Source: Bradyrhizobium erythrophlei (GTDB taxonomy: Bacteria; Pseudomonadota; Alphaproteobacteria; Rhizobiales; Xanthobacteraceae). Taken from it: a DNA stretch of 64,000 bases. A model generated the notes under the pieces. It worked only from the letters and a program-made list of their open reading frames with translations, was not told the origin of the DNA and ran no database searches. Positions 1-64,000 of this stretch are shown here, piece by piece. Both the position numbers and the translations under genes were made by a program. Each line of letters starts with the position of its first letter. Position 1 is the stretch's first letter. The stretch lies in contig NZ_LT670818.1 in NCBI RefSeq assembly GCF_900129505.1, positions 5,241,001 through 5,305,000 on the forward strand, in the 5' to 3' direction.

Positions 1-1327
1 CGCCTTCGGCGACGGCACCGCGATGGGCGTCAACGACGGCGTGATCCTGGTGGCGCTGAAGGAGGACCACAAGCCGACCGCGACTTACATCAAGAAGCTG
101 CGACAGGTGTTGCCGACGGAATTCCCGGAAAACATCTTCTATTTCCAGGCCGCCGACATGGTGACGCAAATCCTCAATTTCGGCATCCCGGCGCAGATCA
201 ATGTGCGCACGGTGGGCTACAACCGCGCCAACAACCTGCGCATCGCGAACGAACTGCAGCAGAAGATCGCAGCCATCCCCGGCCTTGCCGACGTGCACCT
301 GCAGCAGGAGATCAACGGGCCGGAATTCTTCGCCCAGATCGACCGCGCCCGAGCCGGCCAGTTCGGACTGACGGTGAACGACATCGCGCTGAACCTGAAT
401 ACCTCGCTGGCGTCATCGGAGCAGGTGTCTCCTAACTTCTGGACCGATCCGGCCAACGGGACGCCCTACTATCTCGCCGTGCAGACGCCGGAATACCGCA
501 CCGACACCTTTAACGACCTGAAGAACACGCCGGTGACCAAGTTCACGGTCGGCAACAACGGCAACCCGGTGCCGGGGCTGCTCAGCAACGTCGCCACGCT
601 GAAGCGCGACTCGATCGCCACCAACACCAACCAGGCCAACGTGCAGCCGCTGTACGAGATCTACGCCAATGCCGACGGCCGCGACCTCGGCTCGCTTCAG
701 ACCGGGATCCAAGAGGTGATCGACCAGTACAGGCCGCAGCTGACACCCGGGAACCGGATCGAGGTGGTGGGCCAGATCGGCAGCATGAACTCGGCGTTCC
801 GCGACCTCGGCATCGGTATCCTGTTCGCAGCGGTGTTTGTCTACCTGCTGATGGTGGTGAACTACCAGACTTGGGGTGACCCGTTCGTGGTGATCCTGGC
901 GCTGCCGGCGACCTTCTGCGGCATCGTCACCATGCTCTACATCACCAACACCACACTGAGCGTGCCCTCGCTGATGGGCGCGATCATGGCGATCGGCGTC
1001 GCCTCGGCGAACTCGATCCTGCTGGTGACCTTCGCCCGCGAGCAGCAGCTCGCCGGCCACACCGCGTTCGAGGCGGCGATCGCCTCGGGCCGCACCCGCA
1101 TCCGCCCGGTACTCATGACGGCGACCGCGATGATCGTCGGCATGATCCCGATGGCGATCGGCGGCCCGGGCGAGGAACAGAACGCGGCCCTGGCCCGCGC
1201 TGTGATCGGCGGGCTGCTGTTCGCCACCCCGGCCACCCTTTTCGTGGTACCTTACCTTTTCGCGCTGCTGCGCAAGGGCAATGACGGCAAGCTGGCGCAG
1301 GGCGTCTTCGCAGAGGACCCGGTATGA
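1..1327 (+). CDS. RND efflux pump inner-membrane permease, C-terminal part
   Basis: The reading frame is open from the first base of the window, so the start lies outside it and only about 440 C-terminal residues are present. They cover the second periplasmic (porter/docking) half, then five hydrophobic segments typical of AcrB/MexF-type transporters, including GILFAAVFVYLLMVV and GAIMAIGVASANSILLVTFA. The protein would export small molecules across the inner membrane by proton antiport. The TGA stop overlaps the ATG of the adaptor gene (ATGA), so the two are translationally coupled. The order permease then adaptor is the reverse of the common one. The exact subfamily (HAE1 or heavy metal) cannot be fixed from this half. 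Confidence 0.93.
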   Translation, partial: AFGDGTAMGVNDGVILVALKEDHKPTATYIKKLRQVLPTEFPENIFYFQAADMVTQILNFGIPAQINVRTVGYNRANNLRIANELQQKIAAIPGLADVHLQQEINGPEFFAQIDRARAGQFGLTVNDIALNLNTSLASSEQVSPNFWTDPANGTPYYLAVQTPEYRTDTFNDLKNTPVTKFTVGNNGNPVPGLLSNVATLKRDSIATNTNQANVQPLYEIYANADGRDLGSLQTGIQEVIDQYRPQLTPGNRIEVVGQIGSMNSAFRDLGIGILFAAVFVYLLMVVNYQTWGDPFVVILALPATFCGIVTMLYITNTTLSVPSLMGAIMAIGVASANSILLVTFAREQQLAGHTAFEAAIASGRTRIRPVLMTATAMIVGMIPMAIGGPGEEQNAALARAVIGGLLFATPATLFVVPYLFALLRKGNDGKLAQGVFAEDPV

Positions 1328-2613
1328 ACGAGCTCGCCCCGCCCCCGGACAACGGCGTCCCGGTGCACGAACACCCGGTTGATCACCGGTCCGTGCAGAC
1401 GTCCACGCAATCGAAGGGCAAGGCCGGCCGCATCATCCTGGCCTTCCTGGTCATTGCGCTTCTCGCCGGCGCGCTCGGTTATGGCTTCTGGAAGCACTAC
1501 ACGCTGCACGCCGAGGTGATGGCGACCGCAGAGGCGCGGCGCGACTTCGTGCCGTCGGTGCGCAGCGCGTCGGTGCGCGCCAGCGATCCGTTCCGCATCG
1601 CGAGCTGGCCCGGCACCACCGAAGCCTTCGAGCAGGCCAATATCTATGCCCGCGCCAGCGGCTACATCTCCAAGCGCAATGTCGACATCGGCAGCCGGGT
1701 GAGAGCCGGCGATCTTCTCGTCGAGATCACTGCGCCTGAGATCGAGCACCAGATCGCGCAGGCGGAAGGCACACTGACGCAGGTACGCGCCAACCTTGAG
1801 CAGGCAAAGGCCAACCGCGACCTCGCCCAGGTGACCTGGGACCGCGACCGCAAGCTGGTGCAGCAGGGCTGGACGACCCAGCAGCAGGGCGACACCGACC
1901 GCCTGACCCTGCAGTCGCGCGAAGCTGCGGTGGGGGTCGCGACCGCCAACATCGTCGCCCAGGAGGCGCAGCTGCGGGTGCTGAACCAGCAAAGGGTGTA
2001 TCAGCGCGTGGTGGCGCCGTTCGACGGCGTCATCACCCAGCGCAACATCGACGTCGGCAGCCTGGTGCAGGCGGACGCCGCCAGCGGCACCTTTCTGTTC
2101 GCACTGGCGCATGCGGACGTCATCCGCATCCAGCTCTACGTGCCGCAGGACGACGCCATCGGCGTCGTGCCGGGCACGCAGGCGGTGGTGCGCGTGCCGG
2201 AAATCCCGGGCCGCGACTTCTCCGGGAGCGTCGCCCGCATCGCCGACGCGCTGCAGCCCGGCACCCGCACGCTCCTGACCGAGATCGACGTGCCCAACCC
2301 GGACCGCGCGCTGTCGCCGGGGATGTACTGCCGGGTGGAATTGAAGATCCCGCGCAAGACGCCGTCGCTGATCGTGCCGTCGGAGGCGATCATCTTCAAC
2401 CGCAACGGGCTTTCCGTTGCAGTGGTCGAGAACGACACCGCGCGGATCCGCAATGTCACGGTGGTGCGCGATTTCGGCACCTCGGTAGAGGTCAGCGAGG
2501 GCGTCGCCGCGGGCGACAAGGTGATCCTGAACCCGCAGGTCGATCTCGCCGACGGCCGCAAGGTGACGATCCGGCCGGATTCGCCGAAGCCAGACCAGAC
2601 AAAGAAGTCGTAG
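1324..2613 (+). CDS. RND efflux pump periplasmic adaptor (membrane fusion protein)
   Basis: This 429-residue HlyD/AcrA-type adaptor would join the upstream permease to an outer-membrane channel. It has one N-terminal membrane anchor (about residues 36-60), then a biotinyl-lipoyl half motif (IYARASGYISKRNVDIGSRV), a coiled-coil hairpin (about 140-220, rich in Q, A and R), the second lipoyl half (QRVVAPFDGVITQRNIDVGS) and beta-barrel domains. It begins inside the permease stop codon (ATGA). No TolC-like gene follows, so the channel must be encoded elsewhere. Confidence 0.92.
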   Translation: MNELAPPPDNGVPVHEHPVDHRSVQTSTQSKGKAGRIILAFLVIALLAGALGYGFWKHYTLHAEVMATAEARRDFVPSVRSASVRASDPFRIASWPGTTEAFEQANIYARASGYISKRNVDIGSRVRAGDLLVEITAPEIEHQIAQAEGTLTQVRANLEQAKANRDLAQVTWDRDRKLVQQGWTTQQQGDTDRLTLQSREAAVGVATANIVAQEAQLRVLNQQRVYQRVVAPFDGVITQRNIDVGSLVQADAASGTFLFALAHADVIRIQLYVPQDDAIGVVPGTQAVVRVPEIPGRDFSGSVARIADALQPGTRTLLTEIDVPNPDRALSPGMYCRVELKIPRKTPSLIVPSEAIIFNRNGLSVAVVENDTARIRNVTVVRDFGTSVEVSEGVAAGDKVILNPQVDLADGRKVTIRPDSPKPDQTKKS

Positions 2614-2690
2614 GGTATATGGCGTCGTCCTACGGGACCAAACAAAAGCGAATCGACTAAGTCATTGATTTCTCGTCCGTTGCCAAAAAT

Positions 2691-3245
2691 TTGCTTGGCA
2701 ATCCCCGCAACCTTGGCCGCCAGTATGCTCCGCTATCGCTGTTGCGACAGGCGCGGCGTGTCGGCGCGATGCTGATCGTCGCGATCGCTGCAATCCTGAT
2801 CCTGATGAAGGGCCACCGTGCGGTGTACGAGTCTATGCAATGGCCGCTGAATACCGATGGGCTCGGCGGACTGGCCACGATCGGCCCCGCGGCAGACGGT
2901 TATGCATTCGAGGTGGCGCTCGTGGTCGGTATCCTCGGTTGGCTGTATACCGTGAGCCGCCGGGCCGCGCCGACATTCAGTGTCGGCTACCAGCGTCAGT
3001 TGAGGTGCTGTCTGTCGCTGTCGGCGGCTGCCGCCGTTTTCCTGACTGGATCTGTCATTTTGGACGCGATCCTGGGCGGAGCGCGCATTGTCGGCGCCGG
3101 GATGTCACTGGCCACCCTGGTTCCGTTGTTGTCGATCGCGTTCGAAGTTGCTTTGATCACCGCAATCGTCGCAGAGCTTCGCAAGACTATTCAGCGCAAA
3201 GCCCTGGTCTCCGCCTTGTTCATCGACAAGAACGCGAGCTACTAG
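2691..3245 (+). CDS. hypothetical membrane protein
   Basis: I do not recognise this 184-residue protein. It has about four hydrophobic segments (near residues 27-42, 72-90, 105-125 and 135-160), so it is probably an inner-membrane protein with a short polar C-terminus. The longest frame starts at a TTG at 2691. An in-frame ATG at 2769 (MLIVAIAAILIL) would begin directly at the first membrane segment and is an equally plausible start. It lies 80 bases after the efflux adaptor on the same strand but has no evident link to it. Confidence 0.6.
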   Translation: MLGNPRNLGRQYAPLSLLRQARRVGAMLIVAIAAILILMKGHRAVYESMQWPLNTDGLGGLATIGPAADGYAFEVALVVGILGWLYTVSRRAAPTFSVGYQRQLRCCLSLSAAAAVFLTGSVILDAILGGARIVGAGMSLATLVPLLSIAFEVALITAIVAELRKTIQRKALVSALFIDKNASY

Positions 3246-3429
3246 TGAACTTCAACAGCGCCAATATGCGACGCAATCGGGGCACGAAATGATCCGCACC
3301 TATATGAAAAAGTGAGGATGCCCGATGTCCGCTGTCGGCGGAAGTCGTTTCTCGACTCGCTTCCATCATTAAGGGTGGCTCGCTTCTTGGTCGCAAGTCC
3401 GAAAATATTTCGAACGTAGATGATGATTG

Positions 3430-3590
3430 TCAATGAAGGACCGCTCTTGGCACGAAGCGGACGTGCGGCCAGCGCTCTCTTCAAGTTCGCGTGCGCTGAT
3501 TTCTAGAGCCAGACATTTTTGTCTTTTCGCGGCCGCAATTCATTGGTGCGTACGCGCTGCTCCACATGCGAAATCCGCCGATAAAGGCAT
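3430..3590. repeat. mosaic intergenic repeat, copy A
   Basis: This segment shares blocks with 4385-4540: a cttcaagttcgcgtgcg block, a block around ccagac-ttttgtctttt, and a gcgtacgcgctg-tccacatgcgaaat block. The blocks are in the order X-Z-Y here and X-Y-Z in the other copy. The two copies flank the decayed ROK kinase gene, and copy A overlaps that gene's 3' end. Its left edge holds an inverted repeat (ccgctcttggcacgaagcgg) resembling short elements at about 8530 and 56040. Confidence 0.55.
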
Positions 3591-4199
3591 AGGCATTGTT
3601 GCCAGCCCGGCATCCTTTCGGCAGTTTAGTCAGGTGCACGAGATTTCCGCCGCCGATGACTACATCCTCGGGTTCGGTGGCTGCGATCAATCGTTCGATC
3701 ACATCCGTTGCGAGCTTCCGCCAGCGCTTTTTACCGACCCGTTCGAGGCCCCTGTCACCAACGTAATCTTCATAGGTGCCCTTCTTGTAGGGCAAATGGC
3801 CGAGCTCCATCGGTTCGACAATGCCGTTCACGATCATTGCAGAGCCGAGTCCCGTTCCCAATCCAGGAACAACATCTTGCCGCCCCGGTAGCTGCCGAGA
3901 GCCTGCATCGCTGCATCGTTGACGACCCTTACCGGCAGGCCAAATGCCGGAGCAAAATCGAACCCCATCCAACCAGGTCCGAGATGGTGAGGTTCGGCGA
4001 CGGGGCGGCCGTGGAGAACCGGTCCGGGAAAGCCGACCGATACCACGTCGTAGGCCCAATCCTTCGCAAGTTTCTTAACGTCGGAGACCATTTGCCGTGC
4101 CGTCATCGTTGGTCCGGAGGCGATCTCTCGCTTCTGCTTCTGGCCGGTGGCAAGTATTTTGACGTGAGTCCCGCCGACATCGACAGCTAAGATGTTCAT
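3481..4199 (-). pseudogene. ROK-family / polyphosphate-glucokinase-like kinase, frameshifted
   Basis: The frame from 4199 gives a typical ROK sugar-kinase N-terminus: phosphate loop DVGGTHVK, GFPGPVLHGRP and the NDAAMQALGSYRGG segment. It then breaks. At about 3857-3866 one G appears to be missing, because the second frame resumes exactly with the expected GLGTGLGSAMIVNG motif and runs through the GGGN segment to FIGGFRMW. The family would phosphorylate glucose with ATP or polyphosphate in the cytoplasm. After RMW (about 3562) the frame runs into repeat copy A and ends late, so the native stop is also lost. A sequencing error could explain the single indel but not the altered 3' end. The sugar-metabolism setting fits the debranching enzyme at 6143. 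Confidence 0.75.
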
Positions 4200-4780
4200 A
4201 CACGAAGCTCGTTAACGGTCATCTGCATTGGCAGTAACAAAAACTTGTCGATCACATTTGAGGCGGCGCTAAACCACAGCCTAGGAGCGAAGTTCCTGAC
4301 ACCTGCCATTGTCGATGAACCTACATAAATTGAAAAAGTTCCGCCTGCGAAACAAACATTGGATAGGTCGGGGACTGCCGGCCGCTGCTGGCGCAATGCG
4401 GACATGCTGCCAGCTCCCTCTTCAAGTTCGCGTGCGCCGGGCCGCGGTTGATTGATGCGTACGCGCTGTTCCACATGCGAAATCTGCCGATAGTGATTCC
4501 TTGAACCAGACGGTTTTGTCTTTAGCGAAAGCGCCGGAATGAGTTCGTTCTTGTTGCAATGCTCAGAACTTTCGGCGCCTTGCATCGGTGGTTGCAAACC
4601 TTGTCACCGGCGGCTTATCCTGCGTGGTCCGATGGCGTTGAAGGAAGCCTTTGCGCCGGAAGCGGTCGCGCCCGATTTTGCGGTCGGCACCGGCGGACTT
4701 CTCGGTCTACGTCCGAGAGACCTCTATGCCACATCTTCTGACCTCGTCGCGATCAACAACGTGCTGCGGAGTCGAACGAA
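4200..4780. other. gene-poor stretch with repeat copy B
   Basis: I see no convincing gene here. Bases 4385-4540 hold copy B of the mosaic repeat. A frame at 4539-4811 (with a possible internal start, MALKEAFAPEAVAPDF, at 4632) cannot be tied to any family and overlaps the start of the MFS gene, so it is not called. Confidence 0.5.
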
Positions 4781-6043
4781 ATGGTCATTGCTGCGGATTC
4801 CGCAGGAGTAGCGACTGCAATTGCACCATCACCATCTGTCGCCAGCTTGCGTGGTCTCGATGGCGTCAACCTGTTTCTCGCTGGAGCGTTGTCGGGCTTC
4901 GGTCCATACGTTGCTGCGTACCTAGCCGAACAAAAGTGGACCCAACAGAGCATCGGCTTTGCGTTGACGGCAGGTGGATTCGCCGGATTGGTGAGTCAAC
5001 TACCCGGCGGTGCATTGCTCGATGCTATCCGATCCAAACGAATAGTGGTCGCGCTAGGTGCCGGTATGGTTGCAGCAGGCGCGCTGATTATTGAAGTTTG
5101 GCCCAGTTTTCCATTAGTGTTAGCAGCTCTCGTGCTCCAAGGGATCACCGGTGGCTTTCTGGGGCTGGCGATTACCGCCATCAGCCTTGGTCTAGTTGGC
5201 AATGCAGCGCTTGCCGAGCGACTAGGACGTAATCAGCGCTTTGCATCGGCGGGAGGGGTATTGGCGACCGGCTTCATGGGCTCCATCGCCTATTTCCTTT
5301 CGTATCGCGCGATATTCATCGTCGCTGCCGCACTGGTGCTTCCGCTGCTCCTTGCTCTCAGCCGGGTCCAGCCTTCAGACATCCATTTCGGCCGCGCCTC
5401 ATGCATCCCGGATCATCAAGGACCGGGCCCGCCGCCGAGAGCCCAGCTCCGAAGCCTTTGGAAGATCAGCGGCCTGCTCATATTCGCCGGCTGCGTGTTC
5501 TTATTTCAGATGGCTAACGCGTCGATGCTGCCGCTCGCCGGCGAAGCGTTCGCGTACAACGAGGAACCGCTTTCCTCGCTCATCGTCACCGCGCTGATCG
5601 TAGTGCCTCAGATCCTCGTGGCGACAATGGCGCCGTGGGCTGGACGCCGGGCGGACACGTGGGGCCGCCGACCACTGTTGCTCGTCGGCTTCACAGCATT
5701 GCCGATCCGCGCGCTGGTGTTTGCCTGGACTACCAATCCAACGATTCTCATCGTCGCTCAATTGCTGGACGGAGTCAGCGGAACGATGCTTGGCGTGCTC
5801 ACGGCGCTGATAGTCGCCGACCTCACAGCGGGTACCGGCCGGTTTAATCTCGCGCAGGGATTCGTCGGAACGATATCCGGGATCGGCGCTTCGCTCAGCA
5901 CCACACTTTCAGGTCTCGTGGCCGGGAACCTTGGCCGTGCGGCTGGATTTCTGGGCATTGCGGCGGTGGCCCTGGCCGCTCTATTTCTCCTGTGGTCGCT
6001 AATGCCTGAAACCCATCCGTCAAATAGGAGCGAGCACCTATAA
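4781..6043 (+). CDS. MFS transporter
   Basis: This 420-residue protein has about twelve hydrophobic segments and the major-facilitator layout of two six-helix halves split by a polar loop (about residues 200-225). The second half carries the A-like loop motif GRRADTWGRRPLLL. It is an inner-membrane secondary carrier, and the substrate cannot be read from sequence. The ATG at 4781 gives a normal cytoplasmic N-terminus but has no clear ribosome-binding site. It precedes the glucosidase gene by 100 bases on the same strand, so co-transcription is possible. Confidence 0.82.
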   Translation: MVIAADSAGVATAIAPSPSVASLRGLDGVNLFLAGALSGFGPYVAAYLAEQKWTQQSIGFALTAGGFAGLVSQLPGGALLDAIRSKRIVVALGAGMVAAGALIIEVWPSFPLVLAALVLQGITGGFLGLAITAISLGLVGNAALAERLGRNQRFASAGGVLATGFMGSIAYFLSYRAIFIVAAALVLPLLLALSRVQPSDIHFGRASCIPDHQGPGPPPRAQLRSLWKISGLLIFAGCVFLFQMANASMLPLAGEAFAYNEEPLSSLIVTALIVVPQILVATMAPWAGRRADTWGRRPLLLVGFTALPIRALVFAWTTNPTILIVAQLLDGVSGTMLGVLTALIVADLTAGTGRFNLAQGFVGTISGIGASLSTTLSGLVAGNLGRAAGFLGIAAVALAALFLLWSLMPETHPSNRSEHL

Positions 6044-6142
6044 CCGCTCATCACCTTCATTAGGCGCGCATGATGGACGTCAGGATGGCGAACAACCTCG
6101 TCTTATTGGGTACTATAACCATTTTCGATGAAGGACTTGCGG

Positions 6143-8323
6143 ATGTCATTCAAGGTTCAGGTCGGCCCAGCACAGATCGCCATTCATCAGGGGCAGACGG
6201 TGTTGCTCACCGAAACCGACGGGCGGGTGCACTGGCCAAGCAACCGCGGACTTTATTTCCGCGATACCAGGGTGATCAGCGCCTGGGCAATTTATGCCAA
6301 CGGCGAGCTGTGGGACCTGCTAAATGGTGGCGCTATTGCTCCCCAGGCGGCTCGCATCTTCCTGACCAACCGCGCTTTCGAAACCGAAGACGGGCCCGTC
6401 GCGGCACGCACACTGGGCTTGGTGATCGGCCGTCAAGTCGATGGCGGACTGCACGAAGACATCGAGATCACCAACAACAGCCAAAGACCAGTTCGTTTCA
6501 ACCTGGAGGTCGCCGTGCGCGCCGATTTCGCCGACATTTTTGAGGTGAAGGGCGACAATATCGTGCGGCGTGGCCACATCATCACCTCGTGGTCGGCCAA
6601 GCGGGAAATACTTCGGGTGACCTATCACAACAGGGATTTTTGCCGTGAATTAATCGTACGTACTGGTGAGGGCGACGGCAGGCCGACGGTATATGCCAAC
6701 GGACGTTTAAGTTTCGACGTCGCACTGAAGCCAGGGCAGGCCTGGCATCGCTGCCTGATCTACGATCTCGTGGACGGCTCGAAGCGCTTTCGAGCATCGA
6801 AGGAATGTATTCATTCCAGCGAAACGTCGGACCACTCTCGCAATATAGACGAATGGCAGCGAACGGTCCTGAAAATCGCGACCAGCAACGAGGAATTCTA
6901 TCGCTGCTATAATCAGGGAGTGCAGGACATGGCGGCCTTGCGGCTTCCGTTGCAGGGTACGGATCACATGGTGTTCGTCCCGGCCGCCGGATTGCCGTGG
7001 TTCGTAGCGCTGTTTGGCCGCGATACCTTGATCGTCTCGTTGCAAACGATGATTGTTTATCCGGAATTCGCTGCGGGCACGCTGGAGGTTTTGGCGCAGT
7101 ATCAAGCGACGGAGCGCGACGACTACCGTGACGCGGAGCCAGGTAAGATCCTGCACGAGCTCCGTTACGGCGAGCTGGCGCATTTTAAGCTGATCCCACA
7201 CACGCCATATTACGGCACGGCGGACGCGACGCCCCTCTATCTGATCGCGCTGCATTCAGCGTGGAAGGCAACCGGCGATCAAACCCTGATCGAGCGGCAT
7301 TTGCCGAATGCCGAAGCGTGCCTGATCTGGATCGACAAATACGGGGATCGTGACGGCGACGGATTTCAGGAATATCAGACGCGGTCGACAGCCGGCTACG
7401 AGAACATGGCGTGGAAAGATTCCGGAGATTCCGTGATGTATCCTGACGGTACGCTCGTGCGCGGCCCTAAAGCTCTGTGTGAATTGCAGGGCTATGTCTA
7501 CGACGCTTGGCTGCGCATGGCCGAGATCTACGACGAACTCGACAACAACCGACGTGCGAACCAGCTGCGCAAGAAGGCTGCGTTGCTATTCAAAAAATTC
7601 AACGAGCTGTTCTGGGACGAAAAATCAGGCTTCTATGCCTACGCATTGGACGGAGACAAGAAAAAGGTGCTTTCGGTGACTTCCAATGTCGGGCACTGCC
7701 TCTGGTCCGGCATCATCGCGCCAAAACGTGCTGCAACCGTTGTAAACCGGTTGATGCAGAAGGACATGTGGAGCAGTTGGGGAATCCGCACGCTCTCATC
7801 GAATCATCCCTCGTTCAATCCGTACAATTATCAAACCGGCGCGGTGTGGCCGCATGACAACTCGCTGATTGCACTGGGAATGCGACGCTACGGCTTTGAT
7901 GCGGAAGCGGCGGCGGTGGCACGTGACATTAGCGGTGCCGCCAGTTATTTTTTACTGAACCAATTGCCCGAACTCTATGCTGGATTGCAGCGCGATCCGA
8001 CAGGTTTCCCGGTGCAGTATCTCGGTGCCAACGTGCCTCAGGCCTGGGCGGCGGGGACGCCGTTTGCGTTACTACAGGCGATGCTTGGGCTTCAGCTGGA
8101 TGCCCCGCGCGGAAAGCTATACGTTGATCCAGCGCTGCCTGCCTGGCTGCCAGACATGACGTTGATCGATCTGCGGCTAGGGCGGCGACGGTTCGATATC
8201 CGGTTCTGGCGTGACGGCAAGGAGAATCTATTCGAAGTTCTTAGGGGAAATCGCAGTGCGGTAGAACGGAAAGCCGTGTCTGAACTTCGCAAAAATAATG
8301 TGAACCGCGAAGCATCTCCGTGA
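6143..8323 (+). CDS. amylo-alpha-1,6-glucosidase / glycogen debranching-type protein
   Basis: This 726-residue protein has an N-terminal beta-rich domain of the GDE_N_bis type (about residues 10-205, starting VGPAQIAIHQGQTVLLTETDG) and a C-terminal (alpha/alpha)6-barrel hydrolase domain (about 265-660) with the WFVALFGRDTLIVSLQ motif. The family hydrolyses alpha-1,6 branch points or related glucosidic bonds of glycogen-like glucans. I chose the ATG at 6143 because AAGGA lies seven bases upstream; another ATG at 6128 would add five residues. With the nearby decayed glucokinase-like gene it suggests a former glucan or trehalose-use cluster. Confidence 0.85.
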   Translation: MSFKVQVGPAQIAIHQGQTVLLTETDGRVHWPSNRGLYFRDTRVISAWAIYANGELWDLLNGGAIAPQAARIFLTNRAFETEDGPVAARTLGLVIGRQVDGGLHEDIEITNNSQRPVRFNLEVAVRADFADIFEVKGDNIVRRGHIITSWSAKREILRVTYHNRDFCRELIVRTGEGDGRPTVYANGRLSFDVALKPGQAWHRCLIYDLVDGSKRFRASKECIHSSETSDHSRNIDEWQRTVLKIATSNEEFYRCYNQGVQDMAALRLPLQGTDHMVFVPAAGLPWFVALFGRDTLIVSLQTMIVYPEFAAGTLEVLAQYQATERDDYRDAEPGKILHELRYGELAHFKLIPHTPYYGTADATPLYLIALHSAWKATGDQTLIERHLPNAEACLIWIDKYGDRDGDGFQEYQTRSTAGYENMAWKDSGDSVMYPDGTLVRGPKALCELQGYVYDAWLRMAEIYDELDNNRRANQLRKKAALLFKKFNELFWDEKSGFYAYALDGDKKKVLSVTSNVGHCLWSGIIAPKRAATVVNRLMQKDMWSSWGIRTLSSNHPSFNPYNYQTGAVWPHDNSLIALGMRRYGFDAEAAAVARDISGAASYFLLNQLPELYAGLQRDPTGFPVQYLGANVPQAWAAGTPFALLQAMLGLQLDAPRGKLYVDPALPAWLPDMTLIDLRLGRRRFDIRFWRDGKENLFEVLRGNRSAVERKAVSELRKNNVNREASP

Positions 8324-8598
8324 TTGCGAGATTGTCTGCTTGGGTCTCATCGTTCCCAACGGTGATCGTCGACTACCGGCCAATGCAAGCAAGAATCTGC
8401 AAGAGTCGTTGCGTCTCCTTAACTCTAATCTACCGGATTCTAAGGTGTGATCTCGTTCGACAATGCGAGGATTGGCAAAGCCGGTCTTTGTCGAGGAATA
8501 TCGGCTCGCAAAAAACGAGCGGCTGAGGAACGGCCGCTTGTGGCGCGAAGCGGCCATTCACTAGGTCTCAGGCCGCTCATAGCCTAGCGCTGAGTCGT

Positions 8599-9570
8599 CT
8601 ATTCCGCTGAGGCTTTCGACATGAACGCAAGCTCCGGTCCTACCGGAACGATGCCACTCGGATTCAATTTGCGGTGGCTCTGATGGTAATGGCGCTTGAT
8701 GTGCCCAAGATTGACAGTCGCTGCGACGCCGTCGATCCGGAACAGGGTGCGCATATAGTCAGAAAGGCGCGGATAGTCGGCAATCCGCCGGATGTTGCAT
8801 TTGAAATGGCCGACATAGACGGGATCGAACCGGATCAGCGTCGTGAACAGCCGCCAGTCGGCCTCCGTGATTTCCCCGCCTGTTAGAAAGCGCCGGGATG
8901 ACAGGCGATCCTCGAGCCAGTCTAGTGTCTGGAAGAGGGGGCCGACGGCCTCCTCATAGGCTTCCTGCGTCGTTGCAAAACCGGCCCGGTAGACGCCGTT
9001 GTTGACCGTCGCATAGATGCGCGCATTCAAGCCGTCGATCTCGGTCCTGAGCGCCTCGGGATAATAGTCGCCTGCCTTCGCGCCGATGCCGTCGAAGGCA
9101 GTGTTGAACATGCGAATGATCTCGGACGACTCGTTGTTCACGATCGTGCCGGTCTTCTTGTCCCACAGAACCGGAACCGTGACATGGCCCGAGTAGGTCG
9201 GGTCCGACCTCGTGTAGACCTCGTGCAGATAGTGCGCGCCGCCGATAGGATCGGGAACCACGCCATCGCCTGCGGCGAAGCTCCAGCCCTGCTCGGCCAT
9301 GAGCCAATGCACAACCGAGACGTCGATGAGTGGCGTAAGCCCCTTCAGGGTGCGGAAGATCAGGGTCCGATGCGCCCAGGGGCAGGCCAGGGAAACATAG
9401 AGATGATAGCGCCCGGGCTCGGCCCTGTATCCGCCGACCCCCGTCGGGCCGGGCGTACCGTCAGTGGTAACCCAACTGCGGAAAACGCTGTCTCGACGCA
9501 CGAAACGTCCGCCGCTGGCCGAGGTATCGTACCACTGATCGTGCCAACGACCGTCAATGAGCAATCCCAT
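8599..9570 (-). CDS. glutathionyl-hydroquinone reductase (Xi-class GST)
   Basis: This 323-residue cytoplasmic enzyme reduces glutathionyl-hydroquinones to hydroquinones, releasing GSSG. It has the N-terminal thioredoxin-like domain with the catalytic Cys63 in ACPWAHR, the NNESSEIIRMFN glutathione-site segment, and a C-terminal helical domain with EADWRLFTTLIRFDPVYVGHFKCN. The start is the ATG at 9570, preceded by AAGGAG at good spacing. Upstream in-frame codons run into aldehyde dehydrogenase debris and are not part of the gene. It sits next to several redox and detoxification genes. Confidence 0.9.
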   Translation of the reverse strand: MGLLIDGRWHDQWYDTSASGGRFVRRDSVFRSWVTTDGTPGPTGVGGYRAEPGRYHLYVSLACPWAHRTLIFRTLKGLTPLIDVSVVHWLMAEQGWSFAAGDGVVPDPIGGAHYLHEVYTRSDPTYSGHVTVPVLWDKKTGTIVNNESSEIIRMFNTAFDGIGAKAGDYYPEALRTEIDGLNARIYATVNNGVYRAGFATTQEAYEEAVGPLFQTLDWLEDRLSSRRFLTGGEITEADWRLFTTLIRFDPVYVGHFKCNIRRIADYPRLSDYMRTLFRIDGVAATVNLGHIKRHYHQSHRKLNPSGIVPVGPELAFMSKASAE

Positions 9571-9599
9571 TTCATTCTCCTTCCAAATCGTCGCCGAGG

Positions 9600-9805
9600 C
9601 GTACGGCCCCCACGGCGGCGAGCCCGGGCGGTGCGACGTTGACGACTTTACGATTAGTGTCGTTCGCGAGTGCGATCGCCTCCTTCTCATTCTCGACGCG
9701 TAGAAGGACGCGACAGGACCGAATAGTTCTTGCGAGACCGGATTCCCTTGACGGTACCGGTCAGAATGGTCGGCTCGATGTAGAAACCGGGCCGGTCGAT
9801 GGCTC
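9600..9805 (-). pseudogene. aldehyde dehydrogenase C-terminal remnant
   Basis: Three reading frames on the minus strand carry successive pieces of one ALDH: GFYIEPTILTGTVKG, then QELFGPVASFY, then ENEKEAIALANDT. These match the conserved order in the family (FxEPTILT ... QEEIFGPV ... EAIALAND). At least two frameshifts separate them, both ends are missing, and the piece stops against the GST gene upstream region. No protein can be made from it. Confidence 0.72.
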
Positions 9806-9839
9806 TCTATTCCCTCTCGCGGTGGGCTTGCGGCAGCGC

Positions 9840-10778
9840 TCATTTACACATGAACCTGATGATTTGCTCGGCGACAGCGCGGGGGGCTTCTTCGGGCATA
9901 TAGTGCCCACAGCCAGCAAACACAGCACCCTGAACATCCGCCGCGACCAAGCGCATCGTGTCGAGCAGCATGGCGCCGACTCCGCTCTCCGCGCCGACAG
10001 CGAGTACCGGCATGGCGAGCTTGCGCTCGGCGCGCGCCCGGGTGTGCGCGATTCCTTCGGGTCCGAGATTGTGTCGCTGGTAGGAAAGCGCCGCCCGCGT
10101 CGCGCCGGGGGCGGCATTGACGCGTACATATTCACCGAGATCCGCCGGCGTGATCGTCCAGGGACGAGTGGATTTGGCCCTGAACAGCCAAGTCAGGAGC
10201 TCCCGCTCGCGTCCCTGCAGCAGGATCTCCGGCAGGTCATCGAGCCGATTGAAGGCGAGGTGCCAGGTCTTCACATTCGCCTCCGCCGAGGGAATGCCGG
10301 CCGGAGGCGGCGGGGTGATGCCGGGCAGCGCCGCGTCGAACACGGCGAGCCGCTTCACGTCGCCGGGCCATTCGGCGGCATAGGCATAGCCGATCCAGGT
10401 GCCCATATCGTGACCGACGATGTCGACAGGCCCGTTCGCCGTCAGTCTCAGCGCCTCGACGAAGTCATGAAGCTCGGTGGCCACGGTGCGCATCTCGTAG
10501 CCAGAGGCGGGCCGATCGGAGTCGCCCATGCCGCGCGGGTCGAGCGCGATCACGCGCCGGCCGGCCTTGGCGAGCAGCGGCATCACATAACGCCATGCGT
10601 ACCAGCTCTGCGGCCAGCCGGGCAGCAGCAGGATCGGCGCGCCGCTGCCGCCTTCGACGAAATGCAGCCGCACGCCCTTGATAGCGACGGTATCGTGATG
10701 GAACTGCGTCCAGAACGTCGCAGGGTCGAAAGGCGGCAACGTGTCCGCGGCGGAGGTTTGAACAATGTCATGCGTCAT
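9840..10778 (-). CDS. alpha/beta hydrolase, epoxide hydrolase / dehalogenase type
   Basis: This 312-residue alpha/beta-hydrolase has the oxyanion loop LLPGWPQSW, the nucleophile elbow VGHDMG with Asp124, and a C-terminal His in GCGHYMPEE. An Asp nucleophile points to epoxide hydrolases or haloacid-type dehalogenases rather than Ser esterases; the substrate is unknown. It starts at the ATG at 10778, which has GGAG upstream. A TetR operator-like palindrome lies 150 bases upstream, matching the one before the TetR gene at 11579, so it is probably repressed by that TetR. Confidence 0.85.
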   Translation of the reverse strand: MTHDIVQTSAADTLPPFDPATFWTQFHHDTVAIKGVRLHFVEGGSGAPILLLPGWPQSWYAWRYVMPLLAKAGRRVIALDPRGMGDSDRPASGYEMRTVATELHDFVEALRLTANGPVDIVGHDMGTWIGYAYAAEWPGDVKRLAVFDAALPGITPPPPAGIPSAEANVKTWHLAFNRLDDLPEILLQGRERELLTWLFRAKSTRPWTITPADLGEYVRVNAAPGATRAALSYQRHNLGPEGIAHTRARAERKLAMPVLAVGAESGVGAMLLDTMRLVAADVQGAVFAGCGHYMPEEAPRAVAEQIIRFMCK

Positions 10779-10789
10779 GGTGTACTCCT

Positions 10790-10927
10790 TGGTCGGGTCT
10801 GCCGAGTTGCGTCAGCGTCACGACGAGGCCCACCGCCGCCGGCGTGAGGCCGAGCGAGGCGCGGCGAAAGGAGCTGTGAAGGCCTGGTTTCGGTCGCGGG
10901 GTGGATTGGTATGGTTGGTTCCATATA
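10790..10927 (-). pseudogene. N-terminal fragment of an MFS transporter
   Basis: The minus strand encodes FRRASLGLTPAAVGLVVTLTQLG in one frame, a typical first cytoplasmic edge and first helix of an arabinose-efflux-type MFS protein, then reads straight into the hydrolase start region. The rest of the transporter is missing. A deletion apparently fused the promoter and start of an MFS gene to the hydrolase gene, which would explain why the operator lies 150 bases from the hydrolase start. Confidence 0.55.
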
Positions 10928-10943
10928 GAAAGAGACCTCTTCC
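10928..10943 (-). promoter_or_regulatory. TetR operator candidate upstream of the hydrolase
   Basis: On the minus strand the sequence is GGAAGAGGTCTCTTTC, an imperfect palindrome. It closely matches the palindrome at 11592-11609 before the TetR gene (GGAAGTGATCTCTTCC on the same strand). Two such sites flanking one TetR gene point to autoregulation plus control of the hydrolase. Confidence 0.6.
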
Positions 10944-10958
10944 AAATTAGGCAAATGC

Positions 10959-11579
10959 TCAGTCGAGTAGCTTCAACGTGCTATCGACGAGGCTCGACAT
11001 CTCCTCACGGGAGCGGCCGGTCTTGCCCAGGACACGCATTCCCTGCACCACGCAGAGCAGCAGGCGGGCGGTGACGGCGGCATCGACCCGCGAGGAAACG
11101 GAGCCATCTTCCTGTCCCTCTCGAATGAACTCGACGAGACGCCTTTCTTGGCTCGCGAGCACGGCGGCGACGCGCTTCGCCATTGCGGGATCGGAGCTTG
11201 CGAGATCGACAGCACAGCCCACGACGAGGCAGCCGCGCCGGCCGGTCTTGCCGTGGCTGTATTCGGCATAGACGGCGAGTGTGGCCCTGACCTTGTCGCG
11301 TCCGGTTCGTGTGTTTGCCAGCTCCTGCGCCAGCAGCTCGCTGCGCAGCATGACGTAGCGCTCGAACGCAGCCAGGAAGACGCCACGTTTGTCGCGGAAG
11401 GCCTTGTAGAGGCTGCCCTCGGCGATCTCCATCGCAGCCGTGAGTTTGCCGAGCGAGGTGGCGTGATAGCCGTTCTCGCTGAACGTGCCGATGGCCTTGT
11501 CCAGCGCGTCATCGAGATCGAACTCCCGTGGGCGTCCGGGACTGCGAGGCCCCGGAGAAGGTGTGACTGATCTGTCCAT
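10959..11579 (-). CDS. TetR/AcrR-family transcriptional regulator
   Basis: This 206-residue protein has an N-terminal TetR helix-turn-helix (about residues 24-70; GYHATSLGKLTAAMEIAEGS then LYKAFRDKRGVF) and an all-helical ligand-binding domain with the RRGCLVVGCAVDLA segment seen in YcdC/AcrR-like regulators. It would repress its own gene and the adjacent hydrolase (and formerly the lost MFS gene) until a small ligand binds. A palindromic operator sits 13 bases upstream of the ATG. Confidence 0.9.
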   Translation of the reverse strand: MDRSVTPSPGPRSPGRPREFDLDDALDKAIGTFSENGYHATSLGKLTAAMEIAEGSLYKAFRDKRGVFLAAFERYVMLRSELLAQELANTRTGRDKVRATLAVYAEYSHGKTGRRGCLVVGCAVDLASSDPAMAKRVAAVLASQERRLVEFIREGQEDGSVSSRVDAAVTARLLLCVVQGMRVLGKTGRSREEMSSLVDSTLKLLD

Positions 11580-11591
11580 AGGCGGGATAAT

Positions 11592-11609
11592 AGGAAGAGA
11601 TCACTTCCT
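11592..11609 (-). promoter_or_regulatory. TetR operator candidate (autoregulatory)
   Basis: AGGAAG, six bases, CTTCCT is a perfect 6-bp inverted repeat 13 bases before the TetR start codon. Its core recurs at 10928-10943 before the hydrolase. Confidence 0.65.
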
Positions 11610-11636
11610 AATCAAGCCTGATTTAGACTTAGTTCG

Positions 11637-12377
11637 TCATGCGACATAACCACCGTCTATCGTCTGGCTGGAGCCGGTAATGAAACCGGCCTCGGGGCTT
11701 GCGAGATAGGCCACTAGCCCAGCGATCTCTTCAGGCTTACCCATGCGTCCGAGGGGCACCAGTGGCTTCACCATCTCGGCGTAAGCAGCTGTCATGTCTG
11801 TTTCGGTGGGTCCGGGCTGGACGTTATTGACGGTAATCCCGCGCGGCGCGAGATCGATAGCGATGCCCCGCACCAGCGAGGCAACAGCGCCCTTTGTCAT
11901 CGAGTAAACGCTTGCTCCCGGGAATGCAGTTCGAACAGCCGTATTGCTGCCGATTGTGATAATCCGTCCGCCTTCCCTGAGATGGGGGCACGATGCCTGG
12001 ATCGCGACGAAGACGCCACGCACATTCGTCGCCATCATACAATCGAAGTCGGCAAGATCATACTTGTCCACCGTGCCGCGTATTAAGATCCCGGCATTGA
12101 CGACCAGAATGTCCAGATGGCCAAAGCGTGCGATCGTCTGTGCCACCGCATCCACGACGGCTTTTGGATCGGCGCTGTCGGCTTTGATCGCGATCACGGG
12201 CTGGCCATGCGCTTCCGCCGCGCGGGCGGTTTCAGACGCCTTCTCCGCCGAGTTGGCGTAGGTCAGCGCAACCGACGCGCCGTTCGCAGCAAGTCGCCTC
12301 ACGATCGCCGCACCAATGCCCCGAGAGCCCCCAACAACAAGGGCGACCTTATCGATTAGCGTAGGTTCGTTATACAT
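11637..12377 (-). CDS. SDR-family NAD(P)-dependent oxidoreductase
   Basis: This 246-residue classical short-chain dehydrogenase is FabG-like. The cofactor loop GGSRGIG is at residues 16-22 (normally TGxxxGIG; the Thr is Gly here), NAG at 94-96, catalytic Ser144, and Tyr158/Lys162 in YSMTK; the segment PGPTETDM follows. It would oxidise or reduce a hydroxyl/carbonyl substrate in the cytoplasm, and the substrate is unknown. The gene is transcribed away from an operator at 12393-12409 that matches the operator before the next TetR gene, so it is very likely that regulator's target. Confidence 0.88.
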   Translation of the reverse strand: MYNEPTLIDKVALVVGGSRGIGAAIVRRLAANGASVALTYANSAEKASETARAAEAHGQPVIAIKADSADPKAVVDAVAQTIARFGHLDILVVNAGILIRGTVDKYDLADFDCMMATNVRGVFVAIQASCPHLREGGRIITIGSNTAVRTAFPGASVYSMTKGAVASLVRGIAIDLAPRGITVNNVQPGPTETDMTAAYAEMVKPLVPLGRMGKPEEIAGLVAYLASPEAGFITGSSQTIDGGYVA

Positions 12378-12392
12378 ATGCTCTCTCCGTTA

Positions 12393-12409
12393 TTGACTAA
12401 TAAGTCCAA
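12393..12409. promoter_or_regulatory. TetR operator candidate before the SDR gene
   Basis: TTGAC, six bases, GTCCAA is an imperfect palindrome 16 bases before the SDR start codon. The same element occurs in the opposite orientation at 13049-13065 before the TetR gene, in a shared context (TATTGAC ... GTCCAAA). Confidence 0.68.
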
Positions 12410-12446
12410 AAGTGTCCAGGCCTATGCTCGCAGCACCGCCGCGAAA

Positions 12447-13031
12447 CTACTGATTTCTCAAACTTGCGATCGCAAAGGCGGCCGTGTCGCGCAGAGATTG
12501 AAGAGAAGCTCCTGCCTTTGCTGCGACCTGGAGTCCGAACATCGTTGTTTCCACGAAGCGCGCGGCACGCTCGATATGGACATTCGCTCCGATTTCGTTT
12601 GCCGCTTGCGCGTGCCGTAGCCGCTCGATCAGAGCCTTGTGCTGCGGGCCACCGCTCTTGGCGCGCAGTGCTGCCAGGTCGGTGTCAGTGTTTCCGAATT
12701 CGCAGATGGAGCCGACACCCATGCAGCCCCTCTCGCGCGTGGATTTATCTGAAGCAATGATGCCGATAACAAGCGCTTCAACGCCGGCCAGCGGCGAAGC
12801 GGTCGATCGCAGTCGCCTGATGTTCTCGGCAACGCTCTCTCGCTGATATCTCTCAAGCGCTTCCAGATAAAGGCGGTGTTTGTCGCCAAACGTGTCGTAC
12901 ATGCTCTGCCGGCCGATATTCATTGCACGCAGCAGATCGTCCGTAGAAGTTGCAGCATAGCCCTTTCGCCAGAAAACGGACATCGCCCGTTGCACGGCTG
13001 CATCGCGGTCAAATTCCCTCGGCCTTGCCAT
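12447..13031 (-). CDS. TetR/AcrR-family transcriptional regulator
   Basis: This 194-residue TetR regulator starts MARPREFDRDAAVQRAMSVF and has the helix-turn-helix at about residues 26-48 (GYAATSTDDLLRAMNIGRQS, then MYDTFGDKHRLY). The C-terminal domain carries RERGCMGVGSICEFG, the AcrR-type ligand-domain segment. It lies directly upstream of the SDR gene on the same strand. Matching operators precede both genes, so it probably represses itself and the SDR until an aldehyde- or quinone-like ligand binds; the ligand type is inference. Confidence 0.9.
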   Translation of the reverse strand: MARPREFDRDAAVQRAMSVFWRKGYAATSTDDLLRAMNIGRQSMYDTFGDKHRLYLEALERYQRESVAENIRRLRSTASPLAGVEALVIGIIASDKSTRERGCMGVGSICEFGNTDTDLAALRAKSGGPQHKALIERLRHAQAANEIGANVHIERAARFVETTMFGLQVAAKAGASLQSLRDTAAFAIASLRNQ

Positions 13032-13048
13032 GGCCGTGATTAGCCAAT

Positions 13049-13065
13049 TTGGACTGATCTGTCAA
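13049..13065. promoter_or_regulatory. TetR operator candidate (autoregulatory)
   Basis: TTGGAC, six bases, GTCAA lies 18 bases before the TetR start codon. It is the same palindrome as at 12393-12409, read in the other direction. Confidence 0.68.
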
Positions 13066-13178
13066 TAACGGCGCATCCGGCAATGGAAGCATTCTAACGG
13101 CTGTTGTTGTGAAGGGTTTCGGATGCCGGCCGCATGATGGACGGCACCGCGAGTTCGGCGGCCGGCGTCCGAAAGCCT

Positions 13179-14271
13179 TGTGTGTACCGAAAACCTTATC
13201 CGAGTTGATGACGTGATGGAATCGCATAAGCTGGCGGAATGATCGGGCTGCTCTGTTACGTTCTGGCCGTCCTAGCCTTTCCATTCAAGTCGAAGTTGCG
13301 GCTTGAAGCTGAGAACGCGGTGCTTCGACATCAGTTGAATGTCTTGAGGCGTAGGCTGCATGGTCGTGTCCGACTCACGAACAATGATCGCTGGTTCTTT
13401 ATCCAGCTGTATCACTGGTTTCCATCAATCCTGAAGGTTCTCACAATCATCCGGCCCGAGACGCTCGTGCGTTGGCACAGGGCCGGCTTTCGCTGCTACT
13501 GGCGTTGGAAGTCGCGCCCACAGGGAGGGCGACCGCAGATCGAAACGGAGCTGCGCGTATTGATCCGGCGGATGAGCGTCGAAAATCCGCTTTGGGGTGC
13601 GCCACGCATCCACGGCGAACTGCTCAAGCTCGGGTTTGAGATCGCGCAGTCGAGCGTCGCCAAGTACATGGTCAAACGACGGGGACCACCCAGCCAGGGA
13701 TGGCGAACCTTCTTGCGTAACCACGCGCCGGACATTGCCGCCATGGACCTGTTCGTTGTTCCAACTATCGGTTTCGACCTGCTCTATGCCTTCGTCATCG
13801 TCCGGCTCGACCGCAGAGACCTTGTCTGGATCAACGTCACGACGAATCCCACGTCAGAATGGGTCGCACGTCAAATAACGGAGGCGTTTCCTTGGAACGA
13901 GGCTCCGCGCTACATGATCCGGGACCGCGATCGGATCTATGATGCCGTCGTCACACGCCGACAGCGTGCCATGGGTATCCGGGACAAGCCTACCGCACCA
14001 GCCTCGCCCTGGCAGAACGGCTTTGCCGAACGGCTGATCGGATCGATCCGGCGTGAGTGTCTCGATCATGTTATCATCCGGGGCGAAGCGCATTTGCGTC
14101 GGATTCTAAAATCCTATGCCGACTACTACAACGGCGTCAGAACGCATCGGTCACTGAACAAAGATGCGCCGGTCTCTCGCCCGCTTCAGCTGACTGGAAT
14201 CATTCGTTCACATCCGATACTCGGCGGGCTTCATCACCATTACGTCCGGGTTTGAGGTTTCGGTACACACA
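13179..14271 (+). mobile_element. complete insertion sequence, integrase-core type, about 1.09 kb
   Basis: The element is bounded by terminal inverted repeats TGTGTGTACCGAAA at both ends (left at 13179, right ending at 14271), with similarity continuing for several more bases. It encodes one DDE transposase. I see no convincing target-site duplication (flanks gcct and gggg), so it may have moved by recombination or lost its duplication. It truncates the minus-strand gene at 14272-14465. Confidence 0.85.
13239..14255 (+). CDS. IS transposase, integrase catalytic core (rve) family
   Basis: This 338-residue transposase has a helix-turn-helix region (LRLEAENAVLRHQLNVLRR; PLWGAPRIHGELLKLGFEI) and an integrase-core fold with the three acidic residues in AAMDLFVV, MIRDRDRIYD and NGFAERLIGS. 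This is the IS481/IS3-like organisation, in a single frame rather than two overlapping ones. It is intact and fills the element between the inverted repeats, so the IS may still be active. Confidence 0.9.
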   Translation: MIGLLCYVLAVLAFPFKSKLRLEAENAVLRHQLNVLRRRLHGRVRLTNNDRWFFIQLYHWFPSILKVLTIIRPETLVRWHRAGFRCYWRWKSRPQGGRPQIETELRVLIRRMSVENPLWGAPRIHGELLKLGFEIAQSSVAKYMVKRRGPPSQGWRTFLRNHAPDIAAMDLFVVPTIGFDLLYAFVIVRLDRRDLVWINVTTNPTSEWVARQITEAFPWNEAPRYMIRDRDRIYDAVVTRRQRAMGIRDKPTAPASPWQNGFAERLIGSIRRECLDHVIIRGEAHLRRILKSYADYYNGVRTHRSLNKDAPVSRPLQLTGIIRSHPILGGLHHHYVRV

Positions 14272-14465
14272 GGGGCCACCTTGCGCACGTAGGCGATTTC
14301 AAGCTTGTCCGCCTTCGTCAGGGTGTCCTGCGGAACGCCTGAGCCAGCGGTCGTTTGATCCGGTAGGGGTTCGATAGCCGGAGGACGCGACGCTGCCGTC
14401 CCAGCCTTAATCGCTATTGCCGCTAGGAGGACCAGACAACCAATTGAGAGCCCCACTATCCTCAT
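14272..14465 (-). pseudogene. secreted small protein truncated by the IS
   Basis: From the ATG at 14465 the frame encodes a signal peptide (MRIVGLSIGCLVLLAAIAIKAGTAA cut into about 25 residues) followed by a Pro-rich stretch and a polar region ending ADKLEIAYVRKVAP. There the coding sequence runs into the IS right end. The 3' part was not recognised on the other side of the IS. The family is unknown; the native protein was probably periplasmic. Confidence 0.55.
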
Positions 14466-15363
14466 TGCCAATCCCTCAAACCGAGCAACTCGGTCATCGT
14501 AAGCTCGGGATGGATTCAGGCTGTTGAAGGGCAGGCTCGAAAAGATGGAGGAATTGGAAAAGTTGTTTGTCGTACGGTTAACGCAGCTCAGAGCTATCAC
14601 CGTTTGGTGGGTGCCGGACATTAGTACCGGTTGAGGCCCTCCGGCTCCCGAGCGTACGTCCCAACTCGCCTTTCATGGTGACAGATAGCCCGCGTGCTTC
14701 GCGGTCCGCCATAGCGCGGTAGCGCATCGCGGCGGGAATGACCGGCCGTGCGGAGCCGATCGCGAATTGCGCCAAGCAGGCGGCCGCTACCTTAGGTGCA
14801 GCGCTTCGGCCAGCCGATGAGCAGGGCCATCGGAAGCGGCCGCCGGCTTTCGTCCGCTCCGCCTGCAGGCGCCGGTAGCCCGGGAGGCGGATAGCATCGA
14901 CCCGAAGAAAATATTTCCACGCCTGCAGTCACCCCACGGCGATCGGTATGTTCGGGCGGCTGATTGACATCGCGCGCCTGCGGGCGCAATTTTCTGACCA
15001 TTGCGCAAGGGAGTTTAAGGTGACTTCCAGCTGCTGGCTCTGCGAGCAACGCCAAGCGGGAACGCGCCCGGTGCGCGGCGGTGGTCGCGCTTGCGTTGAC
15101 GCCTCCGGTTCACGCGCAGGAACACTGCGAACTGGGTGTGACGATCGCCGAATTCATGATCGGCCAGATCATTCCTTAGGGTGGGCTGGCCTCGCCTTCT
15201 TTAGCCTTTGCCTCATGCCGGACCGTACAACAGCTTGTTTTGCAGCGCGCCGTCGCGTTGCGAAGACCGGCTTCAGATATGGTTGCCCTCGGCTCTTTTA
15301 GTAGCTGGGGCCGTCGCAATGACCTTGGAAGAAGACCTTGAACCATCTGAGGGAGCAGCGATC
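14466..15363. other. gene-poor, degraded stretch upstream of the PQQ dehydrogenase
   Basis: No intact gene is supported. Around 15060-15170 a plus-strand frame reads RCAAVVALALTPPVHAQ, which looks like a leftover signal peptide, and ends at IGQIIP with a stop. A long open frame before the dehydrogenase (15208-15363) is only an upstream extension of that gene. Confidence 0.45.
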
Positions 15364-17028
15364 ATGAATAAAATGACTATGGCGGCAAGTCTCGGTCTCG
15401 CTTGCCTGCTCAGCACTGCAACGGTTGCCCTTGCGGCGGATCCGGGCGCCGAAGACCCCAACAATTGGCCGCAATATCATCGGACGAGCAATGCGTGGCG
15501 CTACAGCCCGCTCGACCAGATCAACAAGGATAACGTCAGCAAACTTTCAGTCGCCTGGATCGCCCAGGGCGGCGATATCACGATGGGGATTCAGGAAACC
15601 CCGTTGGCCATAGACGGGGTAATCTATTCGATAACGGCTGGCAATCGGGTGGCGGCGCTCGACGGAAAGACTGGGCGGGAACTCTGGAGCTATGAGCCAA
15701 AGCTTGATCCGCTCACGAAGAAGGTGCTGTTCTCGCCTTATAGCCGTGGCGTCGCGGTGGGCCACCGCATGGTCTTCATCGGGACTGTGGATGGGCGCGG
15801 CATCGCTCTAGATCAAAAAACCGGCAAGGTAATTTGGGAGGTCCAATTAACCGATTTCACGAACTGCCATGGCTGCAATTTCACGTCGCCGCCCGTCGTT
15901 GCCGGCGACATCCTGACTTTCGGCTCGACAGCCGGCGAACTCGCGACCCAAGGGAAAATCTACGGGGTCGACGCAAAAAGCGGCAAGAAGCTCTGGGAAT
16001 TCAACACCATCAAGAACGACCCGAAGAGTTGGCCGGGCGAGAGCAGCAAATATGGGGGCGGCGGCGCCTGGATGCCGGGTACCTATGACGCGGAGACAAA
16101 CACTGTCTTCTATGGCACCGGCAATCCGGGAAAGGACTTCATCAACGCAGACCGGGAAGGCGATAATCTCTACACCGATTCAGTCGTCGCGCTCGATCCC
16201 AGGACCGGTCAGCTGAAATGGCACCGGCAGGAGATCAAACAGGATGTGTGGGATTACGATTCGGCTTACGAGGTGATGCTGTACAAGAAGGACGGCAAGG
16301 ACTTGATCGTCCACATGAACAAGAGCGGCTATGCTTTCGTCCTCGACAAGAATGACGGGAAAATCGAAAACATTTGGCCGCTCAGCGACGTCAAGAATTT
16401 TGTAAAGGACATCGACAAGAAGACCGGAGAATTGATCGGCCGCCTCGAACTGCCAATGAACGAGGAGACGCTGGTCTGCCCGTCGACCTTTGGCGGGCGT
16501 AGCTGGAATGCGGGCGCCTACAACCCGAAGAGCGGGTTGTGGTACAACAATGTACTGGATTTCTGCGGGTACCTAAAACCGGTCGCCCAGAAGGACGACC
16601 CGAAGGACTACGCCACTGGTCACACCGGCTCCAATGATTTCGGGCGTCTGGTGCTGGCGCCCGATGGTCGCAAGCCTGGTCGGCTCGATGCGCGCGATCC
16701 GTTTACGGGTGAGCGCAAGTGGAGCTATGAGATGGAAATCCCCGGCTTTGCTAGTGCCCTGACCACAGGCGGCGGCCTGGTGTTCAACGGCGACCCTCTG
16801 GGCACGCTGCGGGCTCTCGACGCCGACACCGGAAAGCTGCTGTGGAGTTTCAATACGGGCTCTGGAATGCGTAGCGGCATCATCAGCTACGCGATCGACG
16901 GCGAGCAGTACATCCTGGTGCCAAGTGGTTGGGGATCCTACGCCGCGATCCTGCTTCCACCGTTGTTCCCCCAACTGGCAAACATTCCAGCAGCTTCGAC
17001 CCTGATCGCCTTCAAACTTCCGAAATAG
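15364..17028 (+). CDS. PQQ-dependent alcohol dehydrogenase, lanthanide-type active-site signature
   Basis: This 554-residue periplasmic quinoprotein has a signal peptide (cut near LSTATVALAA) and repeated beta-propeller blades of the PQQ type (for example YDAETNTVFYGTGNPG, VVALDPRTGQLKWH). The catalytic region reads VWDYD: Asp297 is the expected base, and Asp299 occupies the +2 position that in XoxF/PedH enzymes co-ordinates a lanthanide and in MxaF is Ala. The adjacent-Cys pair of methanol/ethanol dehydrogenases is absent; the equivalent segment reads SPYSRGVAVG. Two spaced Cys (168 and 171, NCHGCN) occur nearby. The ATG at 15364 was chosen for the signal peptide and an upstream GGGAG. It oxidises an unidentified alcohol or aldehyde and passes electrons to the cytochrome c that follows. 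Confidence 0.88.
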   Translation: MNKMTMAASLGLACLLSTATVALAADPGAEDPNNWPQYHRTSNAWRYSPLDQINKDNVSKLSVAWIAQGGDITMGIQETPLAIDGVIYSITAGNRVAALDGKTGRELWSYEPKLDPLTKKVLFSPYSRGVAVGHRMVFIGTVDGRGIALDQKTGKVIWEVQLTDFTNCHGCNFTSPPVVAGDILTFGSTAGELATQGKIYGVDAKSGKKLWEFNTIKNDPKSWPGESSKYGGGGAWMPGTYDAETNTVFYGTGNPGKDFINADREGDNLYTDSVVALDPRTGQLKWHRQEIKQDVWDYDSAYEVMLYKKDGKDLIVHMNKSGYAFVLDKNDGKIENIWPLSDVKNFVKDIDKKTGELIGRLELPMNEETLVCPSTFGGRSWNAGAYNPKSGLWYNNVLDFCGYLKPVAQKDDPKDYATGHTGSNDFGRLVLAPDGRKPGRLDARDPFTGERKWSYEMEIPGFASALTTGGGLVFNGDPLGTLRALDADTGKLLWSFNTGSGMRSGIISYAIDGEQYILVPSGWGSYAAILLPPLFPQLANIPAASTLIAFKLPK

Positions 17029-17041
17029 GCGAGGTAAGCAA

Positions 17042-17072
17042 CGAAGGGCGGCCGACTCCCGGCCGCCCTTCG
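17042..17072. terminator. strong intercistronic hairpin
   Basis: A perfect 13-bp stem (cgaagggcggccg / cggccgcccttcg) with a 5-base loop lies 13 bases after the dehydrogenase stop and 24 bases before the cytochrome start. No T-run follows, so it is more likely a mRNA-stabilising or partial-attenuation hairpin than a full terminator. Confidence 0.6.
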
Positions 17073-17096
17073 CGCTCAACGGTCGGGGTCGTTGCC

Positions 17097-17435
17097 ATGA
17101 CGCGCGGATTCTTGATAATGGTCGTTGCCGGGATCCTCGTCAGCGAGGTGGCCTTCGCGGAAAAAGACGTTCCGAACCTCAAAGACCCGAAAATGATTGC
17201 GGCGGGCCATGATCTTTTTTTGGCCAAGCAGTGTGCCCATTGTCACGGGGCTGACGGCAGAGGCGGCGTTAATCTGACGCAGCGCGGGCTTGACCCCGAG
17301 GACATCTTCCAATCGATTGCCGATGGCCGAGAGAAGAGAGGCCTCCGTATGCCGGCCTGGCGAGATGTGCTGACCGATGAAGAGATCTGGCAAGCGACGG
17401 CGTACGTCATGTCGATCAGCCAGCAACCGAAGTAG
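17097..17435 (+). CDS. class I cytochrome c, electron acceptor of the PQQ dehydrogenase
   Basis: This 112-residue periplasmic protein has a signal peptide ending EVAFA, one haem-binding CAHCH motif, and a probable distal Met ligand in LRMPAW followed by the conserved LTDEEIW C-terminal helix. It follows the dehydrogenase and would take electrons from PQQH2 to the respiratory chain. The ATG at 17097 begins exactly at the signal peptide; the open frame upstream overlaps the dehydrogenase and is not coding. Confidence 0.9.
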   Translation: MTRGFLIMVVAGILVSEVAFAEKDVPNLKDPKMIAAGHDLFLAKQCAHCHGADGRGGVNLTQRGLDPEDIFQSIADGREKRGLRMPAWRDVLTDEEIWQATAYVMSISQQPK

Positions 17436-17709
17436 CCGCCGGCGGACGCCCCGGACACCCGCCGAAAAATGGTGCATCCGAGCCGACCTGATCCTGTCTC
17501 TGTTGCGGTGGCCGCATGGCTCGTCATCGAGACCGATACGGTCCGCGTACACTTCGACAGCGGCCGTGCCGATCAATCCTGAGAGCGACGCGAAGTGCGA
17601 CGTCCGGACGGCGGACTGAGGCTCCGGATGGCATTTCGATCAAAAACGGGTAAGATCGCATCTGCTTGTCGCTGCGGCCGGAAGCGCCGCCAGTGTAGGA
17701 GCTCATCGC

Positions 17710-20700
17710 TTGGCAGGTGGCGGAAGCGGCCCAACTCAGCGCGATGGCGGGCGCCCACTTGATGGGCGAGGCCAGCAGTCGACGCGATCTTCTTGGCTCG
17801 ACGCTCTTGGGGATAGCAGCCGTCAAGTCTTATCGGAAGACGGTGACCTCCTCTTATGCAGAATATCGTATCGAGGCACCGATGGCGGACGCAGAGCCGT
17901 GCTGGCGGTGTTGCCCGCCTCCGAAAGCCCGCGCGCTGCCACGCTCGATCGACTCGCTCACGAATACAGCTTGAAGGATGAGCTGGACGGTACCTGGGCG
18001 GTGCGGCCGCTCGAGTTCGGGCGCAATGGCAGTCAGCACATGTTGGTGCTCGAGGATCCTGGCGGCGAGCCGCTCGATGGGCTGCTCGGCGCGCCTCTGG
18101 AGCTGGGACGCTTCTTGCGCCTCGCCATCGGCATCGCCACCGCCCTGGGTAAGGCGCACCAGCGCGGCCTGGTCCACAAGGACCTCAAGCCGGCGCATAT
18201 CCTGGTGAACCGCGCGACCGGAGAAGTCAGGCTTACCGGGTTCGGCATCGCCTCGCGCCTGCTCCGCGAGCGGCAGGCGCCCGAGCCGCCCGAGACCATT
18301 GCAGGCACGCTCGCCTATATGGCCCCCGAGCAGACCGGACGCATGAACCGCTCGATCGACGCCCGCAGCGATCTCTACGCGCTCGGCGTCACGCTGTACC
18401 AGATGCTCACCGGCTCACTACCTTTCACCGCGGCCGATCCCATGGATTGGATCCACTGTCATATCGCCAGAAAGCCAGTGCCGCCAAGCGAGCGGCTGGA
18501 GAATGTTCCGGCCCCGGTCTCGGCCATCATCATGAAACTGCTCGCCAAGACCGCCGAGGAGCGATATCAGACGGCGGCTGGCGTGGCGAGTGATCTGCGG
18601 CGCTGCCTGGCCCAATGGGAAGCCCAGGATTACATCAACGACTTCCCGCTCGGCCGAAAGGACACGCCGGACCGGCTGCGGTTGCCGGAGAAGCTATACG
18701 GGCGGGCGCGCGACCTCGACACCTTACTCGGCGGCTTCGATCGCGTCATCAAGAGCGGCGCGCCGGAGCTGGTGCTAGTCTCGGGATACTCCGGGATCGG
18801 CAAGTCCTCGGTCGTCAATGAACTGCACAAGATGCTCGTTCCGCCCCGTGGGCTTTTCGCGTCGGGCAAGTTCGACCAGTACAAGCGCGACATTCCTTAT
18901 GCGACGCTGGCCCAGGCTTTTCACAGCCTTGTTCGGCCTCTCCTCGGGAAGAGCGATACCGAGCTTGGCGGTTGGCGCGACGCCCTTCTGGAGACGCTGG
19001 GCCCGAACGGCCGGCTCATGACCGATCTCGTTCCCGAGCTGAAGCTCATCATCGGTGACCAGCCGCCCGTCCCTGAGCTTCCGCCGCAGGACGCGCAGCG
19101 ACGTTTCCAGCTGGTGTTTCGGCGGTTTATCGGCGTGTTCGCCCGGCCGGAACATCCGCTGGCGCTCTTCCTCGACGATCTTCAATGGCTCGACGCGGCG
19201 ACGCTCGACCTGCTCGAGGATCTCTTGACCCCGTCGGATCTGCAGCACTTCATGCTGATCGGCGCATATCGCGATAACGAAGTCGATGCCGCCCATCCGC
19301 TGAGGCAGAAGCTCGATGCCTTGAAGAACGCCGGCGCCAAGGTGGCGGAGATCACGCTGGCGCCGCTCGCCCAGGAGCACCTCGGGCAGCTGATCGCGGA
19401 CGCGCTTCGCTGCGAGCCGGAGCGCGCGGCGTCGCTCGCGCAACTGGTGCGCGAGAAGACGGGCGGAAATCCGTTCTTCGCCATTCAGTTCGTCTCTTCG
19501 CTCGCCGAAGAGGGAATGCTCGTCTTCGACCATGATGCCGCGCGCTGGTCATGGGATCTCGATCGCATTCACGCCAAGGGTTACACCGACAACGTCGTGG
19601 ACCTCATGGTCGGGAAGCTCACCCGCCTGCCGGCGGACACGCAGAATGCGTTGCGGCACCTGGCCTGCCTCGGAAACAGCGCCGAGATCACGAGGCTTTC
19701 GATCGTCCTCGATAGGTCGCAGGAACTGGTTGACGCGGCTCTGTGGCCGGCCGTGCATCAGGAATTGGTCGAGCGCCTGGCGGGCGCCTACCGGTTCGCC
19801 CACGATCGCGTTCAGGAAGCCGCCTATTCGTTGATCCCGGAGGAGCTGCGCGGCGAGGCGCACCTTCGGATAGGGAGGCGGCTCGCGGCGCACATCCCTC
19901 CCGAGAAGCGGGAAGAGGCAATCTTCGACATCGTTAGTCAGCTCGACCGCGGCGCGTCGTTGATCACCTCCCGAGACGAGCGCGAGCAGCTGGCCCAGCT
20001 CAATCTGCTCGCGGGTAAGCGCGCCAAGGCGTCTACAGCATACGCCTCAGCGTTGACATATCTGGTCACCGGCGCGACGCTGCTGCCGGAAGACTCCTGG
20101 GAGTGCCGCCACGAGTTTACCTTCGAGCTGGAACTGCTCCGGGCCGAATGCGAGTTTCTCACCGGTGCGATGGCCACCGCGGACGAGCGGTTGAAAGGGC
20201 TTTCCACCCGCGCCGCAAATACAATGGAACGCGCCTCGGTTGCCTGCCTACACATCGATCTGTACACGACTCTCGCTCAGAGCAGCCGCGCCATTGCCGT
20301 CGGGCTCGACTATCTCCGGCATCTGGGTATCGAATGGTCGCCGCACCCGACAGACGAGGATGTGCGACGTGAATACGATCGGATATGGTCGCGGCTCGGG
20401 AGCGGCTCGATCGAGGATATGCTTGAGCTGCCGTTGATGACTGATCCAGCATCCCTGGCGACGATTGACGTTCTGACGAAGGTTGCGCCAGCTGCATTCA
20501 CGCTTATGGAAGCAAATTTTCATGCCCTCGCCATATGCTGGGCGGCGAATCTCAGCCTCGAGCGTGGTAACAGCGACGGTTCGTGCGACATCTATGTGAG
20601 GCTTGGCTTCATCGCGGGTGACCGATTCGGCGATTACAAGGCCGGATCTCGCTTCGGTAAGGTCGGGTGCGAGCTGGTCGAACGACGCGGGTTGAAGCGT

Positions 20701-23313
20701 TTCCAAGCCCGGACCTATATGTTGTTCGCGCATTTCCTGATCCCATATACGCAGCACGTCCGGGCTGCACGTGATCTCCTGCATCGTGGATTCGAAGTCG
20801 CGAACAAGATCGGCGACCTCATGTTTGTGGGGTGGTACAGCGGCTTGTATCTAATCGAGAATCTTCTGGCATCGGGAGATCCGCTCAGCGAGGTGCAGCG
20901 CGAGGCCGAGCGTGGTCTCGCTTTTGCGCAGAAGGCGCAGTTGGTACACGTCGCTTCCATCACCCGATCGCACCTCGAGCTCGTCCGGACGCTGCGCGGC
21001 TTGACGCGGAAATTTGGCTCCTTCGACGATGAAGAGTTCGGCGACGCGCGGTTCGCCAAAAACCCGAACTCAGCGTTTGCCGAGTGGCTGTACAGGATTC
21101 GAAAGGTGCAGGCGCACTTTCATGCCGGCGACTATTCCTCGGCCATCGAGGCGGCAACGAGGGCGCAACGGCATACGGCGTCGGGGTATATTTACCAGGT
21201 CGCCGATCTTCGCTTCTACAGCGCTTTGTCGCATGCCGCAGTTTGTGACACCGCCGACCAGCGGGAAGCGCATTTCGCAGCGCTGTCCGCCCATCACCGG
21301 CAACTCGAGATCTGGGCCGAGCAATGCCCGGAGAACTTCGAAAACCGCGCCGCGCTGGTCGGAGCCGAGATCGCTCGCCTGGAAGGCCGTGACGTCGATG
21401 CTATGCGGCTCTATCAACAGGGCATCCGCTCTGCCCGCGTCAATAGCTTCGTCCAAAACGAGGCGCTCGCCTACGAACTTGCTGCGCGCTTCTACGCGGC
21501 CCGTGGCTTCGATGAAATAGCGCATCTCTACCTGCGAAACGCCCGGTACGGCTACCTGCGGTGGGGAGCCGATGGCAAGGTGCGGCAGCTCGATGAGATG
21601 TATCCGCAGCTCCGGAAGGACGAGCCAACGCCCGCTCCAACGAGCACGATCGGGGCGCCCGTCGAACATCTCGATCTCGCGACCGTGCTCAACGTCTCAC
21701 GGGCCGTCTCCGGCGAGATCGTCCTGGAAAAGCTGATCGACATGCTCATGCGCACGGCCATCGAACAGGCGGGTGCCGAGCGAGGTCTGTTGATCATTCT
21801 TGGCGCGGCTGAGCCCCGGATCGGGGCAGAAGCGACGACGAGTGGCGACACGGTTGTCGTGCAGCAGCGGGATCAGCCCATGACCGCGGCCGTCCTACCG
21901 GAGACGGTGGTCCATTTTGTCCTGCGCACGCGCGATAGCGTCATTCTCGACGACGCCGTGGCCCAGCCCACGTTTGCCGAGGATCCCTATTTCCGTGAGC
22001 GCCAAGCGCGGTCCGTTCTCTGCCTGCCCTTAATCACCCAGGCCAGGGTCATCGGCGTGCTCTACCTCGAGAACAACCTGAGCCCCGGGGTCTTCGCACC
22101 GAGCCGGATGCCGGTGCTGAAGCTGCTTGCCTCGCAGGCGGCGATCGCGCTGGAGAATGCTCGTTTGTACCGCGACCTCGCAGAACGCGAAGCGAAGATC
22201 CGGCGCCTGGTAGATGCCAACATCATCGGAATCTTCCTCTGGGAGCGAGAAGGTCGGCTTCTCGAGGCGAATGACACGTTTCTCCGCATGGTGGGATATG
22301 ACCGCAAGGATCTCGTGTCGGGGCGCGTGCCCTGGACGGACCTGACGCCGCCGGACTCGTTCGACCGCACGGCGCGCGCCAAGGTGGAAATAGATATGAC
22401 TGGGATCGCCCAACCCTTCGAGAAAGAGTACCTCCGCAAGGACGGCAGCCGTATTCCCGTGCTGATCAGCTCCGCCGCCTTCGACGAACAAGGAGACCAG
22501 GGCGTCGCGTTCGTGCTCGATTTGACCGAGCGCAAGCGGGCGGAAGCCGAGGCCCGCGAGAGCGAACGGCGCCATGGCGAGATGCAAGTGGAACTGGCGC
22601 ACGCGAACCGGGTCGCAACGATGGGCCAGCTCACAGCCTCGATCGCCCATGAAGTGAAACAGCCCATCACTTCGAGCGTCCTCGGCGCTCAGGCCGCCCT
22701 GCGCTGGCTGAATCGACAACCGCCGGATATGGAGGAGGTGCGGCAGGCACTCGCTCGCATCATTGACGCCGGCACTCGGGCGGGCGACATCGTCGACCGG
22801 ATCCATGGCCTCGTAAAAAAGGTACCGTCGCGGAAGGATTGCGTGGACATCAACGCAGCCATCCGCGAGGTGATTGAGCTCACCCGAGGCGAAGCCCTGA
22901 AGAACGGCGTTTCAGTGCACACAGAACTCGCGGCCGGCTTGCCGCTCATCGAAGGAGACCGCGTCCAATTGCAGCAAGTGGTCCTCAACCTCATTGTTAA
23001 CGCGGTCCAGGCCATGGACGCGATCACGGATGAAGTCCGAGAGGTGCTCATCACCACCGATCCGGCGGAATCGAATGGCGTGCTCGTTGCGGTGAAGGAT
23101 TTGGGGTCGGGCTTTTCCCCGGAAAGTCTCGAGCGTATTTTCGACCCCTTCTACTCGACCAAGCCCGGCGGTTTGGGCATGGGGCTGTCAATCTGTCGTT
23201 CGATTATCGAGGCTCACGGGGGACGATTGTGGGCGAGCGCGAACGTGCCTCGTGGGGCTATCGTTCAATTCGCCGTGCCCGCCTTCGCGGATCACGTATT
23301 GATGAGGTGCTGA
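17710..23313 (+). CDS. giant hybrid sensor: pseudokinase - AAA ATPase - GAF - PAS - histidine kinase
   Basis: The longest frame gives 1,867 residues. Domains in order: Ser/Thr-kinase-like (about 55-315), ATPase of the AAA_16 type (about 335-600; Walker A GYSGIGKSS at 359-367, Walker B LALFLDDLQWLD), a long TPR-like helical region (about 750-1300), GAF (about 1330-1485), PAS (about 1495-1620), and HisKA (His1647 in SIAHEVKQP) with HATPase (N box LNLIVNAVQAM, G box DLGSGFSPESL at 1797, GLGMGLSI). The kinase part is degenerate: HKDLKPAHIL replaces HRDxKPxN, TGFG replaces DFG, and the usual VAIK Lys is missing. It is probably cytoplasmic and phosphorylates an unlinked response regulator. The TTG at 17710 is only the earliest possible start. 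Confidence 0.85.
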   Translation: MAGGGSGPTQRDGGRPLDGRGQQSTRSSWLDALGDSSRQVLSEDGDLLLCRISYRGTDGGRRAVLAVLPASESPRAATLDRLAHEYSLKDELDGTWAVRPLEFGRNGSQHMLVLEDPGGEPLDGLLGAPLELGRFLRLAIGIATALGKAHQRGLVHKDLKPAHILVNRATGEVRLTGFGIASRLLRERQAPEPPETIAGTLAYMAPEQTGRMNRSIDARSDLYALGVTLYQMLTGSLPFTAADPMDWIHCHIARKPVPPSERLENVPAPVSAIIMKLLAKTAEERYQTAAGVASDLRRCLAQWEAQDYINDFPLGRKDTPDRLRLPEKLYGRARDLDTLLGGFDRVIKSGAPELVLVSGYSGIGKSSVVNELHKMLVPPRGLFASGKFDQYKRDIPYATLAQAFHSLVRPLLGKSDTELGGWRDALLETLGPNGRLMTDLVPELKLIIGDQPPVPELPPQDAQRRFQLVFRRFIGVFARPEHPLALFLDDLQWLDAATLDLLEDLLTPSDLQHFMLIGAYRDNEVDAAHPLRQKLDALKNAGAKVAEITLAPLAQEHLGQLIADALRCEPERAASLAQLVREKTGGNPFFAIQFVSSLAEEGMLVFDHDAARWSWDLDRIHAKGYTDNVVDLMVGKLTRLPADTQNALRHLACLGNSAEITRLSIVLDRSQELVDAALWPAVHQELVERLAGAYRFAHDRVQEAAYSLIPEELRGEAHLRIGRRLAAHIPPEKREEAIFDIVSQLDRGASLITSRDEREQLAQLNLLAGKRAKASTAYASALTYLVTGATLLPEDSWECRHEFTFELELLRAECEFLTGAMATADERLKGLSTRAANTMERASVACLHIDLYTTLAQSSRAIAVGLDYLRHLGIEWSPHPTDEDVRREYDRIWSRLGSGSIEDMLELPLMTDPASLATIDVLTKVAPAAFTLMEANFHALAICWAANLSLERGNSDGSCDIYVRLGFIAGDRFGDYKAGSRFGKVGCELVERRGLKRFQARTYMLFAHFLIPYTQHVRAARDLLHRGFEVANKIGDLMFVGWYSGLYLIENLLASGDPLSEVQREAERGLAFAQKAQLVHVASITRSHLELVRTLRGLTRKFGSFDDEEFGDARFAKNPNSAFAEWLYRIRKVQAHFHAGDYSSAIEAATRAQRHTASGYIYQVADLRFYSALSHAAVCDTADQREAHFAALSAHHRQLEIWAEQCPENFENRAALVGAEIARLEGRDVDAMRLYQQGIRSARVNSFVQNEALAYELAARFYAARGFDEIAHLYLRNARYGYLRWGADGKVRQLDEMYPQLRKDEPTPAPTSTIGAPVEHLDLATVLNVSRAVSGEIVLEKLIDMLMRTAIEQAGAERGLLIILGAAEPRIGAEATTSGDTVVVQQRDQPMTAAVLPETVVHFVLRTRDSVILDDAVAQPTFAEDPYFRERQARSVLCLPLITQARVIGVLYLENNLSPGVFAPSRMPVLKLLASQAAIALENARLYRDLAEREAKIRRLVDANIIGIFLWEREGRLLEANDTFLRMVGYDRKDLVSGRVPWTDLTPPDSFDRTARAKVEIDMTGIAQPFEKEYLRKDGSRIPVLISSAAFDEQGDQGVAFVLDLTERKRAEAEARESERRHGEMQVELAHANRVATMGQLTASIAHEVKQPITSSVLGAQAALRWLNRQPPDMEEVRQALARIIDAGTRAGDIVDRIHGLVKKVPSRKDCVDINAAIREVIELTRGEALKNGVSVHTELAAGLPLIEGDRVQLQQVVLNLIVNAVQAMDAITDEVREVLITTDPAESNGVLVAVKDLGSGFSPESLERIFDPFYSTKPGGLGMGLSICRSIIEAHGGRLWASANVPRGAIVQFAVPAFADHVLMRC

Positions 23314-23426
23314 GACCGTCACGCGGCGACATATGCAGCCAGCCAGTTAAATTAAACGTCGCCGCAGTTAAATGATGCTCGGCTGCGCACAACGCTCCGA
23401 GGTCAGTTCGGCGTCAATCGCATCAT

Positions 23427-23948
23427 TTTAGACTGTCGGCCGCCACTTCCGGTCTTCCCTCGGAAACGGACTGTGAGGAGCAAGTCGCCGAGATCTCCGG
23501 CAAACTCATGGCCTGGCACAAGGCTGACGAATGCAGCCGGCGTCTCGCCAGGATTCCTGGCATCGGCCCGATCGGCGCGGCGTTGCTGATGATGAAGACC
23601 CCGGCGCCGGAGCTATTCCGATCGGGGCGCCAGTTCGCAGCCTGGATCGGATTGACGCCGAGGGACCATTCAACAGCCGGCAAGGTCAAGCTCGGCGTCA
23701 TCACGCGAGCTGGCGATGAAGCTTTGCGCGCCGTGCTGGTGTCGGGGGCAACCGCCGTAATTAGGCATGCCGTTGGCCGCAAAGGACGCGCGTCGCCCTG
23801 GCTCATCGACCTTCTCAAGCGCAAGCCGCCGAAGCTGGCTGCCGTAGCGTTGGCCAACAAATTGGCCCGCATCGCATGGAAACTGATGGTCACAGGCGAA
23901 AACTACGCGGCGACATCCACGCCTATTGCTTCGGCGGCCGCGGTGTAA
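23427..23948 (+). pseudogene. IS110-family transposase, C-terminal remnant
   Basis: The frame contains the IS116/IS110/IS902 C-terminal domain: RLARIPGIGPIGAALL, FAAWIGLTPRDHSTAGK, GITRAGDEALR-like and ANKLARIAWKLM. The N-terminal DEDD catalytic half is missing; upstream codons continue only to about EEQVAEISGKLMAWHKADE. It cannot transpose by itself. Confidence 0.85.
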
Positions 23949-24324
23949 GAATCAGCCAGACACGGGGAGTAACCTAACCGCAACCGTGCTGAGCCGATGT
24001 CAGAACTTGCAAGGTGACGAGCAGATGGTGTGATCGATCGATCCTAGACGCGAGACACCCCGTGGACCCCACTGGCCGCAAAGGTCGCCGGCGTGTCTGG
24101 AACTCGCGTCGCGGAAACCATCTTGGCCAGCGTTCGTATGCGAGGGCGCCAACAGGCCGGACATATGGACGCAAGCGATCTGATCAAATCATTGCAACGA
24201 CAGCCTTGCGAGGAGGGGGCCGTCCACATATGGGGTCCCGACGCCGATTGGCAAGCCAAGCTTTTGATCTATCAAGCGATGGAGGGGTCAATCTTAGACG
24301 CTTATTTACACCTTGTGCACGTGG
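23949..24324. other. stretch without recognised genes
   Basis: A plus-strand frame from 24164 reads MDASDLIKSLQRQPCEEGA and continues to about 24310, where it meets intron debris. It may be the start of a gene cut by the intron remnant, but no family is recognised. Confidence 0.35.
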
Positions 24325-24700
24325 AGACGCTCTTTGCGCGGAACCTGGGAGGTCTCATCCATGCCCGGACTCGTGTGCCGGGCCGGCTTGGGAAGGCGAC
24401 AAGCCGCACGCCGAGCATGTGTACGTGGATGAGAAGTCGGATGAGGCCATAGTACTTGCGAAGCGACTGAACAAAGGGAGGCAACTCCCGGCGGAAGTCG
24501 TGGAGGGAAGGGCCTCACTCAAGGGGAACAGCCGTCAGGCGGCCGCGGTTCGGACACTGAGCCGAAATGCCGCGTCGATCCGAATGATGGCTGCACGGCG
24601 GGCGACGAGCGTGACTACATCGTTCGTTGCACGACGTCTGACCCGAGGGAGGAGCCCGGTGCGTTAGCAGCGCACGCCGGGATCTGTGCGGGTTGCGCCT
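24325..24700 (+). mobile_element. collapsed group II intron remnant
   Basis: Bases 24325-24600 resemble the end of the RNA scaffold and the N-terminus of the maturase of the intact intron at 25414-27496 (KSDEAIV, PAEVVEGRASLKGNSRQAA versus that intron's KSDSGIV, PVAEPVEPRPGTKGNADQQS). The rest of the maturase is missing, and the sequence jumps to a 34-base domain V (24652-24685, gagcccgg...ccgggatct) followed by tgtgcgg. An internal deletion of about 1.3 kb has therefore removed the reverse transcriptase while keeping the ribozyme core. Confidence 0.72.
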
Positions 24701-24881
24701 TGCAAGCGCGTTGAAGTCTGCCGTCTGCGATGACGGCCGCGGCAAAGCCTAGCAAGCAGCCGCGAACCGAGTCTTGCGTGGCGTCCGGTAACGGCCGTTG
24801 CGAAGCGTAGACAGGGAGGTTGTAGGCCGGAACGACAGTGAACGGGAACATAGCCCCGAAATCGATCGTGATCGGAGTAGC

Positions 24882-25229
24882 CGACCCTACACAATCACTT
24901 TCCCTGCCAGACAATTCCCGCCGGTGGACGCCTTTTGGTCGGTGACTATGTATGATGGCAAAAGCCAATTTCTGATCGAAAACCCAATCAACCGCTATCT
25001 GATCAATTCGCCGATGTTGCCGGGCATGAAGAAGAACGCGGACGGCTCATTAACCCTCTATATCCAGAACAAATCACCAGGCGCCGACAAGGAGTCCAAC
25101 TGGCTGCCGGCTCCGGATGGCCCGATCTACCTGGTGATGCGGCTCTATTGGCCGAAGACCGAAGCACCTTCGGTATTGCCCGCTGGCAATGGCACCTGGA
25201 AGCCGCCGGCCATCGCGGTGGCGAACTAG
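24882..25229 (+). pseudogene. DUF1214 domain C-terminal fragment
   Basis: The frame encodes RPYTITFPARQFPPVDAFWS, then VTMYDGKSQFLIENPINRY and ends LVMRLYWPKTEAPSVLPAGN plus twelve residues. This is the C-terminal half of a DUF1254/DUF1214 protein. Family members are about 450 residues and usually exported; here everything upstream is replaced by intron debris. It ends before a hairpin at 25238. A separate intact DUF1214 gene lies at 61369. Confidence 0.78.
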
Positions 25230-25237
25230 CACTCATA

Positions 25238-25271
25238 CCGGCCGCCGTCATGGCGCGGATGACGCGGCCGG
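25238..25271 (+). terminator. hairpin after the DUF1214 fragment
   Basis: ccggccgccgtcat and atgacgcggccgg form a 13-bp stem with one bulged base and a 7-base loop, 8 bases after the stop codon. Only a weak T-stretch (cgctttgttg) follows. Confidence 0.55.
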
Positions 25272-25413
25272 CGCTTTGTTGCGATTCGCAGGCCGAGACC
25301 GGATTCCATGTATCCAGATACGCCATCCGTCAGTCAGCTATCGCACGTCATTTCGCAGGCCGCGGCGCCCGCTGCCGCGTTTCCATTTCAAAATTGTGGA
25401 ATGTCTGTTGCGG

Positions 25414-27496
25414 GTGTGCGCCGTGACAAGGCGGCGCTTTCCAGTGGGTGCGAACCCCACCCAGCAACCGCTCCAGCGGGAAGCAATCGGAGCAGTCATG
25501 GAGGCAACGAAGTGGCTGAAGCCTTCGATTAGCGTGTCACGAATTGGTGACGGCGCGAGTGTGCAGGCCGTAACGCGAGTGAGTGCGCCGGGAGACTGGC
25601 AAGGAGTATGTGGTGAAAGTCCACTGCGATGAGGGAGTAGCAATCCACGTCGGCCCCGATCTGTGCGCAGGCGTCCGCGAGGACGTCGGCGAAGCGTCAG
25701 TAGGGGAGCGTATAGGCCAGCCATTGAGCCGCGAAATCGTTAGCAACCCGGGTGCCGACGTTGTTCACTTGACGGAAGGCAAAAATCGGCAGGCGCGCTA
25801 CTGCGATCGCCTGTCGGACCCGGCGTGGTCTGAGACCCTGGCATGTACGGACGCTCCTTGCGCGGGAACCGGGAGATCTCTGGATCGGCCGTAGGCCCTG
25901 TTGGGTTGGATGGTCCGTAGCGGGAAGGTGAGGAGCCGTAGCCGTTGATGCACGATTCAGAGAAGTCTGACTCCGGCATAGTAGTGTCGAAGCCGACGAA
26001 CAAAACCGGGCGACCCGTGGCGGAGCCGGTTGAGCCAAGGCCGGGGACCAAGGGGAACGCGGATCAGCAAAGCACGCACCGGGCGCAGAGCCGGGCTCGC
26101 GTGATCCAGGCGCTCGGCCGCGTACGGCAAGCCGCAAGGCAGAGGAAGAAGGAACAGTTCACCGCGCTCCTCCACCATATCAGTACCGATACGCTCCGGA
26201 CGGCGTTCTACGCGCTCAAACGTAAAGCCGCCCTCGGCGTGGATGGTGTGACATGGCACGACTACGAGGCGGATCTCGAACTCAGGATCGAGGATCTGCA
26301 TGGACGGGTCCACCGAGGAGCCTATCGGCCGCAACCATCCCGCCGGGCCTACATAGACAAGGCGGATGGAAAACAACGGCCGTTAGCGATCGCCGCGCTC
26401 GAGGATAAGATCGTCCAGGGCGCGACCGTCATGGTGCTCAATGCTATCTACGAAGGCGACTTCGTCGGCTTCTCTTATGGGTTCCGACCCGGACGAGGAC
26501 CGCATGATGCGTTGGACGCACTTTCGACAGCGATCAAAACAAGAAAGGTGAACTGGATACTTGACGCCGACATCCGGAACTTCTTTGGGGCTGTTAGCCA
26601 AGACTGGCTAGTTCGCTTCCTTGAACATCGGATCGGTGACAAGCGCATCATCCGCCTCATCCAGAAATGGCTGAGAGCGGGCATACTCGAAGACGGGGTC
26701 GTGACAGTCGATGACCGGGGAACTGGCCAAGGCTCGGTGGTCTCGCCGATCCTAGCCAACATTTACCTGCATTACTGCTTCGACCTCTGGGCTGAGCGCT
26801 GGAGACGGCAGGAGGCCCGGGGCGATATGATCGTCGTGCGATATGCCGACGATCTGGTTGTCGGCTTCGAGCATGAGGGCGACGCACGTCGCCTCCTTGA
26901 TGCGATGCATGACAGGCTCGGGGAATTTGCACTGTCGCTCCATCCGGACAAGACGCGCTTGATTGAGTTCGGCCGCTTTGCTGCGAACGATCGCAAGCTG
27001 CGTGGGCTTGGAAAGCCGGAAACCTTCGCGTTCCTGGGTTTCACATTCATTTGTGGTCGATCTCGCCGCGGCAACTTCCAGCTTCAACGGAAGACCCGAC
27101 GCGACCGCATGCGGCGGAAGCTCGGGGATATCAAGGCGGAGCTACTGCGCAGGATGCATCAGCCGATTCCAGAGCAAGGGAAATGGCTGAGGCAGGTCGT
27201 GGCTGGCCACTTCGCCTACTACGCGGTTCCGACAAACAGTCGGGCGCTCTCGGCGTTCCGGCATTATGTGACCGATCTCTGGCGACGAACGCTTCGGCGG
27301 CGCAGTCAGAAAGATGGGTTCACATGGGAACGCATGACGAAGTTGGTCGCCGACTGGCTTCCCCCGCCGCGCATCCTTCATCCTTGGCCCGACGATCGCT
27401 TTGACGTCAGACACCCAAGGTAGGAGCCGGATGCCTTAGTCGGGCGAGTCCGGATCTGTGCGGGGGGCGGCCAGTAATGGCCGTCCCTACCGCGAT
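25414..27496 (+). mobile_element. complete group II intron with encoded maturase
   Basis: The 5' end matches the consensus (GTGTGCG at 25414). About 530 bases of structured non-coding scaffold precede the reverse-transcriptase gene. Domain V is the 34-base hairpin at 27424-27457 (gagccgga...tccggatct), directly after the maturase stop. Domain VI is the hairpin at about 27460-27493 (gcggggggcggcca / tggccgtccc-ta-ccgc) with an unpaired ta that can hold the branch A. The 3' end is about 27496 (…cgcgat). Similar sequence after the remnant's domain V suggests a longer 3' extension is possible. The 5' exon ends tctgttgcgg; no interrupted gene was recognised. Confidence 0.82.
25948..27423 (+). CDS. 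group II intron reverse transcriptase / maturase
   Basis: This 491-residue protein has all reverse-transcriptase blocks: ALGVDGVTW (block 1), YRPQPSRRAYIDKADGKQRP, FSYGFRPGRGPHDAL, the DADIRNFFGAV palm motif, GTGQGSVVSPILANIYL, the catalytic YADD in VVRYADDLVVGF, and FLGFTF. A maturase X domain follows (GHFAYYAVPTNSRAL ... VTDLWRRTLRRRSQ). There is no C-terminal HNH endonuclease; it ends shortly after PPPRILHPWPDDRFDVRHPR. It would splice its own intron and promote retrohoming. An in-frame TTG precedes the ATG by one codon. Confidence 0.93.
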   Translation: MHDSEKSDSGIVVSKPTNKTGRPVAEPVEPRPGTKGNADQQSTHRAQSRARVIQALGRVRQAARQRKKEQFTALLHHISTDTLRTAFYALKRKAALGVDGVTWHDYEADLELRIEDLHGRVHRGAYRPQPSRRAYIDKADGKQRPLAIAALEDKIVQGATVMVLNAIYEGDFVGFSYGFRPGRGPHDALDALSTAIKTRKVNWILDADIRNFFGAVSQDWLVRFLEHRIGDKRIIRLIQKWLRAGILEDGVVTVDDRGTGQGSVVSPILANIYLHYCFDLWAERWRRQEARGDMIVVRYADDLVVGFEHEGDARRLLDAMHDRLGEFALSLHPDKTRLIEFGRFAANDRKLRGLGKPETFAFLGFTFICGRSRRGNFQLQRKTRRDRMRRKLGDIKAELLRRMHQPIPEQGKWLRQVVAGHFAYYAVPTNSRALSAFRHYVTDLWRRTLRRRSQKDGFTWERMTKLVADWLPPPRILHPWPDDRFDVRHPR

Positions 27497-27942
27497 ACGC
27501 TGAGCAATCCTCGAAAAGGACAATGCACAGGCCAACCCGACAACCCTTTCGGGGAAGGCTGATACGGTTGGGAGAAGCAGAGCGAAGAGTACGCCCAGCC
27601 GCTGCGCCGGGGTAGTGGCGACAGCATGTACACAAGGAAAAGCGCAGCGCATTCCGAAGGGCACTGCGGCTTGCTATGCAAGGGCATAGATAAATCTGCT
27701 TCTCACTTACGCCTTAGCCGTCCAGCGACCCAATGAAAGCAACCCGTTAGGCTTCTGTTGCGACATCGTCAAATCAGTGTTAGGCAGCGTCTTATCGCAT
27801 CTGGCCTGGCAATCGCGCACCGCTTCGACGCGATAGAGCGGGCCGCCACCCCTGGGGAGGCGGTAATATCCAGCGCAGCCATCTCGTTCATCGCCCATGA
27901 CAGCAAGACCTCTGGGCGGGCGAGAGCACTCGAGCGCATGTT
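27497..27942. other. non-coding stretch between the intron and the regulon
   Basis: No convincing gene is seen. Bases 27497-27690 look like an intron-associated 3' extension. A frame at 27758-27952 (RLIASGLAIAHRFDAIERAA) has no recognisable family and runs into the first operator. Confidence 0.4.
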
Positions 27943-28010
27943 CTATCGATAGATAGAGATTGACAGAGTTCAGCAGGAGTCGTATTAAACAACGATCTAT
28001 CGATAGATAG
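27943..28010 (+). promoter_or_regulatory. promoter bracketed by two CTATCGATAGATAG operators
   Basis: Identical copies of CTATCGATAGATAG lie at 27943-27956 and 27997-28010. Between them is a near-consensus sigma70 promoter: TTGACA at 27960-27965, 17 bases, TATTAA at 27983-27988. A repressor on either site would block RNA polymerase. It points to the PEP-mutase-family gene at 28161. The same design occurs at 31493, 38097 and 39186. Confidence 0.8.
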
Positions 28011-28160
28011 TCTAGCTGCGCAGCGGCGCGTGGCAGTTGATCGTAGCCCGCCGCTCAGTGCTGCGCGGCGGGTCACGGTCGCCGGCGTGCGCAAGCAAGA
28101 CTTCGACTCCAAGTCTGTCTGCGATTCGCCATCGTGCAATCTATTGAACGGAGGATGACC

Positions 28161-28907
28161 GTGAGCCAGACCAAGAAAGCTAAACAATTTGCCGCCCTTC
28201 ACGTCAAAGGGACGCCAGTGATACTTTACAACGCGTGGGATGCAGGCAGTGCAAAAACGATCGTCGATGCCGGCGCGACGGCGATCGCGACCAGCAGTTG
28301 GTCTGTCGCCAGTGCGCAGGGATATGAGGACGGCGAGGACCTTCCGCTTCCTCTTGCCGAGCAGATCGTCGAGCGGATCGCGGCGGCAGTTGACGTGCCT
28401 GTGACCGTGGACTTCGAAGGCGGGTATAGCGACGATGATCGCAAGCTGGCCTCGAACATTTCCAGGCTTCTCGATCTTGGAATCATCGGGATCAATTTCG
28501 AGGACCGCGTGGTCAAGGGCAGTGGGCTCTACGACATTGTTCGACAGGCGAAACGGATCGCAGCGATTCGCCATGCTGCCGAGCGGAAGGGCGTTCCTCT
28601 CTTTATCAATGCACGGACCGATGTGTTCTTAGGTAACAGCGGCGATGTCGACGAAGCCCTGGAGAGAGCGAAGGCATACGCGTCGGCCGGCGCGTCCGGC
28701 TTCTTCATTCCCGGGCTGACCGAGGCCGACCATATCCGTCGGATTGCTGAGGAAGCGACGCTGCCGGTCAACGTCATGGTCATGGAAGGCGTCCCATCGA
28801 ATGACAAGCTCGCGAAACTGGGTGTTGCCCGCGTGAGCTACGGGCCGATTCCGTTCATCGAGACGATGGAAGCCCTCCAGAAGAAGGCGGGCAAGCTCTT
28901 TTCGTAA
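28161..28907 (+). CDS. isocitrate lyase / PEP phosphonomutase-family protein
   Basis: This 248-residue TIM-barrel enzyme (PEP_mutase/ICL superfamily) has LYNAWDAGSAKTIVDAGATA at the N-terminus, the metal-site segment TVDFEGGY, GINFEDRV, INARTDVFL and FFIPGLTEADHI. The family cleaves or forms C-C or P-C bonds of oxaloacetate-like acids. The short form without KKCGH is a lyase or hydrolase rather than an isocitrate lyase, and the true substrate is unknown. I chose the GTG at 28161 because GGAGG lies six bases upstream; earlier in-frame starts are at 28134 and 28155. Expression is expected from the operator-flanked promoter at 27943-28010. Confidence 0.85.
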   Translation: MSQTKKAKQFAALHVKGTPVILYNAWDAGSAKTIVDAGATAIATSSWSVASAQGYEDGEDLPLPLAEQIVERIAAAVDVPVTVDFEGGYSDDDRKLASNISRLLDLGIIGINFEDRVVKGSGLYDIVRQAKRIAAIRHAAERKGVPLFINARTDVFLGNSGDVDEALERAKAYASAGASGFFIPGLTEADHIRRIAEEATLPVNVMVMEGVPSNDKLAKLGVARVSYGPIPFIETMEALQKKAGKLFS

Positions 28908-29062
28908 TGTGCCCGCAACGCCTGGAGGACGGCCAATCCTGCGACGCCCTTGCAAGGATTGTGAGTAAACTTGCGCCGCGAAGGATACGCCAATTCCGCG
29001 GCGCCGTTTGCCCAGATATCCTCATCTTCGTCTCGTGGACGTGGACCAGGACGCTTTCTATA

Positions 29063-29093
29063 GGGCCGTTTGAGCACGCAACGGCCCCCTTTT
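29063..29093 (+). terminator. Rho-independent-like terminator
   Basis: GGGCCGTT and AACGGCCC form a perfect 8-bp stem with a 9-base loop, followed by cctttt. It lies 156 bases after the PEP-mutase-family gene and would separate it from the zinc-finger gene. Confidence 0.6.
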
Positions 29094-29169
29094 ACGACGG
29101 CATGACAAGTCGTCGGTAACACGACACGGTGGGCGTTCGCCCGCTGGATCGAACGGACGCGGAGCGGCA

Positions 29170-29523
29170 ATGAGCCACGTATCAGAAGGCATTGACCCTC
29201 ACGCCGTTCCAAGTGAAACGGGATGTGTCGAGTGTCTTGCTGCTGGCCAATGGTGGCTCCATCTGCGGCGCTGCGCCAAATGCGGCCACATCGGCTGTTG
29301 CGATACGTCGCCAAACCAGTACGCCACTGCGCACTTTCGCGAGACTGGCCACTTTATGATAACAAGCTTCGAGCCTGGTGAGGACTGGTTCTGGAATTAT
29401 GGAACCGGAAAGCCGTTCTACGGCCCCAGGCTGGCGCCGCCGCGATCTCGACCCCTCGACCAGCCTTCGCCTGGACCAAAGGGGCGCGTCCCTGCGGACT
29501 GGGAACATCACCTCAACGAATGA
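29170..29523 (+). CDS. UBP-type zinc-finger protein
   Basis: This 117-residue protein is almost wholly one ZnF-UBP domain. Cys pairs in CVEC and CAKCGHIGCC and His residues in ATAHFRETGH can bind two or three zinc ions; the tail is Pro-rich. In eukaryotes the domain binds the ubiquitin C-terminus. Bacterial stand-alone copies are common in rhizobia, often beside redox genes, and have no established role. It precedes the DUF1993 gene by 60 bases on the same strand. Confidence 0.85.
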   Translation: MSHVSEGIDPHAVPSETGCVECLAAGQWWLHLRRCAKCGHIGCCDTSPNQYATAHFRETGHFMITSFEPGEDWFWNYGTGKPFYGPRLAPPRSRPLDQPSPGPKGRVPADWEHHLNE

Positions 29524-29584
29524 GCATCCGGTTTATAACGACGGCAGCACGCCACTAGCGCAAAGTCTACCGAAGGGAGATCCC

Positions 29585-30091
29585 ATGTATTATCAAGTCG
29601 TTTCGCAGTGCGTCCAGTCCTTGAAGACTGTAGAGGTCTTGCTCGACAAGGCCGACCAATTTGCATCTGCCAAGCAGTTTGACGTCCGTGTGCTGTTGAA
29701 CGGTCGTCTCGCGCCCGACATGAAGCCCTTGATCTACCAGGTGCAGAGCGCTTGCGACTATGTCAAAGCCGCCGCCGCCTGGCTTTCGGGGCAGACGCCT
29801 CCAAAGCACGAGGACAATGAGCAGACCCTCGAAGAGCTGCGCGCTCGCATTCGGAAAACTGTCGATTTCGCCGAAACCGTAGGCAAGGCACAATACGAAG
29901 GTGCACAAGACCGCAAAATCAGCCTTTCGTGGGTTCCCGGGAAGGTCATCGGCGGCGAAGATTATCTGCTTCAGATGACGATTCCGAACGTCTACTTCCA
30001 CATTGCGATGACGTACGCGGTCCTCCGCAACGGCGGCGTCGACGTCGGCAAGATGGACTTCCTTGGGCCAATGAATTTTGTCCAAGCCTGA
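29585..30091 (+). CDS. DUF1993 domain protein
   Basis: This 168-residue protein matches DUF1993: MYYQVVSQCVQSLKTVEVLL at the start, RLAPDMKPLIYQVQSACDY, and the C-terminal helix PNVYFHIAMTYAVLRNGGVDV with GKMDFLG. It belongs to the DinB-like four-helix-bundle superfamily. The function is unknown, but DinB-like proteins often handle thiol-dependent or metal-dependent chemistry. The ATG at 29585 has GGGAG upstream. It lies between the zinc-finger gene and the AlkB-like gene, likely in one transcript. Confidence 0.85.
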   Translation: MYYQVVSQCVQSLKTVEVLLDKADQFASAKQFDVRVLLNGRLAPDMKPLIYQVQSACDYVKAAAAWLSGQTPPKHEDNEQTLEELRARIRKTVDFAETVGKAQYEGAQDRKISLSWVPGKVIGGEDYLLQMTIPNVYFHIAMTYAVLRNGGVDVGKMDFLGPMNFVQA

Positions 30092-30181
30092 CGAGACAGG
30101 CATTCTTTTCTTGCCCGGACCCGCTCGGCACCGGTTGGTGGCATGGTTGCTCGGGGGCGGGCCGCCCGTTCACCAGGTTCG

Positions 30182-30814
30182 ATGCCCGTGAAACGCGCTT
30201 CAGCGAAGAAGCACACCAGCAATCCTATTAGCGGTATGGGCGACCTGTTCGGGGAGCCTGAGCTACCTGCCGGTTTCCGCTATATCCCGGATGTTATATC
30301 GACCGCCGACGAAAAGAGCCTCGTCCAGCGATTCGAAAAACTGCCTCTGAAGCCCTTCGAATTTCACGGGCATCAGGGCAATCGCCGCATATACACCTTT
30401 GGGCACGGGTATGTGTTCGCAGGCCAGGAGCCACGCGCCGATGCGAGCATTCCCGATTACCTTCTGCCGCTCACCGACGTTGCAAGCCAGATCAGTGGCG
30501 TGCCGGCCGACGCGTTTGAACAACTCATGGTGACGGAGTATGCGCCGGGCGCTGGAATCGGCTGGCACCGCGACCGACCGTCGTATGAAGATATCGTCGC
30601 AGTATCGTTTCTCGCGCCTTGCACCTTACGGCTGCGTCGGAGGGTGGAGGAGGGCTGGGAGCGCCGGTCCGCGCATGTCGAGCCACGATCGGTGTATTTG
30701 CTCCATGGCCCGGTGCGGAACAGCTGGCAGCACAGCATCGCGCCGATGGACGCTCTGCGTTTCTCCGTGACCTTGCGTACATTTCGCCCTGGCCGAAGCT
30801 CCTCGAGCGATTAG
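30182..30814 (+). CDS. AlkB-like 2-oxoglutarate/Fe(II) dioxygenase
   Basis: About 210 residues with the AlkB fold. PAGFRYIPDVIS starts the domain. The iron ligands are His and Asp in IGWHRDRP and a His in WQHSIAP, and the 2-oxoglutarate-binding Arg is in LRFSVTLRTF. The VTEYAPGAGIGWH segment is typical of AlkB proteins that repair alkylated nucleic acids by oxidative demethylation. The ATG at 30182 gives a basic N-terminus; an ATG at 30143 would add thirteen residues. An alkylation-repair enzyme fits an electrophile-stress setting. Confidence 0.87.
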   Translation: MPVKRASAKKHTSNPISGMGDLFGEPELPAGFRYIPDVISTADEKSLVQRFEKLPLKPFEFHGHQGNRRIYTFGHGYVFAGQEPRADASIPDYLLPLTDVASQISGVPADAFEQLMVTEYAPGAGIGWHRDRPSYEDIVAVSFLAPCTLRLRRRVEEGWERRSAHVEPRSVYLLHGPVRNSWQHSIAPMDALRFSVTLRTFRPGRSSSSD

Positions 30815-30941
30815 CGTTCCACCATTGCGGTTGTCAGATCGGCGAATAGATGGGCGAAGTGATCAGACAAAACGTCCGCGGCGATGGTGAGGTCGCTTCA
30901 GCCCGAAGCCGGGATCATGACAGCGCGATTTCGCGCGATCA

Positions 30942-31478
30942 TCAGGCGACTGCGAATGTGGGCCCGGTAAGCCCGGCAGTCGCCTGATCGAACGCAGAGA
31001 TGTCGCCATAGGCGCGCGCAAGAATCAAGCCTCCTTCCAAGGCCGCCATCACATGGAACGCCCGGGCCACAGCATCCGCTCCGCCAATTCTGCTCGAAAG
31101 GTCATCGATGCAGCGTCGAAAGAACATCTCGATTTCCTGCACGATCTCAGGCGGTAGACCGCCCGCTTGAGCGCCAAGCATGCCGCCTAGACACATCCGG
31201 CCATCCCGTTCGATCGCGCTGCGAAACGCGGATCGATAGATCACAATCACCTCGTCGCCGCTCTCATCATGCCGCCGCGCGACCAGTTCGAAGAAGCGAT
31301 CCCCGTACCGGCGCGCGACCGCAGCGGCCATTCCCGCCTTGGTCGGGAAATGGTGGTGGACACTGGCGCTCTTGATGCCGATCTCGGCTGCAAGATCGCG
31401 GAAGCTGAACCCCCGGTAGCCCGCTTCGCGGATGCGAGCCTCGGCCAGGTCCATCAGGCGCTCTGCCGTTTCGTTCAT
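30942..31478 (-). CDS. TetR-family regulator of the CTATCGATAG regulon, paralogue 1
   Basis: This 178-residue TetR protein has the DNA-binding region GYRGFSFRDLAAEIGIKSAS then VHHHFPTKAGMAAAV (residues 20-55) and a helical ligand domain with RMCLGGMLGAQAGGLPPEI. Its recognition helix is almost the same as that of the second TetR at 39268 (VGVKSSSVHYHFPTK), so both should bind the same palindrome. The gene diverges from the hydrolase at 31574, and the intergenic region 31493-31557 carries two operator copies, implying autorepression. Confidence 0.9.
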   Translation of the reverse strand: MNETAERLMDLAEARIREAGYRGFSFRDLAAEIGIKSASVHHHFPTKAGMAAAVARRYGDRFFELVARRHDESGDEVIVIYRSAFRSAIERDGRMCLGGMLGAQAGGLPPEIVQEIEMFFRRCIDDLSSRIGGADAVARAFHVMAALEGGLILARAYGDISAFDQATAGLTGPTFAVA

Positions 31479-31492
31479 CGCATTTCCTATCT

Positions 31493-31557
31493 CTACTGAT
31501 AGATAGACGTTGACGGCGGAGATTTCCAGAGTTATCCCGTGCTCTACCTATCGATAG
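31493..31557. promoter_or_regulatory. divergent promoter region with two operators
   Basis: CTACTGATAGATAG (31493-31506) and CTACCTATCGATAG (31544-31557) bracket TTGACG at 31510-31515, a 17-base spacer and TATCCC at 31533-31538. It reads towards the hydrolase at 31574; the TetR gene at 31478 lies on the other side. The segment tttccagagtta between the boxes is shared with the promoter at 38097-38176. Confidence 0.78.
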
Positions 31558-31573
31558 AGCAGAGTAGGGCCTC

Positions 31574-32434
31574 ATGAGCAACGAACAGGATACGCCGGTC
31601 GTTCGCCACGTCGACACGCCGTCAGGCCGAATCGGTTACGTGGAAGTGGGATCAGGACCTGCCGCTCTCTTCGTCCACGGCGTGCTGCTGAACAAGCACA
31701 TGTGGCGCCACCAGATCGGCGCGCTTTCAGATTTGCGGCGCTGCATCGCGGTCGATCTGCTTGCGCACGGCGACACGGAGATTGCAGCGGCTCAGGATGT
31801 GTCTGTGACCGCCAACGCGAAGATGCTGAAGGAAGTGCTCGACGCGCTGCATATAGATCAGGTCGATCTGATCGGAAACGATAGCGGCGGCGGAATTTGT
31901 CAGATCTTCGCCGCGCTCAACCCGGATCGCGTCCGGACGCTGACGCTCACCAACTGCGATACCCATGACAACTGGCCGCCCGAAGCGTTCAAACCTTTCG
32001 TGGAAATGGTGGCTGCCGGCGGGCTGAGCAAAACCCTCAACGCAATGCTCGGCGACAAATCGATCTATCGCTCGCCGGGTGCGCTTGGCCCAGCCTACGA
32101 GCACCCCGAAGCCGTCAGGGATGAAGATATCGAAATCTACCTCCGGCCACACCTGCGCAACGAGCAGCGTACCCACGATCTGGAGCGCTTCGTCGGCGCA
32201 TTCGACAATAGGCACACTTTGGCCATCGAGCCCCAATTGCGCCAGCTCAAGGCTCCGACACTGATCGTATGGGCCACGGATGATGTCTATTTCCCGGTGA
32301 AATGGGCGCACTGGCTGGCCGAGGCGATCCCAGGAGCGAAGCCGCCCGTCGAGCTGTCCGGAGCACGGCTTTTCTTTCCCGAGGAGCGGGCGGACGCGCT
32401 CAATCAGTTGCTGCGCGGCCATTGGGCCGGCTGA
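31574..32434 (+). CDS. alpha/beta hydrolase with Asp at the nucleophile elbow
   Basis: This 286-residue alpha/beta-hydrolase has the oxyanion loop FVHGVLLNKHMW and the elbow IGNDSGGG, where Asp103 occupies the nucleophile position (Ser104 is next to it), followed by the acid region PTLIVWATDDVYFPV. The usual C-terminal catalytic His is not evident: the equivalent segment reads SGARLFFPEERADAL. The protein may therefore hydrolyse poorly, use another base, or act on an unusual substrate. It heads a two-gene unit with the flavoprotein at 32498 and is controlled by the operator pair at 31493-31557. Confidence 0.85.
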   Translation: MSNEQDTPVVRHVDTPSGRIGYVEVGSGPAALFVHGVLLNKHMWRHQIGALSDLRRCIAVDLLAHGDTEIAAAQDVSVTANAKMLKEVLDALHIDQVDLIGNDSGGGICQIFAALNPDRVRTLTLTNCDTHDNWPPEAFKPFVEMVAAGGLSKTLNAMLGDKSIYRSPGALGPAYEHPEAVRDEDIEIYLRPHLRNEQRTHDLERFVGAFDNRHTLAIEPQLRQLKAPTLIVWATDDVYFPVKWAHWLAEAIPGAKPPVELSGARLFFPEERADALNQLLRGHWAG

Positions 32435-32497
32435 CCAATCTGACCCGCACGATTCAGCGTCGCACAAACCGAAATCCCCATCAGCGAGGCACTTGGT

Positions 32498-34132
32498 ATG
32501 CTGCTGGACGACCGCATGGCTCAAATCGTTCCGACGCTGACTCCGGCTCAAATACAGTTCGCTCTTCGTTTCGCGAGCGGTCCTGAGCGGCGTTTTGCAC
32601 CGGACGAAAAGCTTCTCGATGTCGGCGATCGGGACATGGCCGTGTGGCTGGTCGTCGAGGGGGGCATCGTTGCGAGCCGACGGGATGGTCTGGGCCGGGA
32701 GGGGATATTTGCCACCGGCGGACCGGGTCAGTTCAGCGGAGAAGTAAGCGATCTTGCCGGGCATGCCTCCTTGGCCATGGTCTGCGCGGGACCGGACGGG
32801 TGCACAGCCTATCCGTTCGATCTCCCTCACCTTCGAGCTCTGCTCATCAGCAGCGCGGACATCGGTGAACTGATGATGCGAGCCTTTATCCTGCGGCGCG
32901 CCGCGCTGTTGGAGGGGGACAGCGTTGGCTCGGTCATCCTTGCAGAAGCGGGATCGCCGGCGACGGTTCGCCTTCGGGGCCTGCTTACCCGGAACAGCTA
33001 CCCGCACTCGCTGATCGATGCAGGTGGTACTGAAGGTAAAGCCCTTGTCGAGCGCCTCGGCGTGCAGGCGGCCGATTTGCCGATCCTGATCTGCCCGAAC
33101 GGGACGGTGCTGCGGCGGCCCAGCGATACTGAGGCGGGAGTAGGGCTGGGAATCGTTCCCGATATTAAGCCTGGAACGACGTACGACGTGATCGTCGTTG
33201 GCGCGGGCCCGGCAGGCCTCGCTGTTGCCGTGTATGCGGCATCGGAGGGGCTCTCCGTTCTGGTTGTCGATAGCCGCTCGTTCGGTGGCCAAGCGGGCGC
33301 CTCCTCGAGGATCGAGAACTATCCGGGATTTCCGACCGGCATTTCCGGCCAGGCGCTTACGGCGCGCGCATTTCTTCAAGCTCAGAAATTCGGTGCTCAA
33401 TTTGCAGTCCCAGTCTCGGTCGTCGAACTCGATTGCTCGCAGCCACCGTTGCACCGCGTGGCACTCGACAATGGCGTTTCAATTTATGGACGGACGGTTG
33501 TGATCGCGTCGGGCGCGCGTTACCGGCGGCCAGAGATCGAAAACCTCGACCGCTTCGAGGCAACCAGCGTCTCGTGCTGGGCGACGACGATCGAGGCGGC
33601 CCTGTGCGAGGGCCGCGATATCGTTCTCGTCGGAGGAGGCAATTCTGCGGGGCAGGCGGCTGTCTTCCTCGCCGCGCACGCGCGCCAGGTACATCTGGCT
33701 GTCCGCTCATCGGGCCTCGATGCCTCCATGTCCCGCTACCTGATCGACAGGATCAAGGCGACGCCCAACATCGACTTGCGGGTCCGCACCGCCGTCACCG
33801 GATTGTCGGGTACGGCAGATGGTACACTGGAAAGCATCGACATGACCTGCCGTGAGAGCGGCGACAGTCGCCGGGTCGACGCACGGCACATGTTCTTGTT
33901 CATCGGTGCCGATCCCAACACGCAGTGGCTCGATCGGCGTATCACCCTGGACAACAAGGGCTTCGTCGCCACCGGTAGCGATCCGCAATTGCCGTTGGCA
34001 ACCAGCAGCCCCGGTGTTTTTGCGATCGGAGACGTGCGGCGCGGATCGGTGAAGCGCGTGGCGGCCGGCGTCGGCGAGGGTGCCGCGGCTGTGGCTCAGA
34101 TCCATGCCTACCTCGCCACCCTTCATTCGTAG
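32498..34132 (+). CDS. cNMP-binding domain fused to a thioredoxin-reductase-like flavoprotein
   Basis: This 544-residue protein has an N-terminal cyclic-nucleotide-binding-like beta-roll (about residues 10-130; FASGPERRFAPDEKLLDVGD, GGPGQFSGEVSDLAG), a thioredoxin-like linker (about 140-215; LIDAGGTEGKALVERLGV, ILICPNGTVLRRPS), then FAD-binding VVGAGPAGLAVAVYA and NAD(P)-binding VLVGGGNSAGQAA domains, ending with SPGVFAIGDVR. The redox CxxC of thioredoxin reductase is missing: the site reads SCWATTIEA. So it is not a normal TrxR and may be an NAD(P)H oxidase or quinone reductase that reports to the cNMP domain. It follows the hydrolase by 63 bases. Confidence 0.87.
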   Translation: MLLDDRMAQIVPTLTPAQIQFALRFASGPERRFAPDEKLLDVGDRDMAVWLVVEGGIVASRRDGLGREGIFATGGPGQFSGEVSDLAGHASLAMVCAGPDGCTAYPFDLPHLRALLISSADIGELMMRAFILRRAALLEGDSVGSVILAEAGSPATVRLRGLLTRNSYPHSLIDAGGTEGKALVERLGVQAADLPILICPNGTVLRRPSDTEAGVGLGIVPDIKPGTTYDVIVVGAGPAGLAVAVYAASEGLSVLVVDSRSFGGQAGASSRIENYPGFPTGISGQALTARAFLQAQKFGAQFAVPVSVVELDCSQPPLHRVALDNGVSIYGRTVVIASGARYRRPEIENLDRFEATSVSCWATTIEAALCEGRDIVLVGGGNSAGQAAVFLAAHARQVHLAVRSSGLDASMSRYLIDRIKATPNIDLRVRTAVTGLSGTADGTLESIDMTCRESGDSRRVDARHMFLFIGADPNTQWLDRRITLDNKGFVATGSDPQLPLATSSPGVFAIGDVRRGSVKRVAAGVGEGAAAVAQIHAYLATLHS

Positions 34133-34318
34133 TCCATGGTGACTTAAGCGGATGGAGCGTCGGCGGCTTGTCGCAGGCAGGTGAGGCAGTCGAACTGCCT
34201 TTGGTCGGCGTACCCGGACCTCCTGCTCGACCTGCACATCGACCCCGCCACCTATGACGACGCTGCACGAAGCGCGGTGCCGGCAGGTCGGTGGCAAACA
34301 TATGCTGCGTGTCCCGCT

Positions 34319-35929
34319 CTAGGATGAGCGCGTTCCAGCCGCCCGGATGAGCCGCCAACTCGCCAGGCTTGCAAAAACTGCGACGACCGCGGCAACGGAG
34401 AGTGCAGCACCGAAGCCGGCTGCTACGCTGGCGTGCACCGTGCCTTGGAGGGCGATTCGAATCGGATCTGATAAAGCAGACAAAGCACCGCTCGCGTCGC
34501 CGCCCACGATCCGAAGGCTCAGGTCGTGCCAATCGATCCTCTGATCGAGCACGAGGGGCTTTCCAAGCCTTCGAAGGTTGGCCTCGGCCACGCCCGCGAG
34601 CACTGCGCCCAGCCCCGCGACACCGGCGATGATGCCAATGAACCGCGTCGTACTTGCCAATCCGGAGGCCATTCCGGCGCGCTCTGGCGGAACGGAGCTG
34701 ACTTGAGCTTTCGCCGTCTCGCTGTTGAGCAGGCCCGCGCCGGATCCCGTGATGAACATGCCGATCGCAGCCGTCCAATATGCGAGGTCCGCCAGCACGG
34801 CTGCTGCCGCGATCGCATTGCCAAGCGCGACCAATCCAAGACCAAAGCTCAGGATCGCACGGCTCGACATGCGCGTCGCGAGCCTGCCGCCCACGCTGGG
34901 ACCGATCAGCAGCGGCAATGCGAAAGGTATCATTGCGAGACCTGCGATCGCCGGCGAAAGAACAAACGCATCCTGGAGATAGAGCGGCAGGATCGTCATC
35001 ATGACCTGTGCCGCGGCCGCGTAACCCAGCATAGCGACGGCTGCTCCGGTGACGGTCGGATCGCGGAATATCGACAGGTCGATCATCGGGCGTGGGTGTT
35101 TGCGTTCGGCAAAAACGAACGCCACAAGCAGGACCGCGCCCACGGCTAATCTGATGATTGTCGGCGCACTCTCCCAGCCGATGCTATTTGCATCGATCAG
35201 AGCCCACACGACGCTGAAAAGACCGGCGCCAAAGAGGAGGATTCCCCGATAGTCCAAGCCTGACGCTTTCGGGTCGCGAGATTCCGCGACCGACGTCAGG
35301 GCGAGGACGATCAATCCGGCGCCCAACGGCAAATTGATGTAAAACGCCCATCGCCATCCCAGATAGGACGTAACGAGGCCGCCGAGGATCGGACCGAGAG
35401 GCGGCGCCATGCCCATTACGGTGCCCCAGATCGCGTAGACGCGGTCTCGTTCGTGAGGTTCGAATCCGTGTGCGACGACGGCCAGCGACGACGTCAGCTG
35501 GAGCGCGGCGCCGACCGCCTGCAATGCGCGCGCCCCGTTCAGCGTAGCGAGATTGGGTGCCGCACCGCAAAGAAAAGAGGCGAATGTGAAGATCGACAGC
35601 CCGATAAGCAGCATGCGCCGCCGCCCAAGACGGTCGGCCAAGGCGCCTGCTGGCATCAGCAGTGCTGCGAACGGAAGGATATACGCGCTGACGACCCATT
35701 CGACATCAGTGAATCCGCCGTGCAGGTCGCGCGCGATGGACGGCAGCGAGACCGCGACAATGTTGGTGTCGAGCATGATGAGGAAGGGCGCGCCGGCACA
35801 ACAAAGCAACATGCGCAGCTTCCGGCCAGAGAACCGAGCCGTCGGAGACGGTGGCATAGCGTCAGTCTGCGGCTGTCCCGCTGCATTACCGAGGATATTT
35901 TCGCCATTTCTGAGCACGAAACCATCCAT
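34319..35929 (-). CDS. MFS drug exporter, DHA2 (EmrB/QacA) family
   Basis: This 536-residue inner-membrane protein has about fourteen hydrophobic segments. Markers are LDTNIVAVSLPSIARDL in helix 1, the A-motif ADRLGRRRMLL and the antiporter motif C region GPILGGLVTSYLGWRW, all typical of drug/H+ antiporters with 14 helices. The first ATG (35929) gives a long polar N-terminus; the ATG at 35854 (MPPSPTARFSGRK) is also plausible. It lies 100 bases downstream of the OYE gene on the same strand, as the last gene of the SDR-OYE-MFS unit, and would export the toxic inducer or its products. Confidence 0.88.
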   Translation of the reverse strand: MDGFVLRNGENILGNAAGQPQTDAMPPSPTARFSGRKLRMLLCCAGAPFLIMLDTNIVAVSLPSIARDLHGGFTDVEWVVSAYILPFAALLMPAGALADRLGRRRMLLIGLSIFTFASFLCGAAPNLATLNGARALQAVGAALQLTSSLAVVAHGFEPHERDRVYAIWGTVMGMAPPLGPILGGLVTSYLGWRWAFYINLPLGAGLIVLALTSVAESRDPKASGLDYRGILLFGAGLFSVVWALIDANSIGWESAPTIIRLAVGAVLLVAFVFAERKHPRPMIDLSIFRDPTVTGAAVAMLGYAAAAQVMMTILPLYLQDAFVLSPAIAGLAMIPFALPLLIGPSVGGRLATRMSSRAILSFGLGLVALGNAIAAAAVLADLAYWTAAIGMFITGSGAGLLNSETAKAQVSSVPPERAGMASGLASTTRFIGIIAGVAGLGAVLAGVAEANLRRLGKPLVLDQRIDWHDLSLRIVGGDASGALSALSDPIRIALQGTVHASVAAGFGAALSVAAVVAVFASLASWRLIRAAGTRSS

Positions 35930-36029
35930 TCCGCTATTCCGCGACCTGCGCGATGAGCTCGGCTACGTAGATCAACTAGAAGAGGTCCTGCCGACACGCG
36001 GACGATCGGCAGGGCTTTCGAAAGCTCGA

Positions 36030-37175
36030 TCAGGACGTGGGAAGCCGATCCTGTGCGGACGTGTCGTAGGCGGGATAGTCGGTGTAGCCGCGCGCGGTGT
36101 AGCCATAGAAGGTGCTGCGGTCATAGGGGTTCAGTGGCAGGCCGAGCTTGATCCTCCTGGGCAGGTCGGGATTCGCGATGAAGTGACGGCCGAAGGCGAT
36201 CAGGCCGGCATCGCCGTTCGCGATGCTTGCCTCTGCTGTCTCGGGATTGAAACCACCGGCCGCGATCACCGGTCCCTTGAAGATCTTGCTCAATTCCTGG
36301 GCTGCGACCGGTGCCTGCGTTTCGGCAATGGTCTCACCACCCCTTACCCGCGGCTCGATGAGGTGAAGATACGCGAGCCCGAAACCGCCCAGCCCCTCTG
36401 CCACCGAGCGGAACAGCGCACGGGGATTGCTGTCGCCCATGTGATTGAACGTCCCGCTTGGCGCGAGCCGAACCCCAACCCGATCCGCGCCCCAGACTTG
36501 GATCAACGTCTGGACGACCTCGACGAGAAGACGCATTCGATTCTCGACCGTACCGCCGTATTGGTCGGTCCGCTTGTTGGTGTTGTCCTGTAGAAACTGG
36601 TCCATCAGGTGGCCGTTGGCCGCCATCAGCTCGACACCATCGAAACCCGCTTTCTTGGCGTTGCGCGCGGCGGCGCGATATTGATCGAGGATGCTGGCGA
36701 TTTCCGCCGTCTCCAGCGCGCGATGCGGCGACGTCTGGCGAAACCCGTCAGGCGTATCGACGACGATGCCAGGATCAGCCCAGTAAGTCGGATCGACAGA
36801 CGCCGTAACCGGCTGCGATCCTGTGATCGAAACGTGTGTCGTGCGGCCAGCATGCCAAAGCTGCGTGAAGAAGTATGCGCCCTTGGCGTGAACCGCATCC
36901 GTGATCCGTTTCCAGGCCGCCACATGGTCGTCCGCGTAGAGACCGGGCGCATGGTAGTAACCTCGCGCGGATGCCGCGATCGCCGTCGCTTCCGTGACGA
37001 TCAGCCCGCCGTCAGACGCACGCTGCGTATAATATTCGAGCTGCAAGTCGCTCGGAATGCCCGTCCCTGGCTGCGCCCGTAGCCGGCTCATCGGCGGCAT
37101 GACGACACGGTGTTTCAGTGTGATGGGCCCGATTTGAACGGGCGTGAAGAGTTTCTTTTGAACGTTTGTACCCAC
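36030..37175 (-). CDS. Old Yellow Enzyme-family flavin oxidoreductase with altered active site
   Basis: This 381-residue FMN TIM-barrel protein has LFTPVQIGPITLKHRVVMPP at the N-terminus, YFFTQLWHAGR, the NRMRLLVEV segment and the phosphate-binding VIAAGGF and FGRHFIANPDLP. The family reduces alkenes, nitro groups or quinones with NAD(P)H. In this protein the HGANGY signature reads MAANGH: Met184 replaces the substrate-binding His, Asn187 is kept, and His189 replaces the proton-donor Tyr. GTG at 37175 is the start, with GGAGA upstream; a longer frame begins at 37271. It lies between the SDR and the MFS gene. Confidence 0.88.
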   Translation of the reverse strand: MGTNVQKKLFTPVQIGPITLKHRVVMPPMSRLRAQPGTGIPSDLQLEYYTQRASDGGLIVTEATAIAASARGYYHAPGLYADDHVAAWKRITDAVHAKGAYFFTQLWHAGRTTHVSITGSQPVTASVDPTYWADPGIVVDTPDGFRQTSPHRALETAEIASILDQYRAAARNAKKAGFDGVELMAANGHLMDQFLQDNTNKRTDQYGGTVENRMRLLVEVVQTLIQVWGADRVGVRLAPSGTFNHMGDSNPRALFRSVAEGLGGFGLAYLHLIEPRVRGGETIAETQAPVAAQELSKIFKGPVIAAGGFNPETAEASIANGDAGLIAFGRHFIANPDLPRRIKLGLPLNPYDRSTFYGYTARGYTDYPAYDTSAQDRLPTS

Positions 37176-37302
37176 TGGGATTCTCCGTTCGTGACGGGCC
37201 TGCGCCGGAAAGGGAAGGGAGGGGCGTGATGGGGAGGTTGGCCCCGCGCGGTCAAGCGCGGGACGGATCACCGATGTCGGACGTCGACCTGGTCACGAGC
37301 GA

Positions 37303-38076
37303 TCACTGCCTGCCAGCCATGACGCCACCGTCGACCGGAAGGATGACACCGGTGATGAAACTCGCCTGATCCGAGGCAAGGAACAGAAGCGCCTCGGCCG
37401 CGTCTGCGGGCTGACCGTTGCGGCCAAGAGGGTGCATCGCATTGAAGGTCGGCAAAACGGTCTTCACCTGTTCTGGTGTCAGGAACGTGCTGAAGACCGG
37501 TGTCTCGATCACGCCGGGCGCGATCGCATTCACGCGGATCTTGTCGTGGGCGAGCTCGATCGCGAGGTTCTTGACCAGCGCATGGACGCCACCATTGGCT
37601 GCTGAATAAGCGGACGAGGGCGTGGCACCGATCGCCTGCAGGCCCCACATGGATCCGGTCTGCACGATCGCGCCGCCGCGGCCCGCAGCCTTCATGGCCT
37701 TCGCCGCCGCCTGCGCGATGAAAAACTTGCCCTTGAGGATGATGCTCAGGAAATGATCGTATTCATCTTCGGTGACATCGAGGAATGGCTTAGGCCCGAA
37801 GATGCCGGCGTTGTTGAACAGGACGTCCAGACGGCCAAAGCGATCGAGCGCTGTCTTTACCGCTGCTTTTCCTGTCGCCGGCAGGGAAATGTCGCCCACA
37901 TGGGCGATAGCGCGCTTTCCGGTCGCGTCGATTTGCTTGGCTGCGGCCTCGGCTTTGGCGGCATCGCGTCCGACGATGACAACAGAACCACCTTCTGCGA
38001 CGAATCGGGTCGCCACTTCCTTGCCGATGCCTGAACTGCCTCCTGTGACGATCGCGACCTTGTCCTGAAAACGCAT
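37303..38076 (-). CDS. SDR-family protein lacking catalytic Lys and Asn
   Basis: This 257-residue classical SDR has cofactor loop TGGSSGIG (11-18), NNAG (88-91), Ser142 and Tyr157. The Lys of YxxxK is replaced by Asn161 (YSAAN) and the structural Asn of the usual VNLKG is Ile (IILKG). Two of the four N-S-Y-K catalytic residues are therefore lost while the fold, including the C-terminal ITGVILPVDGG, is intact. It may be a non-catalytic NAD(P)-binding or regulatory protein, or use other chemistry. It is the first gene of the SDR-OYE-MFS unit, with AGGAG before the ATG and the operator-flanked promoter 21 bases upstream. Confidence 0.87.
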   Translation of the reverse strand: MRFQDKVAIVTGGSSGIGKEVATRFVAEGGSVVIVGRDAAKAEAAAKQIDATGKRAIAHVGDISLPATGKAAVKTALDRFGRLDVLFNNAGIFGPKPFLDVTEDEYDHFLSIILKGKFFIAQAAAKAMKAAGRGGAIVQTGSMWGLQAIGATPSSAYSAANGGVHALVKNLAIELAHDKIRVNAIAPGVIETPVFSTFLTPEQVKTVLPTFNAMHPLGRNGQPADAAEALLFLASDQASFITGVILPVDGGVMAGRQ

Positions 38077-38096
38077 GGCAACTCTCCTGGGTTATT

Positions 38097-38176
38097 CTAC
38101 CTATCGATAGATTGATGAGCTTCGGAGAATTAACTCTGGAAACTGGATGCGTCAAGCCTGATCTATCGATAGAGAG
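38097..38176 (-). promoter_or_regulatory. SDR-OYE-MFS promoter bracketed by two operators
   Basis: On the minus strand the order is CTCTCTATCGATAG (38176-38163), TTGACG, 17 bases, TAATTC, then CTATCGATAGGTAG (38110-38097), 21 bases before the SDR start codon. The two palindromes and the -35/-10 arrangement match those at 27943, 31493 and 39186. Confidence 0.78.
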
Positions 38177-38355
38177 GAACAACGTCGTGACGGGCGGCGG
38201 AAGAATTGCTGAACGACTTCCCTCGATGTCGCTTCGCCGAGCTGAGAGAGGGATGCAAGCCGCGAGCACGGAACGGCCGATCCATGACTTGGGCCCTCGA
38301 ATGCCTGGGTTCCTCGGACTTGCGGCAAGCTTTGTTTTTCGCGAACGACGGAGTC

Positions 38356-39054
38356 CTATCTGCGCGTCGTCGGGCCACGTGGAATGTCAGGATAATATTG
38401 TGGGCTTTCACGTCGATCGAACATGCCGTAGTCACGCACGATGCGCACGACGCGATGACGAACAGCGTCGGCCTCGGTAGGGAGCTGTGGTTCAAACTGC
38501 TCAGCGGAGTTGCGGTCGCGCCAGCTCGCCAACAATGCAAGCTTTCCCGCATTGTAGATGCTTGAGAAAACGTCGTGGTCGATCAGGGCCGAGTGTGTTC
38601 GATCGAGCGACAAGCGGTCAGCGAGCTCCGACGGAGCCAGTGATCCTGGTCCAGTCGGCGCCGGCAAAATCTCGATAAGCGTCGCATACTTCCCGGCGCC
38701 GACCTCCGTCTCGTCCAGACGTTGTTCAACCAGACGTACGCCCTCGGGAGGCGCCGTATCCGACACGATTTCGCCAACCCGCAAATGATAATCTTGAAAG
38801 ACGTCGTCGCGCCCGCGTTGTTGAGTCTCGTGGTGTCTGGCGACGGTGCGCCATCTCACAACGGACTTTTCGTCTCGCCATGTGGAATGCGACAGAATCC
38901 ACCCCGGCCGACGCGCGCTTTCGAAGCGCTCGTTGTCGATGAACCCGTCGATGCCCTCTAGGATCGGCTTCAAGTCTTTCGCAAGGGCGAGGTAAAGGTC
39001 GAATTGCTCTTTCTTGGGATGGACTTCGAAGATCACCGAGAACATCTTGATCAC
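38356..39054 (-). CDS. antibiotic biosynthesis monooxygenase (ABM) domain protein
   Basis: This 232-residue protein has an N-terminal ABM-like ferredoxin-fold half (MFSVIFEVHPKKEQFDLYLA, LEGIDGFIDNERFESARRPG, LSHSTWRDEKSVVRWR) and a second, more divergent half (KYATLIEILPAP ... LLASWRDRNSAEQFEP), so it looks like a tandem ABM protein. ABM proteins oxidise quinols or anthrones without cofactor, or bind such ligands. It diverges from the second TetR gene, and the two operators at 39186-39250 lie between them. Confidence 0.8.
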   Translation of the reverse strand: MIKMFSVIFEVHPKKEQFDLYLALAKDLKPILEGIDGFIDNERFESARRPGWILSHSTWRDEKSVVRWRTVARHHETQQRGRDDVFQDYHLRVGEIVSDTAPPEGVRLVEQRLDETEVGAGKYATLIEILPAPTGPGSLAPSELADRLSLDRTHSALIDHDVFSSIYNAGKLALLASWRDRNSAEQFEPQLPTEADAVRHRVVRIVRDYGMFDRRESPQYYPDIPRGPTTRR

Positions 39055-39185
39055 CCAGCTTGCTTGAGGTTCGTGCCCGAGGGAGGGTTGATGTCTTCCT
39101 GCCGCGATCGACGGGCCGAAGCCCGGCCAAGGGCCCGAAGATCAGGCTTGCGACAGACGTTCGCTGCTTTGCTTAGCATAGTGCC

Positions 39186-39250
39186 CTATCGATAGATAGA
39201 CTGACAGGCATTGTTTTTGATCTCTGTAAGCCCTACCTATCGAGAGGTAG
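39186..39250. promoter_or_regulatory. divergent promoter region with two operators
   Basis: CTATCGATAGATAG (39186-39199) and the longer palindrome CTACCTATCGAGAGGTAG (39233-39250) bracket CTGACA, 17 bases, CTGTAA, pointing to the TetR gene at 39268. The ABM gene starts at 39054 in the other direction. Confidence 0.76.
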
Positions 39251-39267
39251 CCACGGGAGCAGACTCA

Positions 39268-39819
39268 ATGAGTGACGTCGCCGCCGCCATCATGGACGCC
39301 GCTGAGCGGCGAATGCGGAAGGGCGGCTTCAACGGTTTCAGTTTTCGAGAGATCGCAGCCGACGTGGGCGTCAAGAGTTCCAGCGTCCACTATCATTTCC
39401 CGACCAAGGAGAATCTCGCGGCTGCCGTCATCCAGCGCTATACCGCACAGACGGCGGATTTGATCGAACGGGAGCTCCAGAAGGAGCCAAACCCGGTGAA
39501 GGTTTGGGTGAAAGCGTTCCGAGGGACCCTGCACTCAGCGGATCGCATGTGTCCATGCGCCGTGCTCGGCGCATCATCCGTGGATCTGCCGCCGGAAGTA
39601 TCGGCGGAAGTGAAGAAGTTCTTCAAGATGTGCCATGAAAAGCTCGTGGAGGAGGGCCTCTCGTCGGATGACGCCTCCCAACTGCTGGCGACGATCACGG
39701 GCGCATTGGTGGTCGCCAACGCCGTAAATGACCTCGCGACATACGATCGAGCTACGCGTGAGTTTACCCGAGCGTGGAAACCTGCGCCGGCGAAAGTTGG
39801 TCGCCAGCGCTCGAAGTAA
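39268..39819 (+). CDS. TetR-family regulator of the CTATCGATAG regulon, paralogue 2
   Basis: This 183-residue TetR protein has the DNA-binding region GFNGFSFREIAADVGVKSSS then VHYHFPTKENLAAAV and a ligand domain with DRMCPCAVLGASSVDLPPEV, homologous to that of the TetR at 30942 throughout. The paired Cys (CPC) in the ligand domain is absent from the paralogue and could sense thiol-reactive electrophiles, which is inference. The ATG at 39268 has GGGAGC upstream; the frame is open back to 39211 through the operators, which argues for the later start. Confidence 0.9.
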   Translation: MSDVAAAIMDAAERRMRKGGFNGFSFREIAADVGVKSSSVHYHFPTKENLAAAVIQRYTAQTADLIERELQKEPNPVKVWVKAFRGTLHSADRMCPCAVLGASSVDLPPEVSAEVKKFFKMCHEKLVEEGLSSDDASQLLATITGALVVANAVNDLATYDRATREFTRAWKPAPAKVGRQRSK

Positions 39820-40140
39820 GCTTCGAACTCGTGCCGCGTGTATTCTGTTTCGAGATCACGGCTAACGAGGGACCGCTCGGCAGGAGTGCGATCCGTTGCC
39901 GGGCCGCGGTAGGAGAAATACCGCTCCCCTTCATATTCGCACGCCCTGTTCGGCCCGGCCGCCTGATTCTGGCTGTCTAATTCGCGGCCCATTGTCGCCA
40001 CCCACTCCGTAAGAAATCTGCGAGCGACCGATACGAGAAGCCGCCGCGAAGTCGCAGATTCGGCACCACAGCTAGATTATTTTTGATGAGTTTTGGTTTC
40101 AGCCCCATCGGAGGCATTAGATCTAAGTATTTTGATTTTA

Positions 40141-40190
40141 TGGCGCACCCGACACGATTCGAACGTGTGACCTTTGCCTTCAGGGAGCAA
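40141..40190 (-). pseudogene. 3' half of a tRNA gene, probable att-site remnant
   Basis: On the minus strand the sequence ends ...GTCGGGTGCGCCA. It contains a good T arm (ACACG-TTCGAAT-CGTGT), a 3' acceptor strand CGGGTGC plus GCCA, and an anticodon-arm-like stem (TTGCT...GGCAA). The 5' half (acceptor 5' strand, D arm) is missing. Such 3' tRNA halves are left where tyrosine-recombinase islands integrate. The loop is not a normal anticodon loop, so tRNA identity (Arg-like by acceptor) is uncertain. No integrase gene remains nearby. Confidence 0.7.
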
Positions 40191-40325
40191 AACCAATCAC
40201 ATCATACCGATCCAACCACCTGATGAATAAGCTTTTTTGAAATCCTCCGGACGTTCAAATCGCGACTTGAAGCGAATGTCGGTATCGGTGGTTGCGTGTC
40301 CCCGCAAACAATTTCATATACCCGA

Positions 40326-40363
40326 CCAAAAGGCCGCTCTCGTAGAGCGGCCTTTTGGTTTTT
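40326..40363 (+). terminator. strong Rho-independent terminator
   Basis: ccaaaaggccgctct and agagcggccttttgg form a perfect 15-bp stem with a 3-base loop followed by TTTTT. The nearest plus-strand gene ends 500 bases upstream (39819), beyond the tRNA fragment, so the transcript it ends is not obvious; a small RNA from 40190-40363 is possible. Confidence 0.85.
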
Positions 40364-41212
40364 GTCGCCAACGACAGGATGCAGGCCAGATGGCTGTGCG
40401 GATCCGTGGACAGCGTTTGCGGCCGTGATCAATGCGGCTTTTTCGCCTCGTGGAAACGCTCCCAGCGATCAACTGGCTCCAGACGGTCGGCTCCCTGGAA
40501 TGGCAGCACCCACCCTGGATATTCAGGGGGAAGCACGCTGACCTCATCCAACTGCCTAAACTCGTCTTGGCCGGGGTAGACCGGACGTGGCCGGCGCACT
40601 GCCAAAGTGACGTGATTGACCCATGTCGGACATAAAGACCGCGCGAAAGGAAGCCTGAGCGGCCAGTTCCAAGTCAATTCTTATCCGTGCAGCAAGCAGC
40701 TCGGCGCGTGGAGCTACGCGGGCGTGTGCACCCATGCGCCGACGAGCGGCGGCCGTGGTCATCGGCGTCGACGGCGTCTCCGACTTCAACGCGCTGCATT
40801 CCGGCAAGCACAATGAAAAGGTACAGCTCTGCGCGTTCGATGTGCTCGCGCTGGACGGCGACGATTATCTGGATGCGCTTCCGCGCCTCCGCCCCTTACC
40901 GGACCGATCGCGTGGGCCGGACTAGGTCAGCCGCGAACGGCGAGGGCGCGCTCTTACCGAAGCTGTTGATCTTTTTCCGTTACGGACAAGCCGATGCAGA
41001 GAAACGATCCAGGGCGTGCTTGGCGCCGAACCTCGGGTTGATAAGGATGGCGACGGGCGTGCGACTCGGCAATCATGCCCGGGCTGCATGGCGATGAAAG
41101 GCGGCCATCAAATGCCGTACAAAAATTTGCGCAACAGTGCATCCAGATTGTCGGCTTCCGACTAGAAGTAGCATGGCAGACGTTACAGTAACTTGCATCG
41201 AAGGAGAGCAAC
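40364..41212. other. relict region
   Basis: The stretch holds broken coding remnants. On the minus strand 40429-40600 reads YPGQDEFRQLDEVSVLPPEY and PFQGADRLEPVDRWERF, which looks protein-like but was not identified. On the plus strand a DNA-ligase-like fragment lies at 40746-40875. Nothing intact is supported. Confidence 0.45.
40746..40875 (+). pseudogene. ATP-dependent DNA ligase fragment
   Basis: The frame reads VIGVDGVSDFNALHSGKHN then VQLCAFDVLALDGDD. This matches the segment of LigD-type ATP-dependent DNA ligases that follows the nucleotidyl-transfer Lys motif (GEAVV...DFxxLHS...YAFDxLxLxG). Only about 43 residues remain, with no catalytic KxDG. Confidence 0.6.
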
Positions 41213-41557
41213 GTGGCGATGCCTATGCCAAATTGGTTGCCGACGGTAGTGCCTTACGGCGCTGATCAGACCGTCTACCTTGTGTTCGATAGTTTCGGAG
41301 CGTCACGCAGTGATTGCCCTGAAAAAGAGATCGAGCGGGACGACCTCGAAACGACCATCTCCGATCTCCTAACCGGCCAATTCAACGCTCCGGTTCGCGT
41401 CATGGCCTTCAACACACTTGAGCACTGGATCGAGGATGTTTCCAACCAAGTAGCCGAAGATATTCAAGCCCGCTGCGATATCGATGGCGTACCAGTACCC
41501 GAACACGTCAGGGACTTTGTTGCGAGCCACACCGGCTTGCGGCAAGCGGGGTGCTGA
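41213..41557 (+). CDS. conserved hypothetical protein
   Basis: This 114-residue acidic, soluble protein begins MAMPMPNWLPTVVPYGADQT and contains a VYLVFDSFG strand and a helical C-terminal half (LEHWIEDVSNQVAEDIQARC). No catalytic motif is visible. The GTG at 41213 has AAGGAG six bases upstream, which decides the start. I believe similar proteins occur in Bradyrhizobium genomes, but cannot name a family. Confidence 0.65.
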   Translation: MAMPMPNWLPTVVPYGADQTVYLVFDSFGASRSDCPEKEIERDDLETTISDLLTGQFNAPVRVMAFNTLEHWIEDVSNQVAEDIQARCDIDGVPVPEHVRDFVASHTGLRQAGC

Positions 41558-41798
41558 TGTGAGGCCGGACTTCAATTGGGACAGGCAGGCGGTCGCGAGC
41601 AGCACAGCTGAATTTCCTGTGAACTCTGCGTACTCGTGATTTTGTTGAGGGCGTGCTGGAGCAGGAGCAGCCGGAGGCGATGATGATTCGGCTTCTGCTT
41701 TTCCTTTTACTGTTCTGCGGACTAGCGCTTCACCAACCATTTGTTCATTTCCACCGACCAAGCTGCCTAAGTGATTTTTCTCATTTCGGAGGCCCCCT

Positions 41799-42053
41799 TT
41801 GAGAGCGCTTCGCAAGGCACGATCGCGATGCCCAGATCAACTCCCAGTTTTTGAGTTGGCCTTGAAGAAACGCGGCCGAACTTGGCGGTGGCGCGTTTGC
41901 ACATCTGAGGGGGCCGTCGTCATGCAGGGCTCGGAGGCCAGCCGACCCGCTGCCAAATACAAAGCTCACAGGGCGCTCTTCCTATTGCTGCTGTCCGCGC
42001 CGTATCGATCGATCCAGCTCAGCACGCCTTGGAGTCCTCAAGAAACTATTTGA
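41799..42053 (+). CDS. small conserved hypothetical protein
   Basis: This 84-residue basic protein contains LPVFELALKKRGRTWRWRVC and SRPAAKYKAHRALFLLLLSA. It looks like a compact beta domain followed by a helix. The start is TTG at 41799, supported by GGAGG six bases upstream. Function is unknown; I recall similar short proteins in Nitrobacteraceae. Confidence 0.55.
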   Translation: MRALRKARSRCPDQLPVFELALKKRGRTWRWRVCTSEGAVVMQGSEASRPAAKYKAHRALFLLLLSAPYRSIQLSTPWSPQETI

Positions 42054-42213
42054 AACTTAAAATATTTAGAAATAGATAGGCTCCAATCTTGAAGCCGAGG
42101 CTTAGGGTCCAAAACTGGAGTACCCGGAGGAAGAACGGGCCGCGCGCTGAAGTTGCGCTTTTTTGCCTTCGCCAATATCTAAGCAAAGTGTGAATTTGGC
42201 GGGCCTCGCCCGC

Positions 42214-42249
42214 GTGGTATCTTTTGTAAAAGTGGTATCTTTTGTAAAA
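42214..42249. repeat. 18-bp tandem duplication upstream of the NYN gene
   Basis: GTGGTATCTTTTGTAAAA occurs twice in perfect tandem, ending 12 bases before the NYN start codon. A partial third similarity (gtcagtatct) follows. It duplicates the probable promoter or leader of the NYN gene. Confidence 0.8.
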
Positions 42250-42261
42250 GGTCAGTATCTA

Positions 42262-42891
42262 ATGCCATCTTCCTCAAACAAGATTGCGCTGTTCATCGAT
42301 GGCGCCAACCTTCATGCGACGGCCAAGACGCTCGGTTTCGATATCGACTACAAGCTCCTGCTCAAGGAATTCCAAAGTCGCGGAACTCTATTGCGCGCGT
42401 TCTACTACACCGCAATCATTGAAGATCAGGAATACTCGTCGATCCGCCCGTTGATCGACTGGCTGGACTACAACGGCTACACCGTCGTCACCAAGGCGAC
42501 CAAGGAATTCATCGATGCCAGCGGCCGTCGCAAGGTGAAGGGCAATATGGACATCGAGCTTGCCGTCGATGCCATGGAACTCGCCCAACATATCGACCAG
42601 ATGGTGCTGTTCTCCGGCGACGGCGACTTCCGCTCGCTGGTCGAAGCGATGCAGCGCCGCGGCGTCCGCGTCACCGTTGTCTCGACCATTTCCAGCCAGC
42701 CGCCAATGATTGCCGACGAGCTACGGCGCCAGGCCGATGTCTTCACTGACCTCATGGAATTTAAGTCCACGATCGGCCGCGATCCGTCCGAGCGCCCAGC
42801 TCCGCGCGAACCGCGCTATCACACCCCACAATTCCTGCAGCGCGCGACCACGACGGCACCGAGGGACGATGACGACGATTTCGACGATTGA
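42262..42891 (+). CDS. NYN-domain (LabA/DUF88-type) putative RNase
   Basis: This 209-residue protein is of the PIN-like NYN fold: IALFIDGANLHATAKTLGFD carries the first acidic residue, VKGNMDIELAVDAMELA and VLFSGDGDFRSLVEAMQRRG the others, which together form the metal site of a nuclease. The tail is polar with a D-rich end (DDDDDFDD). The family is thought to process RNA. The ATG at 42262 was chosen because the domain starts there; the open frame upstream covers the tandem duplication. Confidence 0.88.
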   Translation: MPSSSNKIALFIDGANLHATAKTLGFDIDYKLLLKEFQSRGTLLRAFYYTAIIEDQEYSSIRPLIDWLDYNGYTVVTKATKEFIDASGRRKVKGNMDIELAVDAMELAQHIDQMVLFSGDGDFRSLVEAMQRRGVRVTVVSTISSQPPMIADELRRQADVFTDLMEFKSTIGRDPSERPAPREPRYHTPQFLQRATTTAPRDDDDDFDD

Positions 42892-42968
42892 GAGAAATGC
42901 CGCAACGCCCCAGGCATGGCTGAGGCATGTGCAGTCTAGGACAAGTCCACCAGACCTGACGACGACAG

Positions 42969-42997
42969 AGGGGCGGCTCGCAAGGGTCGCCCTTTTT
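42969..42997 (+). terminator. terminator after the NYN gene
   Basis: aggggcggc and gtcgccct pair imperfectly (one bulge, one G-T pair) with an 8-base loop, followed by ttttt, 78 bases after the NYN stop. Confidence 0.6.
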
Positions 42998-43148
42998 GGC
43001 GCAGCTATTTCACCATAGGACAGCAACGCTAGCTGATAGGGCCCCTTGTGCGGATACAGGTGGCGAGAACCACATTTGTTCGGGAATCGGGTGGCTACGG
43101 TCGGTAGCGGGTGCGAAAGTGATTTTCACCTAAAAAGGAACAACACCC

Positions 43149-43607
43149 ATGACCTTTCGTATCCTCGGGCTGCCAGCTGAAGAATTCACTCATCTTTTCG
43201 ACCTGTCTGACTTCGATCTTGCGGCTCAAGGTGGAGTGCGCCGGACAGTCGACGCCAAATATCCTTGCCGAGTTAGCCTCACGGACTCGCAGCCAGGCGA
43301 AGAGCTTTTGCTGATCAATTACGAACATCATCCAGTCGAGTCGCCTTATCGGATGCGGTTTGCGATCTTTGTGCGTGAAGGCGATCAGACCTACGACAAG
43401 GTGAATGAGATTCCGGAACAGCTGCGCAACCGCATCCTTGCAGTGAGGTCTTTCGATACGAACGCTATGATGGTCGATAACCGATTAGTTGATGGGAACG
43501 AGATCGAACCGGCCTTGGAAGAGATGCTCGCGCCTTCAAACGTAGACTACCTGCATATTCACTTTGCGGCAGCTGGCTGTTATGCCGCGAAAGTGGAAAA
43601 AGCCTAG
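43149..43607 (+). CDS. DUF1203 domain protein
   Basis: This 152-residue protein matches DUF1203: MTFRILGLPAEEF at the start, the YPCRVSLTDSQPGEELLLINY segment, YRMRFAIFVREG and the C-terminal DYLHIHFAAAGCYAAKVEK. Family members are small, soluble and of unknown function. The ATG at 43149 is preceded by AAAGGAAC. Confidence 0.87.
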   Translation: MTFRILGLPAEEFTHLFDLSDFDLAAQGGVRRTVDAKYPCRVSLTDSQPGEELLLINYEHHPVESPYRMRFAIFVREGDQTYDKVNEIPEQLRNRILAVRSFDTNAMMVDNRLVDGNEIEPALEEMLAPSNVDYLHIHFAAAGCYAAKVEKA

Positions 43608-43839
43608 TTAACCTGCCGAAGGCAAGAACAGCAGCCGAGTGATCTGGATCATCGACATGTTACCAAACGATCTTGCCGGATTGATCGGTTCGAACTTGGA
43701 CAAGGGCCTGAGGGTTATGAAGCAGACGATGGAGTGCCCAAGGGCGTGTATTCGACGAGGTTGAATCATTGGTCGGTGAACGTCGCACCTTTGATCGGTT
43801 CTGGAACGATGCCGGGCTTGGGGATTGGATCACACTGTC

Positions 43840-44180
43840 AAGCTCTAGAGTCAAAAGGACCCTGCCACCCGAGTGATCCGGGACAATACGATCCGAAATC
43901 ACCATCGTGAGAAGTCGATCTTAGCCAGCGCTTCACCCGGGTTACGATCGGTGTCGCCCTTGCCGCAGTCGTCGGACAGCTTGGGGGCGCAATTCTCCTT
44001 CGGCAGCAGGCAGTCGTGCTTGTGCGGCTTGCAGTCGCCGTTCTTGGCGTCCTTCCAGCCACCATCGTGCTTGGAGTAGTCGCCCTTGCCGTCCTTCGAG
44101 CGGTCGTCCCTCCCGGCATGCGTCGAATAATCGCCTTTGCGGCCGTCATCGGAGCAGTCGTCGTAGCCCTCCGCGGCCTC
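43840..44180 (-). repeat. diverged copy of the DYSK-protein gene 3' part, fused to the ABC exporter gene
   Basis: The minus strand here is about 85-90% identical by eye to part of 49950-50260 (for example ggcgacaccgatcgtaaccc versus ggcgacacctatcgtaaccc). It encodes the last 90 or so residues of the ABC exporter: DYSKHDGGWKDAK, NPGEALAKIDFS. One extra G (cacgatgg versus cacatgg) shifts the frame and creates a stop right after DFSRW, but DNA similarity continues beyond it to about 43840. Confidence 0.8.
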
Positions 44181-46361
44181 GGCCGATTTCGCACCTTCGG
44201 CGGCAAACCCGGTGAGACCAGCATCGCACGCAGGCGCCGCTGTTGGTCTGCGGCTTGTAACTCCGACCTGCAACGGCCCGGCCGCCGGGGCAAGATGGAT
44301 GATCATATCCGCTCCGTGGGTGATTTCGGGGCGGTGTGCTACACTTATACGAGTCATATTGAGATACCGGAGAGTCGCATTGATTTCTTTTTCCTTCTCG
44401 GTGTCTAGATGGGCCGTGCCCTCGTCCAGAAACAGGATCTTTGGTCGGCGATAGAGCGCGCGCGTAAGCAGTACTCGCTGTTTCTGCCCGCTAGATAACG
44501 AGCTTCCCATATCACCGATCAAGCTGTTGTAGCTCATCGGCATTGCCATGATGTCGTCGTGAATGCCGGCAATCCGCGCGCACTCGATCATCCGTTGCGG
44601 ATCGAATGTTGTCTCAAAAAAGCAGATATTGTCGGCAATAGATCCCGACACAAGTTGATCCTCCTGCATCACTGCGCCGATTTGTTCGCGATAAACGCGC
44701 GGCCCGATCTGGCCTAGCGGGAGCCCGTCGATCAGAACCTCCCCGGCCGTAGGCTCGAGCAGCCCAAGCATAATCTTGACAAGGGTTGTCTTGCCGCAGC
44801 CGGAGGGTCCCATGAACGTCACGAATTGTCCCGGAGCAACGCACAGATTGACGTTATTAAGAATCAAAGGCTCTGCTTCCGCATAGCGGAAGCACACGTT
44901 GCGCAGTTCGATTGCGCCGCGGATCGGTCGCATATACGACAGGTCCTGGTCGTGCCCCCGCTCGAGTGGGGTGAGCGCAATATCGGCGAGGCGCTCCAGG
45001 TGAAGTCCGAGAATGCGCAGGTCCACCAGCTTCTCGATTAGCAGCGCTGTCCGCTCGGCGAACTGCAGCTTGTAGCTGACGAACGCGAATATCATGCCAA
45101 CCGTGATGAGGTTGTCTAGTGCGAGGCGAGCGGCGAGGTAGATTGTGATGACGTTCTCCAAGCCGAAGATCGTGTCGTTCATCGCTTTGAAGCTGATCTT
45201 CGCCCGACCTAGCCGCACGTTGGCATTTACGTACGCAGCATAACGGTTCAGCCACTGGCTCTCCCGCTCGTTCTCTCGATTGAGCAACTTGAGGCTCTGC
45301 ACCGCCCGCACAGTTTCGATGAAGGTGGAGTTTTCGTCTGCCTTACTGTGAATGGCCGTTTCGCTCCGTTGTCGGAACATCCTGAACAGGGCGAGCCGTA
45401 AAACGGCGTACAGCGCGAACGCGAACAGTACGACAAATCCGAGCTGGACGCTGTAGGTGAACATCAACGCCAGCATCAACACCGACATGAGACCGTCGAT
45501 CAAGCCCGTGATCAGTCCCTCCGCAAGCATGTTGCGGATGGGCTCGATCGAGCCGAAGCGCGACAGGATGTCGCCGATGTGCCGCTTTTCGAAAAAAGAG
45601 AGTGGCAAACGCACCAGATGATGAAACAGCCGGGCGCCGATTTGAAAGCTCAACGTGTTCTGCAGAATAAGAATGATGAACGAGCGGGTCGCAGTCGAGG
45701 CGACTTTGATCAGGAGGAGGAGCGCGAATCCAAGCCCGAGTACGAGCATGAGATCGACGTCCCCCCTGGCGATGACCTCGTCAACCGTGAGCTGCATGTA
45801 GAAGGGGGCGGCGAGGATAAGAATCTCGGTGACCACTGACAGAACTAATATTTGCACTAGGACGTGAGTGTTTCCGCTCATTCCGCTAAAGAATTCGGAG
45901 AAGGGCAATCGCACTCTCTCGTCGGTGCGGCAGAACTCTCCGGTGGGTGAGAGTTCGAGCACGACGCCGGTGAAATGTCTCGCTACTTCGGTGATCGGAA
46001 ACCATTTCTCGCCGGCGGCCGGATCGTGCACCACGATCCCGTTTTTCTTGTATGCTTTCAGGACAACGAAATGAACCATGTCCCAGTGTAGGATAGCCGG
46101 GAGGCGCAATTGGCTGAGATGATCAAGCTCGATTCGCAGCGGCCGGCCTGCAAGCCCCAGGCGAGCTGCTATTTCCATGAGGTCACGGAGAGTAACACCT
46201 TTCAGCGACACCGGGTGCCGACGCCGCAGGCTATTCATGTCAGTTCGATGGCCATGATAGGACGCTACCATCGCAAGGCATGCCAGCCCGCATTCCGCCG
46301 CTTCTGTCTGCCTGATGAGCGGGAGGGATCTGCGCCCGCCGAAATTCAATAGCTCCTGCAT
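43899..46361 (-). CDS. C39-peptidase ABC exporter with an added DYSK tail
   Basis: This 820-residue peptide exporter has an N-terminal C39 peptidase domain (Cys24 in QTEAAECGLACLAM; His in WDMVHFVVLK; Asp in HDPAAGEKWF), six membrane helices (about 150-440) and an ABC ATPase (Walker A MGPSGCGKTT, signature SLSSGQKQR, Walker B ILFLDEGTAHLD, H-loop AHRPEI). It cleaves a double-glycine leader and exports the peptide. After the normal end (MIIHLAP) come about 40 linker residues and a 90-residue DYSK-type tail copied from the protein at 49813. Start: the ATG at 46361, 4 bases after the HlyD stop, with AAGGA upstream; a TTG frame begins at 46394. Confidence 0.9.
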   Translation of the reverse strand: MQELLNFGGRRSLPLIRQTEAAECGLACLAMVASYHGHRTDMNSLRRRHPVSLKGVTLRDLMEIAARLGLAGRPLRIELDHLSQLRLPAILHWDMVHFVVLKAYKKNGIVVHDPAAGEKWFPITEVARHFTGVVLELSPTGEFCRTDERVRLPFSEFFSGMSGNTHVLVQILVLSVVTEILILAAPFYMQLTVDEVIARGDVDLMLVLGLGFALLLLIKVASTATRSFIILILQNTLSFQIGARLFHHLVRLPLSFFEKRHIGDILSRFGSIEPIRNMLAEGLITGLIDGLMSVLMLALMFTYSVQLGFVVLFAFALYAVLRLALFRMFRQRSETAIHSKADENSTFIETVRAVQSLKLLNRENERESQWLNRYAAYVNANVRLGRAKISFKAMNDTIFGLENVITIYLAARLALDNLITVGMIFAFVSYKLQFAERTALLIEKLVDLRILGLHLERLADIALTPLERGHDQDLSYMRPIRGAIELRNVCFRYAEAEPLILNNVNLCVAPGQFVTFMGPSGCGKTTLVKIMLGLLEPTAGEVLIDGLPLGQIGPRVYREQIGAVMQEDQLVSGSIADNICFFETTFDPQRMIECARIAGIHDDIMAMPMSYNSLIGDMGSSLSSGQKQRVLLTRALYRRPKILFLDEGTAHLDTEKEKEINATLRYLNMTRISVAHRPEITHGADMIIHLAPAAGPLQVGVTSRRPTAAPACDAGLTGFAAEGAKSAEAAEGYDDCSDDGRKGDYSTHAGRDDRSKDGKGDYSKHDGGWKDAKNGDCKPHKHDCLLPKENCAPKLSDDCGKGDTDRNPGEALAKIDFSRW

Positions 46362-46365
46362 GAGG

Positions 46366-47616
46366 CTACATCCTTGCGCTAAACACGGGATCAAGCAGCC
46401 ACCTCATCAGCGAGCGCTGCTCAAGAACGACGTCGGCCTTAAGGAGCATGTCCGGTTGAAGCGGCATCTTATGCCCATAGGCATCGATGTCGGGACGCTC
46501 GAGAGCCACACTCACGCGGTAGGCCGGCTCCTTGAGGGTGATCGGCCCGGTAGTTTCGTTGCCCGTCAGAATCGTGTGAGAGACGTTTTTCACGGTGCCG
46601 CGGTAGGTGCCGAATTTCTGATAGGGAAATGCATCGTAAAGTATCCTGACCTGCTGGCCGGGGCGCACGAATCCGAACGCGCGCGTCGGAAAGAACAGCT
46701 CCGCCTGCAAGGTCGCATCAAGCGGAATGATTTCGAGCTGCATATGCCTTGGATCAGCGATCTGGCCGACAGTCGCCTGCAGTGTGGACACGCGCCCACT
46801 CGTCGGCGCCTTGATAACGTAGGCCCGCCGCCCGTTCACTTCGGCGACGCGCTGTTCGATCGAGGAGAGATCATTGCGCACTACGCGAATCCTCTCTGCG
46901 GCGACGATCGGAAGTTGCTCGAGCGTATGCCGGGTGTCGGTCAATTGGGTGCGTCGCGCGGTGATCTGCTGATCGAGCGACACCAAGTTCTGCTTTTGCT
47001 CGAGTGCGGCCTGCTCGCGGCGCCTCAGCTCGATGGTTGGCAACGCCCCGCTCGCCGTTAGCTTTTCGCCCGTTGATACGAAACTCTCGGAAAGCTTCAG
47101 CCGCTGGTTCTGAATCTCTCGCTGGTCCTCGAGCTGAGCAACCTCCCCCTCAGCCCCTTTGATCGTGGAAGCGAGGCGATCGTGTTCCGAGGCGGTCCGG
47201 CGCTCCTCCGCAGCGATCTGTCGCTCGACCACATCGCGTTGCTGCGCCAGCACTGCAAGCACGGTGGCATTGACGTCGTCGCCATTGGCAGTGATTTGGG
47301 AAGTGACTACGGTCAGGAGCGGGTCGCCCTCCGCAACCTCCTGACCCTCGTTCACCTGTAGCTTATTGATGAAACCCTGTTGTGGCACGAAAATTTTGGC
47401 CGTGCCGAAGGTCGGCGTTAGATAACCGGTGACGGTTTCCTTGCGCGCGTATTGAGCAACTGAAAGAAAGCACAAAATGAGGACAACGACTCCCGCAAGA
47501 GACCAGCTAAGGATCGTGCTCGATACTGGCTGCAGCGATACAACCCCGCCCCAGCTGTGACGCTGATGCGAAAAGTCGATTGCTTCCTGGCGAAATAGAG
47601 CTGGTTGGGTCGCCAT
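46366..47616 (-). CDS. HlyD-family adaptor of the peptide exporter
   Basis: This 416-residue membrane-fusion protein has one N-terminal membrane segment (about residues 34-55, ILSWSLAGVVVLILCFLSVA), lipoyl halves around IFVPQQGFINKLQVNEGQEV and YVIKAPTSGRVSTLQATVGQ, and a coiled coil of about 150 residues between them. It lies directly upstream of the C39 exporter gene and downstream of the precursor-peptide gene on the same strand, forming peptide - adaptor - exporter. Confidence 0.9.
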   Translation of the reverse strand: MATQPALFRQEAIDFSHQRHSWGGVVSLQPVSSTILSWSLAGVVVLILCFLSVAQYARKETVTGYLTPTFGTAKIFVPQQGFINKLQVNEGQEVAEGDPLLTVVTSQITANGDDVNATVLAVLAQQRDVVERQIAAEERRTASEHDRLASTIKGAEGEVAQLEDQREIQNQRLKLSESFVSTGEKLTASGALPTIELRRREQAALEQKQNLVSLDQQITARRTQLTDTRHTLEQLPIVAAERIRVVRNDLSSIEQRVAEVNGRRAYVIKAPTSGRVSTLQATVGQIADPRHMQLEIIPLDATLQAELFFPTRAFGFVRPGQQVRILYDAFPYQKFGTYRGTVKNVSHTILTGNETTGPITLKEPAYRVSVALERPDIDAYGHKMPLQPDMLLKADVVLEQRSLMRWLLDPVFSARM

Positions 47617-47718
47617 GGACGCACCTTAGTTACGCTTTCATTCGTCGATTCAAGGATTGCGCATGGTATCTCTCCGCCGCGCCACGGCTGCGGATGGATA
47701 ACCGCACAATGCGTTGGA

Positions 47719-47748
47719 GAACCGCTCCTTGCCATGCAGAAGCGGTTC
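47719..47748 (-). terminator. hairpin between precursor peptide and adaptor genes
   Basis: gaaccgct and agcggttc form an 8-bp stem with a 14-base loop just after the peptide gene (stop at 47766) and 100 bases before the HlyD start. With no T-run it may be an attenuator or RNA-processing site that keeps peptide mRNA more abundant than exporter mRNA. Confidence 0.45.
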
Positions 47749-47765
47749 ACCCACGCATCTTGCCT

Positions 47766-47957
47766 TTAAGCGCGTTGGGACTGGAACCCGAGGATGTTGA
47801 CTCCGACGTTGACGTCGTTGATGTTGACCAGGCCGACTTGTGTGTTGCTTTCGCCCTGGTGGCCACAGCCACATTCGTTACTCCAGCCAGCGGCTACGAG
47901 ATCGAGTTCCTCATTGGATAGCTCGATGGGGTGAGTGAAATTGGTCATCTCTTGCAT
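47766..47957 (-). CDS. double-glycine-leader precursor peptide (bacteriocin-like)
   Basis: This 63-residue peptide has a leader MQEMTNFTHPIELSNEELDL followed by VAAG, the classic ELSxxELxxVxG(A)G pattern cut by C39 peptidases after residues 23-24 (AG). The predicted 39-residue core starts WSNECGCGHQ and ends ILGFQSQRA. It has two Cys (29 and 31), is rich in Asn, Val and Gly, and contains NINDVNVGVNI. The ATG has AAGGAGA upstream. It lies just before the HlyD and C39 exporter genes, so it is the likely cargo. Whether the core is an antimicrobial or a signal is unknown, and no modification enzyme is adjacent. Confidence 0.85.
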   Translation of the reverse strand: MQEMTNFTHPIELSNEELDLVAAGWSNECGCGHQGESNTQVGLVNINDVNVGVNILGFQSQRA

Positions 47958-48266
47958 GTTGGTCTCCTTTCGGTTTTCGATGTCAGTGGCGGGATTGCTG
48001 TAACTGCTGCCACGTTATCACTAGCTGCAAGACGCCAATCTGGATGCACTGTCGCGCAAATGTTTTTTTGAGGCACGTGCTGGGCGCTCGTTTATTCTAT
48101 TGCCACGGTATCCGGGGAAGCGACTGCCGAGTTGCGCGCCGCTAACATTCTCGTCGACTCGATGCTCTGCATCGACGCCTTCCTCTGACAGGTTCTGCAC
48201 CAAGCACGCATTGATTGTTTCGCAGTATCGGCCTGTCCGTGTCAAAAAATCAACTAATCGCAGTGA
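47958..48266. other. intergenic region before the precursor peptide
   Basis: It holds the upstream region of the minus-strand peptide gene. I see no gene and no clear promoter boxes. Confidence 0.45.
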
Positions 48267-48563
48267 AAGCGCGCGCTCGGATGCGCAGGTGACACAACCT
48301 TTCGCCCGCCCGCCGCACGGCCCGAGTATGATCTCAAAACGGCCCTGCTGGCGTGCGCAGAAGACAAAACTGCATTAGAGAATATTTATGGACAGGAAGC
48401 GCCCTGGCTGCTGCGAGCGGCGTACCGTATCGTGTGCCAGCTCGACATCGCAGATGATGTGATCCAAGACCCATTCATTCAGGTCTGGCATGAAGCGCAC
48501 AGCTTCGACTCCTACCGCAGGTCGGGGGGGTGGATTTACAGCGTTGTTGCAATCGCGCCTTAA
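48267..48563 (+). pseudogene. ECF sigma-factor N-terminal remnant
   Basis: The frame reads YDLKTALLACAEDKTALENI, LLRAAYRIVCQLDIADDVIQ, then VWHEAHSFDSYRRSGGWIYS and stops at 48561. This is region 2 of an ECF sigma factor (compare ADDVxQDxFxxVW, GWIYxIxRN). It has no start codon in frame, and regions 3-4 are missing. It lies next to the intact ECF gene at 49075 but is clearly a different sigma factor. Confidence 0.7.
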
Positions 48564-49074
48564 AGCGTGTTCTTGCCCGGACCTATTCCGGTGACTGTAT
48601 TGCGTGAATCGTGGAGATGCGAGGCATAGCGGTGCTCCTTCTTTTAATAATCCTCGCTTCTGGGGGCAAGGGCGCGCCCGATCCATCCCATTCGCATCGA
48701 TAGCGCTACGTCCCTTGCGCCGGTCTTGCTTGGTGCCCAAGCGATGTCATGTAGCCACAAACCGTTTGCGTTTGGCTCTTTGGGGCACGAGTTCGCTGCA
48801 CCGCCGCCAGCTGGAAAAGTTCGGGAGTGACTCACGTCGTATGGTCGAAGCTTCAAACTATGCGCCCTGCGATTGCGCTTCACGGCTTAATGATACCTCC
48901 GCCGGGGATTTGGTGAGCAAATTGAAAAAATGTTGGGAACAAAGTTCGTGTCGCTGAGTTTGACGAGCTCATCACTAGTTCGTTTCGCAATTGCCTGGAA
49001 ATGCAAGTCACCAATATTCCTATTCCCTACAAGGGGAATAGTGGCCGTCTTTTTTTCGACGGGATGAATTGACT
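48564..49074. promoter_or_regulatory. upstream region of the ECF sigma gene
   Basis: No gene is supported. GGAAC at 48936-48940, 17 bases, then GTT at 48958-48960 resembles the alphaproteobacterial EcfG-type promoter (GGAAC-N16/17-GTT). An inverted repeat tattccc-N6-gggaata lies at 49021-49040, 34 bases before the sigma start, and could be an operator or leader hairpin. Confidence 0.45.
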
Positions 49075-49686
49075 ATGCCCCACCAAGGCGCCGGTTTCGC
49101 AAAGGCAGAGTTTCACTCCCGCGCAGCGCAGGGTGACACAAATCTCGAGGCGGCTCTCAACTACGAGTCAGCTCTGCTCGAGTGCGCCTCCGGATCGCGG
49201 TCGGGCGTCGGCAAGATCTACGCCCGGGAGAAGGACCAGTTACGCGCCGTAGCGCGCCGGATCGTCCACGACACGTCGCGTGCGGAGGACGTCATTCACG
49301 ATGCATTCGCGCAGATCCTCCGAAATGCCAAAAACTTCGATCCTGCACGCGGATCCGCCCGGGGCTGGATCTACGCGATCGTCCGCAACACGGCACTCAA
49401 GATGCAGCGGAACGCCAAGCGGGAATTCGCGATCGAGGACGACACGCTGAACGCCATTTGCGAGCGGGAACGGACCGTCCCGAACCCCGCGTCCTGCATC
49501 CCGGACAGCATGACGCTACGGACCATGCTCGATCAACTCGAGCCAAAGCGCCGCGCGAGCCTGCTTCTGGCGATTATCGACGGACACACGCACGAGGAAA
49601 TCGCTGAATACCTCCGGGTTCCGGTCGGAACCATCAAGGCGTGGATCCGGAGAGAGCTCGTGGCCATGCGCCGGCAGCTGGAATGA
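49075..49686 (+). CDS. ECF-type RNA polymerase sigma factor
   Basis: This roughly 203-residue ECF sigma factor has region 2 (VARRIVHDTSRAEDVIHDAF, ARGWIYAIVRNTALKM) and region 4 (PKRRASLLLAIIDGHTHEEI, RVPVGTIKAWIRRELVAMRR). It would direct transcription of a small gene set; no anti-sigma gene is adjacent. Its position directly before the DYSK protein and the type I exporter suggests it controls them. The ATG at 49075 is preceded by another possible start (TTG) two codons earlier. Confidence 0.88.
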   Translation: MPHQGAGFAKAEFHSRAAQGDTNLEAALNYESALLECASGSRSGVGKIYAREKDQLRAVARRIVHDTSRAEDVIHDAFAQILRNAKNFDPARGSARGWIYAIVRNTALKMQRNAKREFAIEDDTLNAICERERTVPNPASCIPDSMTLRTMLDQLEPKRRASLLLAIIDGHTHEEIAEYLRVPVGTIKAWIRRELVAMRRQLE

Positions 49687-49812
49687 GGCGTGAATTTGTT
49701 TTGCGCGCTGCATCCATCGGCGTGCGTCGGCGACAGTAGGGATTAGGGATGACGGCGTGGTGATCCGGACAAGGCATGTGCCCGTCGCCAACCCGAAGCG
49801 AGGAACGAAACC

Positions 49813-50394
49813 ATGTCTATACTGAGCAGCGTCATGAGCATTCTCGAGTTGATAAAGATTCCGGGAATCAGTGTCCCAGGCGAGGAATCCAAGCCAACCC
49901 AGCCCGACGACTGCGGCAGCGGCAAGCACTCCCAGTGGAATGACGATCACAAGGGTCGCGATGACTACTCGAAAGACGGCGACAAGGACGATTATTCCAA
50001 GCTCAGCGGAAAGGACGATTATTCGAAGCACGGGCAGGACGACTACTCGAAAGACGCCAAGGGCGACTACTCCAAGCACGATGCTGGCTGGAAGGACGCC
50101 AAGAACGACGACTGCCAGCCGCAGAAGGACTATTTCGAACCCAGGCCGTCCGACGACAGCGGCAAGGGCGACACCTATCGTAACCCGGGTGAAGCGCTGG
50201 CCAAGTTCGACTTCTCACATGGTGATTTCGGCTCGCATGGTCCGGATCATTCGGGTGACATGCAGGGTGCGCTCGCTTCGATGTCATCCGACGATGCGCT
50301 CGAGTACGCCATCGGCCAGATGGGCCCGGCGGATCACTTCGACGTGGGGCATGTCGACGGGCCGGCGGAATCGTCGCACGACACGGATGCCTGA
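49813..50394 (+). CDS. acidic secreted-type protein with DYSK repeats
   Basis: This 193-residue, very acidic and Lys-rich protein begins with a short hydrophobic stretch (MSILSSVMSILELIKIPGIS), then has five D-Y-S-K repeats (about residues 50-95), the block GWKDAKNDDCQPQKDYFEPR, NPGEALAKFDFSHGDFGSHG and an acidic C-terminus (SSDDALEYAIGQMGPADHF). No Sec signal is evident, which fits C-terminal-signal type I export. It lies before the ten-repeat protein and the PrtD/HlyD genes, so it is a likely cargo. Part of it is duplicated at the end of the C39 exporter. I recognise no family. Confidence 0.75.
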   Translation: MSILSSVMSILELIKIPGISVPGEESKPTQPDDCGSGKHSQWNDDHKGRDDYSKDGDKDDYSKLSGKDDYSKHGQDDYSKDAKGDYSKHDAGWKDAKNDDCQPQKDYFEPRPSDDSGKGDTYRNPGEALAKFDFSHGDFGSHGPDHSGDMQGALASMSSDDALEYAIGQMGPADHFDVGHVDGPAESSHDTDA

Positions 50395-50473
50395 TGCGCC
50401 GAAAAGACTCGCCCCGCAGTGTGCTGTCGGGCGAGAGTTGTTTTTGAGTGGAACGAGATAGACGGTGGCGATC

Positions 50474-52546
50474 ATGAACGAGATAGAAAAACGGGAACTG
50501 TTCGAACAAGAGCGGAAAATCTTCGAAGCCGAGCCGCAGCGTGCGGACAAGCGAACCGGCTCTTTCAGTTTCTTGACCCGGCCGTTCTTCATTGCCATGG
50601 CCCCGCTGATTGCCAGGGAAGAGTTTTTCGCTGCCACGTTCAAATCCGCGGCGGCCGAGGAGGGGGACGCGAAAGCCGCTCAGGCAGGCGCGGCGCCGCA
50701 GGCTGCGAACGATGATCCGCCGGCGAGTGATCCCTCGAAACCGGGCGCAGAGGATGAGAAGGCCAAGGGGCCGGCCGCCTCCTCGGATGCGCAGGCGGCC
50801 CAGCTCAATCAGAACGGGCTTCTGGCGCAGCCGCATGAAGACGCGCCCAAGCCGAGCACCGCCCGCAGCGAGGCGGTCGCCGACGCGAGTGCTGGGGGCG
50901 GCGGAGGCGGCGATGAGGCCGATTCCCGCCACCATGACGCTCACACTTCAATCGACGATAGCTCCGTTAACTCGCCGTCAGCGGATTCCCAGTTCGGAAG
51001 CAGTCCATTCCCGGGCGGGTCAACGCTCGAATCCGTTCAGTCCATTGCACTTGGCGACTCGTTCAGTCCGGCGATCATCGGCTCCGCTCCCCCGCTTGGA
51101 ACCGTGGGCAGTCTGAGCAATGACGGGGCGGGAGGGATCGCGCCGGTCGAGGCGGCGGCGCAGCCGGTGCTCACGACGGTGACCGACACCATGGGCACGC
51201 CGACCCATGACGTGGTCGGCACGATCGCGCCGGTCGAGGCGGCAGTGCAGCCGGTGCTCGCGACGGTGACGGACACCATGGGCACGCCGACCCATGACGT
51301 GGTCGGCACGATCGCGCCGGTCGAGGCGGCAGTGCAGCCGGTGCTCGCGACGGTGACGGACACCATGGGCACGCCGACCCATGACGTGGTCGGCACGATC
51401 GCGCCGGTCGAGGCGGCAGTGCAGCCGGTGCTCGCGACGGTGACCGACACCGTGGGCACGCCGACCCATGACGTGGTCGGCACGATCGCGCCGGTCGAGG
51501 CGGCAGTGCAGCCGGTGCTCGCGACGGTGACCGACACCGTGGGCACGCCCCATGACGTGGTCGGCACGATCGCGCCGGTCGAGGCGGCAGTGCAGCCGGT
51601 GCTCGCGACGGTGACCGACACCATGGGCACGCCGACCCATGACGTGGTCGGCACGATCGCGCCGGTCGAGGCGGCAGTGCAGCCGGTGCTCGCGACGGTG
51701 ACCGACACCATGGGCACGCCGACCCATGACGTGGTCGGCACGATCGCGCCGGTCGAGGCGGCAGTGCAGCCGGTGCTCGCGACGGTGACGGACACCATGG
51801 GCACGCCGACCCATGACGTGGTCGGCACGATCGCGCCGGTCGAGGCGGCGGCGCAGCCGGTGCTCACTACGGTGACCGACACCGTGGGCACGCCGACTCA
51901 TGACGTGGTCGGCACGATCGCGCCGGCCGAGATGGCCGTGCAGCCGGTGCTTGCCACTGCGACCGACACCGTGAGCACGCCGACCCATGACGTGTCACAT
52001 CCGGCCGACACTGGGAACTTGGCCAGCGATGCTCTTCCGAGTGCGGCGCCGATTGTTGACACCACCGAACCGGTGCTCGCCAGCGCCGGGGTCTCGCACA
52101 GCAACCCCGTGACCGACCTGTTGCCGCCGGCCGGGCCGGACACGAGCACCGGTCAAGCCCCCGGACCAGCCGACACCCTTCTCGCGCTCGCCACCGCTCC
52201 TGGATCCGCGACGACGGCTGCCCCGGCCGGGGTCGTAACGGACGTATCGCATGCCGCGGCGCCCGTCGACTCGACCGCCATCACAGGCGACGTGATCGCC
52301 TTGAACGACGCGCCACCACCGCCAGCCCATGCTCTGTTCACCGGAAACCAGTATACCGACTACGGCGTCACGCTGAGCAGCGACATCGCAGTTCCCCCGC
52401 AGCATGCCGTATCTTCGGCCGCCACCGCATCGGCTCATGACACTATGGTACCGGTGGGTGCAGACGTCCAACAACACACGCCACCGCCTCCCGACACCAT
52501 AGATACGACTCATCCAACCGATCACCTTGGACATGCCATCCTGTAG
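50474..52546 (+). CDS. large low-complexity protein with ten 29-residue repeats, probable type I secretion cargo
   Basis: This protein of about 690 residues has an N-terminal charged helix (MNEIEKRELFEQERKIFEAE), a conserved-looking block (FSFLTRPFFIAMAPLIAREE), an Ala/Pro-rich linker, ten repeats (GTIAPVEAAVQPVLATVTD plus TMGTPTHDVV) at about residues 220-508, then a Pro/Ala/Asp/Thr-rich C-terminus ending HPTDHLGHAIL. There is no signal peptide and no RTX nonapeptide. It ends 12 bases before the exporter gene, so the three genes are one unit. It is probably a surface or extracellular protein, which is inference. GTG at 50465 is an alternative start. Confidence 0.78.
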   Translation: MNEIEKRELFEQERKIFEAEPQRADKRTGSFSFLTRPFFIAMAPLIAREEFFAATFKSAAAEEGDAKAAQAGAAPQAANDDPPASDPSKPGAEDEKAKGPAASSDAQAAQLNQNGLLAQPHEDAPKPSTARSEAVADASAGGGGGGDEADSRHHDAHTSIDDSSVNSPSADSQFGSSPFPGGSTLESVQSIALGDSFSPAIIGSAPPLGTVGSLSNDGAGGIAPVEAAAQPVLTTVTDTMGTPTHDVVGTIAPVEAAVQPVLATVTDTMGTPTHDVVGTIAPVEAAVQPVLATVTDTMGTPTHDVVGTIAPVEAAVQPVLATVTDTVGTPTHDVVGTIAPVEAAVQPVLATVTDTVGTPHDVVGTIAPVEAAVQPVLATVTDTMGTPTHDVVGTIAPVEAAVQPVLATVTDTMGTPTHDVVGTIAPVEAAVQPVLATVTDTMGTPTHDVVGTIAPVEAAAQPVLTTVTDTVGTPTHDVVGTIAPAEMAVQPVLATATDTVSTPTHDVSHPADTGNLASDALPSAAPIVDTTEPVLASAGVSHSNPVTDLLPPAGPDTSTGQAPGPADTLLALATAPGSATTAAPAGVVTDVSHAAAPVDSTAITGDVIALNDAPPPPAHALFTGNQYTDYGVTLSSDIAVPPQHAVSSAATASAHDTMVPVGADVQQHTPPPPDTIDTTHPTDHLGHAIL
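51131..51997. repeat. ten tandem 87-bp repeats
   Basis: Nine units of 87 bp and one of 84 bp (the fifth lacks one Thr codon). Units 2-8 are almost identical and differ mainly at a synonymous C/G (gaccgacacc or gacggacacc) and Met/Val (atgggc/gtgggc). Units 1 and 9 share AAAQPVLTTV; unit 10 is the most diverged (AEMAV, VSTPT). The unit length is a multiple of three, so copy-number change keeps the reading frame. Confidence 0.95.
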
Positions 52547-52558
52547 CGGGGGGCCAAC

Positions 52559-54379
52559 ATGGCGGCCGTCGAGACATTGAGCAATCCGCCGCGCGGTCAT
52601 TCTGCGGATCAGCTTCGTGTCGCACCCAGCGGCGAGGCCCGCGATCATGTCGGACCTGTCAACCCGCTGGCCGCCTGGCGTTCGGTCGCGCGCACGAACA
52701 TGATCGCGGTCGCGGCATTTTCGCTGGTCGTGAATCTGCTGATGCTCACTTTGCCGATGTACCTGTTCCAGATATCCGACCGCGTGCTGACGAGCCGCAG
52801 CCTCGAAACACTGCTGATGCTCTCGGCTCTCGCGCTGGCGTTCATCGGCATCCTCTCGATCGTCGACATTCTGCGTCGGCAGGTGCTGGGGCGTCTTGCG
52901 ACCAAAATGGAGGCTTTGCTCGGCGGCGCAGTGCTGGCGAGCAGCATCAACAACGCCAGGGCCGGCGAGGGCGGGACCATCCAGGCAATCCGCAGCCTTC
53001 ACCAGGTGCGCGGATTCGTCTCGAGCCCCGTCATGCTTCTGGTGATGGACGCGCCGCTCTCGCCCCTCTACTTCGGGGTCATATTCCTCGTTCACCGAGA
53101 TCTCGGCTTCATCGCCGTCGTGTCGGGCTTGGCCCTGGCGCTGATAGCACTGATCAACCAGAAAGCGACCTCGGAGCGTTTGGGCGAGGCAGGTCTGCAT
53201 GCTGCCGAGGCCGATGCGGCGGCCGAGTCGCTGGCGCGAAATTCGCAGGTGATCAATGCGATGGGAATGCTGAGCGAGAGCATTCTCCATTGGGGTCGCC
53301 GGCAGGCGCCGGCCCTGACGGTGCAGAGCCAGGCTCTCGACCGGAATTTCTGGATCAGCGGTGCGTCGAAATTCGTCCGGCTCGTGACCCAGATCACGAT
53401 CCTCGGCACGGGCGCCTATCTGGCCCTCCATGCCGAGATCACCGGCGGCATGATGATCGCGGCCTCAATCATTGCCGGCCGCGCCCTGCAGCCGCTCGAG
53501 GGCTTGATCGAGGGATGGCGCAGCTGCGTTCAGGCGCGATCGGCCTATGCGCGCGTCAAGCAGGCGGTCGAGTCATTCCAGCGCGAGACGCCAAAGCTGC
53601 GCCTGCCCAAACCGCAAGGGCGCTTGACCGTGGATCGGGTCTTGTATCTGCCGCCCGGCTCGAAGGAGCCGGTGCTCAATGGTGTGTCGCTCGAGCTCGC
53701 GCCCGGAGAGTCTCTGGCCATTGTCGGACCGTCCGGATCGGGCAAGTCGACCCTCGCGCGCATTCTTGTGGGCTGTTTGGTGCCTACCGCCGGTAAGGTC
53801 AGGCTGGACGGAACGGAGCTGCGCAACTGGGATCGCCGCCAGTTCGGGGAATATTCCGGCTACCTCCCCCAGGAGATCGAGCTATTTCCCGGGACGATCA
53901 AGCAGAACATCTGTCGCATGCGCGACGACCTTCCCGACGCGAGCATCTATGAGGCGGCGATGTTCTCGGGCATCCACGACATGGTCTGTCAGCTGGCGCA
54001 AGGATACGAGACCGTGCTCGACCGCGGCGGCGGGCCGCTCTCAGGAGGACAGAAGCAGCGCATCGCGCTCGCACGGGCTTTCTTCGGTAATCCGTGCCTT
54101 GTCGTCCTCGACGAGCCCAACTCGAATCTCGATGCGGCGGGAGAGCAGGCTCTGACCGAGACCCTGCAGCGCGCCAAAAAGCGGGGGGTTACCGCAGTGG
54201 TCGTAACTTTGCGCCCGGCGCTGCTGAACAGCGTGGACAAAGTGCTCATCCTGCGGGGTGGACGCGCGGAAGCATTCGGATCTCCGAGCGACGTGCTGCA
54301 TCGCCTGGTTCGGTCGCCCGGCGGAGCCGGCGGAGACAAGCCGGAGCAGCCGCGACGAATCGAATCCTCGGGCGTGTGA
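52559..54379 (+). CDS. type I secretion ABC transporter, PrtD/LapB-like
   Basis: This 606-residue exporter has an N-terminal membrane domain (six segments between about residues 45 and 330) and a C-terminal ATPase with Walker A VGPSGSGKST, signature GGGPLSGGQKQR, Walker B CLVVLDEPNSNLD. It lacks a C39 or C39-like N-terminal domain, as in PrtD/AprD proteins that export C-terminal-signal substrates across both membranes. It lies between the ten-repeat protein and its HlyD partner; the outer-membrane TolC partner is not in the window. Confidence 0.92.
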   Translation: MAAVETLSNPPRGHSADQLRVAPSGEARDHVGPVNPLAAWRSVARTNMIAVAAFSLVVNLLMLTLPMYLFQISDRVLTSRSLETLLMLSALALAFIGILSIVDILRRQVLGRLATKMEALLGGAVLASSINNARAGEGGTIQAIRSLHQVRGFVSSPVMLLVMDAPLSPLYFGVIFLVHRDLGFIAVVSGLALALIALINQKATSERLGEAGLHAAEADAAAESLARNSQVINAMGMLSESILHWGRRQAPALTVQSQALDRNFWISGASKFVRLVTQITILGTGAYLALHAEITGGMMIAASIIAGRALQPLEGLIEGWRSCVQARSAYARVKQAVESFQRETPKLRLPKPQGRLTVDRVLYLPPGSKEPVLNGVSLELAPGESLAIVGPSGSGKSTLARILVGCLVPTAGKVRLDGTELRNWDRRQFGEYSGYLPQEIELFPGTIKQNICRMRDDLPDASIYEAAMFSGIHDMVCQLAQGYETVLDRGGGPLSGGQKQRIALARAFFGNPCLVVLDEPNSNLDAAGEQALTETLQRAKKRGVTAVVVTLRPALLNSVDKVLILRGGRAEAFGSPSDVLHRLVRSPGGAGGDKPEQPRRIESSGV

Positions 54380-54402
54380 GGTGAACAGCGCGGGAGGACA
54401 GC

Positions 54403-55767
54403 ATGAGGGCGGAAAAGGACAGCATCGGCGAGTGGTACCGCGGCGTTCCGCTGAGCGCCAAATGGCCCATCTTCACCGGCCTCGCCACGCTGGTCGTTTG
54501 GCTCGGTTGTTTCGGTGTTTGGGCCGGAGTCGCTCCACTGAACGGTGCGGTCGTCGCCCCGGGCACGTTCGTAGCCACCGGACAGAACAAGCTGGTCCAG
54601 CACTTTGAGGGCGGCATCATCCGCGAGATTGCGGTCAAGGACGGTGATGTCGTCGAGGCGAACCAGGTCCTCGTTCGCATGAACGACACCGCTGCCAAGG
54701 CCAAGCTGAGGCGATTGGTTTTAAAGAAGTATCGACTGCTCGCCATGAAGGCGCGTCTCGAAGCCGAAATGAGCTCTTCGGAGACAATCGAAACTCCGGC
54801 CGCACTCGGCGAGAGCGCACGTGATCCGGAAATCAAAGCGATTCTTGAGCGGCAGCGTGCCGAGCTGTGGGCACGCCGGGCTAGTCTCGCGACCGAGGAA
54901 AGCGTACTTGCGAAGCAAATCGCCGGGCTGGAGGAAAGCATTCGCGGATATCAGGCGCAAGTGCAGTCCACCAAAGAGCGTATTACCCTGTTCGCCGAAG
55001 AGCTGAAGGACAAGACTTCGCTTCTTGGCCAGCAGTTGGTCCGCAAGTCGGATGTGCTGGCGCTGCGACGCTCCGAGGCGAGCCTCGGGGGAGAGCTCGG
55101 CGAGTATCTCGGCCGCATCGCCGATTCGAAGGAGCGGATCGCTCAGGCGAACGAAAGAATAGCCCAGCTCCACTCGACGGCGCTCCGGGATGCAATCAAG
55201 GAGCTGCGCGAGACCGAGACGGATCTGGACGACGTGGAGGAGCAGATTCGCGCCGCCCAGGACGTGGTCGACCGGGTCGACGTCCGTTCGCCCGTCCGTG
55301 GCATCGTGGTGAAGAAGAACTTCCATACGCCGGGCGGCGTCGTCTCTCCTGGCGCCGTGATCCTTGAGCTCCTGCCGATAGGCGAAGAGCGCATCATCGA
55401 GGCACATGTGAGTCCCAAAGACATTTCGCACGTTAGCGTAGGCCAGGAGGCGCTGGTGCGGCTGTCGGCGCTCAACCAGCGCATCACGCCCATGGTCGGG
55501 GCGAGCGTCATCTACGTGTCAGCGGACGCGTTGTCGGAGCAAGTGCAGATGAAGGCCGAAACACGCCCCGACAGTGACACGCGTCGGGAATTCTATGTCG
55601 TTCGGGTGCACCTGGACCAAGACGATATTCTCAGGCGCATGCCTGAATTCATTCCGACGCCCGGGATGCCCGCCGACGTTTACATCAAGACAGGAGAACG
55701 TACGTTTTTCGAGTACATGATGAAGCCGGTCTTCGACAGCTTCTCCCGCGCTTTCCGCGAAACCTGA
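54403..55767 (+). CDS. HlyD-family adaptor of type I secretion, PrtE-like
   Basis: This 454-residue protein has one membrane anchor (about residues 24-45, TGLATLVVWLGCFGVWAGVA), the lipoyl half VAPGTFVATGQNKLVQHFEG then GGIIREIAVKDGDVVEA, a long coiled coil (about 100-290) and VRSPVRGIVVKKNFHTPGGV with a beta-barrel C-terminus. It follows the ABC gene by 23 bases and forms the periplasmic bridge of the exporter. Confidence 0.92.
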   Translation: MRAEKDSIGEWYRGVPLSAKWPIFTGLATLVVWLGCFGVWAGVAPLNGAVVAPGTFVATGQNKLVQHFEGGIIREIAVKDGDVVEANQVLVRMNDTAAKAKLRRLVLKKYRLLAMKARLEAEMSSSETIETPAALGESARDPEIKAILERQRAELWARRASLATEESVLAKQIAGLEESIRGYQAQVQSTKERITLFAEELKDKTSLLGQQLVRKSDVLALRRSEASLGGELGEYLGRIADSKERIAQANERIAQLHSTALRDAIKELRETETDLDDVEEQIRAAQDVVDRVDVRSPVRGIVVKKNFHTPGGVVSPGAVILELLPIGEERIIEAHVSPKDISHVSVGQEALVRLSALNQRITPMVGASVIYVSADALSEQVQMKAETRPDSDTRREFYVVRVHLDQDDILRRMPEFIPTPGMPADVYIKTGERTFFEYMMKPVFDSFSRAFRET

Positions 55768-56139
55768 ATGGATGAGCAATCTGGTCTTAGTGCCGAGCAC
55801 CCGCCAGTGCCCGCAATGGGGCATGTGGTTGACGAGGTTCGAGCAACTTGCTTTTGTGCGATGGTGATCAATGCTTCCGCTATGGCGCTCGCGCACCGCC
55901 GAAAACCTGAAGGGGGTCGATCAGCGGGTGTAACGCAGATTCCAATCGGACCTTGGACGCGCGCTGGCACCATTTGACCGAGTCCAACTGACCACGTCCG
56001 ATTCTGGCAGAAAACAGACGTGCCGGTGCCGATGATGAATGTCCGCTATTGAGGGACGAGCGGCCTCGGAGGAGCGGGACTCGCATTGTCGATTCCCAGC
56101 TGGCTCAAGACATAAGCCGGATGCTGTTCGCATCTGGAA
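55768..56139. other. intergenic region with IS debris
   Basis: A short frame starting right at the HlyD stop (55768-55977, MDEQSGLSAEHPPVPAMGHV) has no recognised family. Bases 55910-55990 look like the edge of an old insertion sequence. Bases 56033-56062 resemble the short inverted-repeat elements at about 3435 and 8530. Confidence 0.4.
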
Positions 56140-56895
56140 TTAGCCGTTTGTCTGTTTCAGATTCCGCGGGCCGGCTCCGGACTGCCACATCAAGGTGTTC
56201 GGCAAAATGCCGGCCACGTAGAGCACGCCCAGTGCCGTCATGCCCGAGCGCAGCCGCGAGTCGCTGCCGTAGGCCGCGTCCATCAATCCGACGCCGCGCG
56301 GCAGGCCCGCTTCGCACGCCCACTGGATCTGCTCGAGCGCGATCTCTGGCTTGGTCTTGAACTTGACGTCCTTCGGCACGCCAGCCTTCTTCCGGCGCGC
56401 GCGATCCTTGGTCCAAGCCTCCGGTAGGTACAGCCGGTAGGCCACTGGCAGGCTGGCGGAGCGGTTGGCAATCGACAACGACACCGTCACCTGGCAATTG
56501 GCCTGCTTGCCGAGTTGGCCGCAATATTGATGGTGCACGCCGACCGAGTGCTTGCCCTGCTTCGGGAACGACGTGTCATCGATGATCCAGGCCTCGATGG
56601 GCCCGTCCTTCGTCATCGCCGGCAGCACCATCTTGCGCACCTTGGCCAGCACCCTATCGTCCGACCAGGTTGCGACACCGACAAAGTGCAGCAGCGACTG
56701 ATGCTGGGCCGCCGTCCGCGCTGGCGCCGTCCTCGTCGCCATCGGCTCGACGCTCTTGCGTTCGCCAGGCAGCATCAATCCGGTGCAATAATCGCGCAGC
56801 GGACCCGTCCGGTCCGCATGACCAATAACGCTCGAAAGCCCCTCAACATACGCCGCAAACCGTGCTTCGCTGACGTCGCCGTGCTTGAGATTCAT
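56140..56895 (-). pseudogene. IS701-family transposase, C-terminally truncated
   Basis: From the ATG at 56895 (MNLKHGDVSEARFAAYVEGL) the frame has the family's conserved DDE-type segments: WIIDDTSFPKQGKHSVGVHH, CQVTVSLSIANRSASLPVAY and GVGLMDAAYG. It stops after GILPNTLMW plus eleven unrelated residues, about 150 residues short of a full transposase, so the last acidic residue is missing. No inverted repeats were found. Confidence 0.82.
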
Positions 56896-57050
56896 CTGGC
56901 CCTCCACGTGCCAAAATCTGAATCCCTTCAATTATTTGATTCTCAGCCTCGACGGCTGCGACCTTCTGACTCAGTAAGATTAGCGGTCCCTTCATCGCCG
57001 TTCCTTGAAACATCGAGGGAAATTGCTCATCGAGCGCCTCTCCGTACGCT

Positions 57051-57470
57051 TCAGTTTGTCCAGGCCGCCGAGCGGGCGACAAAAGACGGAGAATCGCGGA
57101 CTCCGTTCGTCCGCGCTGAAGACGTCGTCGCCGGCCCAGCTGAAGCCTTGGATGAAAATTTCTGACCCGATGAGCGGGGCGTGAAGAAATTTCGCTCCGG
57201 CTTTCTCGACTGCTTCGAATCGTGCAACCGCTCTCGGGTCTGGAGCGGGACGCGCTTTGTCCGTTCCGGCAACGCGAGGTAGCTCAGCTTGTCTTCAAAA
57301 CTGAGGCATTCGATAAAGAGCGTTGCCTCTGAAACAAACCCCGAGGCTCTACCGTCCTGGATAGCCTCGAACCTTGCGAGCGTGGTCGGGATCGACCTGA
57401 TCAGGCCATCGGCCGGGATCGTGGATCGAAACGAAAAAAAGATTTTGAGTCCCATTCCGTAGATTTTCAC
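57051..57470 (-). CDS. possible hypothetical protein, frame uncertain
   Basis: The frame from 57470 gives MKIYGMGLKIFFSFRSTIPA and RASGFVSEATLFIECLSFED, which looks protein-like. After about 57230 another frame looks better (FEAVEKAGAKFLHAPLIGSE, SWAGDDVFSADE), so this may be a frameshifted gene. I recognise no family. Confidence 0.3.
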   Translation of the reverse strand: MKIYGMGLKIFFSFRSTIPADGLIRSIPTTLARFEAIQDGRASGFVSEATLFIECLSFEDKLSYLALPERTKRVPLQTRERLHDSKQSRKPERNFFTPRSSGQKFSSKASAGPATTSSARTNGVRDSPSFVARSAAWTN

Positions 57471-57730
57471 CTCGAAAACCGGGACCGCGGAGCTTTGCGA
57501 TCAATGACTTAGGAGTAACAGCTCGTTAAGGAAAACAATTTGTGAAGAGCGATCGCCATATTCAGGGCAATCCGTGCCGCAACGGGCCACAGTCCCGATG
57601 GCCCTGGCGGCGCGGTGAAATCGGAAGGCGCGCCGCCAAATTAAGATGCCGTTAACCACGTCCTGATCTTAATGATGGCATGTCGCGGGCCGGTTCGGGC
57701 TTGAGCGGCAACCAGAGAGACGAGCTAGAC

Positions 57731-57928
57731 ATGGGCACCATCATTGAATTTCCGGCGGATGCGGCGTCGCGGCGGCTGGGCTCAACCATGGATGGCGCGC
57801 CTCGCGAAGGTATGGGAACCATCCTGATCCTCCCGGTGGTCCGGATCGAACGCGAATCCGACGATACCAGCGGGGGTCGCGGACCGGAAGAGGGCACCGC
57901 CCCGGGCCGTCGCCGCCGCCGCCGCTGA
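57731..57928 (+). CDS. small conserved Bradyrhizobium-type protein
   Basis: This 65-residue protein starts MGTIIEFPADAASRRLGSTM, continues MGTILILPVVRIERESD and ends in a run of Arg. I recall near-identical short proteins annotated as hypothetical in Bradyrhizobium and relatives. It has no known domain; the basic tail may bind nucleic acid. It lies 17 bases before the lipoprotein gene. Confidence 0.65.
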   Translation: MGTIIEFPADAASRRLGSTMDGAPREGMGTILILPVVRIERESDDTSGGRGPEEGTAPGRRRRRR

Positions 57929-57945
57929 TTTCAGGACATTTCGAT

Positions 57946-58725
57946 ATGCCGGCGATGCGCCTTTCGATCCGGACAAGCCGGCTGAGCCGGCGTTCTTCGC
58001 CGGCGTTGGCGCTATTTCTCGTCGCGGCCGCGCTCGGCGGCTGCAGCGGCGGCGATTTGGGCCGCACCCGCCAGGATTTTCTCAACGACGACATGCACCG
58101 CTGGATCGGCGGCGAGGTGACGGGCAGCGTCGGCCTCAGGGCCTCGCAATTCCAGCTCACTGACCTTGAACGGCAGCTGCGCGATCTGGCTTACCCCCTG
58201 ATCGAGCCGCCGCATTCGCGTCCCGCCTGGCGCAGCGTGTTCGGCGACTACGCCGCGCTGCCGTCGCCGTGGCGGCAGCAGGTGGTGTTCGACCGCACCG
58301 CCTACGGACGGACCCTGATCGACGAGCCGCACCGCTCCCATACCTCGCGCTATGCGCAGCTGATGGAAGACGTGCGCGACGACACCACGAGGTTCGAGCC
58401 GTTCTTCGCCGCGGCGGTGCAGGTGATCGATCTCGACAAGAAGCGCAATGCGGCGATGGCGCACATTTCCGAACTGTCGCCGCGGGAACGCGCCGACGCG
58501 GTCGCCCGCATGCAGGAGAACAGCCTGATCGTGCAGTGGGTGCAGCAATGCCTGGAGCGCAGAATCTCCTCGTACCGCTGGGCGCTGGAACGGCTGGTGC
58601 TGCAGGCCCCCGACAGTCTCGCTGCCGACGCCGATCGCCTGATCGGCGAACTCGCCGCCCAGACCGCGAACCCGCCGGTCGCCGCGCAACCCGTGATGGG
58701 GCAGGCGCTGAGCGTGCGCGGTTAG
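57946..58725 (+). CDS. putative lipoprotein
   Basis: This 259-residue protein has a lipoprotein signal: RSSPALALFLVAAALGGCSG, with lipobox LGGC and Cys about residue 33. The mature part is helical and charged (QFQLTDLERQLRDLAYPLIE, AAMAHISELSPRERADAVAR), consistent with a periplasmic or outer-membrane-anchored helical protein. Family unknown. It probably shares a transcript with the small protein upstream. Confidence 0.72.
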   Translation: MPAMRLSIRTSRLSRRSSPALALFLVAAALGGCSGGDLGRTRQDFLNDDMHRWIGGEVTGSVGLRASQFQLTDLERQLRDLAYPLIEPPHSRPAWRSVFGDYAALPSPWRQQVVFDRTAYGRTLIDEPHRSHTSRYAQLMEDVRDDTTRFEPFFAAAVQVIDLDKKRNAAMAHISELSPRERADAVARMQENSLIVQWVQQCLERRISSYRWALERLVLQAPDSLAADADRLIGELAAQTANPPVAAQPVMGQALSVRG

Positions 58726-58832
58726 ACGCGCCGTGTTATGGCGGCGGGGAACCGATGCAATTCCTGAGATGTTGTTCCCGGCCGTAGAATTTCATCTCAT
58801 CCTGCTTCGCAGCAAGGGCCGGGGCAACTGCC

Positions 58833-59219
58833 GTGATCAAATCCGACCTCCGCGACATTTACCGGGACTACATCGCCTGCCTGAACAGGCAGGATTGGCC
58901 GAAGCTGGAACAGTTCGTCGGTGATGACGTACACTACAACGGCCGGCCGATCGGGCTGTCAGGCTATCGCGAAATGCTGGAGCGGGACTATCTTGAAATT
59001 CCGGACCTCCGTTTCAACATTGATCTGCTGATTTCCGATCCGCCTTACATAGCGAGCCGGCTGCGCTTCGACTGCACGCCAAGGGGAACGTTCCTTGGCC
59101 TCCCTGTAAACGGGAAGCGCGTCTCGTTTGCCGAAAATGTATTCTACGAATTCCGCAACGAGAGGATCGACCAGGTGTGGTCGGTGATCGACAAGGCGGC
59201 TATCGAAGCCCAGCTTTAA
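58833..59219 (+). CDS. SnoaL-like ester cyclase / NTF2-fold protein
   Basis: This 128-residue protein has the NTF2-like cone fold typical of SnoaL polyketide cyclases and their generic relatives: LRDIYRDYIACLNRQDW at the start, VGDDVHYNGRPIGLSGYREM, RLRFDCTPRGTFLGLPVNGK and the terminal DQVWSVIDKAAIE. Such small stand-alone proteins bind or isomerise small organic ligands; the substrate is unknown. It starts with GTG at 58833. Confidence 0.8.
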   Translation: MIKSDLRDIYRDYIACLNRQDWPKLEQFVGDDVHYNGRPIGLSGYREMLERDYLEIPDLRFNIDLLISDPPYIASRLRFDCTPRGTFLGLPVNGKRVSFAENVFYEFRNERIDQVWSVIDKAAIEAQL

Positions 59220-59223
59220 TTAC

Positions 59224-59262
59224 GTAATTACGGAATTACGGTGACAGTGCACTCAATTGACA
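59224..59262. repeat. flanking element of the RAYT gene
   Basis: tacgtaattacggaattacg contains short palindromes and is followed by gtgacagtgcactcaatt. A related inverted piece, aattaagtgcact, lies after the transposase gene at 60003. Such elements are the REP/BIME-type substrates of RAYT enzymes. Confidence 0.55.
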
Positions 59263-59290
59263 GCTAGCCTCCGGTACGGCATCATGCCGC

Positions 59291-59986
59291 ATGGCCCGCC
59301 TTGCCCGCGTCGTGTTTCCCGGTCACCCGCACCACGTCACCCAGCGTGGCAATGGCGGCGGGCGGACGTTCTTCGGCGATGACGACTATGCGCTGTACCG
59401 CGACCTGCTCGCGGAGAACTGCCGCGCCGCAAAGGTCGATGTCTGGGCCTGGTGCCTGATGCCGAACCACGTGCATCTGATCCTGGTGCCGTCCGATCCG
59501 GACGGGCTGCGCCGCGCGCTGGCGCGCGTGCACCGCGCCTATGCCGGCGTCATCCAGGCGCGGCGCAAGCGCACCGGTCATTTCTGGCAGGGCCGTTTCG
59601 GCGCCGTCGCCATGGACGAGGCCCATCTCGCGGCGGCGCTGCGCTACGTGTCGCTCAACCCGGTGCGGGCGCGACTAGTCGAGCGCGCCCAGGACTGGCG
59701 ATGGTCGAGCACGCGTGCGCATTTGCGCGGCAAGGACGACGGCCTGACGGCGCTGGCGCCGATCAGGGATCGCTTTCCCCGGTTCGCCGATCTGCTGGAT
59801 ACCGTGCCCGAACAGGACCTGTTCGAGCCCCTGCGCGCTGCGGAGAGCATCGGGCGGCCACTGGGCAGCGATCGCTTTCTCGCCCGCATCGAGCGGCTGA
59901 CCGGGCGCGCACTCAAACCGGGCAAGCGCGGCCCAAGACCGTCAGATGCCGGTACCGAAAAATCGACAAAGAAGGTCGCACGCTGA
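59291..59986 (+). CDS. REP-associated tyrosine transposase (Y1, HUH family)
   Basis: This 231-residue single-strand DNA transposase (TnpA_REP) starts MARLARVVFPGHPHHVTQRG and has the HUH metal motif in WCLMPNHVHLILVPSD, a candidate nucleophile Tyr in HRAYAGVIQ, and GHFWQGRFGAVAMDE with LRYVSLNPVRARLVE. RAYTs cut and spread REP-type palindromes and are usually single copy and domesticated. The sequence is intact and it carries short flanking elements at 59224 and 60003. Confidence 0.9.
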   Translation: MARLARVVFPGHPHHVTQRGNGGGRTFFGDDDYALYRDLLAENCRAAKVDVWAWCLMPNHVHLILVPSDPDGLRRALARVHRAYAGVIQARRKRTGHFWQGRFGAVAMDEAHLAAALRYVSLNPVRARLVERAQDWRWSSTRAHLRGKDDGLTALAPIRDRFPRFADLLDTVPEQDLFEPLRAAESIGRPLGSDRFLARIERLTGRALKPGKRGPRPSDAGTEKSTKKVAR

Positions 59987-60079
59987 ACCAGGAAGCTGAG
60001 GATAATTAAGTGCACTAAATAGCATGTCGCGCCTTCATCCTGCCGGATGTTCCGCATCGCGCGCCTCGAGTCACCGCAA

Positions 60080-60690
60080 CCCGTTAGCTTGATTCGGGCT
60101 GCGGGTCTTCGTGCGCGCCTCCAACGGACTTGCGCGTAAAATCTAATTTCCCAAGCCGGATCAAGCTGTTTCTACCTGTCCAGTCCCATTCGAAAAAATA
60201 TTCTGGTTTTCCGAAATCGCAAATCACTTTATACCCCCCGCCATCCACCCCACTCGAGGGGCGTATCGCGATCGTCACGGACGCGGGGCTGGATGCGATG
60301 GACGCGGCAGCGCTTTTGACGAACAGCGCTAAAGCGGACGGAGAAGTCGTGTGGTCCTGACGCCTCGACGCTGGCGTCAAGTTTGCGGATTCATCCGCAA
60401 GCGACGGTGACAAAAAAGCCCGATCACCGGGGAGAGCTCGAAGGAAGCCGTAAAACCATTGCGTGCGGGGATGCCGGGTGATTTCCGGTGCGACCGCTGT
60501 GAATACTCGTGTGCATCTTGAACTAACCACTTCGCACACGAGGCTGCGGGTGCGCTGGGCACCCGGCATTCCCCACGCCCTCTCTTGGGGCGCGAAGGTT
60601 TTTGCAAAACCTCGGGCGCATCGCGCCGCGAGACTTGTACTTATGTCCAGAGGCCGTCATTGCGACCCGTTGGCTCGCATTGACGCTGTC
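60080..60690. repeat. dispersed intergenic repeat typical of Bradyrhizobium
   Basis: The 800 bases between the RAYT gene and the DUF1254 gene carry no intact gene. Segments such as gaaggaagccgtaaaacca, ggtgatttccggtgcgaccg and gtgcgctgggcacccggcat match, from memory, a repeat found many times in Bradyrhizobium genomes. Several short frames in it are repeat shadows. It contains many G/C-rich inverted stretches and could fold as an RNA. Confidence 0.5.
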
Positions 60691-60784
60691 AGGCTGTTTG
60701 AAAATTGAATCAGTTTGCGTTCGCCCGCCGAGGCGGCAAGCGTAGCGCGGCTAATCACGCAAGGATCAACCCGAGCATTGTGCG

Positions 60785-61378
60785 CTATCGCTTGCCCCGC
60801 GGCGCTTCCGCCTGCTTGGCCGGGGCGTCGGTCTGCACCTTGCAGCTCGAGGCGGCCAATGAGGCTTGCGCCTGCGGCATCAGGCCGGGCTCCGCCGCCA
60901 GCGCCTTCAGCACGATCAGGCCGGTCGCGGTCGGGGAATCGATGATCAGGCGGTCGGCCGCGGTGACGTCCTCGTCCTCGGGCAATTCGTTGTGCTGGGC
61001 TTCGGTCATCAGATCGAGCTCGATCACCTTCTTGCCCGCGGAGCGGTCGTTGATGGCGTAATAGGCGACCTCGTTGCGGGTGTAGAACGACACCGAGGTG
61101 TAGGCCTGGCTCACCGGCACCGTCAGCTTGATCGAACCGCCGGACAAATCATAGCGGCAGACGGCAAGCGCGAAGGCGGGGTCCATGAACGGCATCGGCG
61201 CGTTGTTCGGATCGGCGAGCGGCAGCGGAGTGACGGCATTGAGTTTCGTCATCGGCGTCAGGCGCGAATAGGCGTCGTTGGTTGCGATCCGCGGCAACGC
61301 CAGCACGGCCACGAGGTGGACGATGCCGCCGAGCAGCACGCCCGCTATGATCGTGAAGAGGATGCGGATCATGGGCAC
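60785..61378 (-). CDS. DUF1254-family membrane-anchored protein
   Basis: This 197-residue protein has an N-terminal signal anchor (MPMIRILFTIIAGVLLGGIV) and the short DUF1254-type domain: PRIATNDAYSRLTPMTKLNA, MDPAFALAVCRYDLSGGSIK, YTSVSFYTRNEVAYYAINDR, ending with a Lys/Arg tail. It acts on the periplasmic side; the function is unknown. Its start codon overlaps the end of the DUF1214 gene by 10 bases, so the two are coupled and probably form one complex. Confidence 0.85.
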   Translation of the reverse strand: MPMIRILFTIIAGVLLGGIVHLVAVLALPRIATNDAYSRLTPMTKLNAVTPLPLADPNNAPMPFMDPAFALAVCRYDLSGGSIKLTVPVSQAYTSVSFYTRNEVAYYAINDRSAGKKVIELDLMTEAQHNELPEDEDVTAADRLIIDSPTATGLIVLKALAAEPGLMPQAQASLAASSCKVQTDAPAKQAEAPRGKR

Positions 61379-61983
61379 CCCGCCGTCGCGATGGTGGGCA
61401 TCGGCGCGTCGCGCTGCGTTCGCGTCGCAACCCCGACCGGCGTGTCGTAGAGCCGCAGCATCAGCGCGTAACGCTCGATGCCGCCGGTCGGCAGCCAGTT
61501 TCCGGCGCGCGATCGCGACGCCACGCGGATCTCGAAGGCGCCGTCGGCGCCGCGGATGATCTCCTGGCTGGTGAAGCCGTAACGCTGCAGCGAATTGGCG
61601 ACCAGGCGGCCCTTCTGGTCGTACAGCGTCAGCGTCCAGAACCGCGCCGCCGGCGTGACGCCGCTGACGATGACGTCGCAGCGCCCGTCCAGCGGCTTCT
61701 TGCGGTCGTCAGTTGTGGCCGAGAAGGCGACGCCGTCGCCGGTGCCGACCGGGAGCTCGCCGCTGCGGGCGATGGTGGCGCGCGAATAGGGATCGACATC
61801 GGCGGTGCCGGTCTTGGGACGGGCGGTCCAGGCGCCGATCGTGAGCGTGCCGAGATCGGTGCCGCGCGTCGCGGTCATCCATGTCGCGCCGAGGCCGACG
61901 GCAGTGGCGATGACGAGCGCCAGCAGGGTGACGAATATCAGCCGCACCGGGTCAATTCTTGCGCGGCGCTGGGGTCGCCGCAT
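61369..61983 (-). CDS. DUF1214-family membrane-anchored protein
   Basis: This protein of up to 204 residues has one N-terminal membrane segment (LIFVTLLALVIATAVGLGAT) and a DUF1214 domain: GTLTIGAWTARPKTGTADVD, PYSRATIARSGELPV, FWTLTLYDQKGRLVANSLQR, SRSRAGNWLPTGGIERYALM. In most bacteria DUF1254 and DUF1214 are fused; here they are two adjacent proteins. The first ATG (61983) lies inside the PBP1a gene; a GTG at 61947, 4 bases after the PBP stop, is the likelier start. Confidence 0.86.
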   Translation of the reverse strand: MRRPQRRARIDPVRLIFVTLLALVIATAVGLGATWMTATRGTDLGTLTIGAWTARPKTGTADVDPYSRATIARSGELPVGTGDGVAFSATTDDRKKPLDGRCDVIVSGVTPAARFWTLTLYDQKGRLVANSLQRYGFTSQEIIRGADGAFEIRVASRSRAGNWLPTGGIERYALMLRLYDTPVGVATRTQRDAPMPTIATAGCP

Positions 61984-64000
61984 TGCCCGGTGTCGCCGCC
62001 GCGAAACTGTCCGGGAATGGAACGGAGGTCGACGAGACCGGCTTGACTGGCTTTGCCGGGTCGCCCGCGGTCTTGGCGGCGTCGTCGAGCATTTTTTCTA
62101 CCTGCACCAGGATGTCGGCGCCGCGCTTGGTGAGCACCGGCGGCGGCCCCGGCTTGATATCGGGAGCTTTTGGAACGCCGTTGGCGGCCATCGTCGCGGG
62201 AGTGGGGGCGGCGGGTTTGCCCGCCGCCGGGTAACCGGCGATATCCTTGACCTCGACGCCCTGGTGGGCCGCGACCATGATGTCGTGCCAGGTCTGCGCC
62301 GGCAGCGAGCCGCCGGTCATGCGGTTGGTCGGCGAATAGTCGTCATTGCCGTACCAGACTGCGCAGGTGAAGTTGCCGGTATAGCCGACGAACCAGGCAT
62401 CGCGATAGGCGTTGGTGGTGCCAGTCTTGCCCGCGGTCGGAATGCCGTCCATCGCGGCGCGCCGCGCGGTGCCTTCGCTGACGACGTGGCTCATCATGCC
62501 CACCATGTCGGAGGCGACCGAAGCCGGAATGGCCTGCCTGGGCTTCGGACCGTCGCGGTCCCAGCGCCATACCAGGTCGCCGGCGCCGGTGCGGACTTCC
62601 AGCACCGAATGCGGGGTCACCGATTTGCCCTTGTTGGGGAAGGTCGCATAGGCCACCGCATGCTCGATCACCGTGACCTCGTCGGCGCCGATCGGCAGCG
62701 ACGGCGTGTCGGGCAGCGGCGCCTTGATGCCGAAGCGGCGCGCGACTTCCACGATTTTGGCGCGGCCGACCTTGGCCGGATTGGGTGACTTGCCGCCGAG
62801 TGCGATCGACAGTTTGACGGGAACCACGTTGATCGAGCGGGTGATCGCCTGCGTCAGCGTCACCGCGCCGGAATAAGAGTGGCCGTAATTCTGCGGACAC
62901 CAGTTGCCGATGCAGACCGGGCCGTCGACCACGATGGAGTTAGGCGTGAAACCGTTCATCAGCGCGGTCGAGTAGACATAGGGCTTGAACGACGAGCCGG
63001 GCTGACGGTAGGCGTCGGTGGCGCGGTTGAACTGGCTGGCGCCGTAATCGCGGCCGCCGACCATGGCGCGAATGCCGCCGTCGAGATCCGACACCACGGT
63101 GGCGGCTTGGGTGGCGTGATAGTCGCGGCCGAACTGGCGGAGCTGGTTCTCGATGGCGTCTTCCGCCGCCCGCTGCACGTTCATGTCGATCGCGGTGCGG
63201 ACCACGAACACCCGCTCGGTGTAGGATTTCGGAAACGTGTCGACCAGCCTGCGCATCTCGTCGAACGCCCAGTCGAGGTAGTAGTTCGGCGAATTCTCGT
63301 CGCGGCGGTCGACCGCGGTGGCCGGGTTGCGCCGGGCGCCGAACACCTGGCCCTCGGTCATGAAGCCGGCGTCGACCAGATTGTCCAGCACCACGTTGGC
63401 GCGGGCGCGGGCGGCGGGCAGGTTGATGTGGGGCGCGAATTTGGTCGGCGCCTTGAACAGGCCGGCCAGCATCGCGGCCTCCGCCAGATTGACGTCGCGC
63501 ACCGACTTGTTGAAGTAGAAATGCGCGGCACCATCGACGCCGAAGGTGCCGCCGCCCATGTAAGCGCGGTCGAGATAGAGCTTCAGGATCTCGTTCTTGG
63601 TGAGCCGGGTCTCGAGCCAGATCGCCAGAAACGCCTCGTTGACCTTGCGCTCGATGGTGCGCTCGTTGCTCAGGAACAGGTTCTTGGCGAGCTGCTGGGT
63701 GATCGAGGAGCCGCCCTGCCGCACCCCGCCGGCCTGCGCGTTGGTGACGAGGGCGCGCGCCGTGCCGGCGATGTCGATGCCGAAATGGTCGTAGAAGCGG
63801 CGGTCCTCGGTGGCCAAGGTCGCCTTGATCAGATTGTCCGGAAAATCCTCCAACGGGATGGAATCATTGTGCTTGATGCCGCGGCTGCCGATCGGATTGC
63901 CGTAACGGTCGAGGAAGGTCACCGCGAGATCGGACTTCTTCAGCCAGTCGTCGTCGGCGGTTTCGCGGAATGCCGGAATGGCGAGCGCCAGCATCAGGAT
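61952..64000 (-). CDS. penicillin-binding protein 1A (class A, bifunctional), N-terminus outside window
   Basis: About 682 residues are present; the start lies beyond the window. The glycosyltransferase domain (GT51) shows the catalytic Glu in ATEDRRFYDHFGID, QGGSSITQQLAKNLFLS and IERKVNEAFLAIWLE. The transpeptidase domain has SxxK in PGSSFKPYVY (active Ser), SxN in TRSINVVPVK and KTG in AGKTGTTNAYRDAW. It polymerises and cross-links peptidoglycan in the periplasm. The C-terminus is a Pro/Ala/Lys-rich tail. It heads the operon with the DUF1214 and DUF1254 genes. Confidence 0.95.
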   Translation of the reverse strand: MLMLALAIPAFRETADDDWLKKSDLAVTFLDRYGNPIGSRGIKHNDSIPLEDFPDNLIKATLATEDRRFYDHFGIDIAGTARALVTNAQAGGVRQGGSSITQQLAKNLFLSNERTIERKVNEAFLAIWLETRLTKNEILKLYLDRAYMGGGTFGVDGAAHFYFNKSVRDVNLAEAAMLAGLFKAPTKFAPHINLPAARARANVVLDNLVDAGFMTEGQVFGARRNPATAVDRRDENSPNYYLDWAFDEMRRLVDTFPKSYTERVFVVRTAIDMNVQRAAEDAIENQLRQFGRDYHATQAATVVSDLDGGIRAMVGGRDYGASQFNRATDAYRQPGSSFKPYVYSTALMNGFTPNSIVVDGPVCIGNWCPQNYGHSYSGAVTLTQAITRSINVVPVKLSIALGGKSPNPAKVGRAKIVEVARRFGIKAPLPDTPSLPIGADEVTVIEHAVAYATFPNKGKSVTPHSVLEVRTGAGDLVWRWDRDGPKPRQAIPASVASDMVGMMSHVVSEGTARRAAMDGIPTAGKTGTTNAYRDAWFVGYTGNFTCAVWYGNDDYSPTNRMTGGSLPAQTWHDIMVAAHQGVEVKDIAGYPAAGKPAAPTPATMAANGVPKAPDIKPGPPPVLTKRGADILVQVEKMLDDAAKTAGDPAKPVKPVSSTSVPFPDSFAAATPGNAATPAPRKN

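Follow-up and report, generated by a model that had tools for sequence, protein, structure and literature searches.

Regulators of the TetR family are mostly repressors. NemR of Escherichia coli (nemRA-gloA) regulates an old yellow enzyme and a glyoxalase, leaves DNA in response to electrophiles or HOCl and has Cys106 as its sensing residue; in Tn10 the tetR and tetA genes are laid out divergently. The Tn10 operator tetO is a 15-bp sequence, TCTATCATTGATAGG, and its operators lie 11 bp apart (PMC9736018). DitR of Stenotrophomonas, the regulator of mfsBC, is freed by thiol oxidation via two cysteines (PMC9342713). For the locus examined here, within a 64,000-nucleotide stretch of Bradyrhizobium erythrophlei DNA (the window), we propose with a probability of roughly 0.7 that NemR-like TetR repressors govern the detoxification of electrophiles or xenobiotics by way of promoters with two operators each.

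Paired operators and gene content of the cluster

An 18-bp palindrome, CTAYCTATCGATAGRTAG, occurs eight times in the window, starting at 27939, 27993, 31489, 31544, 38097, 38159, 39182 and 39233; the eight sites form four pairs, each around a promoter-like sequence. The sites agree with CTAYCTATCGATAGRTAG at 14-17 of 18 positions, and the start-to-start spacing within pairs 1-4 is 54, 55, 62 and 51 bp, with gaps of 33-44 bp between the paired 18-mers. A preliminary description had placed palindromes of a 14-base motif at eight positions; all eight match with at most three mismatches and the sites are real, although the 14-mer is exact at only three of them (27943, 27997 and 39186) and the natural unit is the 18-bp palindrome. 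At up to three mismatches the window contains 24 strand-matches to the 14-mer, a count that none of 100 shuffles reached (mean 1.90, largest 8).

The same description had set a TTGAC-type -35 box, a 17-base spacer and a -10 box inside every pair, which holds for three of the four; these enclose the arrangement operator-3 nt-TTGAC[AG]-17 bp-(-10). By direct reading, pair 1 comprises operator 1 (27939..27956; 15/18), plus-strand TTGACA-17-TATTAA (27960..27988) beginning 3 nt from it, and operator 2 (27993..28010; 17/18). It lies upstream of the gene for a PEP mutase-family enzyme (28134..28907, plus strand; PF13714, 268 bits), whose likely start reads as GTG at 28161. Pair 2, between tetR1 and a hydrolase gene, has operator 1 at 31489..31506 (14/18), 3 nt from plus-strand TTGACG-17-TATCCC (31510..31538), and operator 2 at 31544..31561 (15/18). 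In pair 3, operator 1 (38159..38176; 15/18) is 3 nt from minus-strand TTGACG-17-TAATTC (38127..38155), and operator 2 (38097..38114; 17/18) lies downstream of that promoter. Pair 4, with operators at 39182..39199 (15/18; ABM/tetR2 intergenic region) and 39233..39250 (17/18), offers TetR2 only plus-strand CTGACA-17-CTGTAA (39201..39229), 1 nt off the operator, and its promoter is therefore a weaker call of low confidence. Inspection of the pair 4 sequence found no good -35/-10 directed at the ABM gene. At the corresponding ABM-directed place, the Rhizobium counterpart (L020) has TTGCCA/TTTAAT.

The two repressor candidates, TetR1 (30942..31478, minus strand) and its paralogue TetR2 (39268..39819, plus strand; 39% identity), match the TetR_N helix-turn-helix profile PF00440 at 40.0 and 45.0 bits against a cut-off of 24. 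The predicted model of TetR1 has an all-helical TetR fold (mean pLDDT 92), with TetR structures as its best matches. An alpha/beta hydrolase (31574..32434, plus strand; PF00561) and a cNMP-domain, thioredoxin-reductase-like flavoprotein (32498..34132, plus strand; PF07992; PF00027 at 26.2 bits, just below its cut-off of 27.5, and TIGR01292, also below cut-off) are likely co-transcribed. On the minus strand, an SDR oxidoreductase (37303..38076; PF13561) is the first gene of an SDR-OYE-MFS series. The old yellow enzyme (OYE; 36030..37271; PF00724) has N-ethylmaleimide reductase NF007899 as its nearest model (354.9 bits, cut-off 403), and the MFS efflux transporter (34319..35929; PF07690) is of the DHA2/EmrB type, exceeding the TIGR00711 cut-off of 230.2 with 256.8 bits. 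A gene set of the detoxification type (SDR, OYE, MFS and others) is supported; the antibiotic biosynthesis monooxygenase (ABM)-domain protein (38356..39054, minus strand; PF03992) is a putative member by position only.

Distribution of the layout and its target genes

A genome-wide search, a check suggested in the preliminary description, gave eight strand-matches to the 14-mer when no more than one mismatch was allowed, all inside the cluster; the motif is not common outside promoters. Allowing two mismatches gave 23+23 matches, compared with 15+11 for the reversed control, and outside the cluster the 14-mer is therefore at background. The core CTATCGATAG occurs nine times in 9,184,651 bp, six times in the cluster and three times outside it, and a second site (>=12/18) within 75 bp was absent from all three outside cores. 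These unpaired single cores (at 1047585, 6154563 and 8187899; 13-14/18) were considered as a wider genome regulon and not counted. Within the host's family, perfect-core pairs are rare and occur in 2 of 248 genomes, the source genome being one of the two.

A scan of species genomes for perfect-core pairs yielded 68 stretches. Of these, 39 contain a relative of TetR1/TetR2, in 32 cases no more than 250 bp from a pair, which upholds the link between the operators and the two proteins. Repeats or stretches from remote taxa (Bacteroidota, archaea, Gracilibacillus, Prochloron and a Coriobacteriaceae MAG) account for the 21 left out of the pair analysis, none of which held a TetR1/TetR2 relative. 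Altogether, 35 TetR genes are located at most 250 bp from a pair, in the 32 stretches, G169 and the window, and the promoter is directed away from the adjoining tetR gene in 29 of 31 oriented cases. In a set of 21 homologues chosen on protein similarity alone, paired sites were found in 12 (9 of the 18 outside the source genome), and in 11 of those 12 the -35 box lies 2-4 nt from the operator. A pair in L096 (16/20) was at chance level and was not counted. The layout belongs to a TetR subfamily that is widespread, and this locus is only one instance of it.

The sites might instead be read by an unlinked regulator, with the TetR genes as mere passengers, as the 8 of 47 retained stretches without a TetR relative would allow. 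We consider this highly improbable: TetR-gene adjacency to pairs spans both Pseudomonadota and Verrucomicrobiota, and paired sites recur in the homologues selected by protein. Moreover, a third paralogue in the source genome, TetR3, has the same layout with a different operator, both of whose two genomic sites sit at tetR3/GST.

For 55 oriented pairs, the gene next downstream encodes GST (20), SDR (12), PEPM (4), DJ-1 (3), isochorismatase (3), HlyD (3), AcrB (3), OYE (2), TetR2 (2) or one of three singles. Pfam named at least one representative in every new class, and the ORF first assigned to the L022 pair is probably wrong. OYE occurs in the window, and DJ-1/glyoxalase-III-like targets occur in relatives only. 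Several of the targets (PEPM, ABM and isochorismatase) are not classic electrophile enzymes, which counts against the electrophile reading.

Operator geometry and proposed sensing and mechanism

For the window we infer that the TetR proteins bind the sites and repress, that the two paralogues share them, and that an inducer acts, with Cys96 as the sensor. TetR1 and TetR2 would each bind CTAYCTATCGATAGRTAG as dimers, with two such sites at every target promoter. Operator 1, separated by 3 nt from the -35 box on its upstream side, would lie beside the expected positions of sigma-4 and alpha-CTD, and operator 2 would extend from near the -10 box into the transcript start; with operators at both ends, two dimers would thus enclose the core promoter and exclude RNA polymerase. 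The dimers would be freed from DNA by an electrophile or xenobiotic whose target is probably the conserved Cys96. Their release would turn on the PEP-mutase-family gene, the hydrolase and flavoprotein genes, SDR-OYE-MFS and both repressor genes, and probably ABM as well.

Cys96 aligns with NemR Cys106 in profile and multiple alignments, and is present in all 33 readable TetRs adjoining pairs. It is also found in 58 of 59 readable relatives, with paired sites or none, and so could be structural. In a model search, TetR2 scored 21/247 against the AcuR model and 21/300 against the CurR model, and TetR1 matched neither at E 0.001; NemR itself scored 196.4/300 for CurR and 119.3/247 for AcuR, with no NemR model among the matches listed. 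A somewhat unlikely alternative keeps the dual-operator repression and makes the inducer a pocket-bound plant aromatic or flavonoid, sensed without a thiol; such induction is reported for other TetR regulators of Bradyrhizobium. GST and efflux pumps, of the MFS type here and the RND type in relatives, are common xenobiotic targets, and a genistein-induced Bradyrhizobium locus combines two TetR genes with genes for an RND pump and a protein that binds cNTP (PMC4070704). However, the conservation of Cys96 at the NemR Cys106 position argues against such a sensor, and OYE, DJ-1, GST and SDR targets would suit electrophiles better.

Residue 37 of the recognition helix is Ser in all 34 TetRs adjoining canonical pairs, Ala in all three with the core CTACCAAGTGACAGATAG or one near it, and Lys or His in seven homologues of another helix type, which have no pairs. 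This covariation of helix and operator is only suggestive, because Ser37 also occurs in two homologues of the same helix type without paired sites (L083 and L084) and together with variant cores (L085, L087 and L092).

In 40 of the 64 pairs TTGAC begins exactly 3 nt past an operator, whereas shuffles gave 0.12 such pairs on average and 3 at most. Among 51 dereplicated pairs TTGAC lies within 15 nt of the operator in 36, at 3 nt in 28 of them, and was absent from that interval in 15. Operator 2, by comparison, starts anywhere between -8 and +19, counted from where the -10 box is assumed to end, and the gap between operators ranges from 28 to 50 bp across the 64 pairs. The upstream operator thus keeps a fixed place relative to the promoter and the downstream operator floats, a feature newly found here. 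That the fixed spacing merely follows from a divergent tetR promoter was considered, an idea rejected because the spacing also holds without a nearby tetR gene (20 of 25 pairs with none within 250 bp). Across 33 dereplicated pairs in which TTG lies at offset 3, helical phasing of the operators was not established (Rayleigh p 0.048-0.139, periods 10.0-11.0).

The register of operator 1 could let its dimer touch RNA polymerase, giving an inactive complex or activation in one ligand state, with operator 2 as the blocking site. In favour of this, the distance stays constant even though the three intervening nucleotides vary (22 different triplets in 45), it persists away from TetR genes and with another operator core, and operator 2 shifts freely over the range given. 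We nevertheless regard it as quite improbable, since TetR proteins mostly repress, the 3-nt rule fails in the three Verrucomicrobiota stretches (L039, L044 and L045), and operator 1 has decayed at the PEP-mutase promoter of one relative (G335) that retains TTGACA and operator 2. As the 3-nt spacing was kept while spacer, core, TetR sequence and operator 2 position changed, we tentatively propose, as a rather unlikely possibility, that the dimer on operator 1 contacts RNA polymerase in a register-specific way, whereby the subfamily would clamp or hold the enzyme rather than merely exclude it. Exclusion by two dimers remains our preferred account of the promoters in the window.

Relation to described systems

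Among the literature matches listed, most subscription journals being outside the scope, there was no description of the 18-bp motif or of this TetR subfamily. The rule operator-3 nt-TTGAC-17 bp-(-10)-operator would predict regulator, site and targets of a widespread TetR subfamily, and would join GST, OYE, SDR, DJ-1 and efflux genes in a single type of detoxification regulon, whose hosts are mostly bacteria associated with soil or plants. With the locked geometry of operator 1 and the -35 box, the choice between a TetR protein that only blocks polymerase and one that touches it becomes testable.

The structural-genomics TetR proteins 3on4 and 2g7s bear entry titles that say TetR-family regulator and give no function or operator. 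FrrA is a TetR regulator of the same genus and is flavonoid-responsive (PMC4070704). DitR has a different box, CATACnnnnnGTATG, present singly between -35 and -10. The likeness to NemR lies in its Cys106 position, matched by the Cys96 of the TetR1/TetR2 type, at 18% identity to TetR1; the window system would differ from NemR in its dual 18-bp operators, fixed -35 spacing and several promoters. Tn10 TetR, with tetO1 and tetO2, likewise has two palindromic operators per control region and a CTATC/GATAG half-site. However, it belongs to a different ligand-domain subfamily, and the window operators are 18 bp long and 33-44 bp apart (28-50 bp in the 64 pairs), enclosing the whole core promoter.

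Palindrome pairs in the window and in the genome

The window carries four palindrome pairs, and the preliminary description located all eight sites correctly, although the exact 14-mer that it gave as their motif occurs at just three of them. Measured against the 18-bp palindrome CTAYCTATCGATAGRTAG, the eight sites agree at 14–17 positions, and the two sites of one pair lie 51–62 bp apart. The promoter proposed within each pair was recovered in three of the four, which enclose TTGAC[AG], 17 bp and a TA-rich hexamer, but the fourth, the tetR2 pair, encloses merely CTGACA-17-CTGTAA. With up to three mismatches, the 14-mer gave 24 strand-matches in the window against a shuffle mean of 1.90. The suggested genome search was carried out on the single 9,184,651 bp contig and bore the motif out: at ≤1 mismatch, matches were confined to the cluster, while ≤2 mismatches gave 23+23 matches compared with 15+11 for a reversed control. 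The core CTATCGATAG occurs nine times in the genome, six of them within the cluster; the other three are unpaired and weak in their outer half-sites.

The cluster encodes a PEP-mutase family protein, TetR1 (30942..31478, minus strand), an alpha/beta hydrolase, a cNMP-domain flavoprotein, a DHA2-type MFS transporter, an OYE close to N-ethylmaleimide reductase, an SDR, an ABM protein and TetR2 (39268..39819, plus strand). The two TetR proteins share 39% identity, and their recognition helices, GIKSASVHHHFPTK and GVKSSSVHYHFPTK, are alike at all but 3 of 14 positions. Immediately to the left of the cluster lie an IS110-type transposase fragment (PF02371, 23508–23948) and a reverse transcriptase ORF (PF00078, 25945–27423), the latter probably part of a group II intron. 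A 1,867-aa protein at 17710–23313 combines protein kinase, AAA, GAF, PAS and histidine kinase domains.

Recurrence and promoter geometry

Scanning a species-genome collection for two perfect cores 32–60 bp apart yielded 68 stretches, of which 21 were set aside as remote taxa or repeats. By tblastn with the window proteins, a TetR1/TetR2 relative was present in 39 of the 68, comprising 39 of the 47 kept stretches and none of the 21 set aside. Seven fetched stretches (L025, L038, L057, L059, L067, L068 and L078) represent a dispersed repeat in the Prevotellaceae MAG RUG12386, with two CTATCGATAG cores 43 bp apart; tblastn found no TetR relatives in these seven.

At a looser threshold, the kept stretches, the family genome G169 and the window together contained 64 pairs. 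TTGAC starts exactly 3 nt past an operator in 40 of these (2,000 shuffles: mean 0.12, maximum 3). After dereplication to 51 pairs, 36 had TTGAC within 15 nt of an operator, with 28 at an offset of 3, four at 4, one at 2 and four farther (one pair enters twice, once for each end); the remaining 15 had none, and some of these bear TTGCA or TTGCG at offset 3. The intervening triplet varies (22 triplets among 45), and operator 2, the downstream site, has its start between -8 and +19 when positions are counted from the end of the -10 box and the spacer is taken as 17 bp. Verrucomicrobiota pairs did not follow the 3-nt rule, and helical phasing between the two operators of a pair was looked for and not established.

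A total of 35 TetR genes lay no more than 250 bp from a pair; they come from 32 of the 68 stretches, from G169 and from the window. Where a TetR gene is adjacent, the promoter faces away from that gene in 29 cases, towards it in two (both TetR2) and was unassignable in eight. The 3-nt rule could have been a product of the neighbouring tetR promoter, but this was ruled out, since offset 3 is kept in 20 of the 25 pairs without a TetR gene within 250 bp (one with TTGC); the other five have offsets of 4 (three pairs), 9 (one) or none (one).

Six pairs occur on one contig of Rhizobium sophorae (L019, L020, L050, L076), adjoining PEP-mutase, SDR, OYE, tetR2/ABM, isochorismatase and AcrB-type pump genes, and R. 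multihospitium likewise has six (L037, L063, L072, L073). TetR1 relatives (E 1e-20) were found on 56 of 72,556 plasmid records, all below 60% identity, and 30 of these plasmids are predicted to be conjugative. Within the genus, TetR2 at ≥92% is present in just 4 of 79 genomes, own genome counted, which marks the cluster as accessory. Two related genomes retain 8/8 (G321) and 7/8 (G335) operators; the surrounding coding DNA is itself 92–95% identical, so this conservation alone proves little. G335 offers a natural half-operator variant (L115, about 1690–1765), in which PEP-mutase operator 1 has decayed and TTGACA and operator 2 are kept. A further genome, G331 (L117), has a cluster in which two TetR2-like genes (60–63% identity) are accompanied by three operator pairs, next to genes resembling SDR and PEP-mutase.

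Homologues chosen by protein alone and the recognition helix

A motif-free sample, selected by protein similarity to TetR1 only (E ≤ 1e-15) across 61 genomes of the order including its own, contained 21 homologues in 16 genomes. Paired palindromes lie upstream of 12 of the 21, or 9 of 18 outside the own genome. For 11 of these 12, TTGAC, or TTGTG in the case of L093, stands 2–4 nt away from the operator (eight at 3); the 18-mer register in L086 and L089 is a matter of choice. Of the nine homologues without pairs, L083 and L084 are of the same helix type, and the recognition helix of the other seven is of another kind. Within these seven, L094, L095 and L099 form a sister group (helix GIRKASIHHHF) in which one CTACTAGAAGGTAG site follows TTGAC at a short distance in place of a pair.

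The gene for a third paralogue, TetR3, lies at 808.7 kb of the genome, and a GST gene is divergent from it. Their two-site promoter (genome 808579–808650; L003 1380–1451) has a different core, CTACCAAGTGACAGATAG, with sites 54 bp apart and 3 nt from TTGACC, and allowing two mismatches its operator occurs only at these two sites in the whole genome. Residue 37 is Ala in TetR3 as well as in its relatives L091 and L093, Ser in all 34 TetRs beside canonical pairs, and Lys or His in the seven homologues of the other helix type. Ser37 also occurs with variant cores (L085, L087, L092) and without a pair (L083, L084), which counts against a strict code between residue 37 and operator.

Comparison with known systems

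Among the matches listed, in a literature collection that covers a minority of the subscription journals, no paper on the motif or TetR subfamily was found. A comparative genomics study of Proteobacteria (PMC5343134) includes the TetR regulons FabR, FadP, LiuQ, PsrA and RutR. In score, the window TetRs fall far short of the curated models AcuR and CurR, which NemR itself approaches; no NemR model appeared among the curated-model matches. The distance between operators in the window pairs differs from that of the Tn10 operators tetO. The system probably works in the manner of NemR, the electrophile-responsive repressor of E. coli, with a tetO-like operator pair.
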